From Xanthobacteraceae bacterium (GTDB lineage: Bacteria; Pseudomonadota; Alphaproteobacteria; Rhizobiales; Xanthobacteraceae): a DNA stretch of 64,000 nucleotides. Below, one piece after another: positions 1 through 64,000 of this stretch. The stretch spans positions 310,001-374,000 of the forward strand of contig JAHBZE010000001.1 of the NCBI GenBank assembly GCA_019635585.1, given 5' to 3'. The notes beneath the pieces are model-generated. The model had not been told where the DNA came from. It worked only from the letters and a program-made list of their open reading frames with translations, and searched no databases. The position numbers and the translations under genes are program-made. Position 1 is the stretch's first letter; each line of letters begins with the position of its first letter.

Positions 1-19
1 AGTTCTAATTTGAGAGTAG

Positions 20-868
20 CTAGGCTGCGCATTCCAGCAGCAACGTGCCCGCCGCCGTGTTGGAAATCGGGATGTGATAATTGCGGTGAAGCGACGTTAC
101 CTTTTCGCCAAGCGCTCCCCGCATCATCATCCACATCAGGAACTCCGTGCCTTGCGCGCCCGCCTCACGCACGAGTTCATGACGGGAAATCTTGGTGAGC
201 GCCTCGGGATCATCGACGATCTTCTCGAGGCACATCAGATCGAAGTTCTTGTTTATGAATCCCGCTCGCGTTCCATCGAGTTGATGAGATAGTCCCCCCG
301 TTCCGAGAATGACGACCTTGATATTCTCTGGATAGGACTGCAGCGCCCGACGCAGCGCCTTTCCGAAGTCATAGGCCCGCTTCAAGGTCGGGATCGGATG
401 CTGAACGGTATTTGCGCTGATCGGAACGGTACGCGGAAAGTTTGGATCTTTGCTCAACTCCGGCCACAACAGCTGCATCGGCACTGTGAAGCCGTGATCG
501 ACGGCGAGTTCCTGACACGACGTGATGTCGAACTCGTCGGCAACCATCCCCTCAATTATGTGCCAGGAGAGCTTTGCATCTCCGAGGAACGGAGGAAGTT
601 GCGGAATTCCCCAGCCTTCATCCTCGTTCTGATACTGAGTTGCAGCTCCTATTGCGAAAGTAGGCATTTTGTCGAGAAAGAAGCCAAGTCCGTGATCGTT
701 GTATATGTTGATCGCAACATCCGGCTTTTCCTTCTGCAGCCAGGCGCGGATCGGCGGATAACCGTCAAAGAACGGCTTCCAGTACGGCTCTTCAAACAGA
801 CGATTGGCAATTGCGTTACCGATCGCCGGAATGTGCGAGGAAGTAATGCCGCCGATAATCTTTGCCAT
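20..868 (-). CDS. ligB: Protocatechuate 4,5-dioxygenase, beta (catalytic) subunit
   Basis: 282 residues, a class III extradiol dioxygenase that uses non-heme Fe(II) to open protocatechuate between C4 and C5, giving 4-carboxy-2-hydroxymuconate-6-semialdehyde. The iron ligands known for LigB are in place: H12 (in ITSSH), H59 (in YNDHG) and E242; the catalytic base matches H195 (in GGLSHQ). The start is an ATG with a purine-rich SD (aggaaaaagga) just upstream. It is the last of three same-strand genes; ligA ends 12 bases before it. A gallate dioxygenase is unlikely because a separate alpha subunit is encoded next door. The family call is firm; exact substrate preference is inferred. Confidence 0.93.
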   Translation of the reverse strand: MAKIIGGITSSHIPAIGNAIANRLFEEPYWKPFFDGYPPIRAWLQKEKPDVAINIYNDHGLGFFLDKMPTFAIGAATQYQNEDEGWGIPQLPPFLGDAKLSWHIIEGMVADEFDITSCQELAVDHGFTVPMQLLWPELSKDPNFPRTVPISANTVQHPIPTLKRAYDFGKALRRALQSYPENIKVVILGTGGLSHQLDGTRAGFINKNFDLMCLEKIVDDPEALTKISRHELVREAGAQGTEFLMWMMMRGALGEKVTSLHRNYHIPISNTAAGTLLLECAA

Positions 869-880
869 TCCTTTTTCCTC

Positions 881-1240
881 TCAGTGTCCAGCGCGACGCA
901 GTTTTTCTTTGAAATCTTCGGTCGTCATGCCGGTCTGCTGAGCGCCCACGTCCTGCACCGACAGTTTGTAAATCCCGGCGAACTTCGCCAGGTAATAGAT
1001 GTTCCCGCCCTCAGCGATCATTGCGAGTACGTTCTTGTCGCGGCAGGCTTGCTTTTGCTTCTCGCTCAGCCCGTACTTGCTGAAATACGCCTCAGGGTCT
1101 GCGAGATATTCCGCCCGGTTCTTTGCGGAGTTGAACGAGTAACACATCTTGTTCAGCGCGTAGCCCTTGATCGCCTGGCTTCCGTCAAACAACGTCGTTC
1201 CGGGAATATCCGCATGCTGATCGAACTGATCGAAACTCAT
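881..1240 (-). CDS. ligA: Protocatechuate 4,5-dioxygenase, alpha (small) subunit
   Basis: 119 residues, predicted largely helical, matching the LigA lid subunit that covers the LigB active site and helps bind protocatechuate. The core runs over roughly residues 25-95, with the family-like stretch YALNKMCYSFN at 27-37 and EGGNIYYLAKFAGIYKL at 77-93. Its ATG overlaps the ligI stop by four bases (ATGA), so translation of the two is probably coupled; ligB follows after 12 bases. It is somewhat shorter than the Sphingobium subunit (about 139 residues, from memory), lacking mainly terminal sequence. Confidence 0.92.
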   Translation of the reverse strand: MSFDQFDQHADIPGTTLFDGSQAIKGYALNKMCYSFNSAKNRAEYLADPEAYFSKYGLSEKQKQACRDKNVLAMIAEGGNIYYLAKFAGIYKLSVQDVGAQQTGMTTEDFKEKLRRAGH

Positions 1241-2250
1241 TGGCCTATTCCTTCCTCCGGCCAGTACAGCCGCATCGGGTTTTCGATAAGAAGCTTTCTT
1301 CGCTGCGTGACCGAGACTGCAATCTTCGGGATGAAATCGACGAGTTCTCCATCATCCGGTGCATGTGTCGTCATATTGGGATGCGGCCAATCGGTGCCCC
1401 ACAGCACGCGATCGGGAAATCGGCTTATGACTTCTCCGCAAAATGGAACTACATCGTTGTACGGAGGGCCGGTGACGCTTAAACGCTCCGGACAAGTAAC
1501 CTTCGACCAAAGATTCGGCATGTCCTCCATAAGAGTGAGAAAGCGCCGGAAGTTCGGATGGTCGATGCCTTTTGCTACATCGGGTCGGCCCATATGATCG
1601 ACGACCACCGTAACAGGTAGCGATCTTAGGAACGGCGTCAGGCCCTCAAGATCTTGCGCCTCGAAATACACAACGACGTGCCAGCCGAACTGCTTAATCC
1701 TTTCGACGATATCGAGATAAAACTCTTGGGGCCTTGTATCGACTAGTCGTCTGACAAAATTAAAGCGCACCCCGCGAATGCCGGCTTCGTCCATCGAGCG
1801 GAGTTCAGCGTCGGAAATATTGGCGGGAATATCGGCAACGCCCCTTGCCCTGTTTCCCGCCGTGCGAAGCGCATCAAGCACCGCGCTATTGTCTTTGCCA
1901 TGACAAGTTGCCTGCACGATCACGTTGCGAGTGAAGCCGAGATAGTCGCGCAAGGCGAAGAGTTTGTCTTTGCCCGCGTCGCATGGCGTGTATTTCCGCT
2001 CCGGCGCGAAGGGAAACTCCGCTGCGGGACCGAACACATGACAATGGGCATCGACAGCCCCGACCGGAAGCCGGTAACCGGGCTTTCGAGGGTTTGGGTG
2101 AAACGGTATCCAACCCGCGCCGGGCTGCGCGGATGACGCCGACTTGATAGAGCCGGCGACTGCGCGCGTCTGCCTTATCTGACGTGCCCAGCACACGCGC
2201 GGCTCGTGCGCCTTACTGTTCGTCGATACTTCGGCGATCTGCAGTGTCAC
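1237..2250 (-). CDS. ligI: 2-pyrone-4,6-dicarboxylate hydrolase (amidohydrolase superfamily)
   Basis: 337 residues from a GTG start. LigI hydrolyses 2-pyrone-4,6-dicarboxylate to 4-oxalomesaconate, the step after LigC. Seen in the protein: the HxH motif in VDAHCHVF (H69, H71), the strand-end histidine in VVVDHMGRP (H219) and the catalytic aspartate in WGTDWPHPN (D287), typical of the PDC hydrolase branch. The GTG at 2250 has a good SD (aagggg, about six bases away) and no ATG lies between it and the core, so the protein carries about 45 residues ahead of the usual beginning near GWIPFHPNP. A second GTG at 2196 is a possible alternative. First gene of ligI-ligA-ligB, divergent from the LysR gene. 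Confidence 0.9.
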   Translation of the reverse strand: MTLQIAEVSTNSKAHEPRVCWARQIRQTRAVAGSIKSASSAQPGAGWIPFHPNPRKPGYRLPVGAVDAHCHVFGPAAEFPFAPERKYTPCDAGKDKLFALRDYLGFTRNVIVQATCHGKDNSAVLDALRTAGNRARGVADIPANISDAELRSMDEAGIRGVRFNFVRRLVDTRPQEFYLDIVERIKQFGWHVVVYFEAQDLEGLTPFLRSLPVTVVVDHMGRPDVAKGIDHPNFRRFLTLMEDMPNLWSKVTCPERLSVTGPPYNDVVPFCGEVISRFPDRVLWGTDWPHPNMTTHAPDDGELVDFIPKIAVSVTQRRKLLIENPMRLYWPEEGIGQ

Positions 2251-2331
2251 TCGCGCCCCTTGAATCTATATGGCCAGAGGTTGCGGGGGCTTGGAAGAAC
2301 TGGCTATTTCAAAGAAGTTCGGGGGTATAAA

Positions 2332-2347
2332 TTTGCGCTAGAGCAAA
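2332..2347. promoter_or_regulatory. Inverted repeat in the ligI-lysR divergent promoter
   Basis: TTTGC, six bases, GCAAA: a perfect 5-6-5 palindrome lying 35 bases before the LysR ATG and 82 bases before the ligI GTG. LysR regulators usually bind dyads of about this size (T-N11-A type) between divergent genes, so this is the best candidate operator in the 131-base gap. Binding is inference. Confidence 0.45.
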
Positions 2348-2381
2348 GCGCGCCTGAAATCCGGTGCCAGACTGATCGTCG

Positions 2382-3659
2382 ATGCATTCGTCGTTCGTGC
2401 AGTTTACCCTACCGAACCTTCGACACCTTAGAGCGGGCCTTGAGGTGGCGCGAGCGCATTCCATTACGCGCGCAGCCCGGTGCGTCCATCTTTCCCAGCC
2501 GGCTGTTACCCAAGCCATAAACAAACTCGAACGAAACCTCGGAGTAACGCTGTTTGAGCGTGGTTTTTTGGGTCTGATACCCACAGCCGCGGGCGGCGCA
2601 TTCTTCACGCGAGTTGAGCGAGCCTTTGATCTTCTGCAAAAAGGCGCTGAGCAGGCATTGCGCACGAGTTCTCCAGCGACGCGGTGCGGCTTCAGCAATT
2701 TTCATGCGCTGATGACAGCACAACAGCTGCGCGCCTTGATCGCCGTCAGCGATCACGGGAATTTTTCCGTAGCCGCACGCGAGATGGGCCTCGCGCAACC
2801 GAGCGTTCATCGATCGGCCCGCAATCTGGAGTCGCTTTCCGGGCTAGCGTTGTTTCGGACAACCCCGATCGGTATCGAGTTGACCGCCGTCGCGCAGATT
2901 CTCCTGCTTGCGGCTAAACTCGCCTGTTCGGAAATTCGGCAGGGCCTCGATCAGATCAAAGAGGAGACCGGAAGGGGGAGAACCCAGTTTTTGTTGGGCG
3001 CTCTGCCGATGTCCCGCACCGCAATTGTGCCTGCTGCGGTCGCAGAGATGGTTCGTTCTGCGCCGGGGTCGCAAATTCACGTAGTCGACGGCCGTTATGA
3101 AGAACTGCTCCGAAGCCTGCGCGAGGGCGATCTTGATTGTCTGATCGGAGCGCTTCGGGAACCGGTCCCCGCGGACGATGTTATCCAAGAGCCTCTTTTC
3201 TTCGATGCACTGGCTATCGTTGCCCGCAAGGATCATCCGCTAGCGCGGAAGAAAAGAGTATCCCTTGAGGACACGTTGGCGTTTCCCTGGGTTGCACCAC
3301 CCAAGACAACTCCCGCCGGCGCCTACTTGTTCAAAAAGCTTCGTATAGGAGAAATGAAGCAGACGCCGGTTCGGGTCGTTTCGTCGTCGCTTGTCTTCCT
3401 CAGGGGTCTTTTGCAAAGCGGAGACTATCTTACGATCATTTCGAGGCACCAGATTCGCGATGAAGAGATGCAAGGACTGCTGACCGCCCTGCCGGTTTCT
3501 CTCAGAGATAACAACCTTTCGATTGGGCTCACCTACCGCAAGAACTGGAAACCAACCACGATCCAGGCGCGCTTCTTGGATCAGTTGCGAAGGGCCGCTT
3601 TCAGTTCGAAAGCGGCCGCCGTGCCTATAGAAGAAACTTATCAGGCCGAAGCCGTTTGA
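2382..3659 (+). CDS. LysR-type regulator with two tandem HTH domains, likely controls lig genes
   Basis: 425 residues, about 120 more than a normal LysR protein. The extra length is a second DNA-binding domain. The first winged helix spans about residues 11-95, with recognition region SITRAARCVHLSQPAVTQAI at 27-46; the second spans about 109-190, with NFSVAAREMGLAQPSVHRSA at 127-146. A single effector-binding domain follows from about residue 200 to 400. It sits between the divergent ligIAB genes and ligC, so regulation of protocatechuate 4,5-cleavage is the natural guess, with a pathway intermediate as effector. No strong SD is visible at the ATG. Domain reading is firm; target genes are inferred. 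Confidence 0.88.
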   Translation: MHSSFVQFTLPNLRHLRAGLEVARAHSITRAARCVHLSQPAVTQAINKLERNLGVTLFERGFLGLIPTAAGGAFFTRVERAFDLLQKGAEQALRTSSPATRCGFSNFHALMTAQQLRALIAVSDHGNFSVAAREMGLAQPSVHRSARNLESLSGLALFRTTPIGIELTAVAQILLLAAKLACSEIRQGLDQIKEETGRGRTQFLLGALPMSRTAIVPAAVAEMVRSAPGSQIHVVDGRYEELLRSLREGDLDCLIGALREPVPADDVIQEPLFFDALAIVARKDHPLARKKRVSLEDTLAFPWVAPPKTTPAGAYLFKKLRIGEMKQTPVRVVSSSLVFLRGLLQSGDYLTIISRHQIRDEEMQGLLTALPVSLRDNNLSIGLTYRKNWKPTTIQARFLDQLRRAAFSSKAAAVPIEETYQAEAV

Positions 3660-3731
3660 ATTGGCCGCATGGTCGGGCTTCGGGAATGGTCCGCATAAAT
3701 GAATGATTTGAATCGATTGTAAGGGGATGCA

Positions 3732-4676
3732 ATGCGAATTTGCGTTGCCGGCGCTTATGGTGCCTTCGGACTCAAGCATCTTGATGCTCTTGCAAACATA
3801 AAGGGCGTGACCGTTACGTCTGTGATGGGACCAACGCGAACGAAGATCGATACACTTGCCCGCGATCGCGGCATTCGCCATGCATCTACAGACTTGGAAG
3901 AGTGCATCGCACGCGAGGATGTCGATGCGATCATTCTTTCCACGCCGACGCAAATGCACGCTTCACAGGCGATCGCCTGCATGCGCGCCGGGAAGCATGT
4001 CCTGGTCGAAATCCCGATGGCGGATAACCTTGCGGACAGCGAGGCTATTGTGCGGATGCAGAGCGAAACCGGTCTCGTTTGCATGGCCGGCCAGGTCCGC
4101 CGCTTTAATCCGTCGCACCAGTGGATTCACAATCGCATCAAGCGCGGCGAACTGAAGATCCAGCAAATGGATGTCCAGACTTACTTTTTTCGGCGTACGA
4201 ATATGAATGCCAAAGGCGAGCCGCGCAGCTGGACTGACCATCTGCTCTGGCATCACGCATGTCACACGGTCGATCTGTTCCAGCATCAAACCGGCGAAAC
4301 AGTATCCGAAGCCTACGGCTTACAGGGGCCACTTCATCCCGATCTGAAAATAGCGATGGATATGTCGATCGGTATGAAGACGCCGTCTGGTGCCATCTGC
4401 ACACTGTCACTAAGCTTTAACAACGACGGTCCGCTTGGAACGTTCTTTCGCTATATCTGCGATAACGGCACCTACATCGCGCGTTACGACGATCTTTTCG
4501 ACGGAAAGGAAAAGCCGATCGACCTTTCCGGCGTGGCGGTCTCAAGCAACGGAATCGAACTAATCGATCGAGAATTCATCGAAGCCATCGTCCATGGGCG
4601 GACCCCGAATGGTTCAGTCGAACAGGTATTGCCGGCAATGGCCACCCTTGATCGCATCGAGCGAGCATTTAAGTAA
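3732..4676 (+). CDS. ligC: 4-carboxy-2-hydroxymuconate-6-semialdehyde dehydrogenase (Gfo/Idh/MocA family)
   Basis: 314 residues, the length of LigC (about 315). LigC oxidises the cyclised ring-opening product to 2-pyrone-4,6-dicarboxylate with NADP. The N-terminal Rossmann motif is VAGAYGAFG (residues 5-13). Where most Gfo/Idh/MocA proteins have the EKP triad this one has EIP (E93-I94-P95), so the usual catalytic lysine is missing, consistent with an unusual hemiacetal-oxidising member. The region LLWHHACHTVDLF (around 175) carries the conserved C-terminal domain histidines. SD aagggg lies eight bases before the ATG. It follows the LysR gene after 72 bases on the same strand. A different Gfo/Idh sugar dehydrogenase is possible but the lig context makes LigC much more likely. 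Confidence 0.86.
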   Translation: MRICVAGAYGAFGLKHLDALANIKGVTVTSVMGPTRTKIDTLARDRGIRHASTDLEECIAREDVDAIILSTPTQMHASQAIACMRAGKHVLVEIPMADNLADSEAIVRMQSETGLVCMAGQVRRFNPSHQWIHNRIKRGELKIQQMDVQTYFFRRTNMNAKGEPRSWTDHLLWHHACHTVDLFQHQTGETVSEAYGLQGPLHPDLKIAMDMSIGMKTPSGAICTLSLSFNNDGPLGTFFRYICDNGTYIARYDDLFDGKEKPIDLSGVAVSSNGIELIDREFIEAIVHGRTPNGSVEQVLPAMATLDRIERAFK

Positions 4677-4711
4677 AATGTATAGAAGCCTAGTCGCCAC
4701 GTGGGCGGTAT

Positions 4712-4749
4712 GACCCCGGCAGGACTCGATCTGCGACCAACAGCTTAGA
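4712..4749. repeat. Degenerate copy of the tRNA-Arg 3' end (old att site)
   Basis: About 38 bases matching the 3' part of the tRNA-Arg gene at 14391-14431, in the same orientation. It has the blocks gaccccggcagg and ctgcgaccaacagcttaga intact, with a few substitutions and one deletion in the T-loop region. No acceptor or D arm is present, so it is not a tRNA. Best explained as a decayed attachment site from an earlier integration at the same tRNA. Confidence 0.75.
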
Positions 4750-4803
4750 GATTTTTTGGAAAAGCCGATAATTTCAACGCCCTATTCCGAGAAAATTTCC
4801 CTT

Positions 4804-4837
4804 CAAGCGGCGCTATCTAACAAGCGGCGCTATCTAA
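4804..4837. repeat. Perfect tandem duplication of a 17-base unit
   Basis: The unit caagcggcgctatctaa occurs twice with no spacer (4804-4820 and 4821-4837). It lies 55 bases from the degenerate att copy and just beyond the end of the AraC gene. It could be slippage or a recombination-related repeat; no function can be read from it. Confidence 0.8.
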
Positions 4838-4877
4838 TAAGACGAAGTATCAGTTGTCGGAATGACATCGCAGACTT

Positions 4878-5846
4878 TTACACCAAACGTCTAAGCGTTT
4901 CGGAAGGCAGCTCGCCAAACCTATTGCGGTAATACCTCGCAAAATGCCCTGCATTGTGAAAACCGCATGCGTAAGCGACCCCAATGATGGATGTTCCCGG
5001 TTTTGCTTCGCTTAGCATCCTCCGAGCGTGCTCCAAGCGCACTTGTTTCACGACATCCATAGGAGAGCATCCGCGACTTTCTTGGAATCCTTTGAACAAA
5101 CTTCGGGCGCTGCAGCCGACAAAAGATACTAGTGATTCAATGGTAATAGGCTTGCTCCAATTCTCTCGAATGTACTCCTCAGCCAACCTAACTTGCCAGC
5201 GGGACGGCGCTCGAATGTCCTGTATCAGTTCAGAACTAAGATTGTGCGGGTTTGCAAACAAGAATGAAACGGCCAGCGCCTGCTCTACTTCTTGTATAGC
5301 GAGTTCCGGAAGAGCGGAGTCAAGACGGCCTATTTCATTTACTAAATACGAAAATAGACGAAGGAATGATCCTGTCTCCCTGCGATGAACTGGCGAAGAC
5401 ATTTCGAATTCAAGCGTCTTGATCGATCTACCAATCAGCGCCTCGAGTTTTGCGATCAGAGGAGCCGCATCAACTCTCAAAACAAGTTGCTCATAGTCGC
5501 CGCCGAAACTGAGTATCGACTCTCGGTTTCCCGACGTTATGCACGAGACATCGCGGGTTACTTCTACCGCTTTTCCACTCGCTTCAGTCTTTCCCGCTCC
5601 TCTCAAACAAATTTGCTGGCGGTAGTAGTTTGTGGCTGGGAAAGATAGTTCGACAGGCGCCCCGTAGGAACAAAGAGATATCCCTAATATTTTTAGCTGC
5701 CTATGATTTGCTTTAGCTTGAAATTTGCGATTAGACCCGAGCAAATTAAATGATGATGCTCCAAAGGTTTCAAGAAGTGCGTTTCGCATTACCTCGGGAT
5801 CTTGGGTTCGGATCACCGGAAATGCGTCCAAAGCGTGCGTCGTCAT
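4878..5846 (-). CDS. AraC-family transcriptional regulator
   Basis: 322 residues from the ATG at 5846. The N-terminal two thirds resembles the AraC-binding-like domain of the ligand-responsive activators (with stretches such as ICLRGAGKTEA and YEQLVLRVDAAPL), and the last about 100 residues form the double HTH: the first helix-turn-helix around SIESLVSFVGCSARSLFKGF and the second ending in GVAYACGFHNAGHFARYYRN. An upstream GTG at 5924 in the same frame is possible, but nothing there looks conserved. It is one of only two genes between two tRNA-Arg-derived repeats (4712 and 6427), and its codon use is visibly more A/T-rich than in the core genes. Target genes unknown. Confidence 0.88.
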   Translation of the reverse strand: MTTHALDAFPVIRTQDPEVMRNALLETFGASSFNLLGSNRKFQAKANHRQLKILGISLCSYGAPVELSFPATNYYRQQICLRGAGKTEASGKAVEVTRDVSCITSGNRESILSFGGDYEQLVLRVDAAPLIAKLEALIGRSIKTLEFEMSSPVHRRETGSFLRLFSYLVNEIGRLDSALPELAIQEVEQALAVSFLFANPHNLSSELIQDIRAPSRWQVRLAEEYIRENWSKPITIESLVSFVGCSARSLFKGFQESRGCSPMDVVKQVRLEHARRMLSEAKPGTSIIGVAYACGFHNAGHFARYYRNRFGELPSETLRRLV

Positions 5847-6031
5847 AGGTGATATTTCCGCGTAAAAAGCATCCCAGTATCCCGTAGCGGGAGCTTTACG
5901 CCACCCAAAAAATGCCGTCTCCACTCAGTTTGCGCAACAATCGCCGGCATTTCGGCACTTAGTGCACTCCTTGGATAAATCTGTCCTTTCCCGCTGAATG
6001 ATAGAAATCTCTCAAGTTTAAGGGGGACGTC

Positions 6032-6253
6032 ATGAAGTACGTTGAATGCACAATCTGTTCCGACGAGCACGCAGAATGGTGGGTAAACACTCCTGCAGAG
6101 AACGTAGGCCCTCTAAAGTCGCTCGAATCGGCGCTCGAGATTGCAGTTGCAGAAGCCGATGGATACGAGCTTCTTGGCGCGGAAGTCTCTATCAACATCA
6201 AAGACCGCTACGGAAAAACAAAGCCAATAGCTGAATGGTCCACTCTCAAATAG
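6032..6253 (+). CDS. Hypothetical 73-residue protein
   Basis: A small soluble, acidic protein preceded by a clear SD (aaggggg) six bases before the ATG. It begins MKYVECTICSDEHAEWWVN, with a CxxC pair at positions 6 and 9 and a nearby histidine, so a small metal site is conceivable, though no full zinc ribbon is present. No family recognised. It is divergent from the AraC gene (186 bases apart) and lies in the same cassette between tRNA-derived repeats. The good SD and sensible composition support a real gene; function unknown. Confidence 0.55.
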   Translation: MKYVECTICSDEHAEWWVNTPAENVGPLKSLESALEIAVAEADGYELLGAEVSINIKDRYGKTKPIAEWSTLK

Positions 6254-6378
6254 CGTCTGTCGCGTTCGAGTGAATCACTTTTCAATAGGGGCTATCGAGT
6301 TGAACTCTTTATGATCGCGGAAAGAAGTAGCAAGACCATTCAGTGCCACGATTTACCAACAGCCTTGTTGGAATAGTT

Positions 6379-6398
6379 TGTCGGAATGAACTCCGACA
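6379..6398. promoter_or_regulatory. Inverted repeat beside the att copy
   Basis: TGTCGGA, six bases, TCCGACA: a perfect seven-base dyad, 29 bases before the tRNA-derived repeat. A 12-base string that includes its left arm (ttgtcggaatga, 6378-6389) recurs at 4854-4865. It might be an arm-type site for integrase or an excisionase/repressor operator; this is a guess. Confidence 0.4.
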
Positions 6399-6420
6399 TT
6401 ATCGCTAACTCTTTGCAAAT

Positions 6421-6467
6421 ATTGGAGACCCCGGCAGGAATCGAACCTGCGACCAACAGCTTAGAAG
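6421..6467. repeat. Integration-site copy of the tRNA-Arg(UCU) 3' end
   Basis: Bases 6427-6467 are identical over 41 positions to 14391-14431 in the tRNA-Arg gene, and the match extends leftwards to attgg with one mismatch, thus including the encoded CCA. The repeat covers the T arm, variable region and the 3' side of the anticodon arm, then stops. Same orientation as the intact tRNA, as expected for the distal att site of an integrated element. The integrase gene starts about 160 bases away. Confidence 0.9.
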
Positions 6468-6628
6468 TCACTTAGCCACTAAGGCACTGGTGTTCTTTGT
6501 GATTCCCTGAGCGACAATTTCTATGTTGTAAGGCGCATCTCCACTCCTAGGCTGTTACCGAGATTCCGTAGTTTGGATCGCCGGTGTTTCCCCGGTGCTT
6601 CCCCAACCAGAGTGACTCGGTACCGCAA

Positions 6629-7894
6629 ATGCGACTAAGCAAGCGTTCGATAGACGCGTTGAAGCGTGCTCCGAATGAGTTTTCGGTATGGGATAGCGCC
6701 GTACCCGGCTTTGGCGTGAGGGTTCGTCCAACCGGAGCCAAGTCATTTATCGTACTGTACCGCGCTGGTATCGGTCGCGGCGCGCCCGTCCGACGATTTA
6801 CGATTGCTGCTGTGGGCAAGCTCACAGCGGAACAAGCAAGAGACCGCGCCAGAATAGTTTTAGGCGCAGTCGCAAACGATTACGACCCGGCTAGACAGAA
6901 GACGGAAGAACGAGCCTTTCCAACGGTAGCGGAATTGGCCGACCAATTCCTATCAAACCACGTGCGTGTGAAGCTCAAGCCTCACACTGCCGAATTCTAT
7001 TCCGACATTTTAGAGCGACTGGTGAAACCAACATTCGGCACTACAAAGTCAGATAAGCTATCCCGACTTCAACTTGCGAAGCTCCACTCGTCCCTCCATC
7101 AGACGCCGTTTCAAGCGAACCGAATGCTGACGGTGGTCGGAAGCATGTATTCCTTCGCCTGTCATGCGGGTGTCGTTCCGGAAGGACTCTCACCGGTAAA
7201 GGGAATCGCAAAGTTCAAGGAAAACCGACGAGAGCGTTTCCTAACCACCGGAGAGCTCGAGAGATTGGGTCACGCTCTTAGGACTGCAGAGAAAACTGGA
7301 ATTCCCTGGAATGTGGACGAGCAGAAGGTCGGTGCGAAACATGTTCCAAAGACTTCTCGCACAACGAAGATTGACCCAAACGCCGCTGCGGCCATTCGTC
7401 TACTTCTGTTCACGGGGTGCCGTCTGAGTGAAATCTTGCATCTACGCTGGGACTACGTGGATTTTGAACGCGGATGTCTATTCTTGCCAGACAGTAAGAC
7501 TGGCCGGAAGACGATAATCCTCAATGCACCTGCCTTGGCGGTATTGAATTCGATCAAGCGAGGCAGCCCCTACGTTGTGCCCGGAAGCGACCCGCAAAAG
7601 CCTCGCCACGATCTAAAGCGTCCTTGGGCCGCCGTAACGCTACAGGCACGCCTTTCAGGAGTCCGTCTTCATGACTTGCGTCACACCTACGCGAGTTTTG
7701 GCGCGGGCAGCGGTCTGGGATTGCCGATTATCGGTCGATTACTTGGCCACGCCCATGTCGCCACCACCGCGCGCTACGCTCACCTCGATAGCGATCCGCT
7801 GCGGAGAGCGTCAGAGTCTATCGCCGGGCAAATCGCGGCCGCGATGAACTCAGAAAACTTCACAGAGATAGTACCTACTAGGTCGTCGACATGA
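6629..7894 (+). CDS. Tyrosine recombinase / tRNA-targeting integrase (P4-like)
   Basis: 421 residues from the ATG at 6629 (an in-frame ATG at 6584 adds 15 weak residues). The N-terminal domain (SKRSIDALK, then GFGVRVRPTGAKSFIVLYR) is the DUF4102-like arm-binding region of P4-type integrases; a core-binding SAM-like domain follows at about 95-200. All catalytic residues are present: R265 (TGCRLSE), K290 (SKTGRKT), H348 and R351 (HDLRHTY), H374 (LLGHAH) and Y383 (TTARYAHL). It lies just inside the att copy at 6421-6467 and reads into the island, so it most likely integrated this DNA at tRNA-Arg. It looks intact and possibly still active. Confidence 0.93.
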   Translation: MRLSKRSIDALKRAPNEFSVWDSAVPGFGVRVRPTGAKSFIVLYRAGIGRGAPVRRFTIAAVGKLTAEQARDRARIVLGAVANDYDPARQKTEERAFPTVAELADQFLSNHVRVKLKPHTAEFYSDILERLVKPTFGTTKSDKLSRLQLAKLHSSLHQTPFQANRMLTVVGSMYSFACHAGVVPEGLSPVKGIAKFKENRRERFLTTGELERLGHALRTAEKTGIPWNVDEQKVGAKHVPKTSRTTKIDPNAAAAIRLLLFTGCRLSEILHLRWDYVDFERGCLFLPDSKTGRKTIILNAPALAVLNSIKRGSPYVVPGSDPQKPRHDLKRPWAAVTLQARLSGVRLHDLRHTYASFGAGSGLGLPIIGRLLGHAHVATTARYAHLDSDPLRRASESIAGQIAAAMNSENFTEIVPTRSST

Positions 7895-7926
7895 GGCCGC
7901 GACCAGCCTGCTAAAACTCATCTCCG

Positions 7927-8346
7927 TTACGCGGCTCGAACAGGCGCGAGGCGGCCTTTGAAGTAGCGTTCATTTTGAGTTACGCCGCTATGCCCGTAAG
8001 CATCGCCTGGTACTTCATTTACAAGAACATAGCTTTCGTCGTGCAGCGGTCCGACTAGCTCACACATCCTTGCAAACGCCGCCGCGATAAAATCAGACTT
8101 TTGTTCTCGCGTATTGGTGCTTTCAACTATGCGAATCTCGAGCCAGAACGCCGCGAGTTCATGTTCGGCCAAAGATTTATTTCCAATGAACCACCGATCT
8201 GCGGCGACCTCATCGATTACAACCGCCGTGAGCGTAGGGTTCTTCTTTAGAAAATCCGTGGAAAGTTTGTTGACCGCTTTTGCAACCTCCTTACAAAGTC
8301 CGGGGCGGGCTTTGGGAACACTATATTTCACGGTGATCATGGGCAT
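7927..8346 (-). CDS. Tautomerase-superfamily protein with N-terminal proline
   Basis: 139 residues starting MPMITVKYSVP. The ATG at 8346 has a good SD (gaggag, about ten bases) and exposes Pro1 after methionine removal, the general base of this superfamily. The length is about twice that of a 4-oxalocrotonate tautomerase, so it should contain two beta-alpha-beta units like cis-3-chloroacrylate dehalogenase-type or malonate-semialdehyde decarboxylase-type members; the second ends VNEVPGDAYGHSGVTQ. It converges with the integrase gene and lies downstream of the ABC operon, separated by a hairpin. Substrate unknown; a keto-enol isomerisation in aromatic or unsaturated acid breakdown is plausible. 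Confidence 0.8.
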   Translation of the reverse strand: MPMITVKYSVPKARPGLCKEVAKAVNKLSTDFLKKNPTLTAVVIDEVAADRWFIGNKSLAEHELAAFWLEIRIVESTNTREQKSDFIAAAFARMCELVGPLHDESYVLVNEVPGDAYGHSGVTQNERYFKGRLAPVRAA

Positions 8347-8483
8347 TGATAGGCTCTCCTCTAATTGACACAAACCTAAAAGTTTGGGCTGCTGATTTTT
8401 GACGAGAAGACGTTTGCTGACGACGCTTGGCCAAATTGGCGCTGTCAGACCGATATGCTTTCTTTGATTGTCTGATGAACTGC

Positions 8484-8518
8484 GTTGCCGCGCACACTAC
8501 TAGCGCATGCGCGGCAAC
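8484..8518. terminator. Strong hairpin after the ABC importer operon
   Basis: Ten-base perfect arms GTTGCCGCGC (8484-8493) and GCGCGGCAAC (8509-8518) with a 15-base loop, seven bases beyond the stop of the substrate-binding protein gene. The plus-strand side is followed by ttttgttt. Likely ends or processes the minus-strand operon transcript, or protects its 3' end. Confidence 0.55.
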
Positions 8519-8524
8519 TTTTGT

Positions 8525-9583
8525 TTAAGGCTTGAACACGAAGCCCGGTGTAATCGCGACCTCTGCAGGAATTGGTTGAAGGTCCGAGAACAGCTCCGGG
8601 TGCGTCTTCATCACGTTAAGGATGAACTTGGGCTCGATGTGCTTATTCACATCGAACACCGTCTTGATCACTCCCAGCCGTTGCAACGTATCCTGCGCTC
8701 TCCAAAGCGCACGATAGTTGTGAGCGGAAATCCGGCGATCCACCTGCTGGATGTTGTACTGCATCGCAGTTTCTGCAACATCGAGCTTCAGCCCGGGAAT
8801 CCAGCGTGTGCCGATGGCCGCAGCTTCCTTGGGATTTTTACGCATCCACTGGTCAGCTTCGGATACGGCCGCGAGGAACTTCTCAATCGTCGGTCCGTTT
8901 TTCTCCACCCACGGCCGCAGCGCGATATTGAAGCCGAGATAGGAGATAACGTCACCGCCGCGGATTACCTCGATAGCGCCCGGCACATCCTTCATGGCGA
9001 TTACCGGCGCCGGGTCCCAGGCCACAAACGCATCAACGCCCTTGGCGAGCAACGCGACCGTCATTTCCGGCGGCGGCGTGTTGACCATCGTCACGTCGCT
9101 CGGCGCAAGGCCGGCCTTTTCAAGCAAGCCGAGAAGGTAGAGATGGTTAATCGTGCCGAATGAGGTGGCAATCTTTTTGCCCTTGATACTTTTCAAATCG
9201 CCCTTGACGATCCCGGAACCGCCATTGGCAATTAAAGCGAGCGTGGCATCTGATCCAAGCTTCGTCGCGTTGCCGCTGAAGTTTCCGAAGAAAACCAGAT
9301 CCATACCGCGTAGAATTGCGCCGATTGCTGGCACGCCCGCCTGCACCATATCGGTTTCACCGGCCTGCAACGCGTTGAGTGCGTCGACGCCCGTGGCGTA
9401 GGGACGAGCGATGGTCACGTCGAGCCCGTACTTCTCGAAGAAGCCGCGCTCGACAGCAATCGGCAACGCCAGCATGTCCACCGCCGCAACCATGCCGACT
9501 TTGAGTTTTACGGGATCCTTTGCCTGTGCCATTGCCAGTGACGGCAGCAGCAAGGCGCAGAGCAATACAATTATCCGTCGCAT
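8525..9583 (-). CDS. ABC transporter periplasmic substrate-binding protein (NMT1/SsuA-like)
   Basis: 352 residues. The ATG at 9583 is preceded by a strong SD (aggaggg, eight bases) and begins a clear signal peptide (MRRIIVLLCALLLPSLAMAQA). The mature part, starting KDPVKLKVGMVAAVDMLALP, has the NMT1/THI5-like fold of nitrate/sulfonate/taurine-type binding proteins, with GLDVTIARPYATGVDALNAL and the later AFVAWDPAPVIAM typical of the family. It is the last gene of an operon with permeases and ATPase. Substrate cannot be read; related systems import organosulfonates, taurine, pyrimidine precursors or aromatic acids. Confidence 0.88.
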   Translation of the reverse strand: MRRIIVLLCALLLPSLAMAQAKDPVKLKVGMVAAVDMLALPIAVERGFFEKYGLDVTIARPYATGVDALNALQAGETDMVQAGVPAIGAILRGMDLVFFGNFSGNATKLGSDATLALIANGGSGIVKGDLKSIKGKKIATSFGTINHLYLLGLLEKAGLAPSDVTMVNTPPPEMTVALLAKGVDAFVAWDPAPVIAMKDVPGAIEVIRGGDVISYLGFNIALRPWVEKNGPTIEKFLAAVSEADQWMRKNPKEAAAIGTRWIPGLKLDVAETAMQYNIQQVDRRISAHNYRALWRAQDTLQRLGVIKTVFDVNKHIEPKFILNVMKTHPELFSDLQPIPAEVAITPGFVFKP

Positions 9584-9588
9584 TTCAC

Positions 9589-9912
9589 TTACCCTCCTGT
9601 TGGAAGCGGCTCGACGCGCGTAACCCAATAGCGACGGGCGACGGTTGTCAGGTCCGCTCGTTTCACTCCCCGAATTTTTATGGAGTTTTGTTGTGTCCCA
9701 GACACCCTGCCGTAGGTCTGGAACAATTGGACGTGGAAGCGCTCCGGAGGGAACGGCAGGGTCACGAGTATGTTGACTCTTTCCGGAGCGTCTCCAAGGT
9801 CTTTGATCTTATATGGGGCAGCGATTGTTAGCCAAATTTCCCACGCGATGTAGCAAGCCGCCAGAAAAAGCAGGATGCGCGCCTTTCGCGAATTGAGTGC
9901 GTCGCGCAGCAT
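9589..9912 (-). CDS. Hypothetical membrane-anchored protein of the ABC operon
   Basis: 107 residues. One N-terminal membrane helix (ILLFLAACYIAWEIWLTIAA, about 13-32) is followed by a soluble part of about 75 residues with no recognised fold. Placed between the ATPase gene (ends 9916) and the substrate-binding protein (starts 9583) with gaps of only three to five bases, so it is surely co-translated with the importer. The short soluble domain probably faces the periplasm. A helper for substrate delivery is conceivable; I recognise no family. Confidence 0.72.
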   Translation of the reverse strand: MLRDALNSRKARILLFLAACYIAWEIWLTIAAPYKIKDLGDAPERVNILVTLPFPPERFHVQLFQTYGRVSGTQQNSIKIRGVKRADLTTVARRYWVTRVEPLPTGG

Positions 9913-9915
9913 GGT

Positions 9916-10674
9916 TCAGGCCGATCGTACGAGCTGAAGAACGCGCGCGGTCAATGATTTGAACTGCTCGTTCTCATGGAGATCGTCCCAGACGCGAGGA
10001 CGCGGCAAGTCCACCTCGATTTCGTCCAGCACTTTGCCCTTGGACAGCGCAACGACGCGGTTGGCGAGAAAGACAGCCTCTGCAACGTCATGGGTGATGA
10101 AGATGACAGTTGGGCGCTTCGCTTCCCAGATGCGCGTCAGTTCCTCTTGCAAGGTCATGCGCGTCTGCGCGTCCACGCTTGCGAACGGTTCATCCATCAA
10201 CAACACGTCCGGCTCATTGGCGAGCGCTCGCGCCACGCCAACACGTTGCTGCATGCCGCCTGACAACTCGTTGGGATAACGCCCCGCAGCTTCCGAAAGC
10301 TTTGCGAGTGCGAGAAACTCATGTGCGATTTTCTCACGTTCTACCTTGCCGACGCCGCGCATTTTCGGCCCGAACGCCACGTTCTCGAGTACGGTGCGCC
10401 ACGGGAATAAAGCGAATGACTGAAACACCACGCCGCGATCCGGTCCCGGTCCATTCACGGGCTTGCCACCAACAAGAATCTCTCCACTCGAGTGCGGAAT
10501 GAAACCAGCGATCATGTTGAGGATCGTCGATTTTCCGCAGCCTGACGGTCCAACGATCGAGATGAACTCGCTCTCGGGCACATTGAGCGATACGTCGCGC
10601 ACAGCTGTCACCTGCGTTCCAGCGTAAACGTCGAAATAGGTCTTCGACAGATTGCGAATAACTAGATTCTTCAC
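9916..10674 (-). CDS. ABC transporter ATP-binding protein (SsuB/TauB type)
   Basis: 252 residues from a GTG at 10674, where GTGA overlaps the stop of the upstream permease; this start gives the normal beginning VKNLVIRNLSKTY. Walker A is GPSGCGKST, the signature is LSGGMQQRV, Walker B is LLMDEPF and the switch histidine lies in FITHD. It energises uptake by the two permeases encoded upstream. Same-frame sequence before 10674 is non-conserved and overlaps the permease, so a longer form is unlikely. Confidence 0.92.
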   Translation of the reverse strand: MKNLVIRNLSKTYFDVYAGTQVTAVRDVSLNVPESEFISIVGPSGCGKSTILNMIAGFIPHSSGEILVGGKPVNGPGPDRGVVFQSFALFPWRTVLENVAFGPKMRGVGKVEREKIAHEFLALAKLSEAAGRYPNELSGGMQQRVGVARALANEPDVLLMDEPFASVDAQTRMTLQEELTRIWEAKRPTVIFITHDVAEAVFLANRVVALSKGKVLDEIEVDLPRPRVWDDLHENEQFKSLTARVLQLVRSA

Positions 10675-11480
10675 TGCGTCACCAACCCCCACCGTTGTCC
10701 GGTAGCCCGCTCGAGTGGCGCTAAAATCCAAGCGTCTACGATGTACCAAAGAATGCCGAGGATGATCATGCCCAGCAGAACCTCGACAAGCGATCCGCCG
10801 CGGCGAGCATCAAACATCAGAAATCCGATGCCGCTGGTGCCGACGATAATCTCGGTCGCGATCAGCGCACGCCAACCGTAGCCAAGTCCGTTGCGTAAAC
10901 CCGTGATGATGTTGGGGAGCGCGCCCGGCAACACAACTTCCCAAAGCAGGCGAGCGCGCGATGCACCGAGGCTCAGCGCTGCACGATGCAGGGTGATGGA
11001 TGTTGAACGGACTCCCAATACAGTATTCAGAACGACCGGGAAGATCACCGTGTAGACGATGATGACCGTCATCGTAGTCAGGCCGTAACCGAACCAGATC
11101 ACCAAGATCGGCAGCCAGGCGATATCGCCGATGGCCTGGAAGAACAGGAGCGGCGGCCAAAGTACTGTGTGCGCTCGCGGGCTGAGGCCGATGAATATGC
11201 CGAGCGGAATGCCGAGGACGATACCCCAGAACGCGCCGACGACGAGGCGCACCATGCTGTCTTGAAGATACTCCGGCAGGATACCCGTATACACGAGCGT
11301 ACCAAACGAGCGCACGACATCCACCGGTCCCGGCAGGAACACGCGGGGAAATATTTGGAGTTCAGTAATGATCCACCAGGCTGCGATCAAGGGGATGAAC
11401 GGCGCGATTGAGCCAATTGAGGGCCAGCGCGCTGTGAGGCGCACATAGCCACTCCATATCGTGAGAAAAAATGTTTTCAT
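10671..11480 (-). CDS. ABC transporter permease (SsuC/TauC type), second copy
   Basis: 269 residues with about six membrane segments and the coupling-helix motif in SLGASRARLLWEVVLPGALPNI (about 165-186; the EAA-like loop that contacts the ATPase). Clearly paralogous to the next gene upstream, sharing the EVxLPGALPNI core and the ending APxERATxxRWG. Its start overlaps the stop of that gene (11477-11480) and its stop overlaps the ATPase GTG. The two permeases may form a heterodimeric channel. Confidence 0.91.
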   Translation of the reverse strand: MKTFFLTIWSGYVRLTARWPSIGSIAPFIPLIAAWWIITELQIFPRVFLPGPVDVVRSFGTLVYTGILPEYLQDSMVRLVVGAFWGIVLGIPLGIFIGLSPRAHTVLWPPLLFFQAIGDIAWLPILVIWFGYGLTTMTVIIVYTVIFPVVLNTVLGVRSTSITLHRAALSLGASRARLLWEVVLPGALPNIITGLRNGLGYGWRALIATEIIVGTSGIGFLMFDARRGGSLVEVLLGMIILGILWYIVDAWILAPLERATGQRWGLVTQ

Positions 11481-12253
11481 GCGCGCTGCACCATGCCCCA
11501 GCGTTCGATGGTCGCGCGTTCAATCGGCGCCAGGAGCAACCGGTCGAGTAGCAGCCAAAGCACACCGATCACGATCATGCCGAGTACGATCACTTCGGTC
11601 TTGTAGAAGTCGCGCGCCACAAACAGCATGTAACCGAGGCCGACATTGGTGGCGATCATCTCGGCTGCGATCAGCCCGCGCCAGGCAAAGCCCATGCCGG
11701 TGCGTATGCCAGTTACAATGTTAGGGAGTGCGCCTGGCAACAGCACTTCGGTCAACATCGCCCATCGGCCTGCACCGAGCGATGCGGCTGCATTGCGCAC
11801 GTGCAGAGGAATGGTCGAGACGCCGAGCAGCGTGTTGTAAGTTACGATGAAGAACACAGCATTGAAGATGATGAAGGTGATGGCGCCGAACCCGTAGCCG
11901 AACCACAGCGTCGCAATCGGAATCCACGCGATGCCAGCCAGTACGGAGAAGAACCTGAACAGCGGTGTCAGGAAGGTGGAGACGACCGGGCTGACACCCA
12001 TAGCGACGCCGAGGGGAATGGCGACCAATAGCGCGAGCAACGTTCCGACAGCGACCCGCAACAGGCTAGCACCGATGTGTTGAACAAGAGTTCCATCCTG
12101 TATTCCCTCAATGCCAGCTTGAACTACAGCCGTGAGGTGAGGAAATAGCCGAGGATTGACGTCGAAGTATGGAATTAAAATCGCCCAAAGAACGATTAGC
12201 ACTGCAAAAGGTGCGCAGAACCAAAGCGCGGAAATGAACGAGCGCTTCGTCAT
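11477..12253 (-). CDS. ABC transporter permease (SsuC/TauC type), first copy
   Basis: 258 residues, about six membrane segments beginning at ISALWFCAPFAVLIVLWAIL. The BPD_transp_1 coupling loop is ASLGAGRWAMLTEVLLPGAL. It is similar along its whole length to the following permease, so the pair arose by tandem duplication. Its ATG overlaps the GntR stop by four bases, which ties regulator and transporter into one transcript. Confidence 0.91.
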   Translation of the reverse strand: MTKRSFISALWFCAPFAVLIVLWAILIPYFDVNPRLFPHLTAVVQAGIEGIQDGTLVQHIGASLLRVAVGTLLALLVAIPLGVAMGVSPVVSTFLTPLFRFFSVLAGIAWIPIATLWFGYGFGAITFIIFNAVFFIVTYNTLLGVSTIPLHVRNAAASLGAGRWAMLTEVLLPGALPNIVTGIRTGMGFAWRGLIAAEMIATNVGLGYMLFVARDFYKTEVIVLGMIVIGVLWLLLDRLLLAPIERATIERWGMVQRA

Positions 12254-13038
12254 TTCTTCAGCCTCGGATTGGCGGCTTTAACTGTCCCAACTTTGCGAGC
12301 CTTGGCTTGACGATTTCGCGTAGCCAATTTGGACTGGGTGTAGCCAAGGACTCGCTCCATGGCGATACGTGCTTTCTTCGCATTGCCTTCCTCGATGGCG
12401 CGAGCAGCGGCGGCATGATTGGGAATATTGTCTGCGAACCAGCCATCGATACTGTCGACGGCGACGACAAAGACCGCGCTCAGAATTGTGTCGATGGCGC
12501 CGCGAAAGCCCTGCAATACTGGATTGTGTGTCGCGTCCAGAATAGCGAGATGAAAGGCCTTGTCGGCGGCGGTCGCGCTGTCCTGACTGTCCGAACTCTC
12601 CATCGCCCGCAGCGCTGCATTAATATTCTGCAGATCGTTCTTGGTGGCGCGTGTAGCTGCGAGCGCGGCAGCAGCGGGCTCAATGATTGAGCGGACTTCT
12701 TGCACGGCAAGTAATAATTCGAGGTCGGGTTTGTCGTCGCCGATCAGCCAACCCAACACGTCGCGATCGAGAAGACTCCAATCGCGCCGCGGCAATACAC
12801 GGGTGCCATGACGCGGTTGAACGCTGATAAGGCGCTTGCCCGACAGTGTTTTGATTGCCTCACGAACTACACCGCGACCTACGCCGAAGCGAGCCTCGAG
12901 ATCACTCTCTGGCGGCAGTACTGCACCGGCTGGGATGATGTCCTGAGCGATCTCGCGGCCGAGTGTCGTCAGTACCGCCTGAATGCGGCCTGGCTTCGAT
13001 CGCTTCTCAGCAGATTTGGTGCGTTTGCTACGCATTAA
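12250..13038 (-). CDS. GntR-family regulator, FadR/FCD subgroup
   Basis: 262 residues from the ATG at 13038. The N-terminal winged helix (GREIAQDIIPAGAVLPPESD, then FGVGRGVVREAIKTLSGKRL, about 20-85) is followed by an all-helical FCD effector domain (about 105-235) with the metal/ligand-type histidines AFHLAILDATHNP. First gene of the importer operon and divergent from the iron alcohol dehydrogenase gene, so it probably controls both in response to a small organic acid. A longer in-frame start at 13119 exists but would eat into the intergenic region holding the putative operator. Confidence 0.9.
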   Translation of the reverse strand, partial: LMRSKRTKSAEKRSKPGRIQAVLTTLGREIAQDIIPAGAVLPPESDLEARFGVGRGVVREAIKTLSGKRLISVQPRHGTRVLPRRDWSLLDRDVLGWLIGDDKPDLELLLAVQEVRSIIEPAAAALAATRATKNDLQNINAALRAMESSDSQDSATAADKAFHLAILDATHNPVLQGFRGAIDTILSAVFVVAVDSIDGWFADNIPNHAAAARAIEEGNAKKARIAMERVLGYTQSKLATRNRQAKARKVGTVKAANPRLKK

Positions 13039-13098
13039 AATCTGTTCGCTCCCCACTGCTGGCTCTTGAGGCCAACTAGCGCGTTTTAACTTTTTCAC

Positions 13099-13143
13099 CG
13101 GACCAAATTGCCGGACCAATCATCTGATGTTAAACATCCGATG
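13099..13143. promoter_or_regulatory. Putative GntR operator region
   Basis: In the gap between the GntR gene and the alcohol dehydrogenase gene there are two direct copies of ccggaccaa (13099 and 13111, twelve bases apart), then a dyad CATCTGATG, five bases, CATCCGATG (13121-13143; one mismatch between arms). It lies 53 bases before the dehydrogenase ATG. FadR-type GntR proteins bind short dyads; assignment is inferred from position. Confidence 0.45.
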
Positions 13144-13196
13144 AATGGAGTCACGCTGCGATGCAACGATGGCGTTGACTGCCGGGGAGAAGGAAC

Positions 13197-14324
13197 ATGG
13201 CGACCATTGGCTATCTGACGACAACTATTTTTGATTTCGGCGCCATCAGGTCCCTACCGAACGAATTGAATGCCCTTGGCATTCGTCGGCCGTTGTTCGT
13301 CACGGATCCCGGCGTACAAAATGCTGGCATTGCAGCGCAGGTGCTGAGTCACCTCGACCAATCCACTGTAAGAGTGTTCGCGGACACGCCCCCGAATCCC
13401 ACTGAAGAAGCCGTACGCGCAGGCGTCATTGCGTACCGCGACGGCGGCTGCGATGGCATCATTGCACTCGGCGGCGGTTCGCCGATCGATCTTGCAAAAG
13501 GCGTCGCATTGGCGGCCACGCATGATGGGCCGCTGGAAGAATATGCAGCGATCCACGGCGGAGTTAGCAAAATCTCCGCGAAGGTCGCGCCGGTGATCGC
13601 GATCCCAACTACTTCGGGAACTGGCAGCGAGGTAGGCCGCGGCACGTTGCTCAATTTGACCAACGGCTCGAAACTCGCGTTGATTAGCCCACACTTATTT
13701 CCGAAAAGAGCGATTTGCGATCCTGAACTCACGCTGGGACTTCCACCGTTGTTGACGGCGGCGACTGGCATCGATGCGCTTACCCATTGTATTGAGACGT
13801 ATCTTTCACCGCTAATCAATCCGCCGGCGGAAGCGATTGCACTCGACGGTGCGAAACGCGCATGGAATTTCATCGAGCGTGCAACCAAGAACGGTGCTGA
13901 CCGCGAAGCGCGTTGGGAAATGATGATGGCAGCGCTGGAAGGTGCGCTCGCGTTTCAGAAGGGGCTTGGCGCTGTGCATTCACTGTCCCACGCCGCCGGC
14001 GCATTACGCTCGCCGACGTTGCATCACGGCATGCTGAACGGCGTGTTCCTGCCGCACATTTTGCGGTTCAACGCTGCCCACGTCGGCGATAAATACGCCA
14101 AACTGCGCGAGCTGTTCTCGCTTGATCGCAACGTAGACTTGGCCGACTCAGTGGTTCGTTTGCTTAAGAACTTGGGTTTGCCACTGACGCTGGGCGAAAT
14201 GGGATTCCGAGAAGAACACATTGCCGGGACAGTGACGCGAGCGATGGCGGACCATTCCAACCCCACCACCCCACGCCGCCCAACTGCTAAAGAATTCGAG
14301 ACGCTACTTCGCGCAGCGCTGTAG
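13197..14324 (+). CDS. Iron-containing (group III) alcohol dehydrogenase
   Basis: 375 residues. The nucleotide-binding part has GGGSPIDLAKGVAL (about 92-105) and the family signature IPTTSGTGSEVGR. Metal ligands fit D-x3-H in GIDALTHCIE (about 195-199) and the two later histidines in GAVHSLSHAAG and LHHGMLNGV. The ATG is preceded by gggagaaggaac. It reads away from the GntR regulator, so it is likely induced with the importer and oxidises or reduces an alcohol/aldehyde made from the imported compound. Maleylacetate reductase and hydroxyacid dehydrogenases are in the same superfamily; I cannot choose among them. Confidence 0.88.
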   Translation: MATIGYLTTTIFDFGAIRSLPNELNALGIRRPLFVTDPGVQNAGIAAQVLSHLDQSTVRVFADTPPNPTEEAVRAGVIAYRDGGCDGIIALGGGSPIDLAKGVALAATHDGPLEEYAAIHGGVSKISAKVAPVIAIPTTSGTGSEVGRGTLLNLTNGSKLALISPHLFPKRAICDPELTLGLPPLLTAATGIDALTHCIETYLSPLINPPAEAIALDGAKRAWNFIERATKNGADREARWEMMMAALEGALAFQKGLGAVHSLSHAAGALRSPTLHHGMLNGVFLPHILRFNAAHVGDKYAKLRELFSLDRNVDLADSVVRLLKNLGLPLTLGEMGFREEHIAGTVTRAMADHSNPTTPRRPTAKEFETLLRAAL

Positions 14325-14386
14325 CTTGCTTGGGGCGGTGCATCGCGCGAACAAAATCGCTGCGCGACATCCGGAAGCTGAAAAAT

Positions 14387-14463
14387 TGGCGACCCCGGCA
14401 GGAATCGAACCTGCGACCAACAGCTTAGAAGGCTGCTGCTCTAATCCGCTGAGCTACGGGGCC
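14387..14463 (-). tRNA. tRNA-Arg (anticodon UCU)
   Basis: Read on the minus strand: acceptor GGCCCCG pairs with CGGGGTC (one G-U), D arm around GCTCAGCGGATTAGAGC, anticodon loop CTTCTAA giving anticodon TCT, T arm CGCAGGTTCGAATCCTGC, discriminator G and an encoded CCA at 14387-14389. Complete and apparently functional. Its 3' half is the integration target copied at 6421-6467 and, degenerate, at 4712-4749. Confidence 0.97.
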
Positions 14464-14501
14464 GTTAGCTTTTCAGGGACAGCGACGCGAGACGATGTAG
14501 C

Positions 14502-14807
14502 TCAGTGCGTCCACTGGCCCGTGCGTCTGAACGAGAAGTTATCGGCATAGGCCATTTTCTTTTCGACCTTCGCGTGCGGCTCGCTCACCTGATAGGGAAT
14601 GCCGTTCTTCTCGCAATAGGCGATCGCGTCTTCCTTGCTAGCAAAACGCATGCGCACCTGCTGGCGCATGTCGGAAGACGACGTCCAGCCCATCAGCGGT
14701 TCAACGCGGCGCGGCTGCTCCGGCTCGTAATCGAGCACCCACGTTTTCGTGCGGGCTTCGCCCGACTGCATCGCTGTCTTGGCCGGCTTGTAAATGCGCG
14801 CGATCAT
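14502..14807 (-). CDS. NDUFS4-like accessory subunit of respiratory complex I (ETC complex I subunit)
   Basis: 101 residues from the ATG at 14807. The protein MIARIYKPAKTAMQSGEART... with TKTWVLDYEP, MGWTSSSDMRQQVRMRFASK and the ending ADNFSFRRTGQWTH matches the 18-kDa NDUFS4 family (PF04800), a subunit shared by alphaproteobacteria and mitochondria that stabilises the NADH-oxidising arm. The open frame continues upstream through the tRNA-Pro gene, which is not coding. Single gene between two tRNAs, also on the minus strand. Confidence 0.9.
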   Translation of the reverse strand: MIARIYKPAKTAMQSGEARTKTWVLDYEPEQPRRVEPLMGWTSSSDMRQQVRMRFASKEDAIAYCEKNGIPYQVSEPHAKVEKKMAYADNFSFRRTGQWTH

Positions 14808-14832
14808 GTCCGCTCTCGTCGTCTTCCAAAAT

Positions 14833-14909
14833 TGGTCGGGGCGGTGTGATTCGAACACACGACCCTCTGCTCCCAAAGCAGATGCGCTACCAGGCTGCGC
14901 TACGCCCCG
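14833..14909 (-). tRNA. tRNA-Pro (anticodon UGG)
   Basis: On the minus strand: acceptor CGGGGCG pairs with CGCCCCG, D arm GCGCAGCCTGGTAGCGC, anticodon loop with TGG, T arm GTGTGTTCGAATCACAC, discriminator A and an encoded CCA at 14833-14835. Complete cloverleaf. Confidence 0.97.
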
Positions 14910-14982
14910 TTCTTTCGTCGCCGAGGGATTACAGGAGCCTTCCGCGCCCGGCAAGGCGGCCGGAAACAGGCCCGAAAAGCCC

Positions 14983-15480
14983 CTAGCGGGTGCCGAAAAT
15001 CCGATGCGAAACCTTGTCCCCCGGCGCGATCCCGTATTTGTCGGCGGTGCCGGCCACGACCTCGAGCACGCCCTTCACATAGCCTTCGGAATAGATCGTG
15101 TCCTGCGAGAACGGCGTCGTGTTCCTCGCGATATTGGCAATGGTGCCGTCGGCGCGGATGAAGATCATGTCGAGCGAGACGATGGTGTTCTTCATCCACA
15201 TCGCGACCGGCTGGGGCCGCGCGAAATCGAACAGCATGCCCTCGCCGTCCGGCACCTCCTGCCGGTGCATGAGTCCGATCCGGCGCTGGTCCTCGGTCTG
15301 GGCGAATTCGATCTGGAAGACCCGGATGCCGGACTTGGTCAGAATCTCGAGGCTTTCGAGCTTGAGTTTCGGCTGGGGCGCGTCCTGGGCGCTCACCACA
15401 GCGGTCATGACGATCGCAAGACCGATAAGAAATAAGAGTGCGAACGCTACGTAGCGCACCAGCCGACGAAACAGGACCAT
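14983..15480 (-). CDS. DUF192 secreted protein
   Basis: 165 residues. An N-terminal signal sequence or anchor (ALLFLIGLAIVMTAVVSAQD, about 13-32) is followed by a DUF192 domain with the usual strings EDQRRIGLMHRQ, GEGMLFDFARP and WMKNTIVSLDMIFI. DUF192 proteins are small beta-rich envelope proteins of unknown biochemical role. Only nine bases separate it from the upstream cold-shock gene on the same strand, so the two are probably co-transcribed, a pairing I recall as common in rhizobial relatives. Confidence 0.9.
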   Translation of the reverse strand: MVLFRRLVRYVAFALLFLIGLAIVMTAVVSAQDAPQPKLKLESLEILTKSGIRVFQIEFAQTEDQRRIGLMHRQEVPDGEGMLFDFARPQPVAMWMKNTIVSLDMIFIRADGTIANIARNTTPFSQDTIYSEGYVKGVLEVVAGTADKYGIAPGDKVSHRIFGTR

Positions 15481-15489
15481 GGCAAAAAC

Positions 15490-16086
15490 TCAGTGCGAGG
15501 ACGGGCCGCTGCCGGTATCGGGCCGGACTTCGGCAGCCATAAGGCCTTTCGGGCCGTCGCCAAAACGGACCAGCACCATCTGGCCCGGGCGCAGTTCGGT
15601 CATGCCGAAGCGGCGCAGCGTTTCCATATGCACGAAGATGTCCGGCGTATCGTCGCCGCGGGTGAGGAAGCCGAAGCCGCGAATGCGGTTAAACCACTTC
15701 ACCCAGGCGCGCTCCAGACCGCTGGTCGGTACGATGTTCACATGCGTGCGCGGCGGCGGCAGCTGCGAAGGATGCACCGCGGTAGAGTCGTCCATGGAGA
15801 TCACGCGGAAGCACTGATAGCCCTTGGGCCGCTCCAGCACTTCGCAGACGACGCGCGCACCTTCATGCGCGGTCTGGTAGCCGCCGTGACGCAGGCAGGT
15901 CACGTGCAAGAGCACGTCGGGCATTCCGTTGTCGGGGATGATGAAGCCAAAGCCTTTCGAGACATCGAACCACTTAATGTGGCCCGTGATCTCGATCAGT
16001 CCCACCGGAGCTTCCTCCGTGAGATCTTCGATCCGCGTCCCCTGTTCGCCTTGTGCGAACTTAGACCCCAGCCGGTCCGAACCCAT
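15490..16086 (-). CDS. Protein with two cold-shock domains
   Basis: 198 residues from the ATG at 16086. Two complete cold-shock domains in tandem: the first about residues 33-100 (GHIKWFDVSKGFGFIIPDNG, RNP-1 KGFGFI) and the second about 125-190 (AWVKWFNRIRGFGFLTRGDD, RNP-1 RGFGFL; RNP-2 DIFVHM). It should bind single-stranded RNA or DNA, perhaps as an RNA chaperone. Same-frame sequence upstream of 16086 is not cold-shock-like. The single-domain CspA relative is encoded at 41325. Confidence 0.92.
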   Translation of the reverse strand: MGSDRLGSKFAQGEQGTRIEDLTEEAPVGLIEITGHIKWFDVSKGFGFIIPDNGMPDVLLHVTCLRHGGYQTAHEGARVVCEVLERPKGYQCFRVISMDDSTAVHPSQLPPPRTHVNIVPTSGLERAWVKWFNRIRGFGFLTRGDDTPDIFVHMETLRRFGMTELRPGQMVLVRFGDGPKGLMAAEVRPDTGSGPSSH

Positions 16087-16248
16087 GACGCTTAAAACTC
16101 TAGCCGCTTTATTCAGAACCGGCGGGACGCCGATTCGTTGCAATTCAACGATAACATTGCCGCATGACTTGAGAACATCAAAATGCGGTTCCGGACTCAA
16201 AGCAATGGCGCAAGCGCAAAAAAGAGGCGTCGTGCACAACGAGTCGCA

Positions 16249-17013
16249 CTAGCTGTCAAGGAAGACTTCCAGAACGTCTCCAATGTCGTCCCGGATCACG
16301 AGGTCGGCGATCTCGTCGAGGTCGGTCGGCTCACGATTGAGGATCACGAGCCTCGCTCCGTTCCGCTTCGCACGCAACGGAAAGCCCGCCGCCGGCCAAA
16401 CTACCAGCGAGGAACCGATGGCCAGGAACAGATCGGCGGCCAAAGTCTCGATTTCGGCCTGCCGCATCGGCTCCTCAGGCATCGACTGGCCGAAAGAGAC
16501 GGTCGCGGACTTCACCGGGCCACCGCAATCGGCGCAATCGGGGGCGGAGCCGTTCGATTTCTCAAATCGATCCTTCACCCAATCGAGTTCGTAGCGGATT
16601 CCACAGTCGAGGCAGGTGGCATAGGAGCCGTTGCCGTGCAGCTCGATCACTTTCGCGGATGGAATGCCCGAAACTTGATGCAAATTGTCGATGTTCTGCG
16701 TGATCACCGCCGACAGTTTGCCGTCCTGCAAAAGTTTTGCGAGCGCGCGGTGACCGCGCCCCGGCTTCGCAGCGCGGAAAGAATCTTCCATCGCGAATTT
16801 GCGCCGCCAGGCTTCGTCGCGCATCTCCTTCCTTCCCAGAAAATCCGAAAACTCGATCGGCCGGTTCTTGGTCCAGAGGCCGCCCGGGGAGCGAAAATCC
16901 GGAATGCCGGATTCGGTCGAAATGCCGGCACCCGTGAAGGCGACCGCGCGGCGGGATTGCCGGATCATTTCCTGAAGTTCCTGGGCTGCGGACTTGCGGT
17001 CAGGAGCGATCAT
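16249..17013 (-). CDS. Sir2-family NAD-dependent protein deacylase
   Basis: 254 residues from the ATG at 17013. Signature GAGISTESGIPDFRSPGG (about 28-45), NAD contacts TQNIDNLH, catalytic histidine in IELHGNG, and a four-cysteine zinc knot CLDC and CADC (about 140-175). The later GSSLVVWPAAG completes the Rossmann part. Removes acetyl or related acyl groups from lysines, for instance on acetyl-CoA synthetase. Divergent from glyoxalase I. Confidence 0.94.
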   Translation of the reverse strand: MIAPDRKSAAQELQEMIRQSRRAVAFTGAGISTESGIPDFRSPGGLWTKNRPIEFSDFLGRKEMRDEAWRRKFAMEDSFRAAKPGRGHRALAKLLQDGKLSAVITQNIDNLHQVSGIPSAKVIELHGNGSYATCLDCGIRYELDWVKDRFEKSNGSAPDCADCGGPVKSATVSFGQSMPEEPMRQAEIETLAADLFLAIGSSLVVWPAAGFPLRAKRNGARLVILNREPTDLDEIADLVIRDDIGDVLEVFLDS

Positions 17014-17078
17014 TCTATTTTGCCTGTCGATAGCCGCAACGAACCCCAAACAATTCCTGTAATTCGGGAGACCGTCCG

Positions 17079-17537
17079 ATGCGTTACCTCCATACCATGC
17101 TGCGGGTCCGCGACCTCGACAAGGCGCTGGACTTCTATTGCAACAAGCTCGGGCTGAAAGAGTCCTTCCGGATTGAGAACGAGGCCGGCAAGTTCACGTT
17201 GGTCTTCCTCGCGGCCCCCGAGGACGAGAAGCTGGTTGCCGATTCCCGCAGCGCTGGCCGGCCGGCACCGCTGGTCGAACTCACTTATAACTGGGGCACC
17301 GACGAGGATATGCAGGAGGCGCGCTATTTCGGCCACCTCGCCTACGAGGTCGACGACATCTACGCGACCTGCGAGCGCCTGATGAAGGCGGGCATCACCA
17401 TCAATCGCCCACCGCGCGACGGCCAAATGGCCTTCATCCGCTCGCCGGATCTGCATTCGATTGAGCTCCTGCAGAAGGGCAAGGCGCTCCCGAAGCAGGA
17501 ACCGTGGGCCTCGATGGCCAATACGGGTCATTGGTAA
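17079..17537 (+). CDS. gloA: Glyoxalase I (lactoylglutathione lyase)
   Basis: 152 residues of the VOC fold with two beta-alpha-beta3 halves. The beginning [20 protein letters not shown] contains the first metal histidine (H5); further ligands fit E in VELTYNWG, H in [10 protein letters not shown] and E in LHSIELLQ. Converts the methylglyoxal-glutathione hemithioacetal to lactoylglutathione. Slightly longer than E. coli GloA (135). The gene stands alone, with the acyltransferase gene 31 bases downstream. Confidence 0.9.
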
Positions 17538-17568
17538 GAGAAGAACGCGGCTGTAAGGCCCCCCATCA

Positions 17569-19530
17569 ATGGCAAGCTTCAGCGCAACCTACCGGCGCGA
17601 TATCGACGGACTGCGCGCGGTCGCCGTGCTTGCCGTGCTGCTATTCCATCTCGATATCCCCGGCGTCACCGGCGGCTTTACCGGCGTCGATATATTCTTT
17701 GTCATCAGCGGCTATCTCATCACCGGGTTGATCCGGCGCGGCGTCGAAGCCGGATCGTTCAGCTTGCTGGAATTTTATTCCCGGAGACTCCGCAGACTAT
17801 TTCCGGCGATGTTTGTGACGGTTGTGGCGACCTTCGTCATCGGCGCGCTCCTGATGTCGCCGGTGACGTTCCGGAGTCTCGCGTCCTCCGCGCTCGCCGC
17901 CTCGCTGTCCGTCTCCAACTTTCTGTTCTGGCTACAAAGCGGCTATTTCGACCCGTCGAAGTGGACCAAGCCGCTGCTCCACACCTGGTCGCTCGGCGTC
18001 GAGGAGCAGTTCTATCTGCTGTGGCCGGCGACGATCATTTTGCTTCTCGCTCTTCGCAAGCGGCTTTCGCCGCTTGCGGCGGTCCTCGCGGTCAGCGCTG
18101 TAAGCCTCGCACTTGCCGAAACCGTCGTGCAGTATCGGGCAGCGGCGGCATTTTATTTGCTGCCGTTTCGTGTATTCGAATTTGGCTTGGGAGCAGCCTT
18201 GGTCTGGCTGCCGGCTGCCGAACGGCTGCCGCGTTTCGCTCGCGAATCTGGCTTTGCGGCCGGGCTCGCGATGATCGCAGGCGCGGTTCTGCTTTTCGAC
18301 AGCGATACCCGATTTCCGGGCGTCACTGCTCTGCTGCCCTGCGCTGGCGCTGCGCTCTCTATCTACTTTGGGCAAACGAAACTGGCGCAAACGATTTTTG
18401 CGAACTCACCTGCCGTATTCGTCGGCAAGATCAGCTACTCGCTTTATCTTACGCACTGGCCGGTCATTGTATTTGCGAAATACTATCTGCTCAGGGATTT
18501 GACGGGGCTCGAAACCCTGGCTGCGTTTGCTGCAAGCATTTTATCCGCGTTGCTGCTTTATCGCTATGTCGAGCGGCCATTCCGTTTCCAGGAGGCAAGG
18601 AACAACTATGTCGCGCCGCGGAAGGTTATGACGTGGACCGCGGCTTGCCTGCTGCTGCTCGCGGTTCCACTGGTATCGGCGGCATTCGGCGGCTGGGCCT
18701 GGCGGATCAAAGACGGCTCGATTTTCGCGGACCGCACTTGGCTGCATTACACATATTATGGCGGCCTGAAGTGCACAGGCATGCGCTGCGAGACAACCGG
18801 CAACCCGGCGCAGCCCAAGGTTTTCGTGCTTGGCGACTCTCACGCGCGCAGCCTGCATGCCGGATTGCAGCGCGCTTTTCCCGGCATCAACTTCGTAATT
18901 TTCGCGAGCGGCAATTGCAGTTATTTTTCGTTTTCGGCGCGATACTATACCGTGAAGAGGCACAGCACGGATTGCCCGGAGGAAAGGGCCGCGGCCTTTC
19001 AGGAAATTCTGACCACGCAGGCGCCGGTTATCATTTTCAACTACTGGCGGTGGCAATCCTTAAGCCGATATCTTTCTCGGGATCGGAATTCGCCGGTATT
19101 TCACGCTCACGGTATCGTGGACTTCGCTTCGTTCGTGGCGTCGGAACTCGAGCTGTTGCATAGCAAGCTTGGCGACAGGAAAATATTTGTCATCGGCGGC
19201 GTACCCGAATTTGCAACCATCGGCTCGCCGCTCGATTGCATTTCGCGTCCGCTTCAGAATCCGCCTTGCGCCACCTCGCCGCGAAATTCGAAAAGGACCC
19301 AGCAGCACATCACATTCAATGCGGCCCTCAGAGATATCGCGGACAAGCATTTTATCTGGATCGATCCGTTTGATTATCTTTGCGATGATAGCGTCTGCAG
19401 GAATATGACGGCCGACGGCAAGGTCATCTATTCCGACCCCGACCATCTCTCGGTGTGGGGCTCGGAATTTCTGGCGAATGCCATGCGTCCTGTTCTCCAG
19501 AGCGCGCTGGCGTCCGTTCCGCTACGCTGA
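17569..19530 (+). CDS. Membrane O-acyltransferase with C-terminal SGNH domain (OafA-like)
   Basis: 653 residues. The first about 350 form the multi-spanning acyltransferase-3 domain, starting RRDIDGLRAVAVLAVLLFHL, with H in LLFHLD and GVEEQFYLLWP as usual hallmarks. A periplasmic SGNH-hydrolase-like domain follows, with the nucleophile in VLGDSHARS (S424) and the Asp/His pair in SDPDHLSVWG near residue 625. Such fusions add acetyl or other acyl groups to cell-surface polysaccharide. It is a single gene, with its own start about 30 bases after gloA; target glycan unknown. Confidence 0.91.
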   Translation: MASFSATYRRDIDGLRAVAVLAVLLFHLDIPGVTGGFTGVDIFFVISGYLITGLIRRGVEAGSFSLLEFYSRRLRRLFPAMFVTVVATFVIGALLMSPVTFRSLASSALAASLSVSNFLFWLQSGYFDPSKWTKPLLHTWSLGVEEQFYLLWPATIILLLALRKRLSPLAAVLAVSAVSLALAETVVQYRAAAAFYLLPFRVFEFGLGAALVWLPAAERLPRFARESGFAAGLAMIAGAVLLFDSDTRFPGVTALLPCAGAALSIYFGQTKLAQTIFANSPAVFVGKISYSLYLTHWPVIVFAKYYLLRDLTGLETLAAFAASILSALLLYRYVERPFRFQEARNNYVAPRKVMTWTAACLLLLAVPLVSAAFGGWAWRIKDGSIFADRTWLHYTYYGGLKCTGMRCETTGNPAQPKVFVLGDSHARSLHAGLQRAFPGINFVIFASGNCSYFSFSARYYTVKRHSTDCPEERAAAFQEILTTQAPVIIFNYWRWQSLSRYLSRDRNSPVFHAHGIVDFASFVASELELLHSKLGDRKIFVIGGVPEFATIGSPLDCISRPLQNPPCATSPRNSKRTQQHITFNAALRDIADKHFIWIDPFDYLCDDSVCRNMTADGKVIYSDPDHLSVWGSEFLANAMRPVLQSALASVPLR

Positions 19531-19705
19531 CACGCCTACAGCCCGCCAGACGCTCACGAGAATCTCCCAGGCTGGATCGCGCGAAATTGTCGCCGGAACC
19601 CGTTTTCCCGCCGAAAACGCCGTCAACACGGGCGATTTTCTCCGCTTGTGCGGGCCGGGATGCTTTTCTATAAGGGCGCCGGTTCGGCCTGCCCGGACCT
19701 TCAGC

Positions 19706-19780
19706 GCTCCCTTCGTCTATCGGTTAGGACGTCAGGTTTTCAACCTGAAAAGAGGGGTTCGACTCCCCTAGGGAGCGCCA
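19706..19780 (+). tRNA. tRNA-Glu (anticodon UUC)
   Basis: Acceptor GCTCCCT pairs with AGGGAGC; D arm TCGTCTATCGGTTAGGACG; anticodon loop with TTC flanked by the stem CAGG/CCTG; T arm GAGGGGTTCGACTCCCCT; encoded CCA at 19778-19780. The region 19531-19705 before it shows no gene. The DMT exporter gene begins 13 bases after the tRNA. Confidence 0.97.
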
Positions 19781-19793
19781 GTTCATTTCCGCG

Positions 19794-20690
19794 ATGCCCG
19801 CACAATCGAAATCTCACCTCACCGGGCTCGCGCTGCTTGCGATCACCGCGATCGGCTGGGGCCTGAACTGGCCCGTGATCAAGCTCGTGCTCGCAGAGTG
19901 GCCGCCGCTGTTCTCGCGCGGCATCGCCGGCAGCGCCGCTGCAGTCATCCTCGCGGCTATCGCTCTCGCGCGGCGCGAAAGTTTGCGCGTTCCGAAAAGC
20001 GCCGTCCTGCCGCTGACGATCGCGGCCTTTACTAACGTATTCTCGTGGATGGGCTTCACGACGATCGCGATGAAAACACTGAGCGTCGCGGAAGCGTCGC
20101 TCCTCGTTTACACCATGCCGATATGGGTCACGATCTTAAGCTGGCCCTTGCTCGGCGCACGGCCGACGCTGCGAAGTGCGGTTGCGCTGGCAGCAGGAAC
20201 GGCCGGCCTTCTCACGCTCTTCAGCGGTCATGAAATGAATTTCAATGCCGATAAATATCTCGGGATTGTATTGTGTCTGGCGGCGGCGATTTTCTTTGCG
20301 CTTGGCAGCATCCTCAATCGCCGCAAACTGCCGCTCGCGCCGATCCCGCTGGTTGCATGGCAAGTCGGCCTCGCCTGCGTCACCATGACAATTCTCGGAC
20401 TTTTATTCGAGCACCCGCGCTTCGATGCGCTCACCACTACCGGCTTCTACTCCCTCGCCTACATGGCGCTTTTGCCGATGGGTCTTTGCTATATCTGCTG
20501 GTTCGGGGCATTGCGAATTTTGCCTGCGGCGACCGCGGCGGTTGGAACGCTCTCGGTACCGGTGATCGGCGTCCTATCCGCAACGATCCTGCTTGGCGAG
20601 GCACTCGGCGTTCGGGAAGTCGCAGCTATGGTGATGACGATTACAGGCGTGTGGCTCGCACTGGCAAAGCCCGCTGAACGGAAAGAATAA
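19794..20690 (+). CDS. DMT-superfamily transporter with two EamA domains
   Basis: 298 residues, about ten membrane helices in two EamA halves (about 10-140 and 150-290). The first helix is LALLAITAIGWGLNWPVIKL; each half carries the glycine/proline-rich EamA pattern (for example ASLLVYTMPIWVTILSW and TAAVGTLSVPVIGVLSATIL). Members export amino acids or other metabolites; the substrate is unknown. It starts just behind tRNA-Glu and ends in front of a strong hairpin. Confidence 0.9.
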   Translation: MPAQSKSHLTGLALLAITAIGWGLNWPVIKLVLAEWPPLFSRGIAGSAAAVILAAIALARRESLRVPKSAVLPLTIAAFTNVFSWMGFTTIAMKTLSVAEASLLVYTMPIWVTILSWPLLGARPTLRSAVALAAGTAGLLTLFSGHEMNFNADKYLGIVLCLAAAIFFALGSILNRRKLPLAPIPLVAWQVGLACVTMTILGLLFEHPRFDALTTTGFYSLAYMALLPMGLCYICWFGALRILPAATAAVGTLSVPVIGVLSATILLGEALGVREVAAMVMTITGVWLALAKPAERKE

Positions 20691-20699
20691 TGACAAAAT

Positions 20700-20727
20700 G
20701 AGAGCCGGCATTTAACCGCCGGCTCTC
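20700..20727. terminator. Hairpin between convergent genes
   Basis: Arms GAGAGCCGGC (20700-20709) and GCCGGCTCTC (20718-20727), perfect over ten bases, loop of eight. It lies between the convergent DMT transporter and YciE-like genes and may end both. No long T run follows on the plus strand; the minus strand continues with attttgtc. Confidence 0.65.
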
Positions 20728-20741
20728 ACCGTCCTCGGTAT

Positions 20742-21724
<983 letters not shown>

Positions 21725-21727
21725 CGC

Positions 21728-22402
21728 TCAGATCAGGGACGTAATTACCGCGCCGTAATGCGTTCCGGCGGCGGCAACGACGAAGCCGTGCCAGATCGCA
21801 TTTTGATACGGCAGCCGCTGCCAAAGATGAAAAACAACGCCAACGGTGTAGAGCAAGCCACCCACCCCGAGCAGCACGAGCGCCGCGACACCGAGCGACA
21901 TGAACAGCGGCTCGAGCGCGACGATACCAACCCAGCCGAGCGCGATATAAAGACCCGTCGTGAAGCCTTCGAGCCGCCGCGGCCACGCGAGCTTGATCAG
22001 GATTCCGATCGCCGCGACCGCCCACACCAGCGCGGTGAGCGTAATCGCCCAGGTGCCTTCGAGCATCAGCGTCGTGAAGGGCGTATAGGTGCCCGCGATC
22101 ATCAGGAAAATTCCTGAATGATCGAGCCGCCGGAAGTACTCACGGTAGCGGCTTTTGCGCGCGATGTTGTAAAGCGCCGAGCAGGAGAACATCAGGATCA
22201 TGCCGGCGGCATAAATACTGACCGCGATGATCTCGACATAAGTATGCTTCAGCGCCGCAAGCACGATAAGCACCGCCGCGCCGATCACGCCGAGTACGAT
22301 GCCGATCACGTGCACGACGCCATCGGCGACCAGTTCGCCCCGGGTCGGCACACGGATGCCGAGCGCGGAAGCGGCGGCGGAAAGGGATTCGTTCATGGTC
22401 AT
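21728..22402 (-). CDS. Hemolysin III / PAQR-family membrane protein
   Basis: 224 residues with seven predicted membrane helices. The PAQR/CREST hallmarks are present: GELVADGVVHVIGIVLGV (with H31), SALYNIARKSRYREYFRRLDHSGIF (with D and H) and a late HGFVVAAAGTHYGAVI, which give the zinc-type H/D cluster. Members are called TrhA/YqfA; they are often annotated as hemolysin III but are linked to membrane lipid homeostasis. ATG 22402, with an ATG at residue 3 as alternative. Confidence 0.9.
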   Translation of the reverse strand: MTMNESLSAAASALGIRVPTRGELVADGVVHVIGIVLGVIGAAVLIVLAALKHTYVEIIAVSIYAAGMILMFSCSALYNIARKSRYREYFRRLDHSGIFLMIAGTYTPFTTLMLEGTWAITLTALVWAVAAIGILIKLAWPRRLEGFTTGLYIALGWVGIVALEPLFMSLGVAALVLLGVGGLLYTVGVVFHLWQRLPYQNAIWHGFVVAAAGTHYGAVITSLI

Positions 22403-22441
22403 GAGATTACGACTGAATCCATTACAGTCCGTTGACGGCGA

Positions 22442-23011
22442 TTATGCGGCGTAGCGGCGGCGCAGCGCTTCGTAGGCGGCGACCGCCATCGCGGTTTTCA
22501 GCGCGGTCGCAAGCCAGAACGGATAAAGCCCGGAAGCCAGCGCGGCGTTGAAGCCGGTCAGGTGCGCGAGCCAGCCAACGCCGAACGCGAACATGATCGC
22601 GTGACCGGCAAGCATCCAGCCGATGTTTCCCGCGAGCGACTTCATCCAGCCCTTATCGGAGGCGAAGCCGACGGCGAGCGCCGCGATGAGAAACCCGATC
22701 AGGTAGCCGCCGGTCGGACCGTACATATAAGCAAAACCGATGCCCCGCTCGGGGGTGCCCGCGAAAACCGCGAAATTCAGTCCGCCTTCGAAAAGATAAA
22801 GCGCGACGGCAGCGGCACCGGCGCGCGCGCCGAGCGTTGCGCCGATCATCAACACGACGAAGGTCTGCATCGTCATCGGCACCGGCCAGAACGGAATCTG
22901 GATCTTTGCCGAAAGAATGAGCAGCAGATTTCCGATGAGGATTCCGGCGACGCGCTGCGCCGGAGAAAGATCGAACAGGCCGCTCTTGATGGCCGAAGCA
23001 TTCGCGCTCAT
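22442..23011 (-). CDS. bioY: Biotin transporter substrate-specific component BioY
   Basis: 189 residues from the ATG at 23011 (SD gaggaaag). About six membrane helices with the BioY strings KIQIPFWPVPMTMQTFVVLMIG (about 35-56) and MYGPTGGYLIGFLIAA. BioY binds biotin in the membrane as the S-component of an ECF transporter; here no bioM or bioN lies nearby, so it may work alone or with a distant energising module. It follows recJ on the same strand. No BioR-like palindrome is evident in the 103-base gap upstream. Confidence 0.93.
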   Translation of the reverse strand: MSANASAIKSGLFDLSPAQRVAGILIGNLLLILSAKIQIPFWPVPMTMQTFVVLMIGATLGARAGAAAVALYLFEGGLNFAVFAGTPERGIGFAYMYGPTGGYLIGFLIAALAVGFASDKGWMKSLAGNIGWMLAGHAIMFAFGVGWLAHLTGFNAALASGLYPFWLATALKTAMAVAAYEALRRRYAA

Positions 23012-23114
23012 GGACTCGCTTTCCTCGTTGTCACGACTTCGCATGGAGGCAACACCTGTTCGGCACGAGGAGCAATCGGCAATTCGACGCGGGGCTATCG
23101 TAGCGGCAAGCTGG

Positions 23115-24920
23115 CTATCTTGCAGCCAGCGGATCGGCAGGAGCCGCGTCGGAGATCCGCATCTCGATTGTCTCGCGGCCCTGCCAGCGATTGACCGACA
23201 ATGTGCCCGCGACATGCATCGCCTGTCCGCGGCTACCGAGCAACGCCTGGCCGAGCGGACGGTCAAGACCACGGAAAGCAACCGCAGAAATCATCGCGCC
23301 GTCGTTCGAGCGCAATCGCGCGCGTACATGATTTTGTCCGACCGGATCGGCGAAGGCGACAGTGTGGGCCGGCAGCGCGAAGACCGGCTCGGGATTGCCG
23401 GAGCCGTAAGGACCCGCGCGCTCGATCATCGAAAAGAGCTCGGCGTTCGCGCCGCGTGCGGTGATCGCCGCGTCGATTTCGAGACAATCCTCGTGCCGCG
23501 CCTTTTCAACCGCTTCGTGCAGCCGGCTTTCGAGATAAGCGCGGAGATCGCCGAGCTTGTCGCGCGTGACGGTGAGCCCCGCCGCCATTGCGTGGCCGCC
23601 GCCTTTCACAAGCAAGCCTTCCTCGACCGCGCCGCGTACCGCGCGTCCGAGATCGACGCCCGGAATCGAGCGGCCCGAGCCAGTGCCCTGCTCACCCAGC
23701 ATCGCGATCGCAAACGCAGGGCGCGAGAAGCGCTCTTTCAACCGCGCGGCGACCAAACCGACGACGCCCGGATGCCAGCCATCGCCGCTCGCAATCACGA
23801 TCGCGCCGTGCTCGTCGTGGCCAAGCGAGGCCATCGCTTCGGCTTCGGCTTGTTCGAGCGTGCGCTTCTCTACCTCCTGCCGCTCGACGTTCAACTGGTT
23901 CAACTTCTGCGCGATCGCGTTGGCTTCCGCCGGATCGTTCGTCGTGAGCAACTTGGTGCCGAGGGTTGCGTCGCCGATGCGGCCGCCCGCGTTGATGCGC
24001 GGACCCAGGAGAAATCCGAGATGCCACGCCTCCGGCGGCCCTTCGAGGCGCGCGGCATCCATCAACGCGCGCAGCCCGTGGTTTTCGCGATTGCGGAGCG
24101 AGAGCAGTCCCTTGGTGACGAAGGCCCGGTTCAGACCTTTCAGCGGCACAACATCCGCGACTGTGCCGAGTGCGACGAGATCGAGCAGTTGCAAAAGATC
24201 CGGCTCGACACGTCCGCTATTCCAATGTCCGCGCGTGCGAAGTTCGCGCACCAGCGCGACGCAGGTCATGAATGTCAGCCCCGCCGCGCAGAGATAGCCA
24301 AGACCGGAGAGATCGTCCTCTCGGTTCGGGTTCACGAGGGCGCTGGCAATGGGAAGTTTCTCACCCGCTTGATGATGGTCGACTACAACGACATCGAGGC
24401 CGAGTTTCGCCGCCTCGCCGAGCGCATCCGCGCTGGTAGTGCCGCAGTCGAGCGTGATGAGGAGCCCCGCGCCCTTCGCTTCGATGTTACGGATCGCTTC
24501 GACATTCGGGCCGTAGCCCTCGAACATACGATCCGGAATGTGGAAGAAGGGATTTGCGCCCGCCGCGCGCAGCACGCGCACCATGATCGCAGTCGAAGTC
24601 GCGCCGTCGACGTCATAGTCGCCAATGATCGCGATTTCCTCGGAGTGCTGCACGGCGTCGGCGATGCGCGCGGCGGCCCGATCCATCTCGGTCAGTACCT
24701 TCGGGTCCGGCATCATGCGGCGGATGGTCGGGTCGAGAAAATTCTCGACTTCATCCAAAGCGATATTGCGCCCGGCGATCACGCGCGAGAGCAGTTCGGG
24801 CAGCCCGTAACGCTGGCCGATCGCAGTCGCAGCCTGCGTGCCGCGCAAATCCAGGCGGTCGCGCCATACGCGCCCGCAGACGGACTTTTGTACGCCAAGG
24901 AATGCGCGGGATTCGGTCAT
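23115..24920 (-). CDS. recJ: Single-stranded-DNA-specific exonuclease RecJ
   Basis: 601 residues from the ATG at 24920. DHH phosphoesterase motifs: IIGDYDVDGATSTAI (about 82-96), TLDCGTT, and VVVDHHQAGE (about 160) form the two-manganese site; the DHHA1 domain contains GDGWHPGVVGLVAARL and the GGGHAMAAG motif; the C-terminal OB-like part ends near the terminus. Degrades ssDNA 5' to 3' in recombination and mismatch repair. Length is typical. Confidence 0.96.
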   Translation of the reverse strand: MTESRAFLGVQKSVCGRVWRDRLDLRGTQAATAIGQRYGLPELLSRVIAGRNIALDEVENFLDPTIRRMMPDPKVLTEMDRAAARIADAVQHSEEIAIIGDYDVDGATSTAIMVRVLRAAGANPFFHIPDRMFEGYGPNVEAIRNIEAKGAGLLITLDCGTTSADALGEAAKLGLDVVVVDHHQAGEKLPIASALVNPNREDDLSGLGYLCAAGLTFMTCVALVRELRTRGHWNSGRVEPDLLQLLDLVALGTVADVVPLKGLNRAFVTKGLLSLRNRENHGLRALMDAARLEGPPEAWHLGFLLGPRINAGGRIGDATLGTKLLTTNDPAEANAIAQKLNQLNVERQEVEKRTLEQAEAEAMASLGHDEHGAIVIASGDGWHPGVVGLVAARLKERFSRPAFAIAMLGEQGTGSGRSIPGVDLGRAVRGAVEEGLLVKGGGHAMAAGLTVTRDKLGDLRAYLESRLHEAVEKARHEDCLEIDAAITARGANAELFSMIERAGPYGSGNPEPVFALPAHTVAFADPVGQNHVRARLRSNDGAMISAVAFRGLDRPLGQALLGSRGQAMHVAGTLSVNRWQGRETIEMRISDAAPADPLAAR

Positions 24921-24999
24921 GCTGTGCATTGTAATAGATATGTAGGAACGCAACGCGCGAAATTCAGCGCCATCCCCGCGAAAGTGGCGACCGTAAAAC

Positions 25000-25452
25000 T
25001 CAGAAAATCTTCCGGTACTGAATAAAGCCAGAGCGGTCGGCGATGTTGTCGTAGAGCAGCCGCGCGGTCGCGTTGCCCTCCTGCGTCAGCCAGTGCACGC
25101 GGCTTGCGCCCGCTTCCTTCGCCTTCGCATAGACCGCCTCGATCAGCGCGCGGCCGAGACCCAGCCCGCGCGTGTCTTTCGCGACAAACAGGTCCTGCAA
25201 ATAGCAGTAGTCGCCGGTCGTCCAGAACGAGCGGTGAAAGAGATAGTGCACGATGCCGAGGAGCTTGCTGTCCACGTATGCACCGAGCGCGAACATCGGT
25301 TCGCTTTTGTCGTGGATGCGCCGCCAGGTCTCATTGGTCGCATCTTTCGTCTGCGACGACGAATAGAATTCCAGATAGCCCTGCCAGAGCGGCTCCCACG
25401 CGGAGCGCTCGTCTTCGCCGATCTCGCGAATGAGAACGGCGGGCTTTGTCAT
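25000..25452 (-). CDS. GNAT-family N-acetyltransferase
   Basis: 150 residues. The acetyl-CoA-binding core is LQDLFVAKDTRGLGLGRALIEAVYAKAKEAG (the Q/RxxGxG/A motif is RGLGLG, about 95-100), ending with TARLLYDNIADRSGFIQYRKIF. Its ATG overlaps the glpX stop by one base (TAATG), so it is translated from the same message. Substrate unknown. Confidence 0.9.
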   Translation of the reverse strand: MTKPAVLIREIGEDERSAWEPLWQGYLEFYSSSQTKDATNETWRRIHDKSEPMFALGAYVDSKLLGIVHYLFHRSFWTTGDYCYLQDLFVAKDTRGLGLGRALIEAVYAKAKEAGASRVHWLTQEGNATARLLYDNIADRSGFIQYRKIF

Positions 25453-26459
25453 TACAGGTGGAATTTTTCGAGCTGACGATGCTCGGCTTCGATCCAGCGC
25501 GTGGTGCCGGTGACCGAACGCATGACCACGGTGTGCGTGAAAATGCGGTTTCCCTTGAACTCGACGCCGCGCAGCATCGAGCCGGTGGTGACGCCGGTCG
25601 CCGCGATCAGGCAGTCGCCGCGCACCATCTCGCTCATGTCGTATTTCTTGTTCGGGTCTTTCACACCCATCTTGGCCGCGCGCGCGCGTTGCTCGTCGTT
25701 GTTAAAAATGAGCCGGCCTTGCATCTGGCCGCCGATGCAGCGGAGTGCGGCGGCGGCGAGCACGCCTTCCGGCGCGCCGCCGATGCCGAGATAGATATCG
25801 ATGCCGGTTTCGTTCGGATCCGTGGTGTGGATTACACCCGCGACATCGCCATCGGTGATCAGCGCAACCGAAGCACCGGTCGCGCGCGTCGCCTTGATCA
25901 GGTCGGCGTGGCGCGGACGGTCCATGATCAGCGCGGTGATTTCGCTAGGCTTCACACCTTTTGCTTTCGCGACCGCGTTGATGTTGTCGGCGGGCGACGC
26001 GTCGAGGTCGATGATGCCCTTCGGATAGCCCGGACCAACCGCGATCTTGTCCATGTACACGTCGGGCGCATTCAAGAGCGTGCCGCCTTCGGCCATCGCC
26101 ATGACGGCGATCGAGCCTGGCATGTTCTTCGCGCAGAGCGTGGTGCCTTCGAGCGGATCGACCGCGATGTCGACCAGCGGACCCTTCTTGGTGCCGACTT
26201 CCTCGCCAATGAAGAGCATCGGCGCTTCATCGCGCTCGCCCTCGCCGATCCGTACGGTGCCGTTGATCGGAAGCTTGTTCAGTTCGCGGCGCATGGCATC
26301 GACCGCCGCCTGATCCGCCGCCTTCTCGTCGCCGCGGCCGCGCAGGCGCGCCGCCGAAACCGCCGCGCGCTCGGTGACGCGCGCGATTTCCATGGACAGA
26401 ATGCGTTCGATGAAAAGGTCCGGCTGGACTTCGACCGCCGGGTTCGCTTGCTTGGCCAT
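25452..26459 (-). CDS. glpX: Class II fructose-1,6-bisphosphatase
   Basis: 335 residues. Metal and substrate motifs of GlpX are present: GEGERDEAPMLFIGEE (about 77-92), DPLEGTTLCA (about 107-116), LDRP-like IMDRPRHADLI, and GIGGAPEGVLAAAAL (about 185-200). Hydrolyses fructose-1,6-bisphosphate in gluconeogenesis and, in autotrophs, can serve the Calvin cycle. It sits directly behind the homoserine dehydrogenase gene with a seven-base gap. Confidence 0.95.
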   Translation of the reverse strand: MAKQANPAVEVQPDLFIERILSMEIARVTERAAVSAARLRGRGDEKAADQAAVDAMRRELNKLPINGTVRIGEGERDEAPMLFIGEEVGTKKGPLVDIAVDPLEGTTLCAKNMPGSIAVMAMAEGGTLLNAPDVYMDKIAVGPGYPKGIIDLDASPADNINAVAKAKGVKPSEITALIMDRPRHADLIKATRATGASVALITDGDVAGVIHTTDPNETGIDIYLGIGGAPEGVLAAAALRCIGGQMQGRLIFNNDEQRARAAKMGVKDPNKKYDMSEMVRGDCLIAATGVTTGSMLRGVEFKGNRIFTHTVVMRSVTGTTRWIEAEHRQLEKFHL

Positions 26460-26466
26460 TGCCCCC

Positions 26467-27768
26467 TCAGTTCTTCTCTATGCGGATGACCTGCGGGTCG
26501 GCCGCAAGCACTCCGTCTTTCTTGATTGCATCGAGCGCGCTGCGCATCGCGTCTTCGTTGGTCGCGTAAGTAATCAAAATCACCGGCGCGGGCGCGTCGG
26601 AAGACTGCTTCTTGTCGCGGCGATGCTGCACGATGGACTCGAGCGAAATCCCCCGCTCCGCCATCCGGCCTGCGATCGAAGCCGCCGTGCCCGGCTTATC
26701 GACCGCGGCGAGACGAATGTAATAGCCACCTTCGTGATCCTGCATCGGCGCGCGCACGGCCTTTTTCAGCTTGGCGCTGCCGCGTCCGAACGGCATCACG
26801 CGCCGGCCGCTTGCGAGATCAACGAGATCGGCAACGACGGCCGAAGCCGTCGCGGCACCACCGGCGCCGGGCCCAACAAGCGTGAGATCGAGTGCATCGG
26901 AGTTGATCGCAACCGCGTTGGTCACGCCGTCGATTTCGCCGATCACGCTGCCCTTCGGCACCATGGTCGGATGCACGCGCTGTTCGACGCCGGTATCGGT
27001 CTTCACCGCGACGCCCAAGAGCTTTACCCGATAGCCGAGATCGTCGGCCGCTTCGAGATCGGCAAGCGTAATCGACTGGATGCCTTCGACATAAACGGCA
27101 TCCGCATCGACTTCCGCGCCGAAGGCGAGGCTCGCGAGAATTGCGATCTTGTGCGCGGTGTCAAAGCCGCCGATGTCGAAAGTCGGATCGGCTTCGGCGT
27201 AGCCGAGCTTCTGCGCTTCCTTGAGGCAATCCTCGAAGGAGCGGCCTTCCTTCTGCATCTGTGTGAGAATGTAATTGCAGGTGCCGTTGAGGATTCCATA
27301 GACGCGCGAGATTTCCGCACCGCCCAAACCTTCGCGCAGCGTCTTGATGACGGGAATGCCGCCACCGACCGCTGCTTCAAAGTTGAAAGCAGCGTTGTGT
27401 TTCTCGGCGAGCTTGATGAGCGAAGTGCCGTGCTTCGCGATCAACGCCTTGTTCGCGGTAACCACCGGACGGCCGATACCGAGGGCTGCTTCAACGGAAG
27501 CCTTCGCCGGATCGCCGGAGCCGCCCATCAATTCGACGAAGACGTCGATGCCCTCACCCTTGGCGAGCGCGACCGGATCGTCGGAGCGCTTGATCGAGGA
27601 GAGATCGAGGCTCTGATCGCGCGGCGGGTCTTTGGACGCGACCGCGACCAGATCGATCGGACGCCCCGCGCGGTCGGCGAGCTTGTCGCGGGTACGCAGC
27701 AGCATGCCCGCCACCGCCGAACCGACAGTGCCGAGACCGGCGAGACCGACGCGCAGCGGAGCTTCCAT
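26467..27768 (-). CDS. hom: Homoserine dehydrogenase
   Basis: 433 residues from the ATG at 27768. NAD(P)-binding GLAGLGTVGSAVAGMLL (about 8-24), the catalytic region with GGGIPVIKTLREGLGG and GILNGTCNYILTQM (about 165-200), and a C-terminal ACT domain (about 350-430, VDKPGTAASIAGRMAERGIS) for feedback control, usually by threonine. Reduces aspartate semialdehyde to homoserine on the way to threonine and methionine. The aminotransferase gene ends 25 bases upstream on the same strand. Confidence 0.96.
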   Translation of the reverse strand: MEAPLRVGLAGLGTVGSAVAGMLLRTRDKLADRAGRPIDLVAVASKDPPRDQSLDLSSIKRSDDPVALAKGEGIDVFVELMGGSGDPAKASVEAALGIGRPVVTANKALIAKHGTSLIKLAEKHNAAFNFEAAVGGGIPVIKTLREGLGGAEISRVYGILNGTCNYILTQMQKEGRSFEDCLKEAQKLGYAEADPTFDIGGFDTAHKIAILASLAFGAEVDADAVYVEGIQSITLADLEAADDLGYRVKLLGVAVKTDTGVEQRVHPTMVPKGSVIGEIDGVTNAVAINSDALDLTLVGPGAGGAATASAVVADLVDLASGRRVMPFGRGSAKLKKAVRAPMQDHEGGYYIRLAAVDKPGTAASIAGRMAERGISLESIVQHRRDKKQSSDAPAPVILITYATNEDAMRSALDAIKKDGVLAADPQVIRIEKN

Positions 27769-27793
27769 TTCGATACTTCTCTTTCTCGCGCTG

Positions 27794-29011
27794 TTAGCCC
27801 CGCGCCGCGAGCGGCACGACGTTGTGCAGGATGGTATCGGCGGAGTCCAAGAACTTGCGGACGTTGCGCGCTGCCTGCCGGATGCGCTGCTCGTTTTCGA
27901 CCAGCGCAAGCCGCACGTAATCGTCGCCGTGTTCGCCGAAACCGATGCCGGGCGAAACCGCGACAGAAGCCTTCTCGACGAGAAGTTCGGCGAACTTCAC
28001 GCTGCCGAGCGGGCGGAAGCGGTCCGGGATCGGCGCCCAGGCAAACATCGAAGCCTTTGGGCTCGGAATTTCCCAGCCGGCACGTGCAAACGAATCCACC
28101 ATCGCATCACGGCGCGCTTTATAGGTCGCGCGCATTTCCTTGATGCAATCGTCCGGCCCATTCAGCGCGGCGGTCGCCGCGACCTGCACCGGCGTGAACG
28201 CGCCGTAGTCGAGATAGGATTTGACGCGCGTCAACGCGGCGATAATCCGCTCGTTGCCGACGGCAAAGCCCATGCGCCAACCGGGCATCGAAAACGTCTT
28301 CGACATCGAAGTGAATTCGACCGTTACATCCATCGCGCCCGGCACCTGCAGCACCGACGGCGGCGGGTTGTCGTCGAAATAGACTTCCGCATAAGCGAGA
28401 TCGGAGAGCACGAGGATTTCGTGCTTCTTCGCAAACGCCACGACGTCGCGATAGAAATCGAGATCGGCAACCATCGCCGTCGGGTTCGACGGATAGCAGA
28501 TCACCACCGCGATCGGCTTCGGGATCGAGTGAACCACCGCACGTTCGAGCGCGTGAAAAAATTCCGGTCCCGGCTCGATCGGCACCGAGCGGATCGAACC
28601 GCCCGCCATCAGGAAGCCGAAAGCATGGATCGGGTAGCTCGGGTTGGGAACCAGCACGACATCGCCCGGCGCGGTGATCGCTTGCGCCACGTTGGCGAAG
28701 CCTTCCTTGGAGCCGAGCGTCGCGACGATCTGCGTGTCCGGGTTCAGCTTCACGCCGAAGCGGCGGGCGTAATAGGCAGCCTGTGCCTTGCGCAGCCCCG
28801 GAATGCCCTTGGACGCCGAATAGCGGTCGGTACGCGGCTTGCCGAGCGTTTCCTTCATCTTCTCGATGACGTGGGCGGGAGTCGGCAGATCGGGATTGCC
28901 CATGCCGAGGTCGATAATGTCGGCGCCGGCATTGCGGGCGGCGGCCTTCACCCGGTTCACGCTCTCGAAAACGTATGGCGGCAGGCGCTTGATGCGGTGG
29001 AAGTCAGACAT
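27794..29011 (-). CDS. AlaC-like PLP aminotransferase (class I/II)
   Basis: 405 residues from the ATG at 29011. Fold type I aminotransferase: GMGNPDLPTPAHV near the N-terminus, VICYPSNPTAMVADLDFY, and the PLP lysine in SMSKTFSMPGWRMGFA (about 245). It closely resembles the AlaC/YfdZ branch, which makes alanine or acts on related 2-oxoacids; LL-diaminopimelate aminotransferase and methionine-related activities are in the same subgroup. The pairing with hom suggests a link to aspartate-family amino acids. Confidence 0.9.
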   Translation of the reverse strand: MSDFHRIKRLPPYVFESVNRVKAAARNAGADIIDLGMGNPDLPTPAHVIEKMKETLGKPRTDRYSASKGIPGLRKAQAAYYARRFGVKLNPDTQIVATLGSKEGFANVAQAITAPGDVVLVPNPSYPIHAFGFLMAGGSIRSVPIEPGPEFFHALERAVVHSIPKPIAVVICYPSNPTAMVADLDFYRDVVAFAKKHEILVLSDLAYAEVYFDDNPPPSVLQVPGAMDVTVEFTSMSKTFSMPGWRMGFAVGNERIIAALTRVKSYLDYGAFTPVQVAATAALNGPDDCIKEMRATYKARRDAMVDSFARAGWEIPSPKASMFAWAPIPDRFRPLGSVKFAELLVEKASVAVSPGIGFGEHGDDYVRLALVENEQRIRQAARNVRKFLDSADTILHNVVPLAARG

Positions 29012-29123
29012 GGTGGTTCTCTGAAAACTGGCCCCTTTGGGGTTCACGCGGGCCACGATTCATGCGGGGCTAATAGCACCGAACAGGCGGAATTTGCACG
29101 GCTTTTGCGCGCGCCGGGCAGCG

Positions 29124-29456
29124 CTAATTAGCTCGCTCGATCCGCTGCTTGACCTGGGCCTCGCGCTCGATGCCGAGCTTCTGAAGCTGTTGTTCGAGCC
29201 TGATGCGCTCGAGGTCGTTCATCACCGGCGCCTCATCGGCCCGCTCGGCCGGGGGCGCGATCGCCGGGAAGGTCTGGGGGGTATTCGCCTCATTCGATGC
29301 AGGGTTGTTCGCCGGAATTACCGGGATCGAGGGCATAGAGAGGTCCATAAAGGGCACGGGGACGTCGCTGCTGGCGCAACCGCCTACGAGCAGCGCACCC
29401 GCCAGCGCTGCAGCGCGGCAGATGGTTCCTGCGTCCCGTAACCTACCAACCTGCAA
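29124..29456 (-). CDS. Small lipoprotein
   Basis: 110 residues from a TTG at 29456, which has a strong SD (gagggg, six bases away). The signal sequence runs to the lipobox LLVGGC (cysteine at 27), so the protein is lipid-anchored. The mature part is proline-rich, then has a short coiled coil (LERIRLEQQLQKLGIEREAQ). No ATG exists in the frame. Function unknown. It is 112 bases upstream of the aminotransferase gene. Confidence 0.72.
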   Translation of the reverse strand: MQVGRLRDAGTICRAAALAGALLVGGCASSDVPVPFMDLSMPSIPVIPANNPASNEANTPQTFPAIAPPAERADEAPVMNDLERIRLEQQLQKLGIEREAQVKQRIERAN

Positions 29457-29593
29457 CGGCTGCCCCTCAAAATAACCCAAACGCCCTGATTCTATGGCAG
29501 TGGCCTCTGTCGCTGCCTATTATGGCAGAAGCGGGGTATTAGCCCGGAAGCGGCAGTCTAGCCGCGCAAACGGTTGCAGGGAGTAAACGGGGA

Positions 29594-31399
29594 ATGGACG
29601 ACAAGCCCAAATCTGGCGTCGAGACGCCGCGGGCCGTCGATCCGGAGGCGTTTGCCAGGAACCTCGCCCGCGTCATGGAACAGGGCGGCAAGGCGCTCGC
29701 CGCCTATTTGAAGCCGCGTGAAACGCAGGACTTCGGCGATGCCAAAGCCGAGGAAATGGTCGACGTCTTTAAGACGTTGAATCAGGTCGCCGAATACTGG
29801 CTGTCCGATCCGCAGCGCGCGGCAGCCGCGCAGAGCGAACTCGCCAAGGGGTACATGGACCTCTGGGCCATGACGATCAAACGCATGGCCGGTGAACACC
29901 CCCAGCCGGTAAAGGCCGCCGATCCGAAAGACCGGCGCTTCAACGATCCCGACTGGAACAACAATCCGTTCTTCGACGCGCTGAAGCAGGCCTACCTGCT
30001 GACGTCCGATTGGGCCGAGCGGATGGTGCGCGAGGCCGAAGGTATCGACGAACACACGCGCCGCAAGGCCGAGTTTTATGTGAAGCAGATTTCGAACGCG
30101 GTTTCGCCGTCGAACTTCGTGCTCACCAATCCCGAGCTATTCCGCGAAACGCTGGGCACCAGCGGCGAAAATCTCGTGCGCGGCATGCAGATGCTGACCG
30201 AAGACATCGAGGCCGGCAAAGGCGACCTGCGCATCCGCCAGTCCGACTCCTCGTTGTTCGAAGTCGGGCGCAATCTCGCGACCACGCCCGGCAAGGTCGT
30301 GTTCCAGAACGATCTCATTCAGGTGATCCAATACACGCCGGTCACCGAGAAGGTGCTCGCGGTCCCGCTCGTGATCGTGCCGCCGTGGATCAACAAGTTC
30401 TACGTGCTCGATCTCACGCCCGAAAAATCGATGATCAAGTGGGCGGTGGAGCAAGGCATAACGGTTTTCGTGATCTCGTGGGTGAATCCCGACGCGAACC
30501 TCGCGATGAAGTCGTTTCAGGATTACATGAACGAAGGCGTGTTCGCGGCACTCGATACGGCCGAAAAAATCACCGGCGAGAAGCAGTCGCACATCTGCGG
30601 CTATTGCGTTGGCGGCACCATGACCGCCGTGTCGCTCGCCTATCTCGCGGCGACCGGTCAGGACCGCATCGCCAGCGCGACCTTCCTCGCGACGCAGGTC
30701 GATTTCACTTACGCCGGCGATCTGAAAGTCTTCGTCGATGAGGATCAGCTGGAAGCGCTCGAGCGGCGCATGAAACAAGTCGGCTTTCTCGACTCGACCA
30801 AGATGGCGATGGCCTTCAACATGCTGCGCTCGAACGATCTGGTCTGGCCCTACATCGTCAATAACTACATGCGCGGCAAGGCGCCCTTCCCGTTCGACCT
30901 GCTCTACTGGAATTCGGATTCGACGCGGCTGCCGGCCGCGAACCACTCGTTCTACCTTCGCAACTGTTATCTCGAGAACAAGCTCTCCGCCGGCAAGATG
31001 GCGATCGACAACGTGCGGCTCGATCTCGGCAAGGTGAAGGTGCCGGTTTACAATCTCGCGACCCGCGAAGATCACATCGCGCCGCCGAAATCCGTTTTCC
31101 TCGGCTCCAGCTTCTTCGGCGGGCCGGTACGCTTCGTGCTCGGCGGCTCAGGCCACATCGCGGGCGTCGTCAATCCGCCCGAGAAGAAAAAGTATTCGTT
31201 CTGGACCGGCGGCCCGGCCGACGGCGAACTCGACAAATGGATCGAGAACGCGATCGAGCACAAGGGCTCGTGGTGGACCGACTGGCTCGCCTGGCTCAAA
31301 GATATCGACCGCCGCGAAGTGCCCGCGCGCGTTCCGGGCGTAGGCCCGCTGAAGGCGATCGAGGACGCACCCGGAAGCTACGTGAAGGTGAAGGCGTAG
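29594..31399 (+). CDS. phaC: Class I poly(3-hydroxyalkanoate) synthase
   Basis: 601 residues, the size of class I PhaC. The lipase-like box is GYCVGGT with the catalytic cysteine C338; the catalytic Asp lies in TREDHIAP and the His in [13 protein letters not shown]. The N-terminal domain (PhaC_N) contains [21 protein letters not shown]. It polymerises (R)-3-hydroxyacyl-CoA into storage granules. A MaoC-type hydratase that could supply monomer follows on the same strand. Confidence 0.96.
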
Positions 31400-31513
31400 C
31401 GCTCTGCGGAACGTGAAAACTCCGTGACGCTACGGCAACGGCGCCTCCCGCAAGCATTGCTTGGCGCCTGCCGCGACCATAGTCTTCCGCCCAAACGAAA
31501 AAGGAAGACTGCG

Positions 31514-31981
31514 ATGTCCAAGGAAACGCTCACTGTCGATGAAATCAAAAGCCGCGTCGGCCAGAACATCGGCACCTCGCGCTGGTTCACGGTCGACCAG
31601 AAACGGATCGACGGCTTCGCCGACGTCACCGAGGACCACCAGTTCATCCATATCGACGTCGAGCGCGCGAAGAAGGAAACGCCGTTCGGCGGCACCATCG
31701 CGCATGGTTTTCTTACGCTCTCGCTGCTCGCACCGATGGGCTACGACGCGCTGCCCTCGCTCACCAATCGCGCAATGGGCATCAACTATGGCCTCGACAA
31801 GGTGCGCTTCCTCAATCCGGTGCGCGCGGGCTCGCGGGTGCGCGCGCATTACAAGCTCGCGGATGTCACGCAGCGTTCGCCGAAGGAACTCCTGTTCAAA
31901 TACGAAGTGACGGTCGAGATCGAAGGTCAGGAGCGTCCCGCGCTGATCGCGGAGTCGCTCGGCATGGCCGTGCTCGCATGA
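31514..31981 (+). CDS. MaoC-like (R)-specific enoyl-CoA hydratase
   Basis: 155 residues from the ATG at 31514. Hot-dog fold with the hydratase-2 motif in [15 protein letters not shown], followed by [15 protein letters not shown], giving the catalytic Asp and His. PhaJ-type enzymes of this family feed (R)-3-hydroxyacyl-CoA from fatty-acid oxidation to PhaC, encoded 114 bases upstream. The role in PHA supply is inferred from position. Its stop overlaps the next ATG. Confidence 0.88.
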
Positions 31982-32871
31982 ATGATCCGCTGATGGATCT
32001 GATTTCCGGAAGCGGCGCGGTCAGCCCCGACCCGCTGCTTTCGATCGATGCCCGCGTCGAGCACAAATACGCCGACAACGAAGGCGTCAAGATTCATTAC
32101 GCCGCGCTCGGGAAAGGTCCGCTGGTCGTGATGATGCACGGCTTTCCGGATTACTGGATGTCGTGGCGCCATCAGATGAATGCGCTCTCGAAACAGTTCC
32201 GCGCGGTCGCCTTCGACATGCGCGGCTATAATCTCTCGGACAAACCCAAGGGCGTCGAGAATTATTCGATGCGCAAGCTGGTCAGCGATTGTGCGGCGGT
32301 CGTCGCCGCCGAAGGTGAGAAGAAAGCGATCATCATCGGGCACGACTGGGGCGGCGCCACCGCGTGGAATGTCGGCATGCGCCGGCCCGACATCACCGAA
32401 CGGCTGATCGTTCTAAACATGCCGCACCCCTGGACGCTCGCGAAACAGCTCGCGGAAAATCCCGAGCAGGTGAAGAACTCGCAATACGCGCGCAATTTTC
32501 AGGACCCGGAATTTTACAAACAGATTTCGCTGGAGCGGCTCGGCGCGTGGGTCGCGGACCCGGAGGCGCGCAAACTCCACCACGCCGCGATGGAGCGCTC
32601 CGATCCGCAGGCGATGTTGCATTATTATCAGGCGAACTATCCCGCCCCACCTTATGCCGCCCCCACCGTGCCGCCGCCGAAGGTGAAGGCGCCGACGCTC
32701 CTGATTCACGGCATGGAGGACAAGGCGCTCCTCTCCGAGGGCCTGAACGGGGTCTGGGACTTCGTCGAGCAGGATTTCACGCTCGCAACCGTCCCGGGCG
32801 CCGGGCATTTCGTGCAACAGGACGCGGCCGATGCCGTCAGCCGCACGATCCTCGCTTGGCTCAATCGTTGA
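31978..32871 (+). CDS. Alpha/beta hydrolase, epoxide-hydrolase-like
   Basis: 297 residues. Oxyanion motif [13 protein letters not shown] (about 46-58), nucleophile elbow [10 protein letters not shown] with aspartate as nucleophile (typical of epoxide hydrolases and haloalkane dehalogenases), and the late GAGHFVQQD with the catalytic histidine. Translation is coupled to the MaoC gene by a four-base overlap (ATGA). Substrate not known. Confidence 0.88.
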
Positions 32872-32963
32872 CCCCGCTCACAGCCGATTGATCGCGCCCG
32901 CGCTTCTCAAGTGACAGGCGCCGGAATAGGATTACCTCCTCGCAATATCGCCGGGAAATCATC

Positions 32964-33509
32964 ATGCAGCGTTTTGGCCTCGCCGGACTTCTGCTCGCCG
33001 CCGCTATCTTTATTCCGACATCAGGTGCGTTCGCGCAGACGCCGGACGACTGTTTTCAGGCCGGCTTGCAGGACGACGACCAGAAAGTGATCGACGTCTG
33101 CACGCGCGTACTCGACAAGGGCGGGCTGCAGGGCCGTATCCTCTCGACCACGCTTTCCAATCGCGGCCTCGGCTATCTCCGCAGCAAGCAATACGACAAG
33201 GCGATCATCGACTTCTCGGAAGCGATCCTCGTCAATCCGAAGAACCCCTTTGCCTTCGACAACCGCGGCGATGCCTGGCGCGAAAAGGGCAACTACGACC
33301 GCGCGCTCGCCGATTATAACGAGGCACTCACCATCGAACCGACCTTCACTAGTTCGTTGCTCAATCGCGGCATCACCTACGAACTGCTCGGCGACAAGAC
33401 CAAGGCGCGCACGGACTACGAAGCGGCACTCAACCAGAAGGGCACCCGTCCGATCGACGACTGGGCGCGGCGCAACGCCAAAACCCGGCTCCAGAAACTC
33501 GGCGGATAA
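32964..33509 (+). CDS. Secreted TPR protein, copy 1 of 3
   Basis: 181 residues. Signal peptide (LAGLLLAAAIFIPTSGAFAQ), then a mature part with DDCFQAGLQDDDQKVIDVCT (a cysteine pair) and three TPR-like repeats (LSNRGLGYLRSKQYDKAIID..., FDNRGDAWREKGNYDRALAD..., LNRGITYELLGDKTKARTDY). About 60 percent of positions look shared with the two genes that follow, by eye. Likely a periplasmic scaffold; no enzymatic motif. Confidence 0.85.
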   Translation: MQRFGLAGLLLAAAIFIPTSGAFAQTPDDCFQAGLQDDDQKVIDVCTRVLDKGGLQGRILSTTLSNRGLGYLRSKQYDKAIIDFSEAILVNPKNPFAFDNRGDAWREKGNYDRALADYNEALTIEPTFTSSLLNRGITYELLGDKTKARTDYEAALNQKGTRPIDDWARRNAKTRLQKLGG

Positions 33510-33521
33510 GAAACCACGATC

Positions 33522-34073
33522 ATGGTCCCGCACATGAGATCGATGCTTCTCATTCTCCTACTTGCCGCCGCGGCGTTCGCGGCAGTCCCCGCTTCCGCGC
33601 AGACTTCCGAAGACTGCTATCGCGCAACCTTGCGCTTCAACGGACCGGAAATCATCAGTGCCTGTTCGGCGGCGCTGGAGCGCGGCGGCCTGAACAAGAA
33701 CGATCTTTCGATCGTCTATTCGAACCGCGCACTCGGCTACATGCATCAGAAGCAATGGGACGAGGCGATCGCGGACTTGAGTGAATCGCTCACGATCGAC
33801 GGTACCAACCAGTTCGCGTTTAACAGCCGCGGCCAGTGTTGGAGCAACAAGAAGAATTACGAGCGCGCCTTCGCCGATTTCGACGAAGCACTGCGGCTCG
33901 ACCCCGAATTTACCGGCGCCTATCTCAATCGCGGCTTCACCTATCAGGAACTGGGCGACACGCAAAAAGCCATCGCGCAATACCGCCTCGCGCTTCAGCA
34001 GACCGGCACGCGCGAAATCGACAAGTGGGCACGCGCTCGCGCGCAGGAACGCCTGAACGAACTGGAAAGATGA
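33522..34073 (+). CDS. Secreted TPR protein, copy 2 of 3
   Basis: 183 residues (an internal ATG at 33534 would give a neater signal peptide, MRSMLLILLLAAAAF). After cleavage the protein repeats the plan of copy 1: SEDCYRATLRFNGPEIISAC, then three TPR units (YSNRALGYMHQKQWDEAIAD, FNSRGQCWSNKKNYERAFAD, LNRGFTYQELGDTQKAIAQY). It follows copy 1 after 12 bases and overlaps copy 3 by four bases, so the three form one operon. Confidence 0.85.
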   Translation: MVPHMRSMLLILLLAAAAFAAVPASAQTSEDCYRATLRFNGPEIISACSAALERGGLNKNDLSIVYSNRALGYMHQKQWDEAIADLSESLTIDGTNQFAFNSRGQCWSNKKNYERAFADFDEALRLDPEFTGAYLNRGFTYQELGDTQKAIAQYRLALQQTGTREIDKWARARAQERLNELER

Positions 34074-34774
34074 CGATGAAAAAACTTTGCGGCTTCGCTA
34101 TCGGAATTTTGCTGCTGGCCTTTATCGCTCCCGCTTCGGCGCAGACAGCCAATGATTGCTATCAGGCAACGCTAAAAACCGACGATCAGGCCATCATCCG
34201 CATCTGCACGCAGGCGCTCGATCGCGGCGGCCTGAGCAACGAGGACCGTTCGATCACGACCTCGAATCGCGGGCTCGGTTACCTGCGCAGCAAGGAATAC
34301 GACAAGGCAATCATCGACTTTTCGGAAGCGCTGCTCATCAACCCCAAAAATCCCTATTCATTTAATTTCCGCGGCGAGTGCTGGCGCGAAAAAGGAAACT
34401 TCGAGCGCGCGCTTGCCGATTTCGAGTCCGCGCTCAACGTCAATCCGGGGTTCACCGGGGCGTTCTACAATCGCGGCCTGACCTACGAGCGGCAAGGTAA
34501 GATCGAAGACGCGCGCGCCGAATACAACAAGGGCCTGCAAACCAAAGGCGACTCCGCGCTCGACAAATGGGCGCGCGATCGCATCAAAGAGCGTCTTGCT
34601 GCGCTCGGCGGCAATCAGCAGCAACAACAGACTAACCCGCGTAACGACAACCCCGGCCCGCGCCGCGACAGCGACAGCAACGACCGCACCCCGCAGCGCC
34701 AAACGCAGCCGCAACAGCAGCAGCAGACGAACCCCGGCAACGGCAACGAAGGCAGCTACATCCGCCGGCGCTGA
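34070..34774 (+). CDS. Secreted TPR protein, copy 3 of 3, with Q/N-rich tail
   Basis: 234 residues from the ATG at 34070 (ATGA overlap with copy 2; a second ATG lies at 34076). Signal peptide ends in APASAQ. The TPR body matches copies 1 and 2 (SNRGLGYLRSKEYDKAIIDF is nearly the same as in copy 1). An extra tail of about 50 residues is rich in Gln, Asn, Arg and Pro (runs such as NQQQQQTNPRND), probably disordered. The tail is the only major difference among the three. Confidence 0.86.
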   Translation: MTMKKLCGFAIGILLLAFIAPASAQTANDCYQATLKTDDQAIIRICTQALDRGGLSNEDRSITTSNRGLGYLRSKEYDKAIIDFSEALLINPKNPYSFNFRGECWREKGNFERALADFESALNVNPGFTGAFYNRGLTYERQGKIEDARAEYNKGLQTKGDSALDKWARDRIKERLAALGGNQQQQQTNPRNDNPGPRRDSDSNDRTPQRQTQPQQQQQTNPGNGNEGSYIRRR

Positions 34775-34783
34775 TCTACAGGT

Positions 34784-35839
34784 TTAAGGAAACAGCGCGA
34801 TCTGATCGAGGCCGGTGGTTTCCGGCAAGCCGAGCATGACATTCATGTTCTGCACGGCCTGCCCCGACGCGCCCTTCACCAGATTGTCGAGCGTCGAGAT
34901 CACGATCGCCGTTCCCGGCCTGCGGTCCGCGACCACGCCGATGAAGGTCATGTTCGAGCCGCGCACATGGCGCGACTGCGGCACCATGCCGTAATCGAGC
35001 ACGCGCACAAAAGGCTGGCCGTTATAGAAGTCGGCGAGGATGCGGTGCAGTTGTTCGGCACTCGTCGAACCCGACATCTTCACATAATGCGTCGCGTAGA
35101 TGCCGCGGTTCATCGGGATCAAATGCGCGGTGAAGCTCGGCACCACCGGCCGACTCGCGGCATCGGAAAATTCCTGATCGAGTTCGGCCATGTGCCGGTG
35201 TCCGCCGACGCCATAGGCATGCATGCCCTCGGAGACTTCCGAGAACAGCATCTCCTCTTTCGCCGAACGGCCGGCGCCGGTCATGCCGGACTTGGAGTCG
35301 ATCACGATCGCATCGGTTTCGATCGCGCCCGCCTCAATCAGCGGCACCATCGCAAGGATCGAGGTCGAGGTGTAGCAGCCGGGATTCGCGACCAGACGCG
35401 CGCCCTTGATCTCGTCGCGATAGAGCTCGACGAGCCCGTATACCGCTTCCTTCTGCAATTCGGTCGCCTGATGCGCGTGGCCGTACCACTTTTCATAAGC
35501 AAGCGGATCGCGAATGCGGAAGTCCGCCGAGAGATCGATTACCTTCAGCTTCGGCGCCTTCTCGAGCAGATCCTTGATCACCTTCTGCGTCGTCCCGTGC
35601 GGCAGGGCGCAGAACACGAGATCGACCGACGCCGGGTCGAGTTCTTCGATGGTGATCAGCTTCGGCAGTTCGATGCCGAAGAACTGCGGATAAACGCTCG
35701 CGATGGTCTTGCCGGCCTTGCGGTCGGCGGTCAGCGCCACGATTTCCGCATTCGGGTGACGGAGCAAAAGACGCACCAGCTCGGCGCCGGTGTAACCCGA
35801 CGCGCCAAGGATCGCGATCCGCGTTTTGGTTGCGCTCAT
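34784..35839 (-). CDS. argC: N-acetyl-gamma-glutamyl-phosphate reductase
   Basis: 351 residues. N-terminal NADP motif GASGYTGAELVRLLLRHP, catalytic cysteine in ANPGCYTST (about 155), and VGGHRHMAEL with the conserved histidine pair. Reduces N-acetylglutamyl phosphate to the semialdehyde in arginine synthesis. Length and motifs fit the longer (type 1) ArgC. The agmatinase gene follows upstream on the same strand, so both belong to arginine metabolism. Confidence 0.96.
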   Translation of the reverse strand: MSATKTRIAILGASGYTGAELVRLLLRHPNAEIVALTADRKAGKTIASVYPQFFGIELPKLITIEELDPASVDLVFCALPHGTTQKVIKDLLEKAPKLKVIDLSADFRIRDPLAYEKWYGHAHQATELQKEAVYGLVELYRDEIKGARLVANPGCYTSTSILAMVPLIEAGAIETDAIVIDSKSGMTGAGRSAKEEMLFSEVSEGMHAYGVGGHRHMAELDQEFSDAASRPVVPSFTAHLIPMNRGIYATHYVKMSGSTSAEQLHRILADFYNGQPFVRVLDYGMVPQSRHVRGSNMTFIGVVADRRPGTAIVISTLDNLVKGASGQAVQNMNVMLGLPETTGLDQIALFP

Positions 35840-35932
35840 TGCCTTGCTCCTGATGGAAGGAAGTGACGCTTACCTGAAATGACCCGGCGAAGAAAGACTG
35901 AAGATGAGCGAACGATAAAACCGCCCATGCAG

Positions 35933-36910
35933 CTATTTGGTTCCTCGTCGGAGCGCGGCAAGGCCCACGCAATGCATTGCGACATGCGCAGCGGCGATGG
36001 CTGTCATCTCGGATTGATCATAAGGCGGCGAGACTTCCATCACGTCAAAGCCGACGAAATTGATCGGCGCAAGCGTGCGCAGCATCATCAGTGCTTCGCG
36101 GGAAGTCAGCCCGCCCGCGACCGGCGTTCCGGTGCCCGGCGCGAACGCGGGGTCGAGCGCGTCGATGTCGAACGTCAGATAGGCTTTCTTCTTCCCTACC
36201 CGCTTCAGCACTTTTTTTACGACGCCGTGGACGCCGAGCGTCTCGACCGCGTTGCCGTGGACGATCTCGATGCCGTGAGTGGCGGGCGCGTGCGTGCGGA
36301 TGCCGATTTGTATCGAACTTTTCACGTCGATCAGACCCTCGATCGCGGCGCGCGCGACGAAAGAACCGTGGTCTATGCGGCCCGCTTCCGGGTGCCAGGT
36401 GTCCTGATGCGCGTCGAACTGCACGAGTGCGAGCGGCCCATGTTTCGCGACGTGCGCCTTCAAGAGCGGATAGGTCACGAAATGATCGCCGCCCAGCGTC
36501 AAGAGCGTCGCCCCGGTATCGAGAATCTCTTTCGCCTGGCGCTCGATCTCGCGCGGCGCTTCGTCGTGATTGCCGTAGTCGAGCGCGCAGTCGCCGACAT
36601 CGACCGCGGTCATCTTCGCGAACAGATCGAAGCCGAACGGATATTGCGGGTCGCCTTCGAGGATCGCGGAAGCGGCGCGGATCGCACGCGGGCCGAAACG
36701 CGCGCCGGGCCGGTTCGAGGTCGCGGCGTCAAACGGCACACCCCAGACCGCAAGGTCGGCACCCTTCGCATCTTTCGCGTAGCGCCGCCGCATAAAGGAC
36801 AGCGCGCCGCCATAGGTCGGCTCGTTCACGCCGCCGCGCAAACTCTCGCCCTTGAAGGCATTGTCGGCGGGACGAGGACGTCGCGGCGTGCTGGCTTTCT
36901 TCTTTGTCAT
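35933..36910 (-). CDS. speB: Agmatinase / ureohydrolase family protein
   Basis: 325 residues from the ATG at 36910. The binuclear manganese site is complete: GGDHFVTYP, DAHQDTW and TFDIDALDPAFAPGTGTP, then GFDVMEVSPPYD. Agmatinase yields putrescine and urea; related enzymes act on arginine, guanidinobutyrate or formiminoglutamate, so the exact substrate is not certain. The N-terminal 15 residues are lysine/arginine-rich. Confidence 0.88.
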   Translation of the reverse strand: MTKKKASTPRRPRPADNAFKGESLRGGVNEPTYGGALSFMRRRYAKDAKGADLAVWGVPFDAATSNRPGARFGPRAIRAASAILEGDPQYPFGFDLFAKMTAVDVGDCALDYGNHDEAPREIERQAKEILDTGATLLTLGGDHFVTYPLLKAHVAKHGPLALVQFDAHQDTWHPEAGRIDHGSFVARAAIEGLIDVKSSIQIGIRTHAPATHGIEIVHGNAVETLGVHGVVKKVLKRVGKKKAYLTFDIDALDPAFAPGTGTPVAGGLTSREALMMLRTLAPINFVGFDVMEVSPPYDQSEMTAIAAAHVAMHCVGLAALRRGTK

Positions 36911-36990
36911 CGCGGTTTCGTTGATCGAGGGCCTCTGCCGGGCTAGTCTTAGCGCAACCACGCCACTCAAAAAACAAGGAAACTCTTCCC

Positions 36991-37287
36991 ATGGCCGTAG
37001 ACGGTAAGTGGAATATTGCAATCGAAACGCCGATGGGCACCCGTCAGGCGGAAATCGAGTTCAAGACCGATGGTTCGACCCTCTCCGGCACGCAGTCGGC
37101 GGACGGCCAGTCCGGTCCGCTCCAGGACCCCACGATCGACGGCAACAAGGTTTCGTGGAAGGTCGACATCACCAACCCGATGCCGATGACGCTCACCTTC
37201 ACCGGCACGGTCGATGGCGACAAGATTTCAGGCGATGCCGACACCGGCACCTTCGGCGCCTTCCCGTTCACGGGCAGCCGCGCGTAA
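36991..37287 (+). CDS. Hypothetical 98-residue beta-rich protein
   Basis: Short, soluble, no signal peptide. The sequence alternates polar and apolar residues and is rich in Gly, Thr and Asp (GKWNIAIETPMGTRQAEIEF, LTFTGTVDGDKISGDADTG), suggesting a small antiparallel beta barrel or sandwich. I recall similar small proteins in Bradyrhizobium-like genomes without known function. SD aaggaaact lies about ten bases before the ATG. Divergent from the agmatinase gene. Confidence 0.75.
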   Translation: MAVDGKWNIAIETPMGTRQAEIEFKTDGSTLSGTQSADGQSGPLQDPTIDGNKVSWKVDITNPMPMTLTFTGTVDGDKISGDADTGTFGAFPFTGSRA

Positions 37288-37360
37288 TCCTCTGCCCGCT
37301 CCGCTCATAAAGCCGGCAGGCGCTTTCGGGCGCCTGCTGCGCCGCGTGCGCCACGCGCTG

Positions 37361-38059
37361 ATGCGCGCGCTCAACCGCGACCGCTTCAAGGTCGAAGCGC
37401 AGGGCCTGACCTTCGTCGTCGGCCACAAGGATCTCATCGACTATCACCTCGCGCGCGAAGGCGCGTGGGAGCCAGAGCAGCTCAACCGCTTCGGCGAAAT
37501 CGCGGCCAAAGTGCCGTTCGATCTGTTTCTCGATATCGGCGCCAATGCCGGCTTCTACAGCGCGATCATCGCGGCGAAACATCTCGCGAAAGAAGTGATC
37601 GCCTTCGAGCCCGACCCGGGAAACTACGCGCGGCTGAAAGCCAATCTCGAAGCGAATAATCTTGAGGAAGAAGTCTGGGCGCTTCAGCAGGCGCTCGGCG
37701 ACAAGGCCGAAGAAGTCACGCTCACGCAATCGAGCGACTACAACCGCGGCGAGTCCTACATCACCCAGCCCGGCATGCCTGCGGGCGCAATCACGCACCG
37801 CGTTCGCCAGGTGAAGTTCGACGACGAGTACCAGATCAAGGGCAAGCACATCCTGATCAAGATGGACATCGAGGGCTACGAGTTCCACGCGCTTGCCGGC
37901 ATGGAGCGGACGCTGCACGATAATCTCTGCTATCTTCAAGTCGAGCTATACTCGGACCGGCTCGAGGAGTTGAAAGCGCTGTTCCAGCGGCTGAACTACC
38001 GCTTCCTTGGCACTTTCGAGATCGACCACTATTTCACCAACATCCGGGGCGTTGAGTAG
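37361..38059 (+). CDS. FkbM-family methyltransferase
   Basis: 232 residues from the ATG at 37361. SAM-binding motif FLDIGANAGFYSAI, then EVIAFEPDPGNYARLKANL and HILIKMDIEGYEFHALAGM, the standard FkbM pattern. Substrates in this family are sugars or small natural products. The start is uncertain: the frame is open back to ATGs at 37214 and 37235, but those would overlap the preceding gene by 50-74 bases; a GTG at 37346 is another option. Confidence 0.82.
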   Translation: MRALNRDRFKVEAQGLTFVVGHKDLIDYHLAREGAWEPEQLNRFGEIAAKVPFDLFLDIGANAGFYSAIIAAKHLAKEVIAFEPDPGNYARLKANLEANNLEEEVWALQQALGDKAEEVTLTQSSDYNRGESYITQPGMPAGAITHRVRQVKFDDEYQIKGKHILIKMDIEGYEFHALAGMERTLHDNLCYLQVELYSDRLEELKALFQRLNYRFLGTFEIDHYFTNIRGVE

Positions 38060-38148
38060 CCCCGAGGCTGCCCGGCCGGCGAAGTCCCGCTTTCGAGGGG
38101 ACGACGCGATATATTGAACCAAACCGATTCGCGAAGACGGAAGACGCA

Positions 38149-40212
38149 ATGGCAAAGACAGCCAAGAAGGCGAAAGCGAAACCTGCATCCCGCGGCAAGG
38201 CCCGGGACGAAGCAGACCTTTTCGGCGCCCCGAAAAATGGCGGGCGCGGCAAGGCCGGCCGCGAGGCTTCGCGCGGCGGCGGCAAGAGTTACGACGCACA
38301 CTCGATCGAAGTGCTGGAAGGTCTCGAGCCGGTTCGCCGCCGTCCGGGAATGTATATCGGCGGTACCGACGCCAAGGCGCTGCATCACATCTTCGCGGAA
38401 GTCATCGACAACGCGATGGACGAAGCCGTCGCGGGGCACGCGAGCTTCATCGAAGTGCAGATGACCGACGACGGCTTCATCCGCGTCACCGACAACGGCC
38501 GTGGCATTCCCGTCGGCATGCATCCGAAGTTCAAGAACAAGTCGGCGCTTGAAGTCATTCTCACCACGCTGCACGCGGGCGGCAAATTCTCCGGCGAGTC
38601 CTACGAAACGTCGGGCGGCCTGCATGGCGTCGGTGTCTCCGTGACGAACGCGCTTTCCGAAACGCTGGAAGCCGAGGTCGCACTCGGCGGCGTGCTCTAT
38701 CGCCAGCTTTACAAGCGCGGCGTGCCGCAAGGCCCGTTGAAGGCCGTGCAGAAAGGCATCAAGAAGCGCGGCACCTCGATCCGCTTCATCCCTGACAAGA
38801 CAATCTTCGGACCCGACGCGCATTTCGAGCCGGAGCGCGTCTTCCGCATGACCAAGGCGAAAGCCTATCTGTTCGGCGGGGTCGAGATCCGGTGGTCCTG
38901 CGACAAGTCGCTGATCAAAGGCACCGACGTTCCGGAGAAGGACTCCTTCCACTTCGAGAACGGCCTAAAGGATTATCTCGCGGCCCAGATCGACAAGCGC
39001 ACGCGCGTCCACAAGGACATCTTCGCGGGCAAGAGCGAAAAGAAATCCGGTCACGGCGCGGTCGAATGGGCGGTCGCCTGGATTGCCGACGACGATGGCT
39101 TTGTCAGTTCTTACTGCAACACGATTCCGACACCGGACGGCGGCACGCACGAAAATGGCCTGCGCACCGCGCTACTCAAGAGCCTGAAGGACTACGCGGA
39201 CCGCACCGGCAACAAGCGCGCGAATGCGATCACCGCCGATGACGTGATGGATGGCGCGACGGCAATCGTCTCGGTCTTCATCCGCGACCCGGAATTCCAG
39301 GGCCAGACCAAAGACCGCCTCGCGAACCCGGAAGCGGCGAAGCTCGTCGAAAACACGCTACGCGACGCGTTCGACAATTTCCTCGCCGGCAATACGCTGG
39401 AAGCGAACAAGCTCCTCGACTGGGCGGTCGAGCGCGCGGAAGAACGCGCACGCCGCCGCACCGAGAAGGAAATCTCGCGCAAGTCGGCGGTGCGTAAGCT
39501 TCGCCTCCCCGGCAAGCTCGCCGACTGCTCGAACGCTTCCGCGAAAGATTCCGAAATCTTCATCGTCGAAGGCGACTCGGCCGGCGGCTCCGCGAAGCAG
39601 GCACGCGACCGCCGCACGCAAGCCGTGCTGCCGTTACGCGGCAAGATTCTGAACGTGGTCAGCGCGGGACGCGGCAAGCTCGCCGCCAACCAGCAGCTTG
39701 CCGATCTAATGCAGGCGCTCGGCTGCGGCTCGGGCGCACATTACAACGAGGCGTCGCTTCGCTACGACCGCGTGATCGTGATGTGCGACGCCGACGTGGA
39801 CGGCGCGCATATCGCTTCGCTCCTGATCACCTTCTTCTATCAGGAGATGCCGAAGCTGATCGAGAACAAGCACCTCTTTCTTGCCGTGCCGCCGCTCTAT
39901 CGCCTCACCTATGGCGGGCAAACCGTTTACGCGCGGGACGACAAGCACAAAGAACAGCTGATGAACACCGTGTTCAAGGGCAAGAAAAACATCGAGGTAG
40001 GCCGCTTCAAAGGTCTCGGCGAAATGCTGCCGTCGCAGTTGAAGGACTCGATGAACCCGGCTTCGCGCTCGCTTCTGCGTGTCACCATCGCCGACGCGAA
40101 GAAGGCTGCGACCAAGAAAACGATCCAGCGGCTAATGGGCAACAAGCCCGAGGAGCGCTTCACCTTCATTTCCGAGAACGCGAAGTTCGCGGCGGAAGCG
40201 CTGGATATTTGA
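38149..40212 (+). CDS. parE: DNA topoisomerase IV subunit B
   Basis: 687 residues. A lysine/alanine-rich lead of about 45 residues, then the GHKL ATPase (EVIDNAMDEAVAG, TDNGRGIPVGMHP, SGGLHGVGVSVTNALS), transducer domain, and TOPRIM with EGDSAGGSAKQARDRRTQA and MCDADVDGAHI. The late IQRLMGNKPEERF is typical of ParE. GyrB is longer and has a different TOPRIM insert, so ParE is preferred. With ParC (not in the window) it decatenates daughter chromosomes. Confidence 0.95.
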   Translation: MAKTAKKAKAKPASRGKARDEADLFGAPKNGGRGKAGREASRGGGKSYDAHSIEVLEGLEPVRRRPGMYIGGTDAKALHHIFAEVIDNAMDEAVAGHASFIEVQMTDDGFIRVTDNGRGIPVGMHPKFKNKSALEVILTTLHAGGKFSGESYETSGGLHGVGVSVTNALSETLEAEVALGGVLYRQLYKRGVPQGPLKAVQKGIKKRGTSIRFIPDKTIFGPDAHFEPERVFRMTKAKAYLFGGVEIRWSCDKSLIKGTDVPEKDSFHFENGLKDYLAAQIDKRTRVHKDIFAGKSEKKSGHGAVEWAVAWIADDDGFVSSYCNTIPTPDGGTHENGLRTALLKSLKDYADRTGNKRANAITADDVMDGATAIVSVFIRDPEFQGQTKDRLANPEAAKLVENTLRDAFDNFLAGNTLEANKLLDWAVERAEERARRRTEKEISRKSAVRKLRLPGKLADCSNASAKDSEIFIVEGDSAGGSAKQARDRRTQAVLPLRGKILNVVSAGRGKLAANQQLADLMQALGCGSGAHYNEASLRYDRVIVMCDADVDGAHIASLLITFFYQEMPKLIENKHLFLAVPPLYRLTYGGQTVYARDDKHKEQLMNTVFKGKKNIEVGRFKGLGEMLPSQLKDSMNPASRSLLRVTIADAKKAATKKTIQRLMGNKPEERFTFISENAKFAAEALDI

Positions 40213-40216
40213 GGCG

Positions 40217-40624
40217 CTACTTCTTCAAATACTGATCCAGCACCGCCTGCGGATCGTCGGAAAGCTGCTTGCAGCGGCCGCCGTAAGCCTCGTCGAGCTT
40301 CACGATATTCTTGCAATCGCCGGCCAAGAGCTTCTGCTGCTGCTCGATCGCGACTTTCAGGCGCGAGAGCATGGTTTCGGCGCTCATGTTGACGGCCTGC
40401 CCGGCCTGATAGGCGTATTTGCGGAGCTTATCGACGTTCGCAGTCGCAACCGACGCCGCGTTGATGTTGGATTGTTCGATCGCGCAGCCTCGCACGAAAG
40501 TGTAATAGCCAACGCAGATCGAGAGTTCCGCCTGTACCACCTCGATCGCGGTCTTCTTCTCTTCCTGCGCCGCCGCGGGCACGGACAGGAGAACGAGCAA
40601 AGCGGCAATCCGGACCAACGTCAT
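40217..40624 (-). CDS. Secreted hypothetical protein with four cysteines
   Basis: 135 residues from the ATG at 40624 (SD gaggt, six bases). Signal peptide ends at VPAAAQ. The mature part is helical, with four cysteines (SICVGY, RGCAIEQ, GDCKNI, GGRCKQL) that could form two disulfides, and a Q/K-rich middle. No family recognised. Converges with parE four bases after its stop. Confidence 0.72.
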   Translation of the reverse strand: MTLVRIAALLVLLSVPAAAQEEKKTAIEVVQAELSICVGYYTFVRGCAIEQSNINAASVATANVDKLRKYAYQAGQAVNMSAETMLSRLKVAIEQQQKLLAGDCKNIVKLDEAYGGRCKQLSDDPQAVLDQYLKK

Positions 40625-40757
40625 CTGCACCTCGACCTTCCCTTCCATCCTAGCATCAATTTTACGCGGTCACGGCCCACGAAAAGCTCTGGATAGCGGC
40701 TCTGGACGCAGGCCCCGGCGCTGGATAATTCACCGCACCCGCATTAGTGAAACGGCA

Positions 40758-41243
40758 ATGTCAAAGCTTAGTTCTAAACACCCCTACCGGATCGGGAAAT
40801 CCCGCACCGGCCTCGGCCTCTTCGCCATCGAACCGATCAAGAAGGGCACCCGCGTCGTCGAATACACCGGCCGCAAGATCTCCAACAAGCGCGCCGAGTG
40901 GATCGAGGACAATACCGACAACCGCTATGTGTTCGAGTTGAACGACAAGTGGTCAATCGACGGCTCGCCGCGATGGAATATCGCGCGCTACGTCAACCAC
41001 TCCTGCCGCCCGAACGTCGAAGCCTACCAATACGCGATGAAGATCTTTTATCGCGCGCGCTGGAACATCAAGCCGGGCGAGGAAATCCTCGTGAGCTACG
41101 GGCAGGATTATTTCGACAGTTTCATCAAGCCGATCGGCTGCAAGTGCAACACCTGCACGAACCGCCGGAAGCGCGAGCGCGAAGCCGCTCGAAAGAAGGC
41201 CGCCCGCAAGCGCGCCGCGGCGAAGAAAAACGGGAAGCACTAG
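40758..41243 (+). CDS. SET-domain protein (lysine methyltransferase fold)
   Basis: 161 residues, almost all one SET domain. Hallmarks: GLGLFAIEPIKKGTRVVEYTG (about 17-37), the pseudoknot NHSCRPNVEA (about 82-91) and EEILVSYGQDYF (about 112-123), followed by a post-SET-like cysteine cluster CKCNTC (about 131-136). The tail is a strongly basic lysine/arginine run of about 25 residues resembling a nucleic-acid-binding tail. SET proteins are mainly eukaryotic but occur in scattered bacteria; the target could be a DNA-associated or ribosomal protein. Followed by a strong terminator. Confidence 0.9.
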   Translation: MSKLSSKHPYRIGKSRTGLGLFAIEPIKKGTRVVEYTGRKISNKRAEWIEDNTDNRYVFELNDKWSIDGSPRWNIARYVNHSCRPNVEAYQYAMKIFYRARWNIKPGEEILVSYGQDYFDSFIKPIGCKCNTCTNRRKREREAARKKAARKRAAAKKNGKH

Positions 41244-41251
41244 ACCAAGAA

Positions 41252-41279
41252 AAAAGCCCGCTCTTCCGAGCGGGCTTTT
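41252..41279. terminator. Bidirectional rho-independent terminator
   Basis: Arms AAAAGCCCGCTC (41252-41263) and GAGCGGGCTTTT (41268-41279), perfect over twelve bases, loop ttcc. It has a T run on each strand, and lies between the convergent SET gene and cspA-like gene, so it serves both. Confidence 0.92.
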
Positions 41280-41324
41280 CTACTTCAAAGATGCCGCCAA
41301 ACGAGAGCAGCATCGCGAAGCGGC

Positions 41325-41534
41325 TTACGCAGCCTGCAGGTTCTCGGCCGCGGCCTTGCCGCTGCGCTTGTCCTGCACGACCTCGAAGGAGATCTTCTGG
41401 CCTTCGTTCAGCGTCTGCATGCCCGAACGCTGCACGGCCGAGATGTGAACGAACACATCCTTGCCGCCGTCATCCGGCTGAATGAAGCCAAAGCCTTTTT
41501 GCGTGTTGAACCACTTCACGGTTCCAGTGCTCAT
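41325..41534 (-). CDS. Cold-shock protein, CspA family
   Basis: 69 residues from the ATG at 41534. Single cold-shock domain with [20 protein letters not shown] (RNP-1 KGFGFI) and [10 protein letters not shown] (RNP-2). Binds single-stranded RNA and DNA, an RNA chaperone. The 186 bases up to the next gene (41535-41720) hold its leader; cold-shock mRNAs typically have long 5' leaders, but I see no defined element in it. Confidence 0.96.
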
Positions 41535-41720
41535 CGTAGTTTTCCAGTCAAAGATAGAGTCGAGAATGAACATGCGTCGGATGACGCACGTCCGGTGGCA
41601 TCGATTTTGGTGAAGTTAGAAGCGTAAGGCGGTTAACCGCCAGGGCCACGTCGTTCGGCCGAAATTCGATGGCGGGCATATACGTGCGCCGCATGACGCT
41701 GGCAAGACGAGCCGGAACAA

Positions 41721-42575
41721 TTATTTTCCGGGCGTCTCAAGGAGCCTAAAGGCCCCGCCTTCCCTTACGGCATAGCCCGGATCGAAGTGGCCGCCGAAGA
41801 TTTTAACCTTGGTCCCTGCGAGCCTGCCTAACAACTGCGCCCGCATTTCCGCGGAGGCTTTCGGGTCGCTGTCGATGGTCGCGGACCAGTCGAGATGCTC
41901 GAACTGGCAGGGGTGATGCGCGACGTCGCCGAGTAGCACAGCCTCCTCACCGCGCGAGCGGATGCGGACGCTCATATGGCCCGGGCTATGGCCCGGCGTC
42001 GGAAAGGTGCTGATCTCTTCGCAGACCTGCGTCTCGCTCGCGATCAATTCGGCCAGCCCCGCATCGACAATGGGCTTCACGGAGTCGGCATAGACCGCCT
42101 GCTGCTCGCCGCTCACGTCCGGCTTCGACCAGAAATCGTGTTCGGTCCTGCCAAAGAGATATTTCGCGTTTGGGAAGGTCGGCACCCACTTGCCCTGATC
42201 AAGTTTCGTATTCCAGCCGACGTGATCGACGTGAAGATGCGTGCAGAGCACGGTGTCGATCGTCTCCGGAGCAAAGCCCGCTTCCGTCATCTTGAATAAA
42301 AATGGCGTATTCATATTATTCCAGACCGCGATGTGCCGTCCCTGCTTGTCGTTTCCGAGGCAGGTATCGACCACGATCCTCCGGGCGCCCGCTTCAACCA
42401 CATAAGAATGAATGCTCATGAGGAGCTTGCCCGCTTCCGTTGCGTAACGCGGGATCAGCCAGTCCATTTCGCGGATCAGGTCGGGGGCGGCTTGCGGCAG
42501 TATAAATTTCGTGCCGCCTGCGCCGGCAAGCTCGACGATCTTCGTGATCGTGACATCGCCGACTTTCCACTTCAT
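41721..42575 (-). CDS. Metallo-beta-lactamase-fold hydrolase
   Basis: 284 residues from the ATG at 42575. Zinc motif HLHVDHVGWN (HxHxDH), further ligands H in PGHSPGHMS, D in LLGDVAHHP and H in FGGHFDPG. No signal peptide is seen. It resembles the broad group that includes AHL lactonases (AiiB-like), methyl-parathion hydrolase-like and carbonate-ester hydrolases; substrate not predictable. Alternative start at 42605 adds ten residues. Confidence 0.9.
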   Translation of the reverse strand: MKWKVGDVTITKIVELAGAGGTKFILPQAAPDLIREMDWLIPRYATEAGKLLMSIHSYVVEAGARRIVVDTCLGNDKQGRHIAVWNNMNTPFLFKMTEAGFAPETIDTVLCTHLHVDHVGWNTKLDQGKWVPTFPNAKYLFGRTEHDFWSKPDVSGEQQAVYADSVKPIVDAGLAELIASETQVCEEISTFPTPGHSPGHMSVRIRSRGEEAVLLGDVAHHPCQFEHLDWSATIDSDPKASAEMRAQLLGRLAGTKVKIFGGHFDPGYAVREGGAFRLLETPGK

Positions 42576-42694
42576 CCAATGCTTTCCTTCCCAGAGCGGC
42601 CACAATCGCGGAACAGAGTCCGCGCAGCAACGTCATGGACAGTGCCATGCCGGCATGCTGAGAGCATAGCCTTTCGGGCTACGGAGAGGGCATC

Positions 42695-43096
42695 ATGAGT
42701 TTACTTGAAGGTGTATTGGGCGAAGTTTTGAAAGGCGTGCTGAACGGCAACGTCAACCAGCAACAGCAATCGCAGCTTCCCGATATTTTCGGGCAGCTCC
42801 TGAAAAATACCGATTTCGGTTCGATCGGCGGTCTGCTCAAGCAATTGCAGGAAGGCGGGCTCGAGAAGCAGATCAATTCCTGGCTCGGCGACGGCAAGAA
42901 CCTTCCGGTCACGCCGGCGGAGATCAAGGACGCGCTCGGCAACGAGAAGGTGAAACAGATCGCCCAGCAGCTGGGCATTCCGGTCGACGAGGCGCTGAAG
43001 AAGCTGTCCCAGTTCTTTCCGGAAGCCGTCAATCAGGCGAGTCCGGACGGCCAGTTGGCTCCCCAACATGAAGCACAGGGCCGTTCCGGCCGCTAA
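42695..43096 (+). CDS. YidB-like DUF937 protein
   Basis: 133 residues. Begins MSLLEGVLGEVLKGVLNGNV, with GGLLKQLQEGGLEKQINSWLGDGKN and VTPAEIKDALGNEKVKQIAQQLG, the standard YidB/DUF937 pattern of amphipathic helices. Biochemical role unknown. SD acggagaggg precedes the ATG. Confidence 0.9.
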   Translation: MSLLEGVLGEVLKGVLNGNVNQQQQSQLPDIFGQLLKNTDFGSIGGLLKQLQEGGLEKQINSWLGDGKNLPVTPAEIKDALGNEKVKQIAQQLGIPVDEALKKLSQFFPEAVNQASPDGQLAPQHEAQGRSGR

Positions 43097-43129
43097 CCCC
43101 GGGAAAGGATCAGCCGTTACCCGCGCTGA

Positions 43130-44849
<1,720 letters not shown>

Positions 44850-44853
<4 letters not shown>

Positions 44854-45551
44854 CCCGCGAGCCATTCGACTAAGAGCTTGGTCAGGCGGTCGGGCCGCTC
44901 CAGGAGCGACATGTGCCCGCAATTCGGAATCACATCCAGTTCCGAACCTTCGATCAGGTCGTGCATTTCCTGCGCGGCCGCGGGCGGCGTGAGTTGATCG
45001 CTGTCGCCGACCACGATCAGCGTTTCCATTTTCAGTTCGCGCAATAGCGGACGCGAATCCGCCCGGCCCATGATCGCGGTCTGCTGCGCGATATAGGCTT
45101 CCGTGCCGGTCTCCTGATGCATTTCCTTCACGATGGCGCGGACCGCCTCGTCCTTCAGGCGCGACTCGTGAACGAGGAACGGCCACAGCGCTTCCTCGCG
45201 TTCTGCGGATTTTCCGTCGCGGGTGAGCGCGATGTTCTTCAGCCGCTTCTCGGTCTGGTCCGGGCGGTCGGCCGCAGCGGCGGTGTCGAGAAGCGCGAGC
45301 TTGATCACGCGCTCTTTGGCCTGCCGCAGGATTTCGAGCGAGATGTAGCCGCCCATTGAGAAGCCCGCGAGCGCGAAGCGCGGCGGGGCGTGATCGAGGA
45401 TGGATTTTGCGATCGCGGACATGGAATTGCCGCGCCGGTGATCTGCGATTTGCACCGGTCCGAACTGCCAAAGTGCCGGCTGCTGTGCCGCATAGACCCG
45501 CGCCGAGCAATTCAGCCCCGGCACCAGAACGACCGGAATGGCCCCTTCCAT
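44850..45551 (-). CDS. Alpha/beta hydrolase
   Basis: 233 residues. Nucleophile elbow AGFSMGGYISLEIL (serine in GFSMGG), strand-end aspartate in VVGDSDQLTPP and histidine in IPNCGHMSLLERPD complete a catalytic triad. No lid signature that would fix a substrate. Translationally coupled to the methyltransferase gene that follows. Confidence 0.88.
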
Positions 45552-45754
45552 CGCTTACCCCACCTTCACCCTGATTAACCCGCATAGGCGTTTAGCAGCG
45601 ATTTTCATTGACTTCCGCCGTTTTCTTCCTATGTTGCAATGCATCGAAGGGCGCTGACTTTGGATTCGCCCCGCTCCGCCCTCGATCCGGCGCTTCTCAC
45701 ACGACGTTCACGGGCATACGGCCCGAACCGATGAGACGGCAGCCCACGGGCGAG

Positions 45755-47188
45755 ATGGAACCTAAGAACTACATGAACTTTTCCGAACTCGGCTTGAGCC
45801 AGAAGGTGCTCTCAGCCGTCGAGGCCGCGGGGTATACGACCCCCACGCCGATCCAGGCGCAAGCCATTCCCGAAGTCCTGAAGCGCCGAGACGTACTCGG
45901 CATCGCGCAGACCGGAACCGGCAAGACCGCCGCCTTCACCCTCCCGATGATCACCATGCTCGAGCAAGGCCGCGCCCGCGCGCGCATGCCGCGTACGCTG
46001 ATCCTGGAGCCGACCCGCGAACTCGCGGCACAGGTCGAAGAGAGCTTCATCAAGTACGGCAAGAACCACAAGCTCTCGATCGCGTTGCTCATCGGCGGCG
46101 TCTCGTTCGACGACCAGGACGCGAAACTGATGCGCGGTGTGGACGTCTTGATCGCAACGCCGGGCCGGCTGCTCGATCATTTCGAGCGCGGGCGCCTGCT
46201 GCTCACCGGCGTCGAACTGCTCGTGATCGACGAAGCCGACCGCATGCTCGACATGGGTTTCATTCCTGACATCGAGCGCATCTGCAAGCTCGTTCCCTTC
46301 ACGCGGCAGACGCTGTTCTTCTCCGCGACCATGCCGCCGGAAATCCAGCGCATCACGAATACCTTCCTCAGCAATCCCGTTCAGATCGAAGTTGCGAAGC
46401 CAGCGAGCACTGCGACCAATGTCTCGCAGAAACTCGTGAGGACAGGCTCGAAGGATTTCGAAAAGCGCGATGTGCTGCGCAACCTGATCCGCGCGGCGGG
46501 CCATATCCAGAACGGCATCATCTTCTGCAACCGAAAACGGGACGTCGCGACCCTGCACAAATCGCTGGTGAAGCACGGCTTCAACGCAGCCGCCTTGCAC
46601 GGCGACATGGATCAGCGCGCACGCATGCTGGCGCTCGAATCCTTCCGCAACGGCGAAACCACCTTGCTGGTCGCTTCCGACGTCGCCGCGCGCGGTCTGG
46701 ACATCCCGGCGGTCAGCCACGTTTTCAATTTCGACGTGCCTTACCACGCGGAGGATTACGTCCACCGCATCGGCCGCACCGGCCGCGCCGGGCGCAGCGG
46801 CGAAGCCTTCACCCTCGTCTCGTCCGCCGACAAGAAATCGCTCGACGCGATCGAAAAGCTGATCGGCCAGAAGATCGAGTGGACCGGCGGCGAGCCCTCG
46901 CCGGTTGAACTTGAGTCTAGGAACACGGAAGTAACCGAGCCTCGCGAACCCCGCGAAGGCAAGCGCCGGGGGCGGCGCGGCGGCCGCAACCGCAAGCCGG
47001 AAAATCGCGTAAACGCGGCGGAAAAAACCGAAACCGCGCAAAATCCGCGCGAAGAACGTCCGGAACAGCCTGCGGAACGCGCGAAACAGCCCGCGCGGAC
47101 CCAGAATGGCATCTCCAGCGACGCCTCGCAGCTCCCTGCTTTCCTGCTCCGTCCGGTTGCCGGCAGGCGTACGGAACCCGCCGGTTGA
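45755..47188 (+). CDS. rhlE: DEAD-box RNA helicase, RhlE type
   Basis: 477 residues from the ATG at 45755 (another ATG at 45773 begins the conserved MNFSELGLSQ). Motifs in order: Q motif (GYTTPTPIQAQAIP), AQTGTGKTAAF, PTRELAAQ, DEADRMLDMGF, SAT, and HRIGRTGRAGR. A basic tail of about 90 residues (RRGRRGGRNRKPEN...) follows, typical of RNA-binding extensions. Unwinds RNA duplexes in decay or ribosome assembly. The upstream stretch of the open frame looks non-coding. Confidence 0.93.
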   Translation: MEPKNYMNFSELGLSQKVLSAVEAAGYTTPTPIQAQAIPEVLKRRDVLGIAQTGTGKTAAFTLPMITMLEQGRARARMPRTLILEPTRELAAQVEESFIKYGKNHKLSIALLIGGVSFDDQDAKLMRGVDVLIATPGRLLDHFERGRLLLTGVELLVIDEADRMLDMGFIPDIERICKLVPFTRQTLFFSATMPPEIQRITNTFLSNPVQIEVAKPASTATNVSQKLVRTGSKDFEKRDVLRNLIRAAGHIQNGIIFCNRKRDVATLHKSLVKHGFNAAALHGDMDQRARMLALESFRNGETTLLVASDVAARGLDIPAVSHVFNFDVPYHAEDYVHRIGRTGRAGRSGEAFTLVSSADKKSLDAIEKLIGQKIEWTGGEPSPVELESRNTEVTEPREPREGKRRGRRGGRNRKPENRVNAAEKTETAQNPREERPEQPAERAKQPARTQNGISSDASQLPAFLLRPVAGRRTEPAG

Positions 47189-47251
47189 GTCCCAACTATC
47201 TGCGAACAACTCGCAGATTTACCTCCCGTTCATGAAGCGAAACTAGATTAA

Positions 47252-47280
47252 GTCCTTAAAGGACCGCACTTTTCGCGGTC
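47252..47280. promoter_or_regulatory. Palindrome and hairpin upstream of the GGDEF gene
   Basis: GTCCTT-A-AAGGAC (47252-47264) is a perfect 13-base palindrome, overlapped by a second dyad GACCGC, seven bases, GCGGTC (47262-47280... wait-free reading: arms at 47262-47267 and 47275-47280). It lies in the 131-base gap between rhlE and the GGDEF gene and could be the rhlE terminator, an operator, or both; there is no T run. Confidence 0.4.
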
Positions 47281-47319
47281 ACAGGGCGCGCTTCCGCTTT
47301 ATGGGGCGCGAAATGGTTC

Positions 47320-48372
47320 ATGACGGCGAGCGAGGGAGAATTCGGCCGAACGATCGGTCTTGCCGAAGCCGCGCTTGATCGCATCAAGGCGCTGCGCCAT
47401 CCCGCAACGCCCCACAATTTCGAAATCTGGTACGACTACGCTTCCGGCCACAACACGGAACTGAACAACGCGATCAACGCGCTGCTCGAAGCCACCGGTA
47501 CCGTAACGACCGCACAGGCCGAAGAAATCTATCTCAAGTATTTTTCCGCCGCACGCATCGGCGAGCGCATCGACAAGGTCGGCACGCAGATCGCCGGCGA
47601 GATCGAGCAAGTCATGGCGATGATCGAAGCCTCGATCGGCACCGCCGACGACTATTCGAAGTCACTGGCCGGCGCGACCCAGAATATATCGCCCGACGGT
47701 GACCGCGAACAAATCCGCATGATCGTGGAAACGCTGGTCGAGGCGACCCGCGAGGTGGAAACCAAAAATCAGGTGATGCAGCAGCGCCTGAAGGATTCGC
47801 AGCAGGAAATCCGCGAGCTGCAGGAAAACCTCGAGGTCGTGCGCACGGAATCGCTCACCGATCCCCTGACCACGCTCTCAAACCGCAAGTTCTTCGACAA
47901 CACCTTCGAGCGGCTGATGAAGGAAGCCGCGACCGCGAACCAGCCGCTTTCCGTCATCCTGACCGACATCGACCATTTCAAGAAATTCAACGACACCTAC
48001 GGCCACCTGACCGGCGACCAGGTGCTGCGTCTCGTCGCGGTGTCACTCAAGCACAATGTCAAGGGCCAGGACATCGCCGCGCGCTACGGCGGCGAGGAAT
48101 TCGCCGTGGTGCTGCCGAACACCGCGCTCGAACAGGCCGTTACCGTTGCCGATCACATCCGCCGTGCGGTACAGAGCAAGGAACTGATGCGCCGCTCGAC
48201 CGGAGAAACGCTGGGCCGGGTTACGATTTCGCTCGGGGTTGCGACCTGGCGCAGGGGCGACGACGTCGCCTCGATCCTCGAGCGCGCAGATAGCTGTCTC
48301 TATGCAGCCAAGGCCGCGGGACGCAACTGCGTGATTGCGGAAAACGCGATCGAGAAAGCCAAGGTCGCCTGA
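47320..48372 (+). CDS. GGDEF-domain diguanylate cyclase
   Basis: 350 residues. The N-terminal about 180 are helical and coiled-coil-like (VETKNQVMQQRLKDSQQEIR) without a recognised sensor domain or membrane helix; the GGDEF domain follows (DPLTTLSNRKFFDN, ILTDIDHFKKFND, RYGGEEFAVVLP). The active site GGEEF is intact, so c-di-GMP synthesis is expected. Five residues before it the inhibitory site reads KGQD instead of RxxD, so product inhibition may be weak or absent. Single gene. Confidence 0.92.
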   Translation: MTASEGEFGRTIGLAEAALDRIKALRHPATPHNFEIWYDYASGHNTELNNAINALLEATGTVTTAQAEEIYLKYFSAARIGERIDKVGTQIAGEIEQVMAMIEASIGTADDYSKSLAGATQNISPDGDREQIRMIVETLVEATREVETKNQVMQQRLKDSQQEIRELQENLEVVRTESLTDPLTTLSNRKFFDNTFERLMKEAATANQPLSVILTDIDHFKKFNDTYGHLTGDQVLRLVAVSLKHNVKGQDIAARYGGEEFAVVLPNTALEQAVTVADHIRRAVQSKELMRRSTGETLGRVTISLGVATWRRGDDVASILERADSCLYAAKAAGRNCVIAENAIEKAKVA

Positions 48373-48373
48373 A

Positions 48374-48769
48374 CTAGCGGCGTTTCTTTTTCGCGGAATG
48401 AGGCTCCGGTTTCGGAGCCTGTTTCGTTTTCGGCTTTTTCTTACTGCCTGCCGCGCGCTCCGCCGCGCCGAATGCCTCGCGCGCAAAGGCCGCGAAGTCG
48501 TCCGGCTCGTCATAGAGCCGCTCGGGCAGCTTCCAGTAGGACAGCGCGATCTCGCGGACCTTCGCCGTGTAAATGAACGGCTCGGAGTTTTCCGCGGCGA
48601 GTTTCGGGATCGTGAGATCGTCGGCCTTGAGGTAAAGTTCGCCGCTCTGTTCGATCGCGAACATCATGCCGTCCGCGAAAACGCCGTGGCCGCCGAACAT
48701 GCGGCGAACGCTCACGCTTCCGAATTGACTGAAAAGCTCGCGGATGGATTCGGGATCGTCGAAGGCCAT
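48374..48769 (-). CDS. TfoX/Sxy N-terminal domain protein
   Basis: 131 residues. The TfoX_N pattern is clear: FSQFGSVSVRRMFGGHGVFADGMMFAI (about 13-39) and LYLKADD, YWKLPERLYDE. The C-terminal about 30 residues are a lysine-rich tail (KKKPKTKQAPK). The C-terminal TfoX domain needed for competence activation in gammaproteobacteria is absent, as is usual for this short class. Converges with the GGDEF gene. Confidence 0.9.
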   Translation of the reverse strand: MAFDDPESIRELFSQFGSVSVRRMFGGHGVFADGMMFAIEQSGELYLKADDLTIPKLAAENSEPFIYTAKVREIALSYWKLPERLYDEPDDFAAFAREAFGAAERAAGSKKKPKTKQAPKPEPHSAKKKRR

Positions 48770-48790
48770 GCGCGGTTACTTGAAACGCGC

Positions 48791-49171
48791 TCAGTGCGGC
48801 GCGTGTTCGGCCTTGGCCGGCGTGATCGAAACCGACTCGCCACAGCCGCAAGCGGAGGTTTCGTTCGGATTTTTGAACACGAACTTCGCGGACATCTTGT
48901 CGATGGTGAAATCCATCGTGGTGCCGAGCAAGAACAGCACGGCCTTCGGGTCGATTAAAACCTTGACGCCCTGCGTCTCGATCACCTCGTCGCCCTTCTC
49001 GACCGTTTCGGCGAGATCCATGGTGTAGGACATGCCGGCACAGCCGCCATTCTTTACGCCGACCCGCACGCCGGCGACCGGCTTGTCGGCGCGCGCAATC
49101 AGATCGCGGACGCGGGCCGCTGCGGCCTCGGTCACGGTCATCACGGCGGGTCTCGGGCGGGGTGCGTTCAT
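48791..49171 (-). CDS. sufA: A-type iron-sulfur carrier (SufA/IscA family)
   Basis: 126 residues. Begins after a proline-rich lead with VMTVTEAAAARVRDLI; the three conserved cysteines are in KNGGCAGMSY and ACGCGES, which bind the cluster. It passes iron-sulfur clusters from the SufBCD scaffold to target enzymes. It is the last gene of the suf run, 45 bases downstream of the DUF59 gene. Confidence 0.92.
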   Translation of the reverse strand: MNAPRPRPAVMTVTEAAAARVRDLIARADKPVAGVRVGVKNGGCAGMSYTMDLAETVEKGDEVIETQGVKVLIDPKAVLFLLGTTMDFTIDKMSAKFVFKNPNETSACGCGESVSITPAKAEHAPH

Positions 49172-49216
49172 GAGATCGACTCTAGAGGTCCCATTCTACC
49201 GATGAATTAAGTGGGG

Positions 49217-49594
49217 TCACCACAGGTTGAGCGCAACCCTGGCATCCTCTGACATGCGGCTCTGGTCCCAGGGCGGGTCGAACACGACCTTGACCTTCAC
49301 GGGGCCGACGCCCTGCACCGAGGAAATCGCGTTTTCGACCATGCCGGGAAGCTCGACGGCCGCCGGGCAATTCGGCGAGGTCAGGGTCATGTCGACCGCG
49401 ACAGTGCGGTCGTCGCCGATATCGACCTTGTAGATCAGGCCGAGCTCGTAAATATCGACCGGGATTTCCGGGTCATAGACGGTCTTCAACGCGCCCACGA
49501 TATCGTCGGTCAGACGCGCGAGTTCCTCCGGCGGTATCGCCGACTGGATCGCGGGGGCGTTTGGGGTCGCCTCGGGTCTGGTTTCTTCGCTCAT
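49217..49594 (-). CDS. SUF-associated DUF59/MIP18-family protein (SufT-like)
   Basis: 125 residues from the ATG at 49594. The DUF59 core has DIVGALKTVYDPEIPVDIYELGLI, DMTLTSPNCPAA (conserved cysteine) and VFDPPWDQSRMSEDARVALNLW. Such proteins help mature iron-sulfur enzymes. It sits between sufS and sufA as in many alphaproteobacterial suf operons. The open frame continues upstream but overlaps sufS out of frame. Confidence 0.9.
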   Translation of the reverse strand: MSEETRPEATPNAPAIQSAIPPEELARLTDDIVGALKTVYDPEIPVDIYELGLIYKVDIGDDRTVAVDMTLTSPNCPAAVELPGMVENAISSVQGVGPVKVKVVFDPPWDQSRMSEDARVALNLW

Positions 49595-49623
49595 GGTTTC
49601 AATTCTACACCAAAAACCGGCGG

Positions 49624-50862
49624 TTATGCGAACAGGTCCTGCGCCTTGCTTAACGCCTCGGCCAGCGCATCGACCTCTTCCTTCGTGTTGTAAAGCGCGA
49701 ACGACGCGCGGCAGGTCGCGGTGCAGCCATAGCGCTGCAACAGCGGCAGCGCGCAATGCGTGCCTGCGCGGACCGCGACGCCCTGCCGGTCGATTACGGT
49801 CGCGATGTCGTGGGGATGCGCGCCTTTCATCTCGAAAGAGAGGATCGCGCCCTTCTCTTTTGCGCGGCCATAGAACTTCAGGCTGTTGATGCGCGAAAGC
49901 TTTTCGGTCGCGTAATCGAGGAGCATCTTTTCGTGCGCGGCGATCTGCGCCGGATCGAACGACCTCACGTAATCGATCGCGGCACCCAGACCGACCGCGG
50001 GCACGATCGCGGGCGTGCCGGCCTCGAACTTATGCGGCGGTTCGCCATAAGTGACATTCGTTTCCGTCACCTCGCGGATCATCTCGCCGCCACCGAGGAA
50101 CGGCGGCAGACGCTCGAGCCACTCTTTCTTCGCGTACAAAACGCCGATGCCGGACGGACCGTAGAGCTTGTGGCCGGTGAAGACATAAAAATCGGCGTCG
50201 ATGTCCTGCACGTCGGGCGCGAGATGCACCGCGCCCTGACTGCCGTCGACCAGTACCGGAATGCCGCGCGCATGCGCGAGCCTGACTACCTCTTTCACCG
50301 GCACGATCGTACCGAGCGCATTCGACATCTGCGTGATCGCGACGATCTTGGTGCGCTTCGTGAGCAGCTTCTCGAATTCGTCGAGCAGGAAGTTGCCGTC
50401 CTCGTCGACCGGCGCCCACTTGATCACCGCGCCTTTGCGCTCGCGGTGATAGTGCCATGGCACGATGTTCGAGTGATGCTCCATGATCGAGAGCACGATT
50501 TCGTCGCCCTCGCCGATCTCCGCGAGGCCGAACGACGATGCGACCAGATTGATCGCCTCGGTCGCGTTCTTCACGAAGACGATTTCGGAGGCCGACTTCG
50601 CGTTCAGAAAGCCGCGTACCTTCTCGCGCGCGCCCTCATAAGCTTCGGTCGCGGCGTTCGCGAGAAAATGCAACCCGCGATGCACGTTCGCATATTCATG
50701 CTCATAGGCATGACGCATACGGTCCAGCACCTGCACCGGCTTCTGTGCGGACGCGGCGTTGTCGAGATAGACGAGCTTCTTGCCGTAAACTTCCTTGGAC
50801 AAAATCGGAAAGTCCGCGCGGACTTTCGCGACGTCGAAGGCAACTTTCGCGGGCGCGTTCAA
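49624..50862 (-). CDS. sufS: Cysteine desulfurase SufS (group II)
   Basis: 412 residues from a TTG at 50862. No ATG or GTG lies between the sufD stop and the conserved start VRADFPILSKEVYGKKLVYLD; the TTG is two bases after the sufD stop and gives the right length. PLP lysine in FTGHKLYGPSGIG (about 230), catalytic cysteine in RAGTHCALPLLQRYG (about 370), the group II pattern. Provides sulfur for the SufBCD scaffold. A partner SufE/SufU is not in the window. Confidence 0.92.
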   Translation of the reverse strand: MNAPAKVAFDVAKVRADFPILSKEVYGKKLVYLDNAASAQKPVQVLDRMRHAYEHEYANVHRGLHFLANAATEAYEGAREKVRGFLNAKSASEIVFVKNATEAINLVASSFGLAEIGEGDEIVLSIMEHHSNIVPWHYHRERKGAVIKWAPVDEDGNFLLDEFEKLLTKRTKIVAITQMSNALGTIVPVKEVVRLAHARGIPVLVDGSQGAVHLAPDVQDIDADFYVFTGHKLYGPSGIGVLYAKKEWLERLPPFLGGGEMIREVTETNVTYGEPPHKFEAGTPAIVPAVGLGAAIDYVRSFDPAQIAAHEKMLLDYATEKLSRINSLKFYGRAKEKGAILSFEMKGAHPHDIATVIDRQGVAVRAGTHCALPLLQRYGCTATCRASFALYNTKEEVDALAEALSKAQDLFA

Positions 50863-50864
50863 AA

Positions 50865-52181
50865 TCAGCCTCTGGCGGCGAGCCAGTGGCCCGCACGCTT
50901 CATCACCGCATCGCGGATTTTCTCGTTTTCGATGTTCTCGATCGCCTCGCCGAAGAAGGACTGGATCAGGAGGCTCTCGGCATCCTTCTTCGGAATGCCG
51001 CGTGCGCGGAGATAAAACAGGAGATCGTCGTCGAGCGCGCCGGTGGTCGCGCCGTGCGCGCATTGCACGTCGTCGGCGAAAATTTCGAGCTCGGGCTTGT
51101 TGTCCATCTCGGCATTTTCGCCGAGCAGGAGTGCCGCCGACATCATGCGGCCGTCGGTCTTCTGCGCGTCGGGACGGACCACGATCAAGCCCTGAAACAC
51201 GCCGCGGCTTTCGTCGTCGAGCACGGTCTTGAAGAGTTCGCGGCTCTCGCCGCCCGGCAGCGCGTGGTCGACTTCGAGTGTCATATCGGCGTGCTGCTTG
51301 CCGCGAAGAAGTGTCGCGCCGGAAATCAGCGCGCGCGCGTTCCTGCCGGAGTAAGCAAACGGCACGGTGTGACGCGAAACGGCGGCGCCGGTCGTCAGCG
51401 CGAAAGACTTGAACCGGCTGTCGGTGCCGATCGCACCAATCATCATGGAAAGATGGATCGCCTTGTCGCCTTCCGCCTGCACGCGCACGACATCAAGTTC
51501 GGCGTCGTCGGCAACCGAAAGCTGGAGGATCGTGTTGGTCTGATAGGCGACCGCGTCGGGACCGGCGTGCGATTGGAGAATCGTCGCTTGCGCCTTTTTG
51601 CCGACCTTCACGACCGCGCGGCCAAAGACGCTGACGGGCTTCGTGCCGGTGACGATGTGGCGAATATGGATCGGCTTCGTTACTTGCGCGCCGGCTGCCA
51701 CATCGATCACGACGCCATCGTTCAGCGCCGCGGTATTGAGCGCGAACACCGCGTCGTATTTGCCGGGGTTCAGGCCCGCGAGCAATTGCGGCAGCGTGGC
51801 ATCGTTCTTCAGCGCGTCGCCAAGCGTCGAAATCGTCAGGCCCTTTTCCAAACCTTTCAGATTCGAGAGTCCGGCAACGAAAGCGCCGTTGACGAAGGTG
51901 ATTTCGCGCGCGCCGACATTCGCAAGCACATCGCACTTCTTCGCTTCCGCGAGCGCAGCCGCATCCGGCTTGCCGGCAAGTGGCGCCATCTCGCGCAACA
52001 ACACGCGCAGGTCGGTGTATTTCCATTCCTCGACGCGGCGGTGCGGCAGGCCCTTCTCAGCGAAGAGCCGCAGCGCCTTCTCGCGCAAGGCACGCACCGG
52101 CTCCGCGCCCGGAAGCGCAGCGAGCGCGTCCGAATACTGCGTCTCGGCTGCCGTGCGCATCATTTTGACTTCAGCGTTCAC
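50865..52181 (-). CDS. sufD: Fe-S cluster assembly protein SufD
   Basis: 438 residues from a GTG at 52181 with SD gagga seven bases away. N-terminal helical part (RRVEEWKYTDLRVLLREM), then the right-handed beta-helix with QSHAGPDAVAYQTNTILQLS and ALISGATLLRGKQHADMTLE, and the C-terminal SufB/D core HGATTGALDDDLLFYLRARGI. Partner of SufB in the SufBC2D scaffold. Ends two bases before sufS. Confidence 0.95.
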   Translation of the reverse strand: MNAEVKMMRTAAETQYSDALAALPGAEPVRALREKALRLFAEKGLPHRRVEEWKYTDLRVLLREMAPLAGKPDAAALAEAKKCDVLANVGAREITFVNGAFVAGLSNLKGLEKGLTISTLGDALKNDATLPQLLAGLNPGKYDAVFALNTAALNDGVVIDVAAGAQVTKPIHIRHIVTGTKPVSVFGRAVVKVGKKAQATILQSHAGPDAVAYQTNTILQLSVADDAELDVVRVQAEGDKAIHLSMMIGAIGTDSRFKSFALTTGAAVSRHTVPFAYSGRNARALISGATLLRGKQHADMTLEVDHALPGGESRELFKTVLDDESRGVFQGLIVVRPDAQKTDGRMMSAALLLGENAEMDNKPELEIFADDVQCAHGATTGALDDDLLFYLRARGIPKKDAESLLIQSFFGEAIENIENEKIRDAVMKRAGHWLAARG

Positions 52182-52192
52182 TTCTAAATCCT

Positions 52193-52945
52193 CTAGGCCG
52201 CGTTTTCGTAACCGGCGTAGCCCTTGGCTTCGAGTTCATGTGCGAGTTCCGGCCCGCCGGTCCGCACGATCTTGCCGCGCGCCATCACATGCACGACGTC
52301 CGGCACGATGTGATCGAGCAGGCGCTGGTAGTGCGTGATCACGAGGAAGCCGCGGTTCTTCGCGCGCAGGCGGTTCACGCCGTCGGCGACGATTTTCAGC
52401 GCGTCGATGTCGAGACCGGAGTCTGTCTCATCGAGCACGCACATCTTCGGCTCAAGAAGCGCCATCTGGAGAATTTCGTTGCGCTTCTTCTCGCCGCCGG
52501 AGAAGCCGACGTTCACGGGACGCTTCAGCATATCGTCCTTGATGTTCAGTTCCTTTGCGCGCTCGCGCACGAGGCGCAGGAAGTCCGGCGTGGAAAGCTC
52601 TTCCTCGCCGCGCTTCTTTCGGACCGAGTTCACCGCGGTGCGCAGGAAGGTCATCGAAGCGACGCCCGGAATCTCGATCGGATACTGGAACGCGAGAAAG
52701 AGGCCCTTGGCCGCGCGCTCGTCGGGCTCCAGCACGAGCAAGTCTTCGCCGTCGAGCGTCGCGGAGCCGCCGGTGACTTCGTAGTCATCTTTGCCGGCCA
52801 GCACATAAGAGAGCGTCGACTTGCCGGAGCCGTTCGGCCCCATGATCGCGTGCACCTCGCCCGCATTCACTTTCAGATCGAGGCCGCGAAGAATTTCCTT
52901 TTCTTCGACCCGTGCATGGAGATCTTTTACTTCTAGCAACGCCAT
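52193..52945 (-). CDS. sufC: Fe-S cluster assembly ATPase SufC
   Basis: 250 residues from the ATG at 52945. Walker [10 protein letters not shown], signature [11 protein letters not shown], Walker [13 protein letters not shown], switch [13 protein letters not shown]-type ATPase that drives shape changes of SufB-SufD during cluster formation. Its ATG lies one base after the sufB stop, showing coupled translation. Confidence 0.96.
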
Positions 52946-52946
52946 T

Positions 52947-54431
52947 TTAACCCACGCTTCCTTCGAGAGAGATTGCAATCAGTTTCTGCGCTTCCACCGC
53001 GAATTCCATCGGCAGGTGTTGCAGCACGTCCTTGACGAAGCCGTTGACGACGAGCGCCACCGCCTCCTCCGCCGACAGCCCGCGCTGGCGGCAGTAAAAC
53101 AACATGTCGTCGGAAATCTTCGAGGTGGTCGCTTCGTGTTCAAACACGGCGGACGAATTCTTGGCCTCGATATACGGCGTCGTGTGCGCGCCGCACTTGT
53201 CGCCGATGAGCAACGAGTCGCAGTTCGTGAAGTTGCGCGCGTTCGAAGCCTTGCGGTGCGCGGACACTTGCCCGCGATAGGTGTTCTGCGAAATGCCGGC
53301 GGCGATGCCTTTGGAGATGATGCGGCTCGACGTGTTCTTGCCGAGATGGATCATCTTGGTGCCGCTATCGACCTGCTGGTGGCCGTTCGAAATCGCGATC
53401 GAGTAGAACTCGCCCTGCGAATTGTCGCCGCGTAAAATGCAGCTCGGATATTTCCAGGTGATCGCAGACCCGGTCTCGACCTGCGTCCAGGAAATCTTCG
53501 AGCCATTGCCGCGGCAGTCGCCGCGCTTGGTCACGAAGTTATAGACGCCGCCCTTGCCTTCCGAGTCTCCCGGATACCAGTTCTGCACGGTCGAATATTT
53601 GATCTCGGCGTTGTCGAGCGCGACCAGTTCGACGACCGCCGCGTGCAACTGGTTCTCGTCGCGCGACGGCGCGGTGCAGCCTTCGAGATAGCTCACATAG
53701 GCACCCTCGTCGGCGATGATCAGGGTCCGCTCGAACTGGCCGGTCTGCTTCTCGTTGATCCGGAAATAGGTCGACAACTCCATCGGACAGCGCACGCCCT
53801 TCGGCACATAAACGAAGGAGCCGTCGGAGAACACCGCAGAGTTCAGCGTCGCGAAGAAATTATCCGTGACCGGCACGACCGAACCGAGATACTTCTTCAC
53901 GAGATCGGGATGCTCGCGGATCGCTTCCGAGATCGACATGAAGAGGACGCCAGCCTTCTTCAGTTCTTCCTTGAAGGTCGTGACCACGGAAACCGAGTCG
54001 AACACAGCATCGACCGCGACCTTGGAATAAACGCGGTTCTCTTCGGCGACGCCCGCGAGGATTTCCTGTTCCTGCAGCGGAATGCCGAGCTTCTTGTAGG
54101 TTTCGAGAATTTCCGGATCGAGTTCGTCGAGCGACTTCGGCCCGGCCTGCTTCTTCGGCGCCGCGTAATAATAAAGGTCCTGATAGTCGATCTTCTGGTA
54201 GTGGACGCGCGCCCACTCGGGCTCCTGCATCGTCTTCCAGCGGCGGAACGCCTCGAGACGCCATTCGAGCATCCATTCCGGCTCGTTCTTCTTCGCCGAA
54301 ATGAAGCGCACGGTGCTCTCGTCGAGCCCCTTCGGCGCCTTCTCGACTTCGATCTTGGTTTCGAAGCCGTATTTGTATTGATCGACGTCGATCGACTTGA
54401 CGCGTTCGACCGTCTCCTGGACTGCAGGCAT
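52947..54431 (-). CDS. sufB: Fe-S cluster assembly scaffold SufB
   Basis: 494 residues. The N-terminal region contains [16 protein letters not shown]; the beta-helix includes [20 protein letters not shown], where the conserved cysteine implicated in cluster building lies; the C-terminus has [20 protein letters not shown], matching the SufB heme/iron-binding end. Main scaffold of the SUF system. Downstream of the cysteine desulfurase gene by 38 bases. Confidence 0.96.
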
Positions 54432-54469
54432 TCACTACTCCATCCGCCGCGCGAGCGACTTGATTTTTA

Positions 54470-55639
54470 TCAGGCGGCTCGCGCGCCGCTCTTCTTCAGT
54501 GACGTATAAACCTTGGACCAGACGTTCAGGAACTGAATCACGTCCGCGTCCGTCGTATTCCAGCCGGTGCTCACACGCATGGCGCAGCGGCCAATTTCGG
54601 AAGTGACGCCCATCGCCTGCAAGGTCGGCGACGCCGCCGACTTGCCCGATGAACAGGCAGAACCCGCCGAGATCGCGACCCCGTCGAGATCGAGCGCGAT
54701 CAAGGCGGTTTCGGCAGCCACGCCGGGGGCGGCGAAGAACGTCGTATTCGGCAGCCTTGCTGCGCGGTCGCCGAAAATCACGGCATCTTTGGCAATCGAA
54801 CGAATGCCTTCTTCTATCTTTGCGCGCAGCGCGCCGAGGCGTGAGCCTTCCGGCGTCAGCGTTTGTCCTGCTTCGGTCGCAGCGGCTGCGAAGCCCGCAA
54901 TCGCGGCAACACTCTCCGTGCCCTGCCTGCGCCCGCGCTCCTGCCCGCCACCGCGCATGATCGCAGGAAGCCGCGTGTCTCGATGTGCGCTGACCACCGC
55001 GCCGATCCCTTGCGGGCCGCCGAGTTTGTGCGAGGTGATCGAAACGAGATCCGCGCCGCTCTCGCGCAGGTCGAATGGAATTTTTCCAATCACCTGCACG
55101 GCGTCGGAATGGAACACGCCGTCATGCGCGTGAACGATGTCTGCGATTGCGCGCAGCGGCTGCAACACGCCGGTTTCGTTATTCGCCGCCATGACGGAGA
55201 CAAAAGCGCGTCGGCCTTCCTTTTTATGCTTCGCGAGCGCGGCTTCGAGCGCACCCAGTACGATCACGCCGTTCGCGTCCACCGGCACATATTCAATCTG
55301 CTCTTGCTTGAAACTGCCGCCCGCGCGCACCGCCGGGTGTTCGACATCCGAAAGCAGAAGCACATCGAAGCGAGACGGCTTGCCCGCGAGTTCCATCTCG
55401 GGCGAGAGCACGGTCGCGTTCGATTCGGTCGCGCCGCTCGTGAAAAAGATCGCTTCCGGCTCCGCGCCGATCAGCACCGCGATCTGGTGCCGCGCGTCCT
55501 CGACGATCGCGCGCGCCGCACGGCCCTCGGTATGCACCGAGGACGCATTGGCGGGCGCCAGCATGACGGCAGCAATCGCCTCCTTGGCGGAAGCGCGCGG
55601 CAGGCTCGTCGCGTTATAGTCGAGATAAACCCGGACCAT
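54470..55639 (-). CDS. Second cysteine desulfurase (NifS/IscS-like, group I)
   Basis: 389 residues from the ATG at 55639 (a GTG one codon earlier is possible). Begins MVRVYLDYNATSLPRASAKE. PLP lysine in SITSHKLGGPQGIGAVVS (about 205); catalytic loop with ISAGSACSSGKSAASPTLQA (about 325-345), the flexible group I type. It is the first gene of the suf run, so this operon encodes two classes of desulfurase. In many alphaproteobacteria this gene is found here, often behind an Rrf2 regulator, which is absent. Confidence 0.92.
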   Translation of the reverse strand: MVRVYLDYNATSLPRASAKEAIAAVMLAPANASSVHTEGRAARAIVEDARHQIAVLIGAEPEAIFFTSGATESNATVLSPEMELAGKPSRFDVLLLSDVEHPAVRAGGSFKQEQIEYVPVDANGVIVLGALEAALAKHKKEGRRAFVSVMAANNETGVLQPLRAIADIVHAHDGVFHSDAVQVIGKIPFDLRESGADLVSITSHKLGGPQGIGAVVSAHRDTRLPAIMRGGGQERGRRQGTESVAAIAGFAAAATEAGQTLTPEGSRLGALRAKIEEGIRSIAKDAVIFGDRAARLPNTTFFAAPGVAAETALIALDLDGVAISAGSACSSGKSAASPTLQAMGVTSEIGRCAMRVSTGWNTTDADVIQFLNVWSKVYTSLKKSGARAA

Positions 55640-55642
55640 CAC

Positions 55643-55860
55643 TGATATCCCGGAGCCGAAAAATCTTGCTTTTCGAGCCCCGTATTGTTTAAGAGAGAAA
55701 GCTCGAAGCGTGGGAACGCGTGGCTATCGATGGCTGGCGCCGCCGAGCGGAATCTCTATTTAGAACTATTCTAAAGTAGGCCGGTGGTACTCACGAGTCA
55801 ACCGGATCGGGAACCCTGCGCACCCTTTAGATAAGCGCGAGAACGACGGAAAGCACCCCA
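55643..55860. other. Divergent promoter region of the suf operon
   Basis: 218 bases with no ORF or RNA that I can support. It must hold the suf promoter on the minus strand and the promoter of the hydrolase gene on the plus strand. The only clear element is the 7-3-7 palindrome at 55759-55775. Confidence 0.7.
55759..55775. promoter_or_regulatory. Iron-control (Irr-box-like) palindrome upstream of suf
   Basis: TTTAGAA-CTA-TTCTAAA, a perfect 7-3-7 palindrome, 120 bases upstream of the first suf-operon gene and 86 bases before the hydrolase ATG. It matches the ICE/Irr-box consensus as I know it from Bradyrhizobium-type alphaproteobacteria (TTTAGAA-N3-TTCTAAA form). Irr senses iron through heme and controls iron-using genes, so suf regulation by iron is the natural reading. 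Confidence 0.82.
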
Positions 55861-56523
55861 ATGCCTGAAGTGATTTTCACCGGCGAAGAAGGCCGCCTTG
55901 AAGGCCGGTTCCAACCCGGACGCAGCAAAACCTCCCCGATCGCCATCATCCTGCATCCGCATCCGCAGTTCGGCGGCACGATGAATAATCCGGTCGTCTA
56001 TCACCTCTATTATGCCTTCGCGAACCGCGGCTTCTCGGTGCTTCGCTTCAACTTCCGCGGCGTCGGACGCAGCCAGGGCACGTTCGATCACGGCCAGGGC
56101 GAATTGTCGGACGCAGCCGCCGCGCTCGACTGGGTGCAGAGCGCGAACCCGGAAGCGCGCGCATGCTGGATCGCCGGCTTCTCCTTCGGCGCGTGGATCG
56201 GCATGCAGCTTTTGATGCGCCGCCCGGAAGTCGAAGGTTTTCTTTCGATCGCAGCACCTGCGTCGCTTTACGATTTCTCGTTCCTTGCGCCCTGCCCGTC
56301 GTCTGGCTTGTTCGTTCACGGCGACAAGGACGCGGTAGTGCCGGTGTCTTCGGTCGGCACACTGGTCGAAAAGCTGAAGACGCAAAAAGGCATCGTGATC
56401 GAACAGAACATTCTGAAGGGCGCGAACCATTTCTTCGACGGCAAGATCGATGCGCTGATGGAAGTGGTGAACGAATATCTCGACCGGCGCCTGCCGAACG
56501 AGCGCGCGACGACGGCGGCGTAA
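55861..56523 (+). CDS. Alpha/beta hydrolase (dienelactone-hydrolase-like)
   Basis: 220 residues. Characteristic strings IILHPHPQFGGTMNNPVV, FNFRGVGRSQG and AGFSFGAWIGMQLL (nucleophile serine in GFSFGA), with HGDKDAVVPV and GANHFFDGKID supplying the aspartate and histidine. This is the short, conserved alphaproteobacterial alpha/beta hydrolase class, physiological substrate unknown. Divergent from the suf operon. Confidence 0.9.
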   Translation: MPEVIFTGEEGRLEGRFQPGRSKTSPIAIILHPHPQFGGTMNNPVVYHLYYAFANRGFSVLRFNFRGVGRSQGTFDHGQGELSDAAAALDWVQSANPEARACWIAGFSFGAWIGMQLLMRRPEVEGFLSIAAPASLYDFSFLAPCPSSGLFVHGDKDAVVPVSSVGTLVEKLKTQKGIVIEQNILKGANHFFDGKIDALMEVVNEYLDRRLPNERATTAA

Positions 56524-56527
56524 GAAG

Positions 56528-57628
56528 TTACGGCCTGACCAGCACGCCGCCGGTCATCGGCTCCGGCACGCCGGTCGTTTTCGGAAACGACAGCGGCAAA
56601 CCTTTCATCGAGCGCACGGCGAGAAACGCGAACGCCTGCGCCTCGACCGCGCCCGACTGCCAGCCGATTTCCTCTGCAGTCTGCACTCTCGCGGGTGACA
56701 GCTTCTCCCGCAGCAGCTTTACGAGCGCCGGATTGCGCGCGCCGCCTCCGGCGACGATCCAGCGCTTCGGACTTTTGGGAAAATGATCGCGCGAGAGCGC
56801 AATCGAAGATGCGACGATTTCCGCTGCGGTCGCGACCGCGTCGGGCAGCGACAGTCCCGCGAAATCGAAACGCGCGAAATCGGCGCGATCCAGCGACTTC
56901 GGGGGTTGAAGCGCGAAGAATTTGTGAGCGAGCGCTGCTGCCACGAGTTTCGCATCCGCATTTCCGGAAGCCGCAATCGCCCCGCCCGCATCCATCGGCT
57001 TGCCGCTGCGGCTCAGCATCAACTCGTCCATCGGCGCATTGCCGGGGCCGGTGTCGAACGCAATCGGCTCGGCTTCGCCATCGACGTAGGTCACGTTCGC
57101 GACGCCACCGATGTTTATGACCACGATCGGCCCATCGTCGGCGAAGGCGCGCAAGAGCGCGCGATGATAAACCGGTACCAGCGGCGCGCCCTGCCCGCCT
57201 GCCGCGACATCCGCCGCGCGGAAATCATAGACCACCGGAATCTTGAGCCGGCGCGCCAGCGAAACGCCGTCGCCGATCTGCACGGTCAGGCGGCGCTCGG
57301 GGCGATGCAGGATGGTCTGGCCGTGAAAGCCGACCACATCGACTTCGTGATGATGAATGCCTTCCTGCTGGATCAGCGCGTCGATCGCCCGCAGGTGCGT
57401 TTCGGTGACCAACGTATGGGCCTCCGCGATCGGACCCGGACGCGCGGTCCGGTCGGTCAGGTCTTTGGCCGCGTTCACCGCGCCGCGCAGAATATGGCGC
57501 TCGGTCGGGCTATATTCGCGCGAAAGGTAGGCGCCGAAACGGGAGACGGTTTCCCCGTCGGTTTCGATCAGCGCGACGTCCACCCCGTCCATCGAGGTCC
57601 CGCTCATCGTGCCGATCGCAATGGCCAA
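56528..57628 (-). CDS. anmK: Anhydro-N-acetylmuramic acid kinase
   Basis: 366 residues from a TTG at 57628, with SD ctggag about ten bases away; the ATG at residue 8 would remove part of the P-loop strand [19 protein letters not shown]. Further motifs: [36 protein letters not shown] (catalytic Asp) and [15 protein letters not shown]. Phosphorylates 1,6-anhydro-MurNAc in recycling of peptidoglycan. Divergent from tyrS. Confidence 0.93.
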
Positions 57629-57680
57629 TCGAATCGCTCCAGTTGAATCGGTGCCAAGACCTGTTTACACCACAGCCGTT

Positions 57681-58934
57681 ATGACCACGTACAAATCCGA
57701 CTTCCTGCACGTCCTCGAATCCCGCGGCTTTATTCATCAGGTCTCGGAGCCGGAGGCGCTCGACCAGCTCGCCAAGAGCGCGATGGTCACCGCCTATATC
57801 GGCTTCGACTGTACCGCGTCCTCGCTCCATGTCGGCTCGCTTCTGCCAATCATGATGCTGCGCTGGATGCAGAAGACCGGGCACCGGCCGATTGCGCTCA
57901 TGGGCGGCGGCACCACGCGCGTCGGCGATCCGTCGGGCAAGGACGAGTCGCGCAGGCTGCTCACAGACGAGCAGATCAACGAGAACCTCAAAGGCATCCG
58001 CCAGATCTTCTCGCGCTTCATCAAGTTCGGCGACAGCGGCAACGAAGCCATCATGGCGAACAACGCCGACTGGCTGAACAAGCTCAATTACATCGACTTC
58101 CTGCGCGACGTCGGCCGGCATTTCTCGATCAACCGCATGCTCACCTTCGACTCGGTGAAGCTCAGACTCGAGCGGCAGCAAGAGCTTTCGTTCCTCGAAT
58201 TCAATTACATGATCCTGCAAGCCTACGACTTCCTCGAGCTGCACAAGCGCTACGGATGTCATCTGCAGATGGGCGGCTCCGATCAGTGGGGCAACATCAT
58301 CAACGGCATCGATCTCGGCCGGCGCGTCGCGCAGGCGCAGTTGTTTGCGCTTACCTCGCCGCTGATCACGACGGCTTCCGGCGCGAAGATGGGCAAGACT
58401 GCCGCGGGCGCAGTTTGGCTGGACGCCAGCATGGTCAGCCCCTACGACTACTGGCAGTTCTGGCGCAACACCGAGGACGGCGACGTCGGCCGCTTCCTGA
58501 AGCTTTTCACCGAACTACCGCTCGAAGAGATTGCGAAGCTCACGGCGCTGAAAGGTTCGGAGATCAACGAAGCGAAAAAGATTCTCGCAACCGAAGCAAC
58601 CGCGATGGTGCACGGGCGCGAAGAAGCCGGGAAAGCCGAAGCCACCGCGCGCACTACTTTCGAAGAAGGCGCACTTGCCGAGAACCTGCCGAGCATCGAA
58701 ACCGCGAAAGCCGAGCTCGACAAGGGCATCGGCATTCTCACCGCGAGCGTGCAGGCAGGCTTCGTGTCATCGACCAGCGAGGCGCGGCGCCAGATCAAGT
58801 CCGGCGGCATCAAGGTCAACGACGTCACCGTCACCGACGAAAAGATGATGCTGACGCCAAAAGATCTGACCCAAGAAGGCGTGATCAAGCTCTCGATGGG
58901 CAAGAAGCGTCACGTTCTGTTGCGGGCGGTCTGA
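57681..58934 (+). CDS. tyrS: Tyrosyl-tRNA synthetase
   Basis: 417 residues from the ATG at 57681. Class I synthetase: HIGH-like [10 protein letters not shown] (about 52-61), [15 protein letters not shown] (tyrosine/tRNA contacts) and the KMSKS-like [13 protein letters not shown] (about 235). A C-terminal S4 domain ([21 protein letters not shown]) is present, so it is the TyrRS of the bacterial short type. Confidence 0.96.
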
Positions 58935-58944
58935 CTTCCGCGCT

Positions 58945-61900
58945 TTAACGCGGGCTGAGAGGCGCGGCGTTTTCGTTCTGGCCGCGGAATTCAAACAGCT
59001 TGCGGAAGAAGCCGGGTGCGGCCATCGACATCGGATTCACGCGCAGCGTCGGTCCGCTTGCCGGACCGACGATCTCAAACGTGATTGCAAGCAGGCCTTC
59101 CTTCGGTCCGCCGAGAAACAGGCCGACCAGCGGGATCTGTCCGAAGATATTGTTGATCGCGTAAGCCGGGACGTAAGTGCCGCGGATCTGCACGCTGTTA
59201 TTCGTGTAGTCGAGCACGCCGTCCACCGTCGCGCCGATCGTGGGGCCGAAGATCAATCCTTCCTTGATCGTAAAACGTCCCGGCGTTCGGGTGAAATCGA
59301 TCCGCATGCGCGCGAACGGCACCGAGCCGCGCTGCTGGTTCCGCTGCGCCTGCCGTTCGCTCTCATTCGACGGCGGCGGAGCCGACGATTGCAGACGATC
59401 TAGATTGGGTTCGCCCACGATGTTGAAATTGCGAACGCTGACGATGCCCTCCTGCGGCGTGTCGTTCGCGGTCGGCGTATCCAGCACGACCCAGATTTCG
59501 CCGCCCTGAATCTTCGCGTAGTAATCCGCGAAGCGAAACAGGGCGCCGGCGTCGCCGGACGTTATATATACGACGGGCCTGCCGCCATCGCGCGCACGTA
59601 ACTCGCCGACGATCGAAGAGTCGCGGCCGATCTTCCCGACGAGCGCGAAACTCCTGATTTCGCCGCTGCGGCGCGCGACGCGCAATTCGAGATTGCGGAT
59701 CACCTCACCGTTGTGTCCGGTCGCTGCGGAAACCCGCGCATCGACGTCGACGTCGTGGGGCTTTTGCTTTTTCTTTCCGGCAGCGGGCGTTTCGGAAAGC
59801 GAGCGGATCAACCCCTTCGCATCGAATACCGTGCCGCGCAGGTTCACGCGAAGTACGCCGTCGCCGGCACGGTCGATGGAAAGCGTCGCGCGGTCGCCCT
59901 CGGTCAACTGAAAGGATGTGAAGTTCGCGGCAGTCACGCCGCCGTCGGGATCGATCTCAAGCGAGCCGCGCAGGTTCACGCCCGATCCCGTGACGGAGAG
60001 ATCCTCCAGTTTCAGCGTGCCATCGCGGTCGATCAGCTTGAACAGCGCGCGCGCCGGGCGGTTCGCGTGCTTGTTCCAGCCTGGCGCGAGTTCGACGATG
60101 GTTGCCGCGGTGAGATCGGCGTCGACGTTGAGCCGCGTCTCCTTATCGTTGGTTGTGCCGGCGGCACGTACGGTAACCGGGCCGGTGAGCGCGGGCGAAA
60201 GCTCGATGCCCAGGCGGTTGCGCGCTGCCTCATCAACGTGCGAGGCGAAACGGAATTCGGCATCCGGCTTGCCGCGCGGCTTCATGTATTCGAACGTCGT
60301 CGGCGCACCCGCGATCTTGCCTTCGCCTTTTATTGCGAGTTGCATCGCGGAAAGCGTCAGCTTGCCGCTTGCGTTCTCGACCTTGTGGCCGCGAATGACA
60401 TTGTCCGCGGTGAATCCGGTGATGTCGGCTTCCACGGCATACCGGATTTCGCTCTTCTGCAGATCGCGCTTGAGCGGCAACTCGATCCGCAGATTGGAAA
60501 CGAAATTACCGCGCGTGTTCTCGGGATTGAGCGTGACGCCAAGTTCGCCTTTCAACACCTCGCGCGAAAGCAGGTCTGCGACCGCCTCGCCATTCCCTTC
60601 GATCCGCAACTGCACGATACCCGTCGGAGGATTGCGGTAGTGCTGCGGCACATCGAACGTACCTTCCGGAATCGTAAGCTTTCGTTTGCGCCCCAGATCG
60701 ACGACACCGTTCATCACCTTGATGTGGGCGTCCTGCCCGGTGACGAGAATGGTCGCGCGCGCGTCGCTGATCGGCGGCAGCCCTTCGACGGGCGTGAATT
60801 TCATCTGGGAGCCGTGTATCTCGAGATTGATCGCGCCTTCGGGCAACACCGTATGCGGCGTCGCGAGCGCCTCGAGCGGAAGATTGAGGCCGATCACGGC
60901 TCGTTCGATCTGACCGCTTTCGATATTCTCCAGCACCCAGGTTCGCGTGCCGGGCGCGACCGGTGCAGGCCAGAGCCGTTTCAGCGCCGAGACCGGCATC
61001 CGGTCGCCGGCAATGCCGAGTTGCAGCATCGGATTGTCGCCTGCGAATTCGACCGCGCCGGAAATCGCGACACCCGCGGTCGGCCCGCGGAGTACGCCTT
61101 CATCGATCGTCAGCCGCTTGCTTTGCGTGTCGTAGCCCCCGCGAAACATCACGCGGTCGATATTCAGACGCGGCTCGTTCAGACGGCCGGTAGTCAAGCC
61201 GATCGCGCCTTGCGGAATCGCGAAGGTCCAGATCGTGCTGCTTTCCTTCGGCGGCTCGATCACCGCGCCGAGAATGACGCGGTTCTGTCCGCCGCCGATC
61301 TGGAACGGGTCGATCAGAAACAGCCGGCGCTGCGGATCGAAGCGGACCACGATCTGCGCCTCGTCGACTTCGAAGCGGCCGCGTTCGTCGAGCGCGTTAC
61401 CCACCTCGCCCTTGGCCGCGACCAGCTTGAAGCTTCCCGAAATCAATTTGCCGTCGACGCCGATCTGCGCGCGCAACAAACCGGACACCGGGGTACTCGC
61501 GTAAAGATCCGTGTCGCCGTAACCGGCTGCGTTAATCAGGTCGTTCGGAATCACGCGGTCCGCGATCACGTCGACCGCGCGAACCCCCTCTACCGGCGCA
61601 CCGATCGAAGCGTTGATTTCCCACGGATTGGCGCCATCGCCGGAACTCAGCCGAAACGTAACGCCGCCCGCCGACGGCCGGCGCAGCGCGAAGTTGATGT
61701 TATTGAATTTCCAGCTCCGGCCTGGCGTTTCGCTTTCGACCACCAGAATGCCGCGGTCGAGCCCGACCTCGGCAAGCGCGATGCCGTCGATGCCCGTCCG
61801 CTCCAGTTGCGCGAGCCACGCGGCGATATCCGGAAAGACCAGCGCGTCGGTCTGCCCGTTCACGGGAGGCGTCTGCGTTTTGACTTTCGGCGCTACGGGC

Positions 61901-62448
61901 GGCGCGACGCGCGCCGGCTGCGGCGCGTGCCGCAGTGTCGAGACCTTGATGTTGCCGTTCTCGTCGAGCCGCACGGTCATGGTCGCGCCGACCAGCGTAA
62001 TGCGCCGCGCGCGATAATTTCCCATCAAGAGGCTGCCGGCCTCGAGCCCGACTTCGGCGGAAGGCGCGCGGACCACCTCTTCGCCGCGGTCGTTGCGAAT
62101 TTCGATCCGTTCGGCGGTGAGCACCGGCGCGCCGGCGTTATCGTAATCGAGACGGGTACGGCCGATGTGGACTTTGTAGCCTGGCGGAAGTTTCTCTTCG
62201 AGCGCACTCACGATCCACGGGGTCGCGACATCGACCGAAAGCAGACCCGTGAGAAACGCGACATAGACGCCAACTACGCAGAACACGAGTGCGGCGACGC
62301 CACCGGCAAGCCAGCGCGCGACGCGGCCGAACTTGCCGCGGAAAACCCTGTTGAGCGGGGCGATCAGGCGGGCAGCAAAATTGGGCCGATCGAGCGGCCG
62401 GTCGTCGTCTTCGTGCTCGTGCCACTTGTGGCTGTGGCCGGCTCTCAT
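58945..62448 (-). CDS. Very large AsmA-like / DUF3971 envelope protein
   Basis: 1167 residues from the ATG at 62448. A cytosolic charged lead, one membrane helix at about 46-68 (ARWLAGGVAALVFCVVGVYV), then more than 1000 periplasmic residues of repetitive beta-strand character (DUF3971, then the AsmA-like C-terminal region with IGATVDGVLDYTNNSVQIRG and YAINNIFGQIPLVGLFLG). These proteins form long grooves and are linked to phospholipid transport to the outer membrane (YhdP/TamB relatives). The N-terminus starts in front of bcp on the other strand. Confidence 0.9.
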   Translation of the reverse strand: MRAGHSHKWHEHEDDDRPLDRPNFAARLIAPLNRVFRGKFGRVARWLAGGVAALVFCVVGVYVAFLTGLLSVDVATPWIVSALEEKLPPGYKVHIGRTRLDYDNAGAPVLTAERIEIRNDRGEEVVRAPSAEVGLEAGSLLMGNYRARRITLVGATMTVRLDENGNIKVSTLRHAPQPARVAPPVAPKVKTQTPPVNGQTDALVFPDIAAWLAQLERTGIDGIALAEVGLDRGILVVESETPGRSWKFNNINFALRRPSAGGVTFRLSSGDGANPWEINASIGAPVEGVRAVDVIADRVIPNDLINAAGYGDTDLYASTPVSGLLRAQIGVDGKLISGSFKLVAAKGEVGNALDERGRFEVDEAQIVVRFDPQRRLFLIDPFQIGGGQNRVILGAVIEPPKESSTIWTFAIPQGAIGLTTGRLNEPRLNIDRVMFRGGYDTQSKRLTIDEGVLRGPTAGVAISGAVEFAGDNPMLQLGIAGDRMPVSALKRLWPAPVAPGTRTWVLENIESGQIERAVIGLNLPLEALATPHTVLPEGAINLEIHGSQMKFTPVEGLPPISDARATILVTGQDAHIKVMNGVVDLGRKRKLTIPEGTFDVPQHYRNPPTGIVQLRIEGNGEAVADLLSREVLKGELGVTLNPENTRGNFVSNLRIELPLKRDLQKSEIRYAVEADITGFTADNVIRGHKVENASGKLTLSAMQLAIKGEGKIAGAPTTFEYMKPRGKPDAEFRFASHVDEAARNRLGIELSPALTGPVTVRAAGTTNDKETRLNVDADLTAATIVELAPGWNKHANRPARALFKLIDRDGTLKLEDLSVTGSGVNLRGSLEIDPDGGVTAANFTSFQLTEGDRATLSIDRAGDGVLRVNLRGTVFDAKGLIRSLSETPAAGKKKQKPHDVDVDARVSAATGHNGEVIRNLELRVARRSGEIRSFALVGKIGRDSSIVGELRARDGGRPVVYITSGDAGALFRFADYYAKIQGGEIWVVLDTPTANDTPQEGIVSVRNFNIVGEPNLDRLQSSAPPPSNESERQAQRNQQRGSVPFARMRIDFTRTPGRFTIKEGLIFGPTIGATVDGVLDYTNNSVQIRGTYVPAYAINNIFGQIPLVGLFLGGPKEGLLAITFEIVGPASGPTLRVNPMSMAAPGFFRKLFEFRGQNENAAPLSPR

Positions 62449-62592
62449 CCGCGCACTTGCCTCAACGATTGTCCCCTCGCGCCCCAAAGGCCGCCGCTGC
62501 CGGCGAAGCCCCGAGAATCCGCGCCACCCCGCCCCCGGAATGCGCTAGAATCCAGCAATATCAAGCCTCTAAACCCGACGAAAGGAAGGCGC

Positions 62593-63063
62593 ATGACCGC
62601 CTCGCCCACAGAAGGAACCCCCGCTCCGGACTTCACCCTGCCTGTGGATGGAGGCGGCTCGGTCGCGCTCTCGGCGCTGAAGGGTCGCAAGGTGGTGGTC
62701 TATTTCTACCCAAAAGCGGATACCCCCGGCTGCACCCGGGAATCGATGGATTTCAGCCGCCTGAAACCGGCGTTCGAACAGGCCGGCGCAACCGTGATCG
62801 GCGTCTCCGCAGACAAAGTCGCAGCGCAGGACAAATTCAAGGCGAAGCACGACCTCACGGTCCCGCTCGCATCCGACCCCGACCGCGAGATGATCGAGCG
62901 CTATGGCGTCTGGGTGGAAAAGAGCATGTACGGAAAGACCTTCATGGGCATCGAGCGCGCGACCTTCCTGATCGACGCCAAGGGCGTAGTCCGGAAGGTC
63001 TGGCACAACGTCAAAGTCGAAGGACACGCCGAGGAAGTGCTCGGCGCGGTGAAGGCGCTTTAG
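62593..63063 (+). CDS. bcp: Peroxiredoxin, Bcp/PrxQ family
   Basis: 156 residues from the ATG at 62593 (SD aggaagg). Thioredoxin fold with the peroxidatic cysteine C47 in YPKADTPGCTRESMDF. The usual resolving cysteine five residues later is absent (M52 occupies that position), and no other cysteine exists in the protein, so this is a one-cysteine version needing an external thiol. Reduces hydroperoxides. Confidence 0.94.
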   Translation: MTASPTEGTPAPDFTLPVDGGGSVALSALKGRKVVVYFYPKADTPGCTRESMDFSRLKPAFEQAGATVIGVSADKVAAQDKFKAKHDLTVPLASDPDREMIERYGVWVEKSMYGKTFMGIERATFLIDAKGVVRKVWHNVKVEGHAEEVLGAVKAL

Positions 63064-63155
63064 CCCCCCGCGCGCGCCATTAACCGCGCGCTAACCATAA
63101 CCGGGCTTCTATTCCTGATCTTGTGCCGGCGTGTGTCCCGGCTTCGAGGCTGGGA

Positions 63156-64000
63156 ATGGCGTATCAGTCCTCCTACGGTTCCGGTTATTCGTATCCGCGC
63201 GACAGTTTCGGCCAACGCCGCTACGACGTGCGGGAAGTTTCGTACGGGGTCTCGCGCCCGCTGTTCATCGGCACGCTCCTCGCCGCGATCCTGTTCGCAC
63301 TGTGGTCGGGCGCCACGACCTTCTATCTCGTGTTTCACGATGAAATCTTGCGAACGCTCGCCACGCGACAACTCGACGAAACGCGCACCAACGACGCGCA
63401 GATCGCGTCGCTGAGCACCGAAGTCGATCTGTTACGCTCCACGAAATTCGTCGATCAGGAAAAGATCGAGCGCCAGCTTTCCGATCTCCTGCGCCTGCAA
63501 AAGCTGATCGAAGCGCGGCACAACGCGCTCGCGGCGCTTACGCAGGCGATTGCGCGCAACAACGATGTGACGGGCTCGCTCCCGGCACAAGTCGCTCCGC
63601 TGCGCAGTGTGCCTGCGCCCACCGAACAACCTGCGCCGGACGCGAAGCCACGGCCGCTTTCGGACACGTATCTTCTCGACCCGCCGCTCGAGCGTTCGGC
63701 CTCGCTGCAATCGCGTGTCGTGGTTCCCCGGGCTTCCGCCGCGCCTTTGCCCGGAGACAAGAAACAGCAGGCCCTCGCTTCGGTCGAACGCACGCTGACG
63801 AGACTCGGCGCCCAGCAGGCGCAAGCGCTGAATGCGCTTGAAGCGGCACTAGACGAGCGCACCACGCGCACGAAGAAAGCGATCGCAGAACTCGGGGTGC
63901 GTTTGCCACGTACCGAGCAAAATGCCGAGGCGCCGGTCGGCGGCCCGTTCATTCCTTATTCCGGTGTTCCCGCCGACACCTTCATGCGCCAGGTGTTCCG
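63156..64000 (+). CDS. M23-type metallopeptidase-like coiled-coil protein (N-terminal part)
   Basis: At least 281 residues, cut by the window end with no stop. Short tyrosine/serine-rich cytosolic start (MAYQSSYGSGYSYPRDSF), one membrane helix (PLFIGTLLAAILFALWSGAT, about 35-54), then a coiled coil (about 75-130, LSTEVDLLRSTKFVDQEKIE) and a proline-rich linker. The arrangement matches EnvC/NlpD-like M23 proteins, whose peptidase domain would lie beyond base 64000. No catalytic motif is visible in the window, so the class is inferred. Confidence 0.65.
   Translation, partial: MAYQSSYGSGYSYPRDSFGQRRYDVREVSYGVSRPLFIGTLLAAILFALWSGATTFYLVFHDEILRTLATRQLDETRTNDAQIASLSTEVDLLRSTKFVDQEKIERQLSDLLRLQKLIEARHNALAALTQAIARNNDVTGSLPAQVAPLRSVPAPTEQPAPDAKPRPLSDTYLLDPPLERSASLQSRVVVPRASAAPLPGDKKQQALASVERTLTRLGAQQAQALNALEAALDERTTRTKKAIAELGVRLPRTEQNAEAPVGGPFIPYSGVPADTFMRQVF

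Follow-up and report, generated by a model that had tools for sequence, protein, structure and literature searches.

Why does the 3' half of a single tRNA gene recur several times along one stretch of chromosome? The question is raised by the window, a 64,000-nucleotide stretch of a Xanthobacteraceae genome (G000), in which a preliminary description had reported three tRNA-Arg(UCU) 3' halves in one orientation. All three were recovered, in one common orientation:

14387..14463, minus strand: intact tRNA-Arg(UCU) gene (anticodon TCT; anticodon loop 14425-14431), the putative attachment site
6423..6467, plus strand: copy B, matching the tRNA-Arg 3' half at 44/45 and forming the left junction of the integrase island
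4711..4862, plus strand: copy C, degenerate tRNA-Arg 3' half (4711-4749), then right arm

The 41 identical bases already described at 6427-6467 are an exact run shared by copy B and the tRNA gene, and with one mismatch allowed the match extends to 6423-6467 (44/45). This is far above chance level, as the best ungapped match of the 45-mer in 60 first-order simulated windows was 28/45 (mean 25.7). Copy C reaches only 27/45 ungapped, inside the simulated range, because of an indel. The case for copy C as a tRNA half rests on its gapped match (4712-4749; 39 aligned positions at 92%, one of them a 1-base gap; whole-genome search, E 1.1e-8) and on its arm; against a profile that includes copy C as 1 of its 17 rows, copy and arm together scored 102 bits (E 9.6e-30). 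Whole-genome searching also revealed a fourth copy in this orientation, D, lying 10.3 kb to the left of base 1 (G000:C1:299713-299757, 42/45), giving four copies within about 25 kb at the tRNA-Arg locus, and another on contig C2 (843206-843346) whose left half differs (34/45). The shared block stops at the edge of the anticodon loop in both of the element families described below.

The arrangement is best explained by site-specific insertions that have stacked up at the 3' half of tRNA-Arg(UCU), an explanation to which we assign, as a whole, a probability of about 0.7. We infer that each insertion involved recombination in or beside the anticodon loop, leaving the tRNA intact at one end and a 3'-half copy at the other, and that the last addition to the stack was an 8-kb integrase island, which separated the tRNA from an older 1.7-kb AraC segment. 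This segment, together with copy D further left, would represent a second family, namely gene blocks that end in a conserved ~215-bp site and contain no tyrosine integrase. Since they encode no such enzyme, these blocks were most likely moved in trans, and a recombinase recognising TTCCGACAAA-type arm sites may have moved them.

The integrase island extends about 8 kb from copy B to the tRNA and has both a tyrosine integrase and an arm of its own:

6468..6540, plus strand: integrase-island arm (TCACTTAGCCACTAAGG...), unlike the cassette arm, aligning with G004 C168
6584..7894, plus strand: tyrosine integrase, 436 aa, Arm-DNA-bind_3 plus Phage_integrase (E 5.6e-18)
7927-8373, minus strand: tautomerase, cargo
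8525-9628, minus strand: SsuA/NMT1-type binding protein, cargo
9589-9912, minus strand: small ORF, cargo, no Pfam match
9916-10749, minus strand: ABC ATPase, cargo
10671-11480, minus strand: ABC permease 1, cargo
11477-12253, minus strand: ABC permease 2, cargo
12250-13119, minus strand: GntR/FCD regulator, cargo
13197-14324, plus strand: 4-hydroxybutyrate-dehydrogenase-type iron alcohol dehydrogenase, cargo

The integrase ORF lies about 115 bp from the tRNA core of copy B, which runs on into TCACTT..., a sequence that aligns with G004 C168, a locus at which a related integrase lies next to a different tRNA-like half. This stretch combines the marks of a genomic island: an integrase beside one junction, a 3'-end direct repeat with the tRNA intact, and an island-free site in relatives. 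In G002 and G007, two genomes of the same genus, the intact tRNA has a left arm as its immediate neighbour and the integrase island is missing; when the flanks of the island are joined, they agree with these relatives at 214/256 (G002) and 217/252 (G007) aligned positions, and with the arm-less G001 at 191/248. Since in G002 and G007 the left arm that precedes copy B in the window leads straight into the tRNA, and the AraC genes are found there in G002, the integrase island appears to be the youngest layer of the stack.

Copies C and B enclose the 1.7-kb AraC segment:

4878..5924, minus strand: AraC-family regulator, cargo (Pfam AraC_binding_2 and HTH_18)
6032..6253, plus strand: small ORF, 73 aa, cargo, no Pfam match
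6352..6421, plus strand: left arm with TTTGTCGGAATGAACTCCGACA, right end of the segment (HMM 72.1 bits, E 1.5e-20, itself 1 of 9 seeds)

By BLAST, this left arm matches the arms next to the tRNA gene in G002 and G007. A homologue of the segment in G002 (C188:1392-2932; 86.4%, with 90.6% over 1353 bp in the inner part) carries the AraC gene and the small ORF and terminates at the intact tRNA; the 73-aa ORF has its close homologue at C188:2724-2969, likewise without a Pfam match. Beyond the small ORF the two genomes differ, G002 alone having an IS3-type insertion and a further stretch of about 1.65 kb that includes a TPR-like ORF. The tRNA junctions of the two genomes appear alike, and the difference in the right part leaves orthology unproven. 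The contents given in the preliminary description, an integrase with cargo inside the inner pair of repeats and an AraC gene with a small ORF inside the outer pair, agree with these results, and its proposal of an older insertion beside a younger one at one tRNA is supported by the G002 segment and the island-free junctions of G002 and G007. Two things lay beyond its reach: the copies fall into two element types distinguished by their arms, and a further copy lies outside the window.

The arms define the second family. Copies C and D continue into a right arm of ~95 bp, TTCCGACAAA...TTTGTCGGAAT, unlike the arm at copy B; in copy C it is degenerate and holds a short tandem duplication. A full site of ~215 bp consists of a left arm (~70 bp), the tRNA half and the right arm (~95 bp). 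Right-arm copies occur in six of the eight genus genomes and bracket 13 segments; the relatives are mostly draft MAGs, whose contigs may be broken or joined at repeats. No PF00589 integrase was found in any of these 13 non-island segments, as against one in the single island. The left arm at the right end of the segments is clear in 8/13, weak in 1/13 and absent in 4/13 (those ending at G000 C, G002 C109c, and G007 a and b), so that some bracketed segments are not clean elements. All eight clear ends, first detected by BLAST with the flank of copy B, are among the nine seeds of the left-arm profile, which matched outside its seeds at G003 C5:29464-29514 and C12:49753-49820. In the stretches examined, no left arm precedes the copies that come first in an array (D, G000 C2, G002 C109a and C191a, G007 d and t, and G006), as attL/attR logic predicts. 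The a-b block of G003, which has the weak left arm, matches G002 C109:22199-30410, left of the first copy in that genome, and so may represent ordinary chromosomal sequence with a separate insertion on either side.

The segment cargo that was read is largely metabolic, and no transfer genes were recognised by eye in ORF reading and family searches of selected proteins. The cassettes at tRNA-Arg vary between relatives: G000 and G002 share AraC and otherwise differ, G007 has another segment, and G001 has none with these arms. A second locus common to G000 C2 and G007 C1 also differs in content, with a single copy and 15 kb in one of these genomes as against four copies and different cargo in its counterpart. 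Occurrence of the repeat at many unrelated places had been named beforehand as an observation that would count against an attachment site. That observation holds in part, as copies are present at other sites of this genome and its relatives; these share the arm, however, and many of them enclose cargo in the same manner, and they thereby extend the reading.

Segment D-C begins outside the window, at copy D (G000:C1:299713), and positions 1..4676 of the window are its right part, with the lig cluster:

20-868, minus strand: LigB
881-1240, minus strand: LigA
1237-2250, minus strand: amidohydrolase
2382-3659, plus strand: LysR-type regulator
3732-4676, plus strand: Gfo/Idh/MocA dehydrogenase

The segment also carries pobA and a cbb3-oxidase (cco) cluster. 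The lig cluster had been proposed to belong to the older insertion; it lies not in the AraC insertion but in this third segment, and the presence of LigB in only 1/8 genus genomes would fit acquisition. The cco-pob-lig segment is unproven as one mobile unit, because no left arm precedes copy C and the cco genes are also present in G001, there without these repeats. Relatives with the tRNA directly beside the genes on the left had been suggested as the comparison to make: the left arm is directly at the tRNA in G002 and G007, and an empty site for copy D, with the tRNA immediately adjoining its left flank, was found in no genome. In G001 the tRNA abuts a homologue of the gene at G000:C1 241.3-241.8 kb.

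The same arms are present in Bradyrhizobium, on tRNA-Lys- and Gly-type halves. A scan of named genomes returned 31 stretches, of which 10 were set aside as likely chance after sequence reading (three Coriobacteriaceae, Christensenella, Selenomonadaceae, two Spirosoma, Gracilibacteria, Paenibacillus and Qipengyuania); the 21 kept comprise 8 contigs of this genus (in G002-G004, G006 and G007), 12 from Bradyrhizobium and one from a marine alphaproteobacterium. A reversed-pattern control gave no matches in three genome pattern searches. A plasmid or phage source of the arms was rejected: among the matches listed (15 per collection), only query positions 64-139 of 261 were matched, corresponding to the tRNA core and a few bases, and 80% query coverage was reached at no place in the 35 and 173 matching plasmid and phage records. 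The one stretch matched in IMG/VR was taken as a chance match within an AT-rich ORF.

No cognate recombinase for the arm-bearing segments was found. One integrase does lie near the same arms, in B. nitroreducens (L069:1933-3090), at ~360 bp from arms that there accompany a tRNA-Gly half. Among 30 homologous loci (of 39 listed matches, about 1.5 kb each side), the arms are upstream only at L069 and downstream at L150 (one mismatch), and at the remaining 28 the arm scores are no better than those of shuffles. This integrase was rejected as the cognate enzyme and is more likely to have inserted beside a cassette, as in the window. A profile search also found no right-armed copy beside the G000 integrases at the 10 places covered, out of 12 listed (at least 1.3 kb each side), the other two being the window's own (in L012) and C1:1918014.

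The integrase-less segments could alternatively be decayed islands (CIMEs), fossils that lost their integrases and kept their att ends, with only the 8-kb island alive. In the available excerpt of PMC5704250 such tandems are usually attributed to CIME accretion, and signs of decay are present, as copy C is degenerate, copy D has three changes and some left arms are missing. We nevertheless consider wholesale decay rather unlikely: a PF00589 integrase is kept in 0/13 non-island segments, several of which are compact 5-9 kb blocks with transporter and catabolic genes. In G002, which has nine armed copies, five of the six scored still have a perfect core (45/45) despite ~22% divergence of the right arms, which share 77.8% on average. 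The recurrence of the arms in Bradyrhizobium on other tRNA halves, with an integrase frame in 3/31 scanned loci, likewise speaks against it.

That the window integrase (6584-7894) or a relative moves all segments, given the common tRNA core, is suggested by its same core, same stop at the anticodon loop and adjacent location; in the same excerpt, tandem elements with very different integrases may be excised jointly or separately (PMC5704250). It is improbable, however, since its own arm differs and aligns with that of the G004 integrase, which sits at another tRNA-like half, and since its only close relative in the stretches compared is at G004 C168, the integrases of G000 C2, G005 and G007 standing at 25-31%. 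Copies also lie away from the tRNA locus, some of them with incomplete cores, and could point instead to a small interspersed repeat or transposon-like sequence that captured a tRNA half. We regard this as very improbable. Such a repeat would insert whole, but the left arm is missing from array-first copies, and in G002 and G007 the intact tRNA gene carries it and has no right arm, the pattern of integration at a tRNA 3' end; these split arms already disfavour it.

The preferred stack of insertions resembles several known systems. Tandem accretion of CIMEs, IMEs and ICEs, in the part of PMC5704250 available, shares tandem elements at one target gene with internal chimeric att sites, and an integrase-bearing element adjoining integrase-less ones. 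The CIME definition, attL and attR without an integrase, describes segments found here (right and clear left arm in 8/13, PF00589 in 0/13); the difference from that account is that integrase-less segments of several genomes share one arm set, unlike that of the neighbouring integrase. Additive flexible genomic islands, such as Alteromonas fGI1 (PMC4119200) and Methylophilaceae fGI-2 with its recurring 20-bp tRNA-Lys repeats (PMC10872708), also have a tRNA target for metabolic cassettes, recurring 3'-end repeats and strain-variable length, and here too the same tRNA bears cassettes differing between related genomes. In the available excerpts those islands are described with the tRNA end alone as the repeat, whereas here the ~215-bp site has a conserved arm on each side, and these arms accompany other tRNA halves in another genus. 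Tycheposons, as excerpted from PMC10872708, are tRNA-anchored cargo elements with metabolic genes as well, but are described there with a tyrosine recombinase; the 8-kb island carries one, and none was detected in the segments (PF00589 0/13). Chromosomal (super)integrons, as generally known and in the available part of PMC4119200, share integrase-less units arranged head to tail with a common recombination site; here, in contrast, units reach operon size and the site is tRNA-derived. The window integrase, the only one of the genome scored, is not IntI (36.9 bits against TIGR02249, cut-off 265). The consensus fold of the site has 22 predicted pairs, 2 of them changed on both sides, and with so little covariation attC-like folding is not convincing. 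In titles and abstract beginnings of the open-licence literature, we found no description of these arms or of integrase-less tRNA cassettes in Xanthobacteraceae.

Tentatively, and at less than even odds, Xanthobacteraceae may have a trans-acting cassette system, integron-like in character, in which one shared recombinase places recombinase-less blocks of up to operon size head to tail, through ~215-bp tRNA-half/arm sites, at tRNA genes (Arg, Lys and Gly types) and at secondary sites. Catabolic gene clusters often lie at tRNA genes with nothing visible by which they could move. An end sequence that is conserved and searchable would make such clusters definable units with borders readable from sequence, and the arm sites would make the enzyme behind the movement of integrase-less islands a testable question. 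If one recombinase does serve many cargo blocks at several tRNAs, it would constitute a gene-sharing platform that is integron-like in logic.

The 3' half of tRNA-Arg(UCU) is indeed repeated in the studied genome (G000; 3.2 Mb, two contigs), as the preliminary description had noted. The window corresponds to G000:C1:310001-374000. In simulated windows, the best ungapped match reached at most 28/45 positions (60 simulations), against 44/45 for copy B and an alignment with an indel for copy C. A whole-genome search gave copy D, left of the window, and a further copy on contig C2. The copies around the gene are as follows (bare coordinates are window positions):

14387-14463, minus strand: intact tRNA-Arg(TCT)
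6423-6467: copy B of the tRNA 3' half, exact run 6427-6467
4712-4749: copy C of the tRNA 3' half
C1:299713-299757: copy D of the tRNA 3' half, 42/45 identical, 10.3 kb left of window base 1

Identity among B, D and the gene runs as far as the right-hand border of the anticodon loop (TTAGAAG, 14425-14431), and the sequence beyond the shared block is not alike among the three. Because identity ends there, we infer a crossover beside the anticodon loop, a position described as classical for tyrosine recombinases of bacteria (PMC8371274). A degenerate tRNA-like sequence (G000:C1:299495-299571; L011:9495-9571 in the retrieved stretch) sits ∼140 bp to the left of copy D. ARAGORN calls it tRNA-Ala(tgc); read by eye, it resembles a decayed Cys/Ser-type tRNA and is perhaps another old attachment remnant. 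Also left of D, G000:C1:291082-295986 (L011:1082-5986) encodes a 1634-aa protein with many GGxGxD-type repeats, RTX-like by eye.

Two kinds of copy, B versus C and D, are told apart by the arm 3' of the core (the tRNA half). Copy B leads into TCACTTAGCCACTAAGG and a 436-aa tyrosine integrase ∼115 bp from the core. A related integrase in the same-genus genome G004 (tblastx pieces up to 68% identical) adjoins another tRNA-like half (type read by eye) and then a similar arm; the arm after B is therefore assigned to the integrase. Copies C and D lead into a second type of ∼95 bp, the right arm, whose intact form carries the inverted arm sites TTCCGACAAA and TTTGTCGGAAT, together spanning 62-63 bp; the right arm of copy C is degenerate. 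A profile of 144 positions was built from 17 copies (core plus right arm), which match it by construction. It matched all eight genus genomes at E <= 0.01, with armed copies in six; the matches in G001 are the tRNA gene and partial core only, and G005 gave one weak match (E 0.0099). The exact arm pattern occurred in 6/8 genus genomes, 10/391 family genomes (2/47 genera) and 2/397 genomes of the order, G000 included, with the reversed-pattern control at 0 throughout.

The left arm (∼70 bp) was initially found by BLAST with the flank of copy B. A model from nine sites, scanned over the retrieved stretches only (692,736 bases), matched outside its seeds at G003 C5:29464-29514 and C12:49753-49820. 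The scan of these stretches showed no left arm ahead of an array's first copy, and the intact tRNA of G002 and G007 has one next to it, as integration at the tRNA 3' end predicts. A partial copy starting inside the core occurs at G000:C1:1195593-1195713 and G007:C1:36631-36751 (both 74.3 bits), possibly an old secondary-site insertion.

In five genomes, 14 segments lie either between two copies or between one copy and the tRNA. One is the island from copy B to the tRNA, which contains its own integrase; the other 13 gave no PF00589 match (E <= 0.001), PF00589 being the recombinase class checked. A left arm at the right end is clear in eight of the 13, weak in one (G003 a-b) and absent from G000 D-C, G002 C109 b-c, G007 c-b and G007 b-a. 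Because the G003 a-b block matches a G002 stretch left of the first copy there, it needs further evidence before it is counted as an element. Family searches with a selection of the proteins named the following cargo:

TRAP transporter, dehydroquinase and shikimate dehydrogenase
ABC-type binding protein, amidohydrolase, CobW and FAA-hydrolase
NMT1-type binding protein and isochorismatase-type hydrolase
sulfatase and TctA/TctC
metallo-beta-lactamase-fold protein and TauE
AMP-binding enzyme and branched-chain-type binding protein
multicopper oxidase

The G007 tRNA segment and G002 C109 b-c have a 65%-identical stretch in common, which spans the G007 oxidase gene.

The proposal of a younger insertion beside an older one is supported by two relatives that lack the island and have the left arm directly at the intact tRNA:

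G002: left arm 5799-5858, tRNA from 5861
G007: left arm 313756-313824, tRNA from 313827

With the island flanks joined, aligned identity is 83.6% to G002, 86.1% to G007 and 77.0% to arm-less G001. The island is taken as the youngest layer at tRNA-Arg. The G002 segment ending at the tRNA opens with the AraC gene and small ORF of G000 (90.6% over 1353 bp). Its right part carries an IS3-type transposase pair (HTH_Tnp_1, rve) absent from G000, followed by ∼1.65 kb with a TPR-like ORF (by eye) that G000 lacks. The two junctions are alike, but orthology is not proven because the right part differs. The G007 tRNA segment is different and carries the multicopper oxidase, and in G001 the tRNA adjoins a gene whose homologue in G000 lies 82 kb away. 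A 122-bp stretch of the G002 tRNA segment (G002:C188:5314-5435) recurs at 83.6% identity on another contig, at C191:2979-3099.

Segment D-C (15.0 kb) holds pobA (TIGR02360), a cbb3-oxidase cluster (ccoN, O, P, G and a copper-type P-ATPase) and LigAB. LigB is present in one of the eight genus genomes and ccoN in three: G000, G001 (84% identity) and G005 (56%); G001 ccoN lies 19.5 kb from the tRNA. The lig cluster thus lies in a third segment, outside the AraC insertion, with the att-type copies D and C on either side; a single mobile unit is not proven, because copy C has no left arm and ccoN occurs in G001 without arm copies. The LysR-type regulator at 2382-3659 (425 aa) has two stretches that resemble the LysR N-terminus (about residues 12-95 and 111-406); its DNA-binding domain seems to be duplicated.

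A scan of named genomes gave 31 stretches, including 12 from Bradyrhizobium and one from a marine alphaproteobacterium. Upstream of the arms stands a tRNA-Lys-type half in L051, L054, L059, L065 and L071 (Lys by eye) and a tRNA-Gly half in L069, agreeing with an annotated tRNA-Gly among the matches; in L052, L058 and L062 no more than roughly the final 12 bases of such a half are visible (read by eye). The integrase profile found frames in 3/31 loci (L047, L062, L069), and that of L062 need not belong to the arms because it starts at a tRNA-Leu gene. Bradyrhizobium sp. BTAi1 (G828; L057) has PF00589 matches of equal score and frame length at six places (56.7 bits, 430 aa each, one on C2), a multicopy integrase.

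At a second locus (G000 C2 versus G007 C1), the left flank and first copy are common (93.6% over 283 bp); then follow 15.2 kb with one copy in G000 and 26.6 kb with four copies and other cargo in G007. Cores are perfect (45/45) in five of six scored G002 copies (nine armed, right arms sharing 77.8% on average) and in two of four scored in G007; D, C and the C2 copy of G000 are all imperfect. The perfect G002 cores and the differing cargo at the second locus may be taken as signs of recent movement. Beyond these stretches, a 24-kb block is 98.5% identical (G000:C2:858549-882732, L092 and L136, versus G007:C1:1229243-1205078), other compared stretches of the two genomes being mostly 81-93% identical. 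Neither end of this block showed a copy; the block adjoins the second cassette hotspot and was in all likelihood recently exchanged. C-terminal fragments of one integrase type lie at both ends of the G007 array (G007:C1:1256043-1256314 and 1233427-1233939; L024, L023), with a complete 431-aa relative at G000:C2:911799-913094; the array seems nested within a third island family.

Across the arm and integrase loci examined, no one integrase family stood repeatedly next to the arms, and the phage and plasmid matches listed covered the tRNA core only. The segments were most likely moved in trans by a recombinase recognising the arms; the main rival reading takes them for decayed CIMEs. The principle is already covered by CIMEs and IMEs that accrete in tandem (PMC5704250), by additive islands at tRNAs (PMC4119200, PMC10872708) and by tycheposons in the description given by PMC10872708. 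A two-armed site common to integrase-less blocks at several tRNAs was not found among the entries listed by searches of the open-licence literature.
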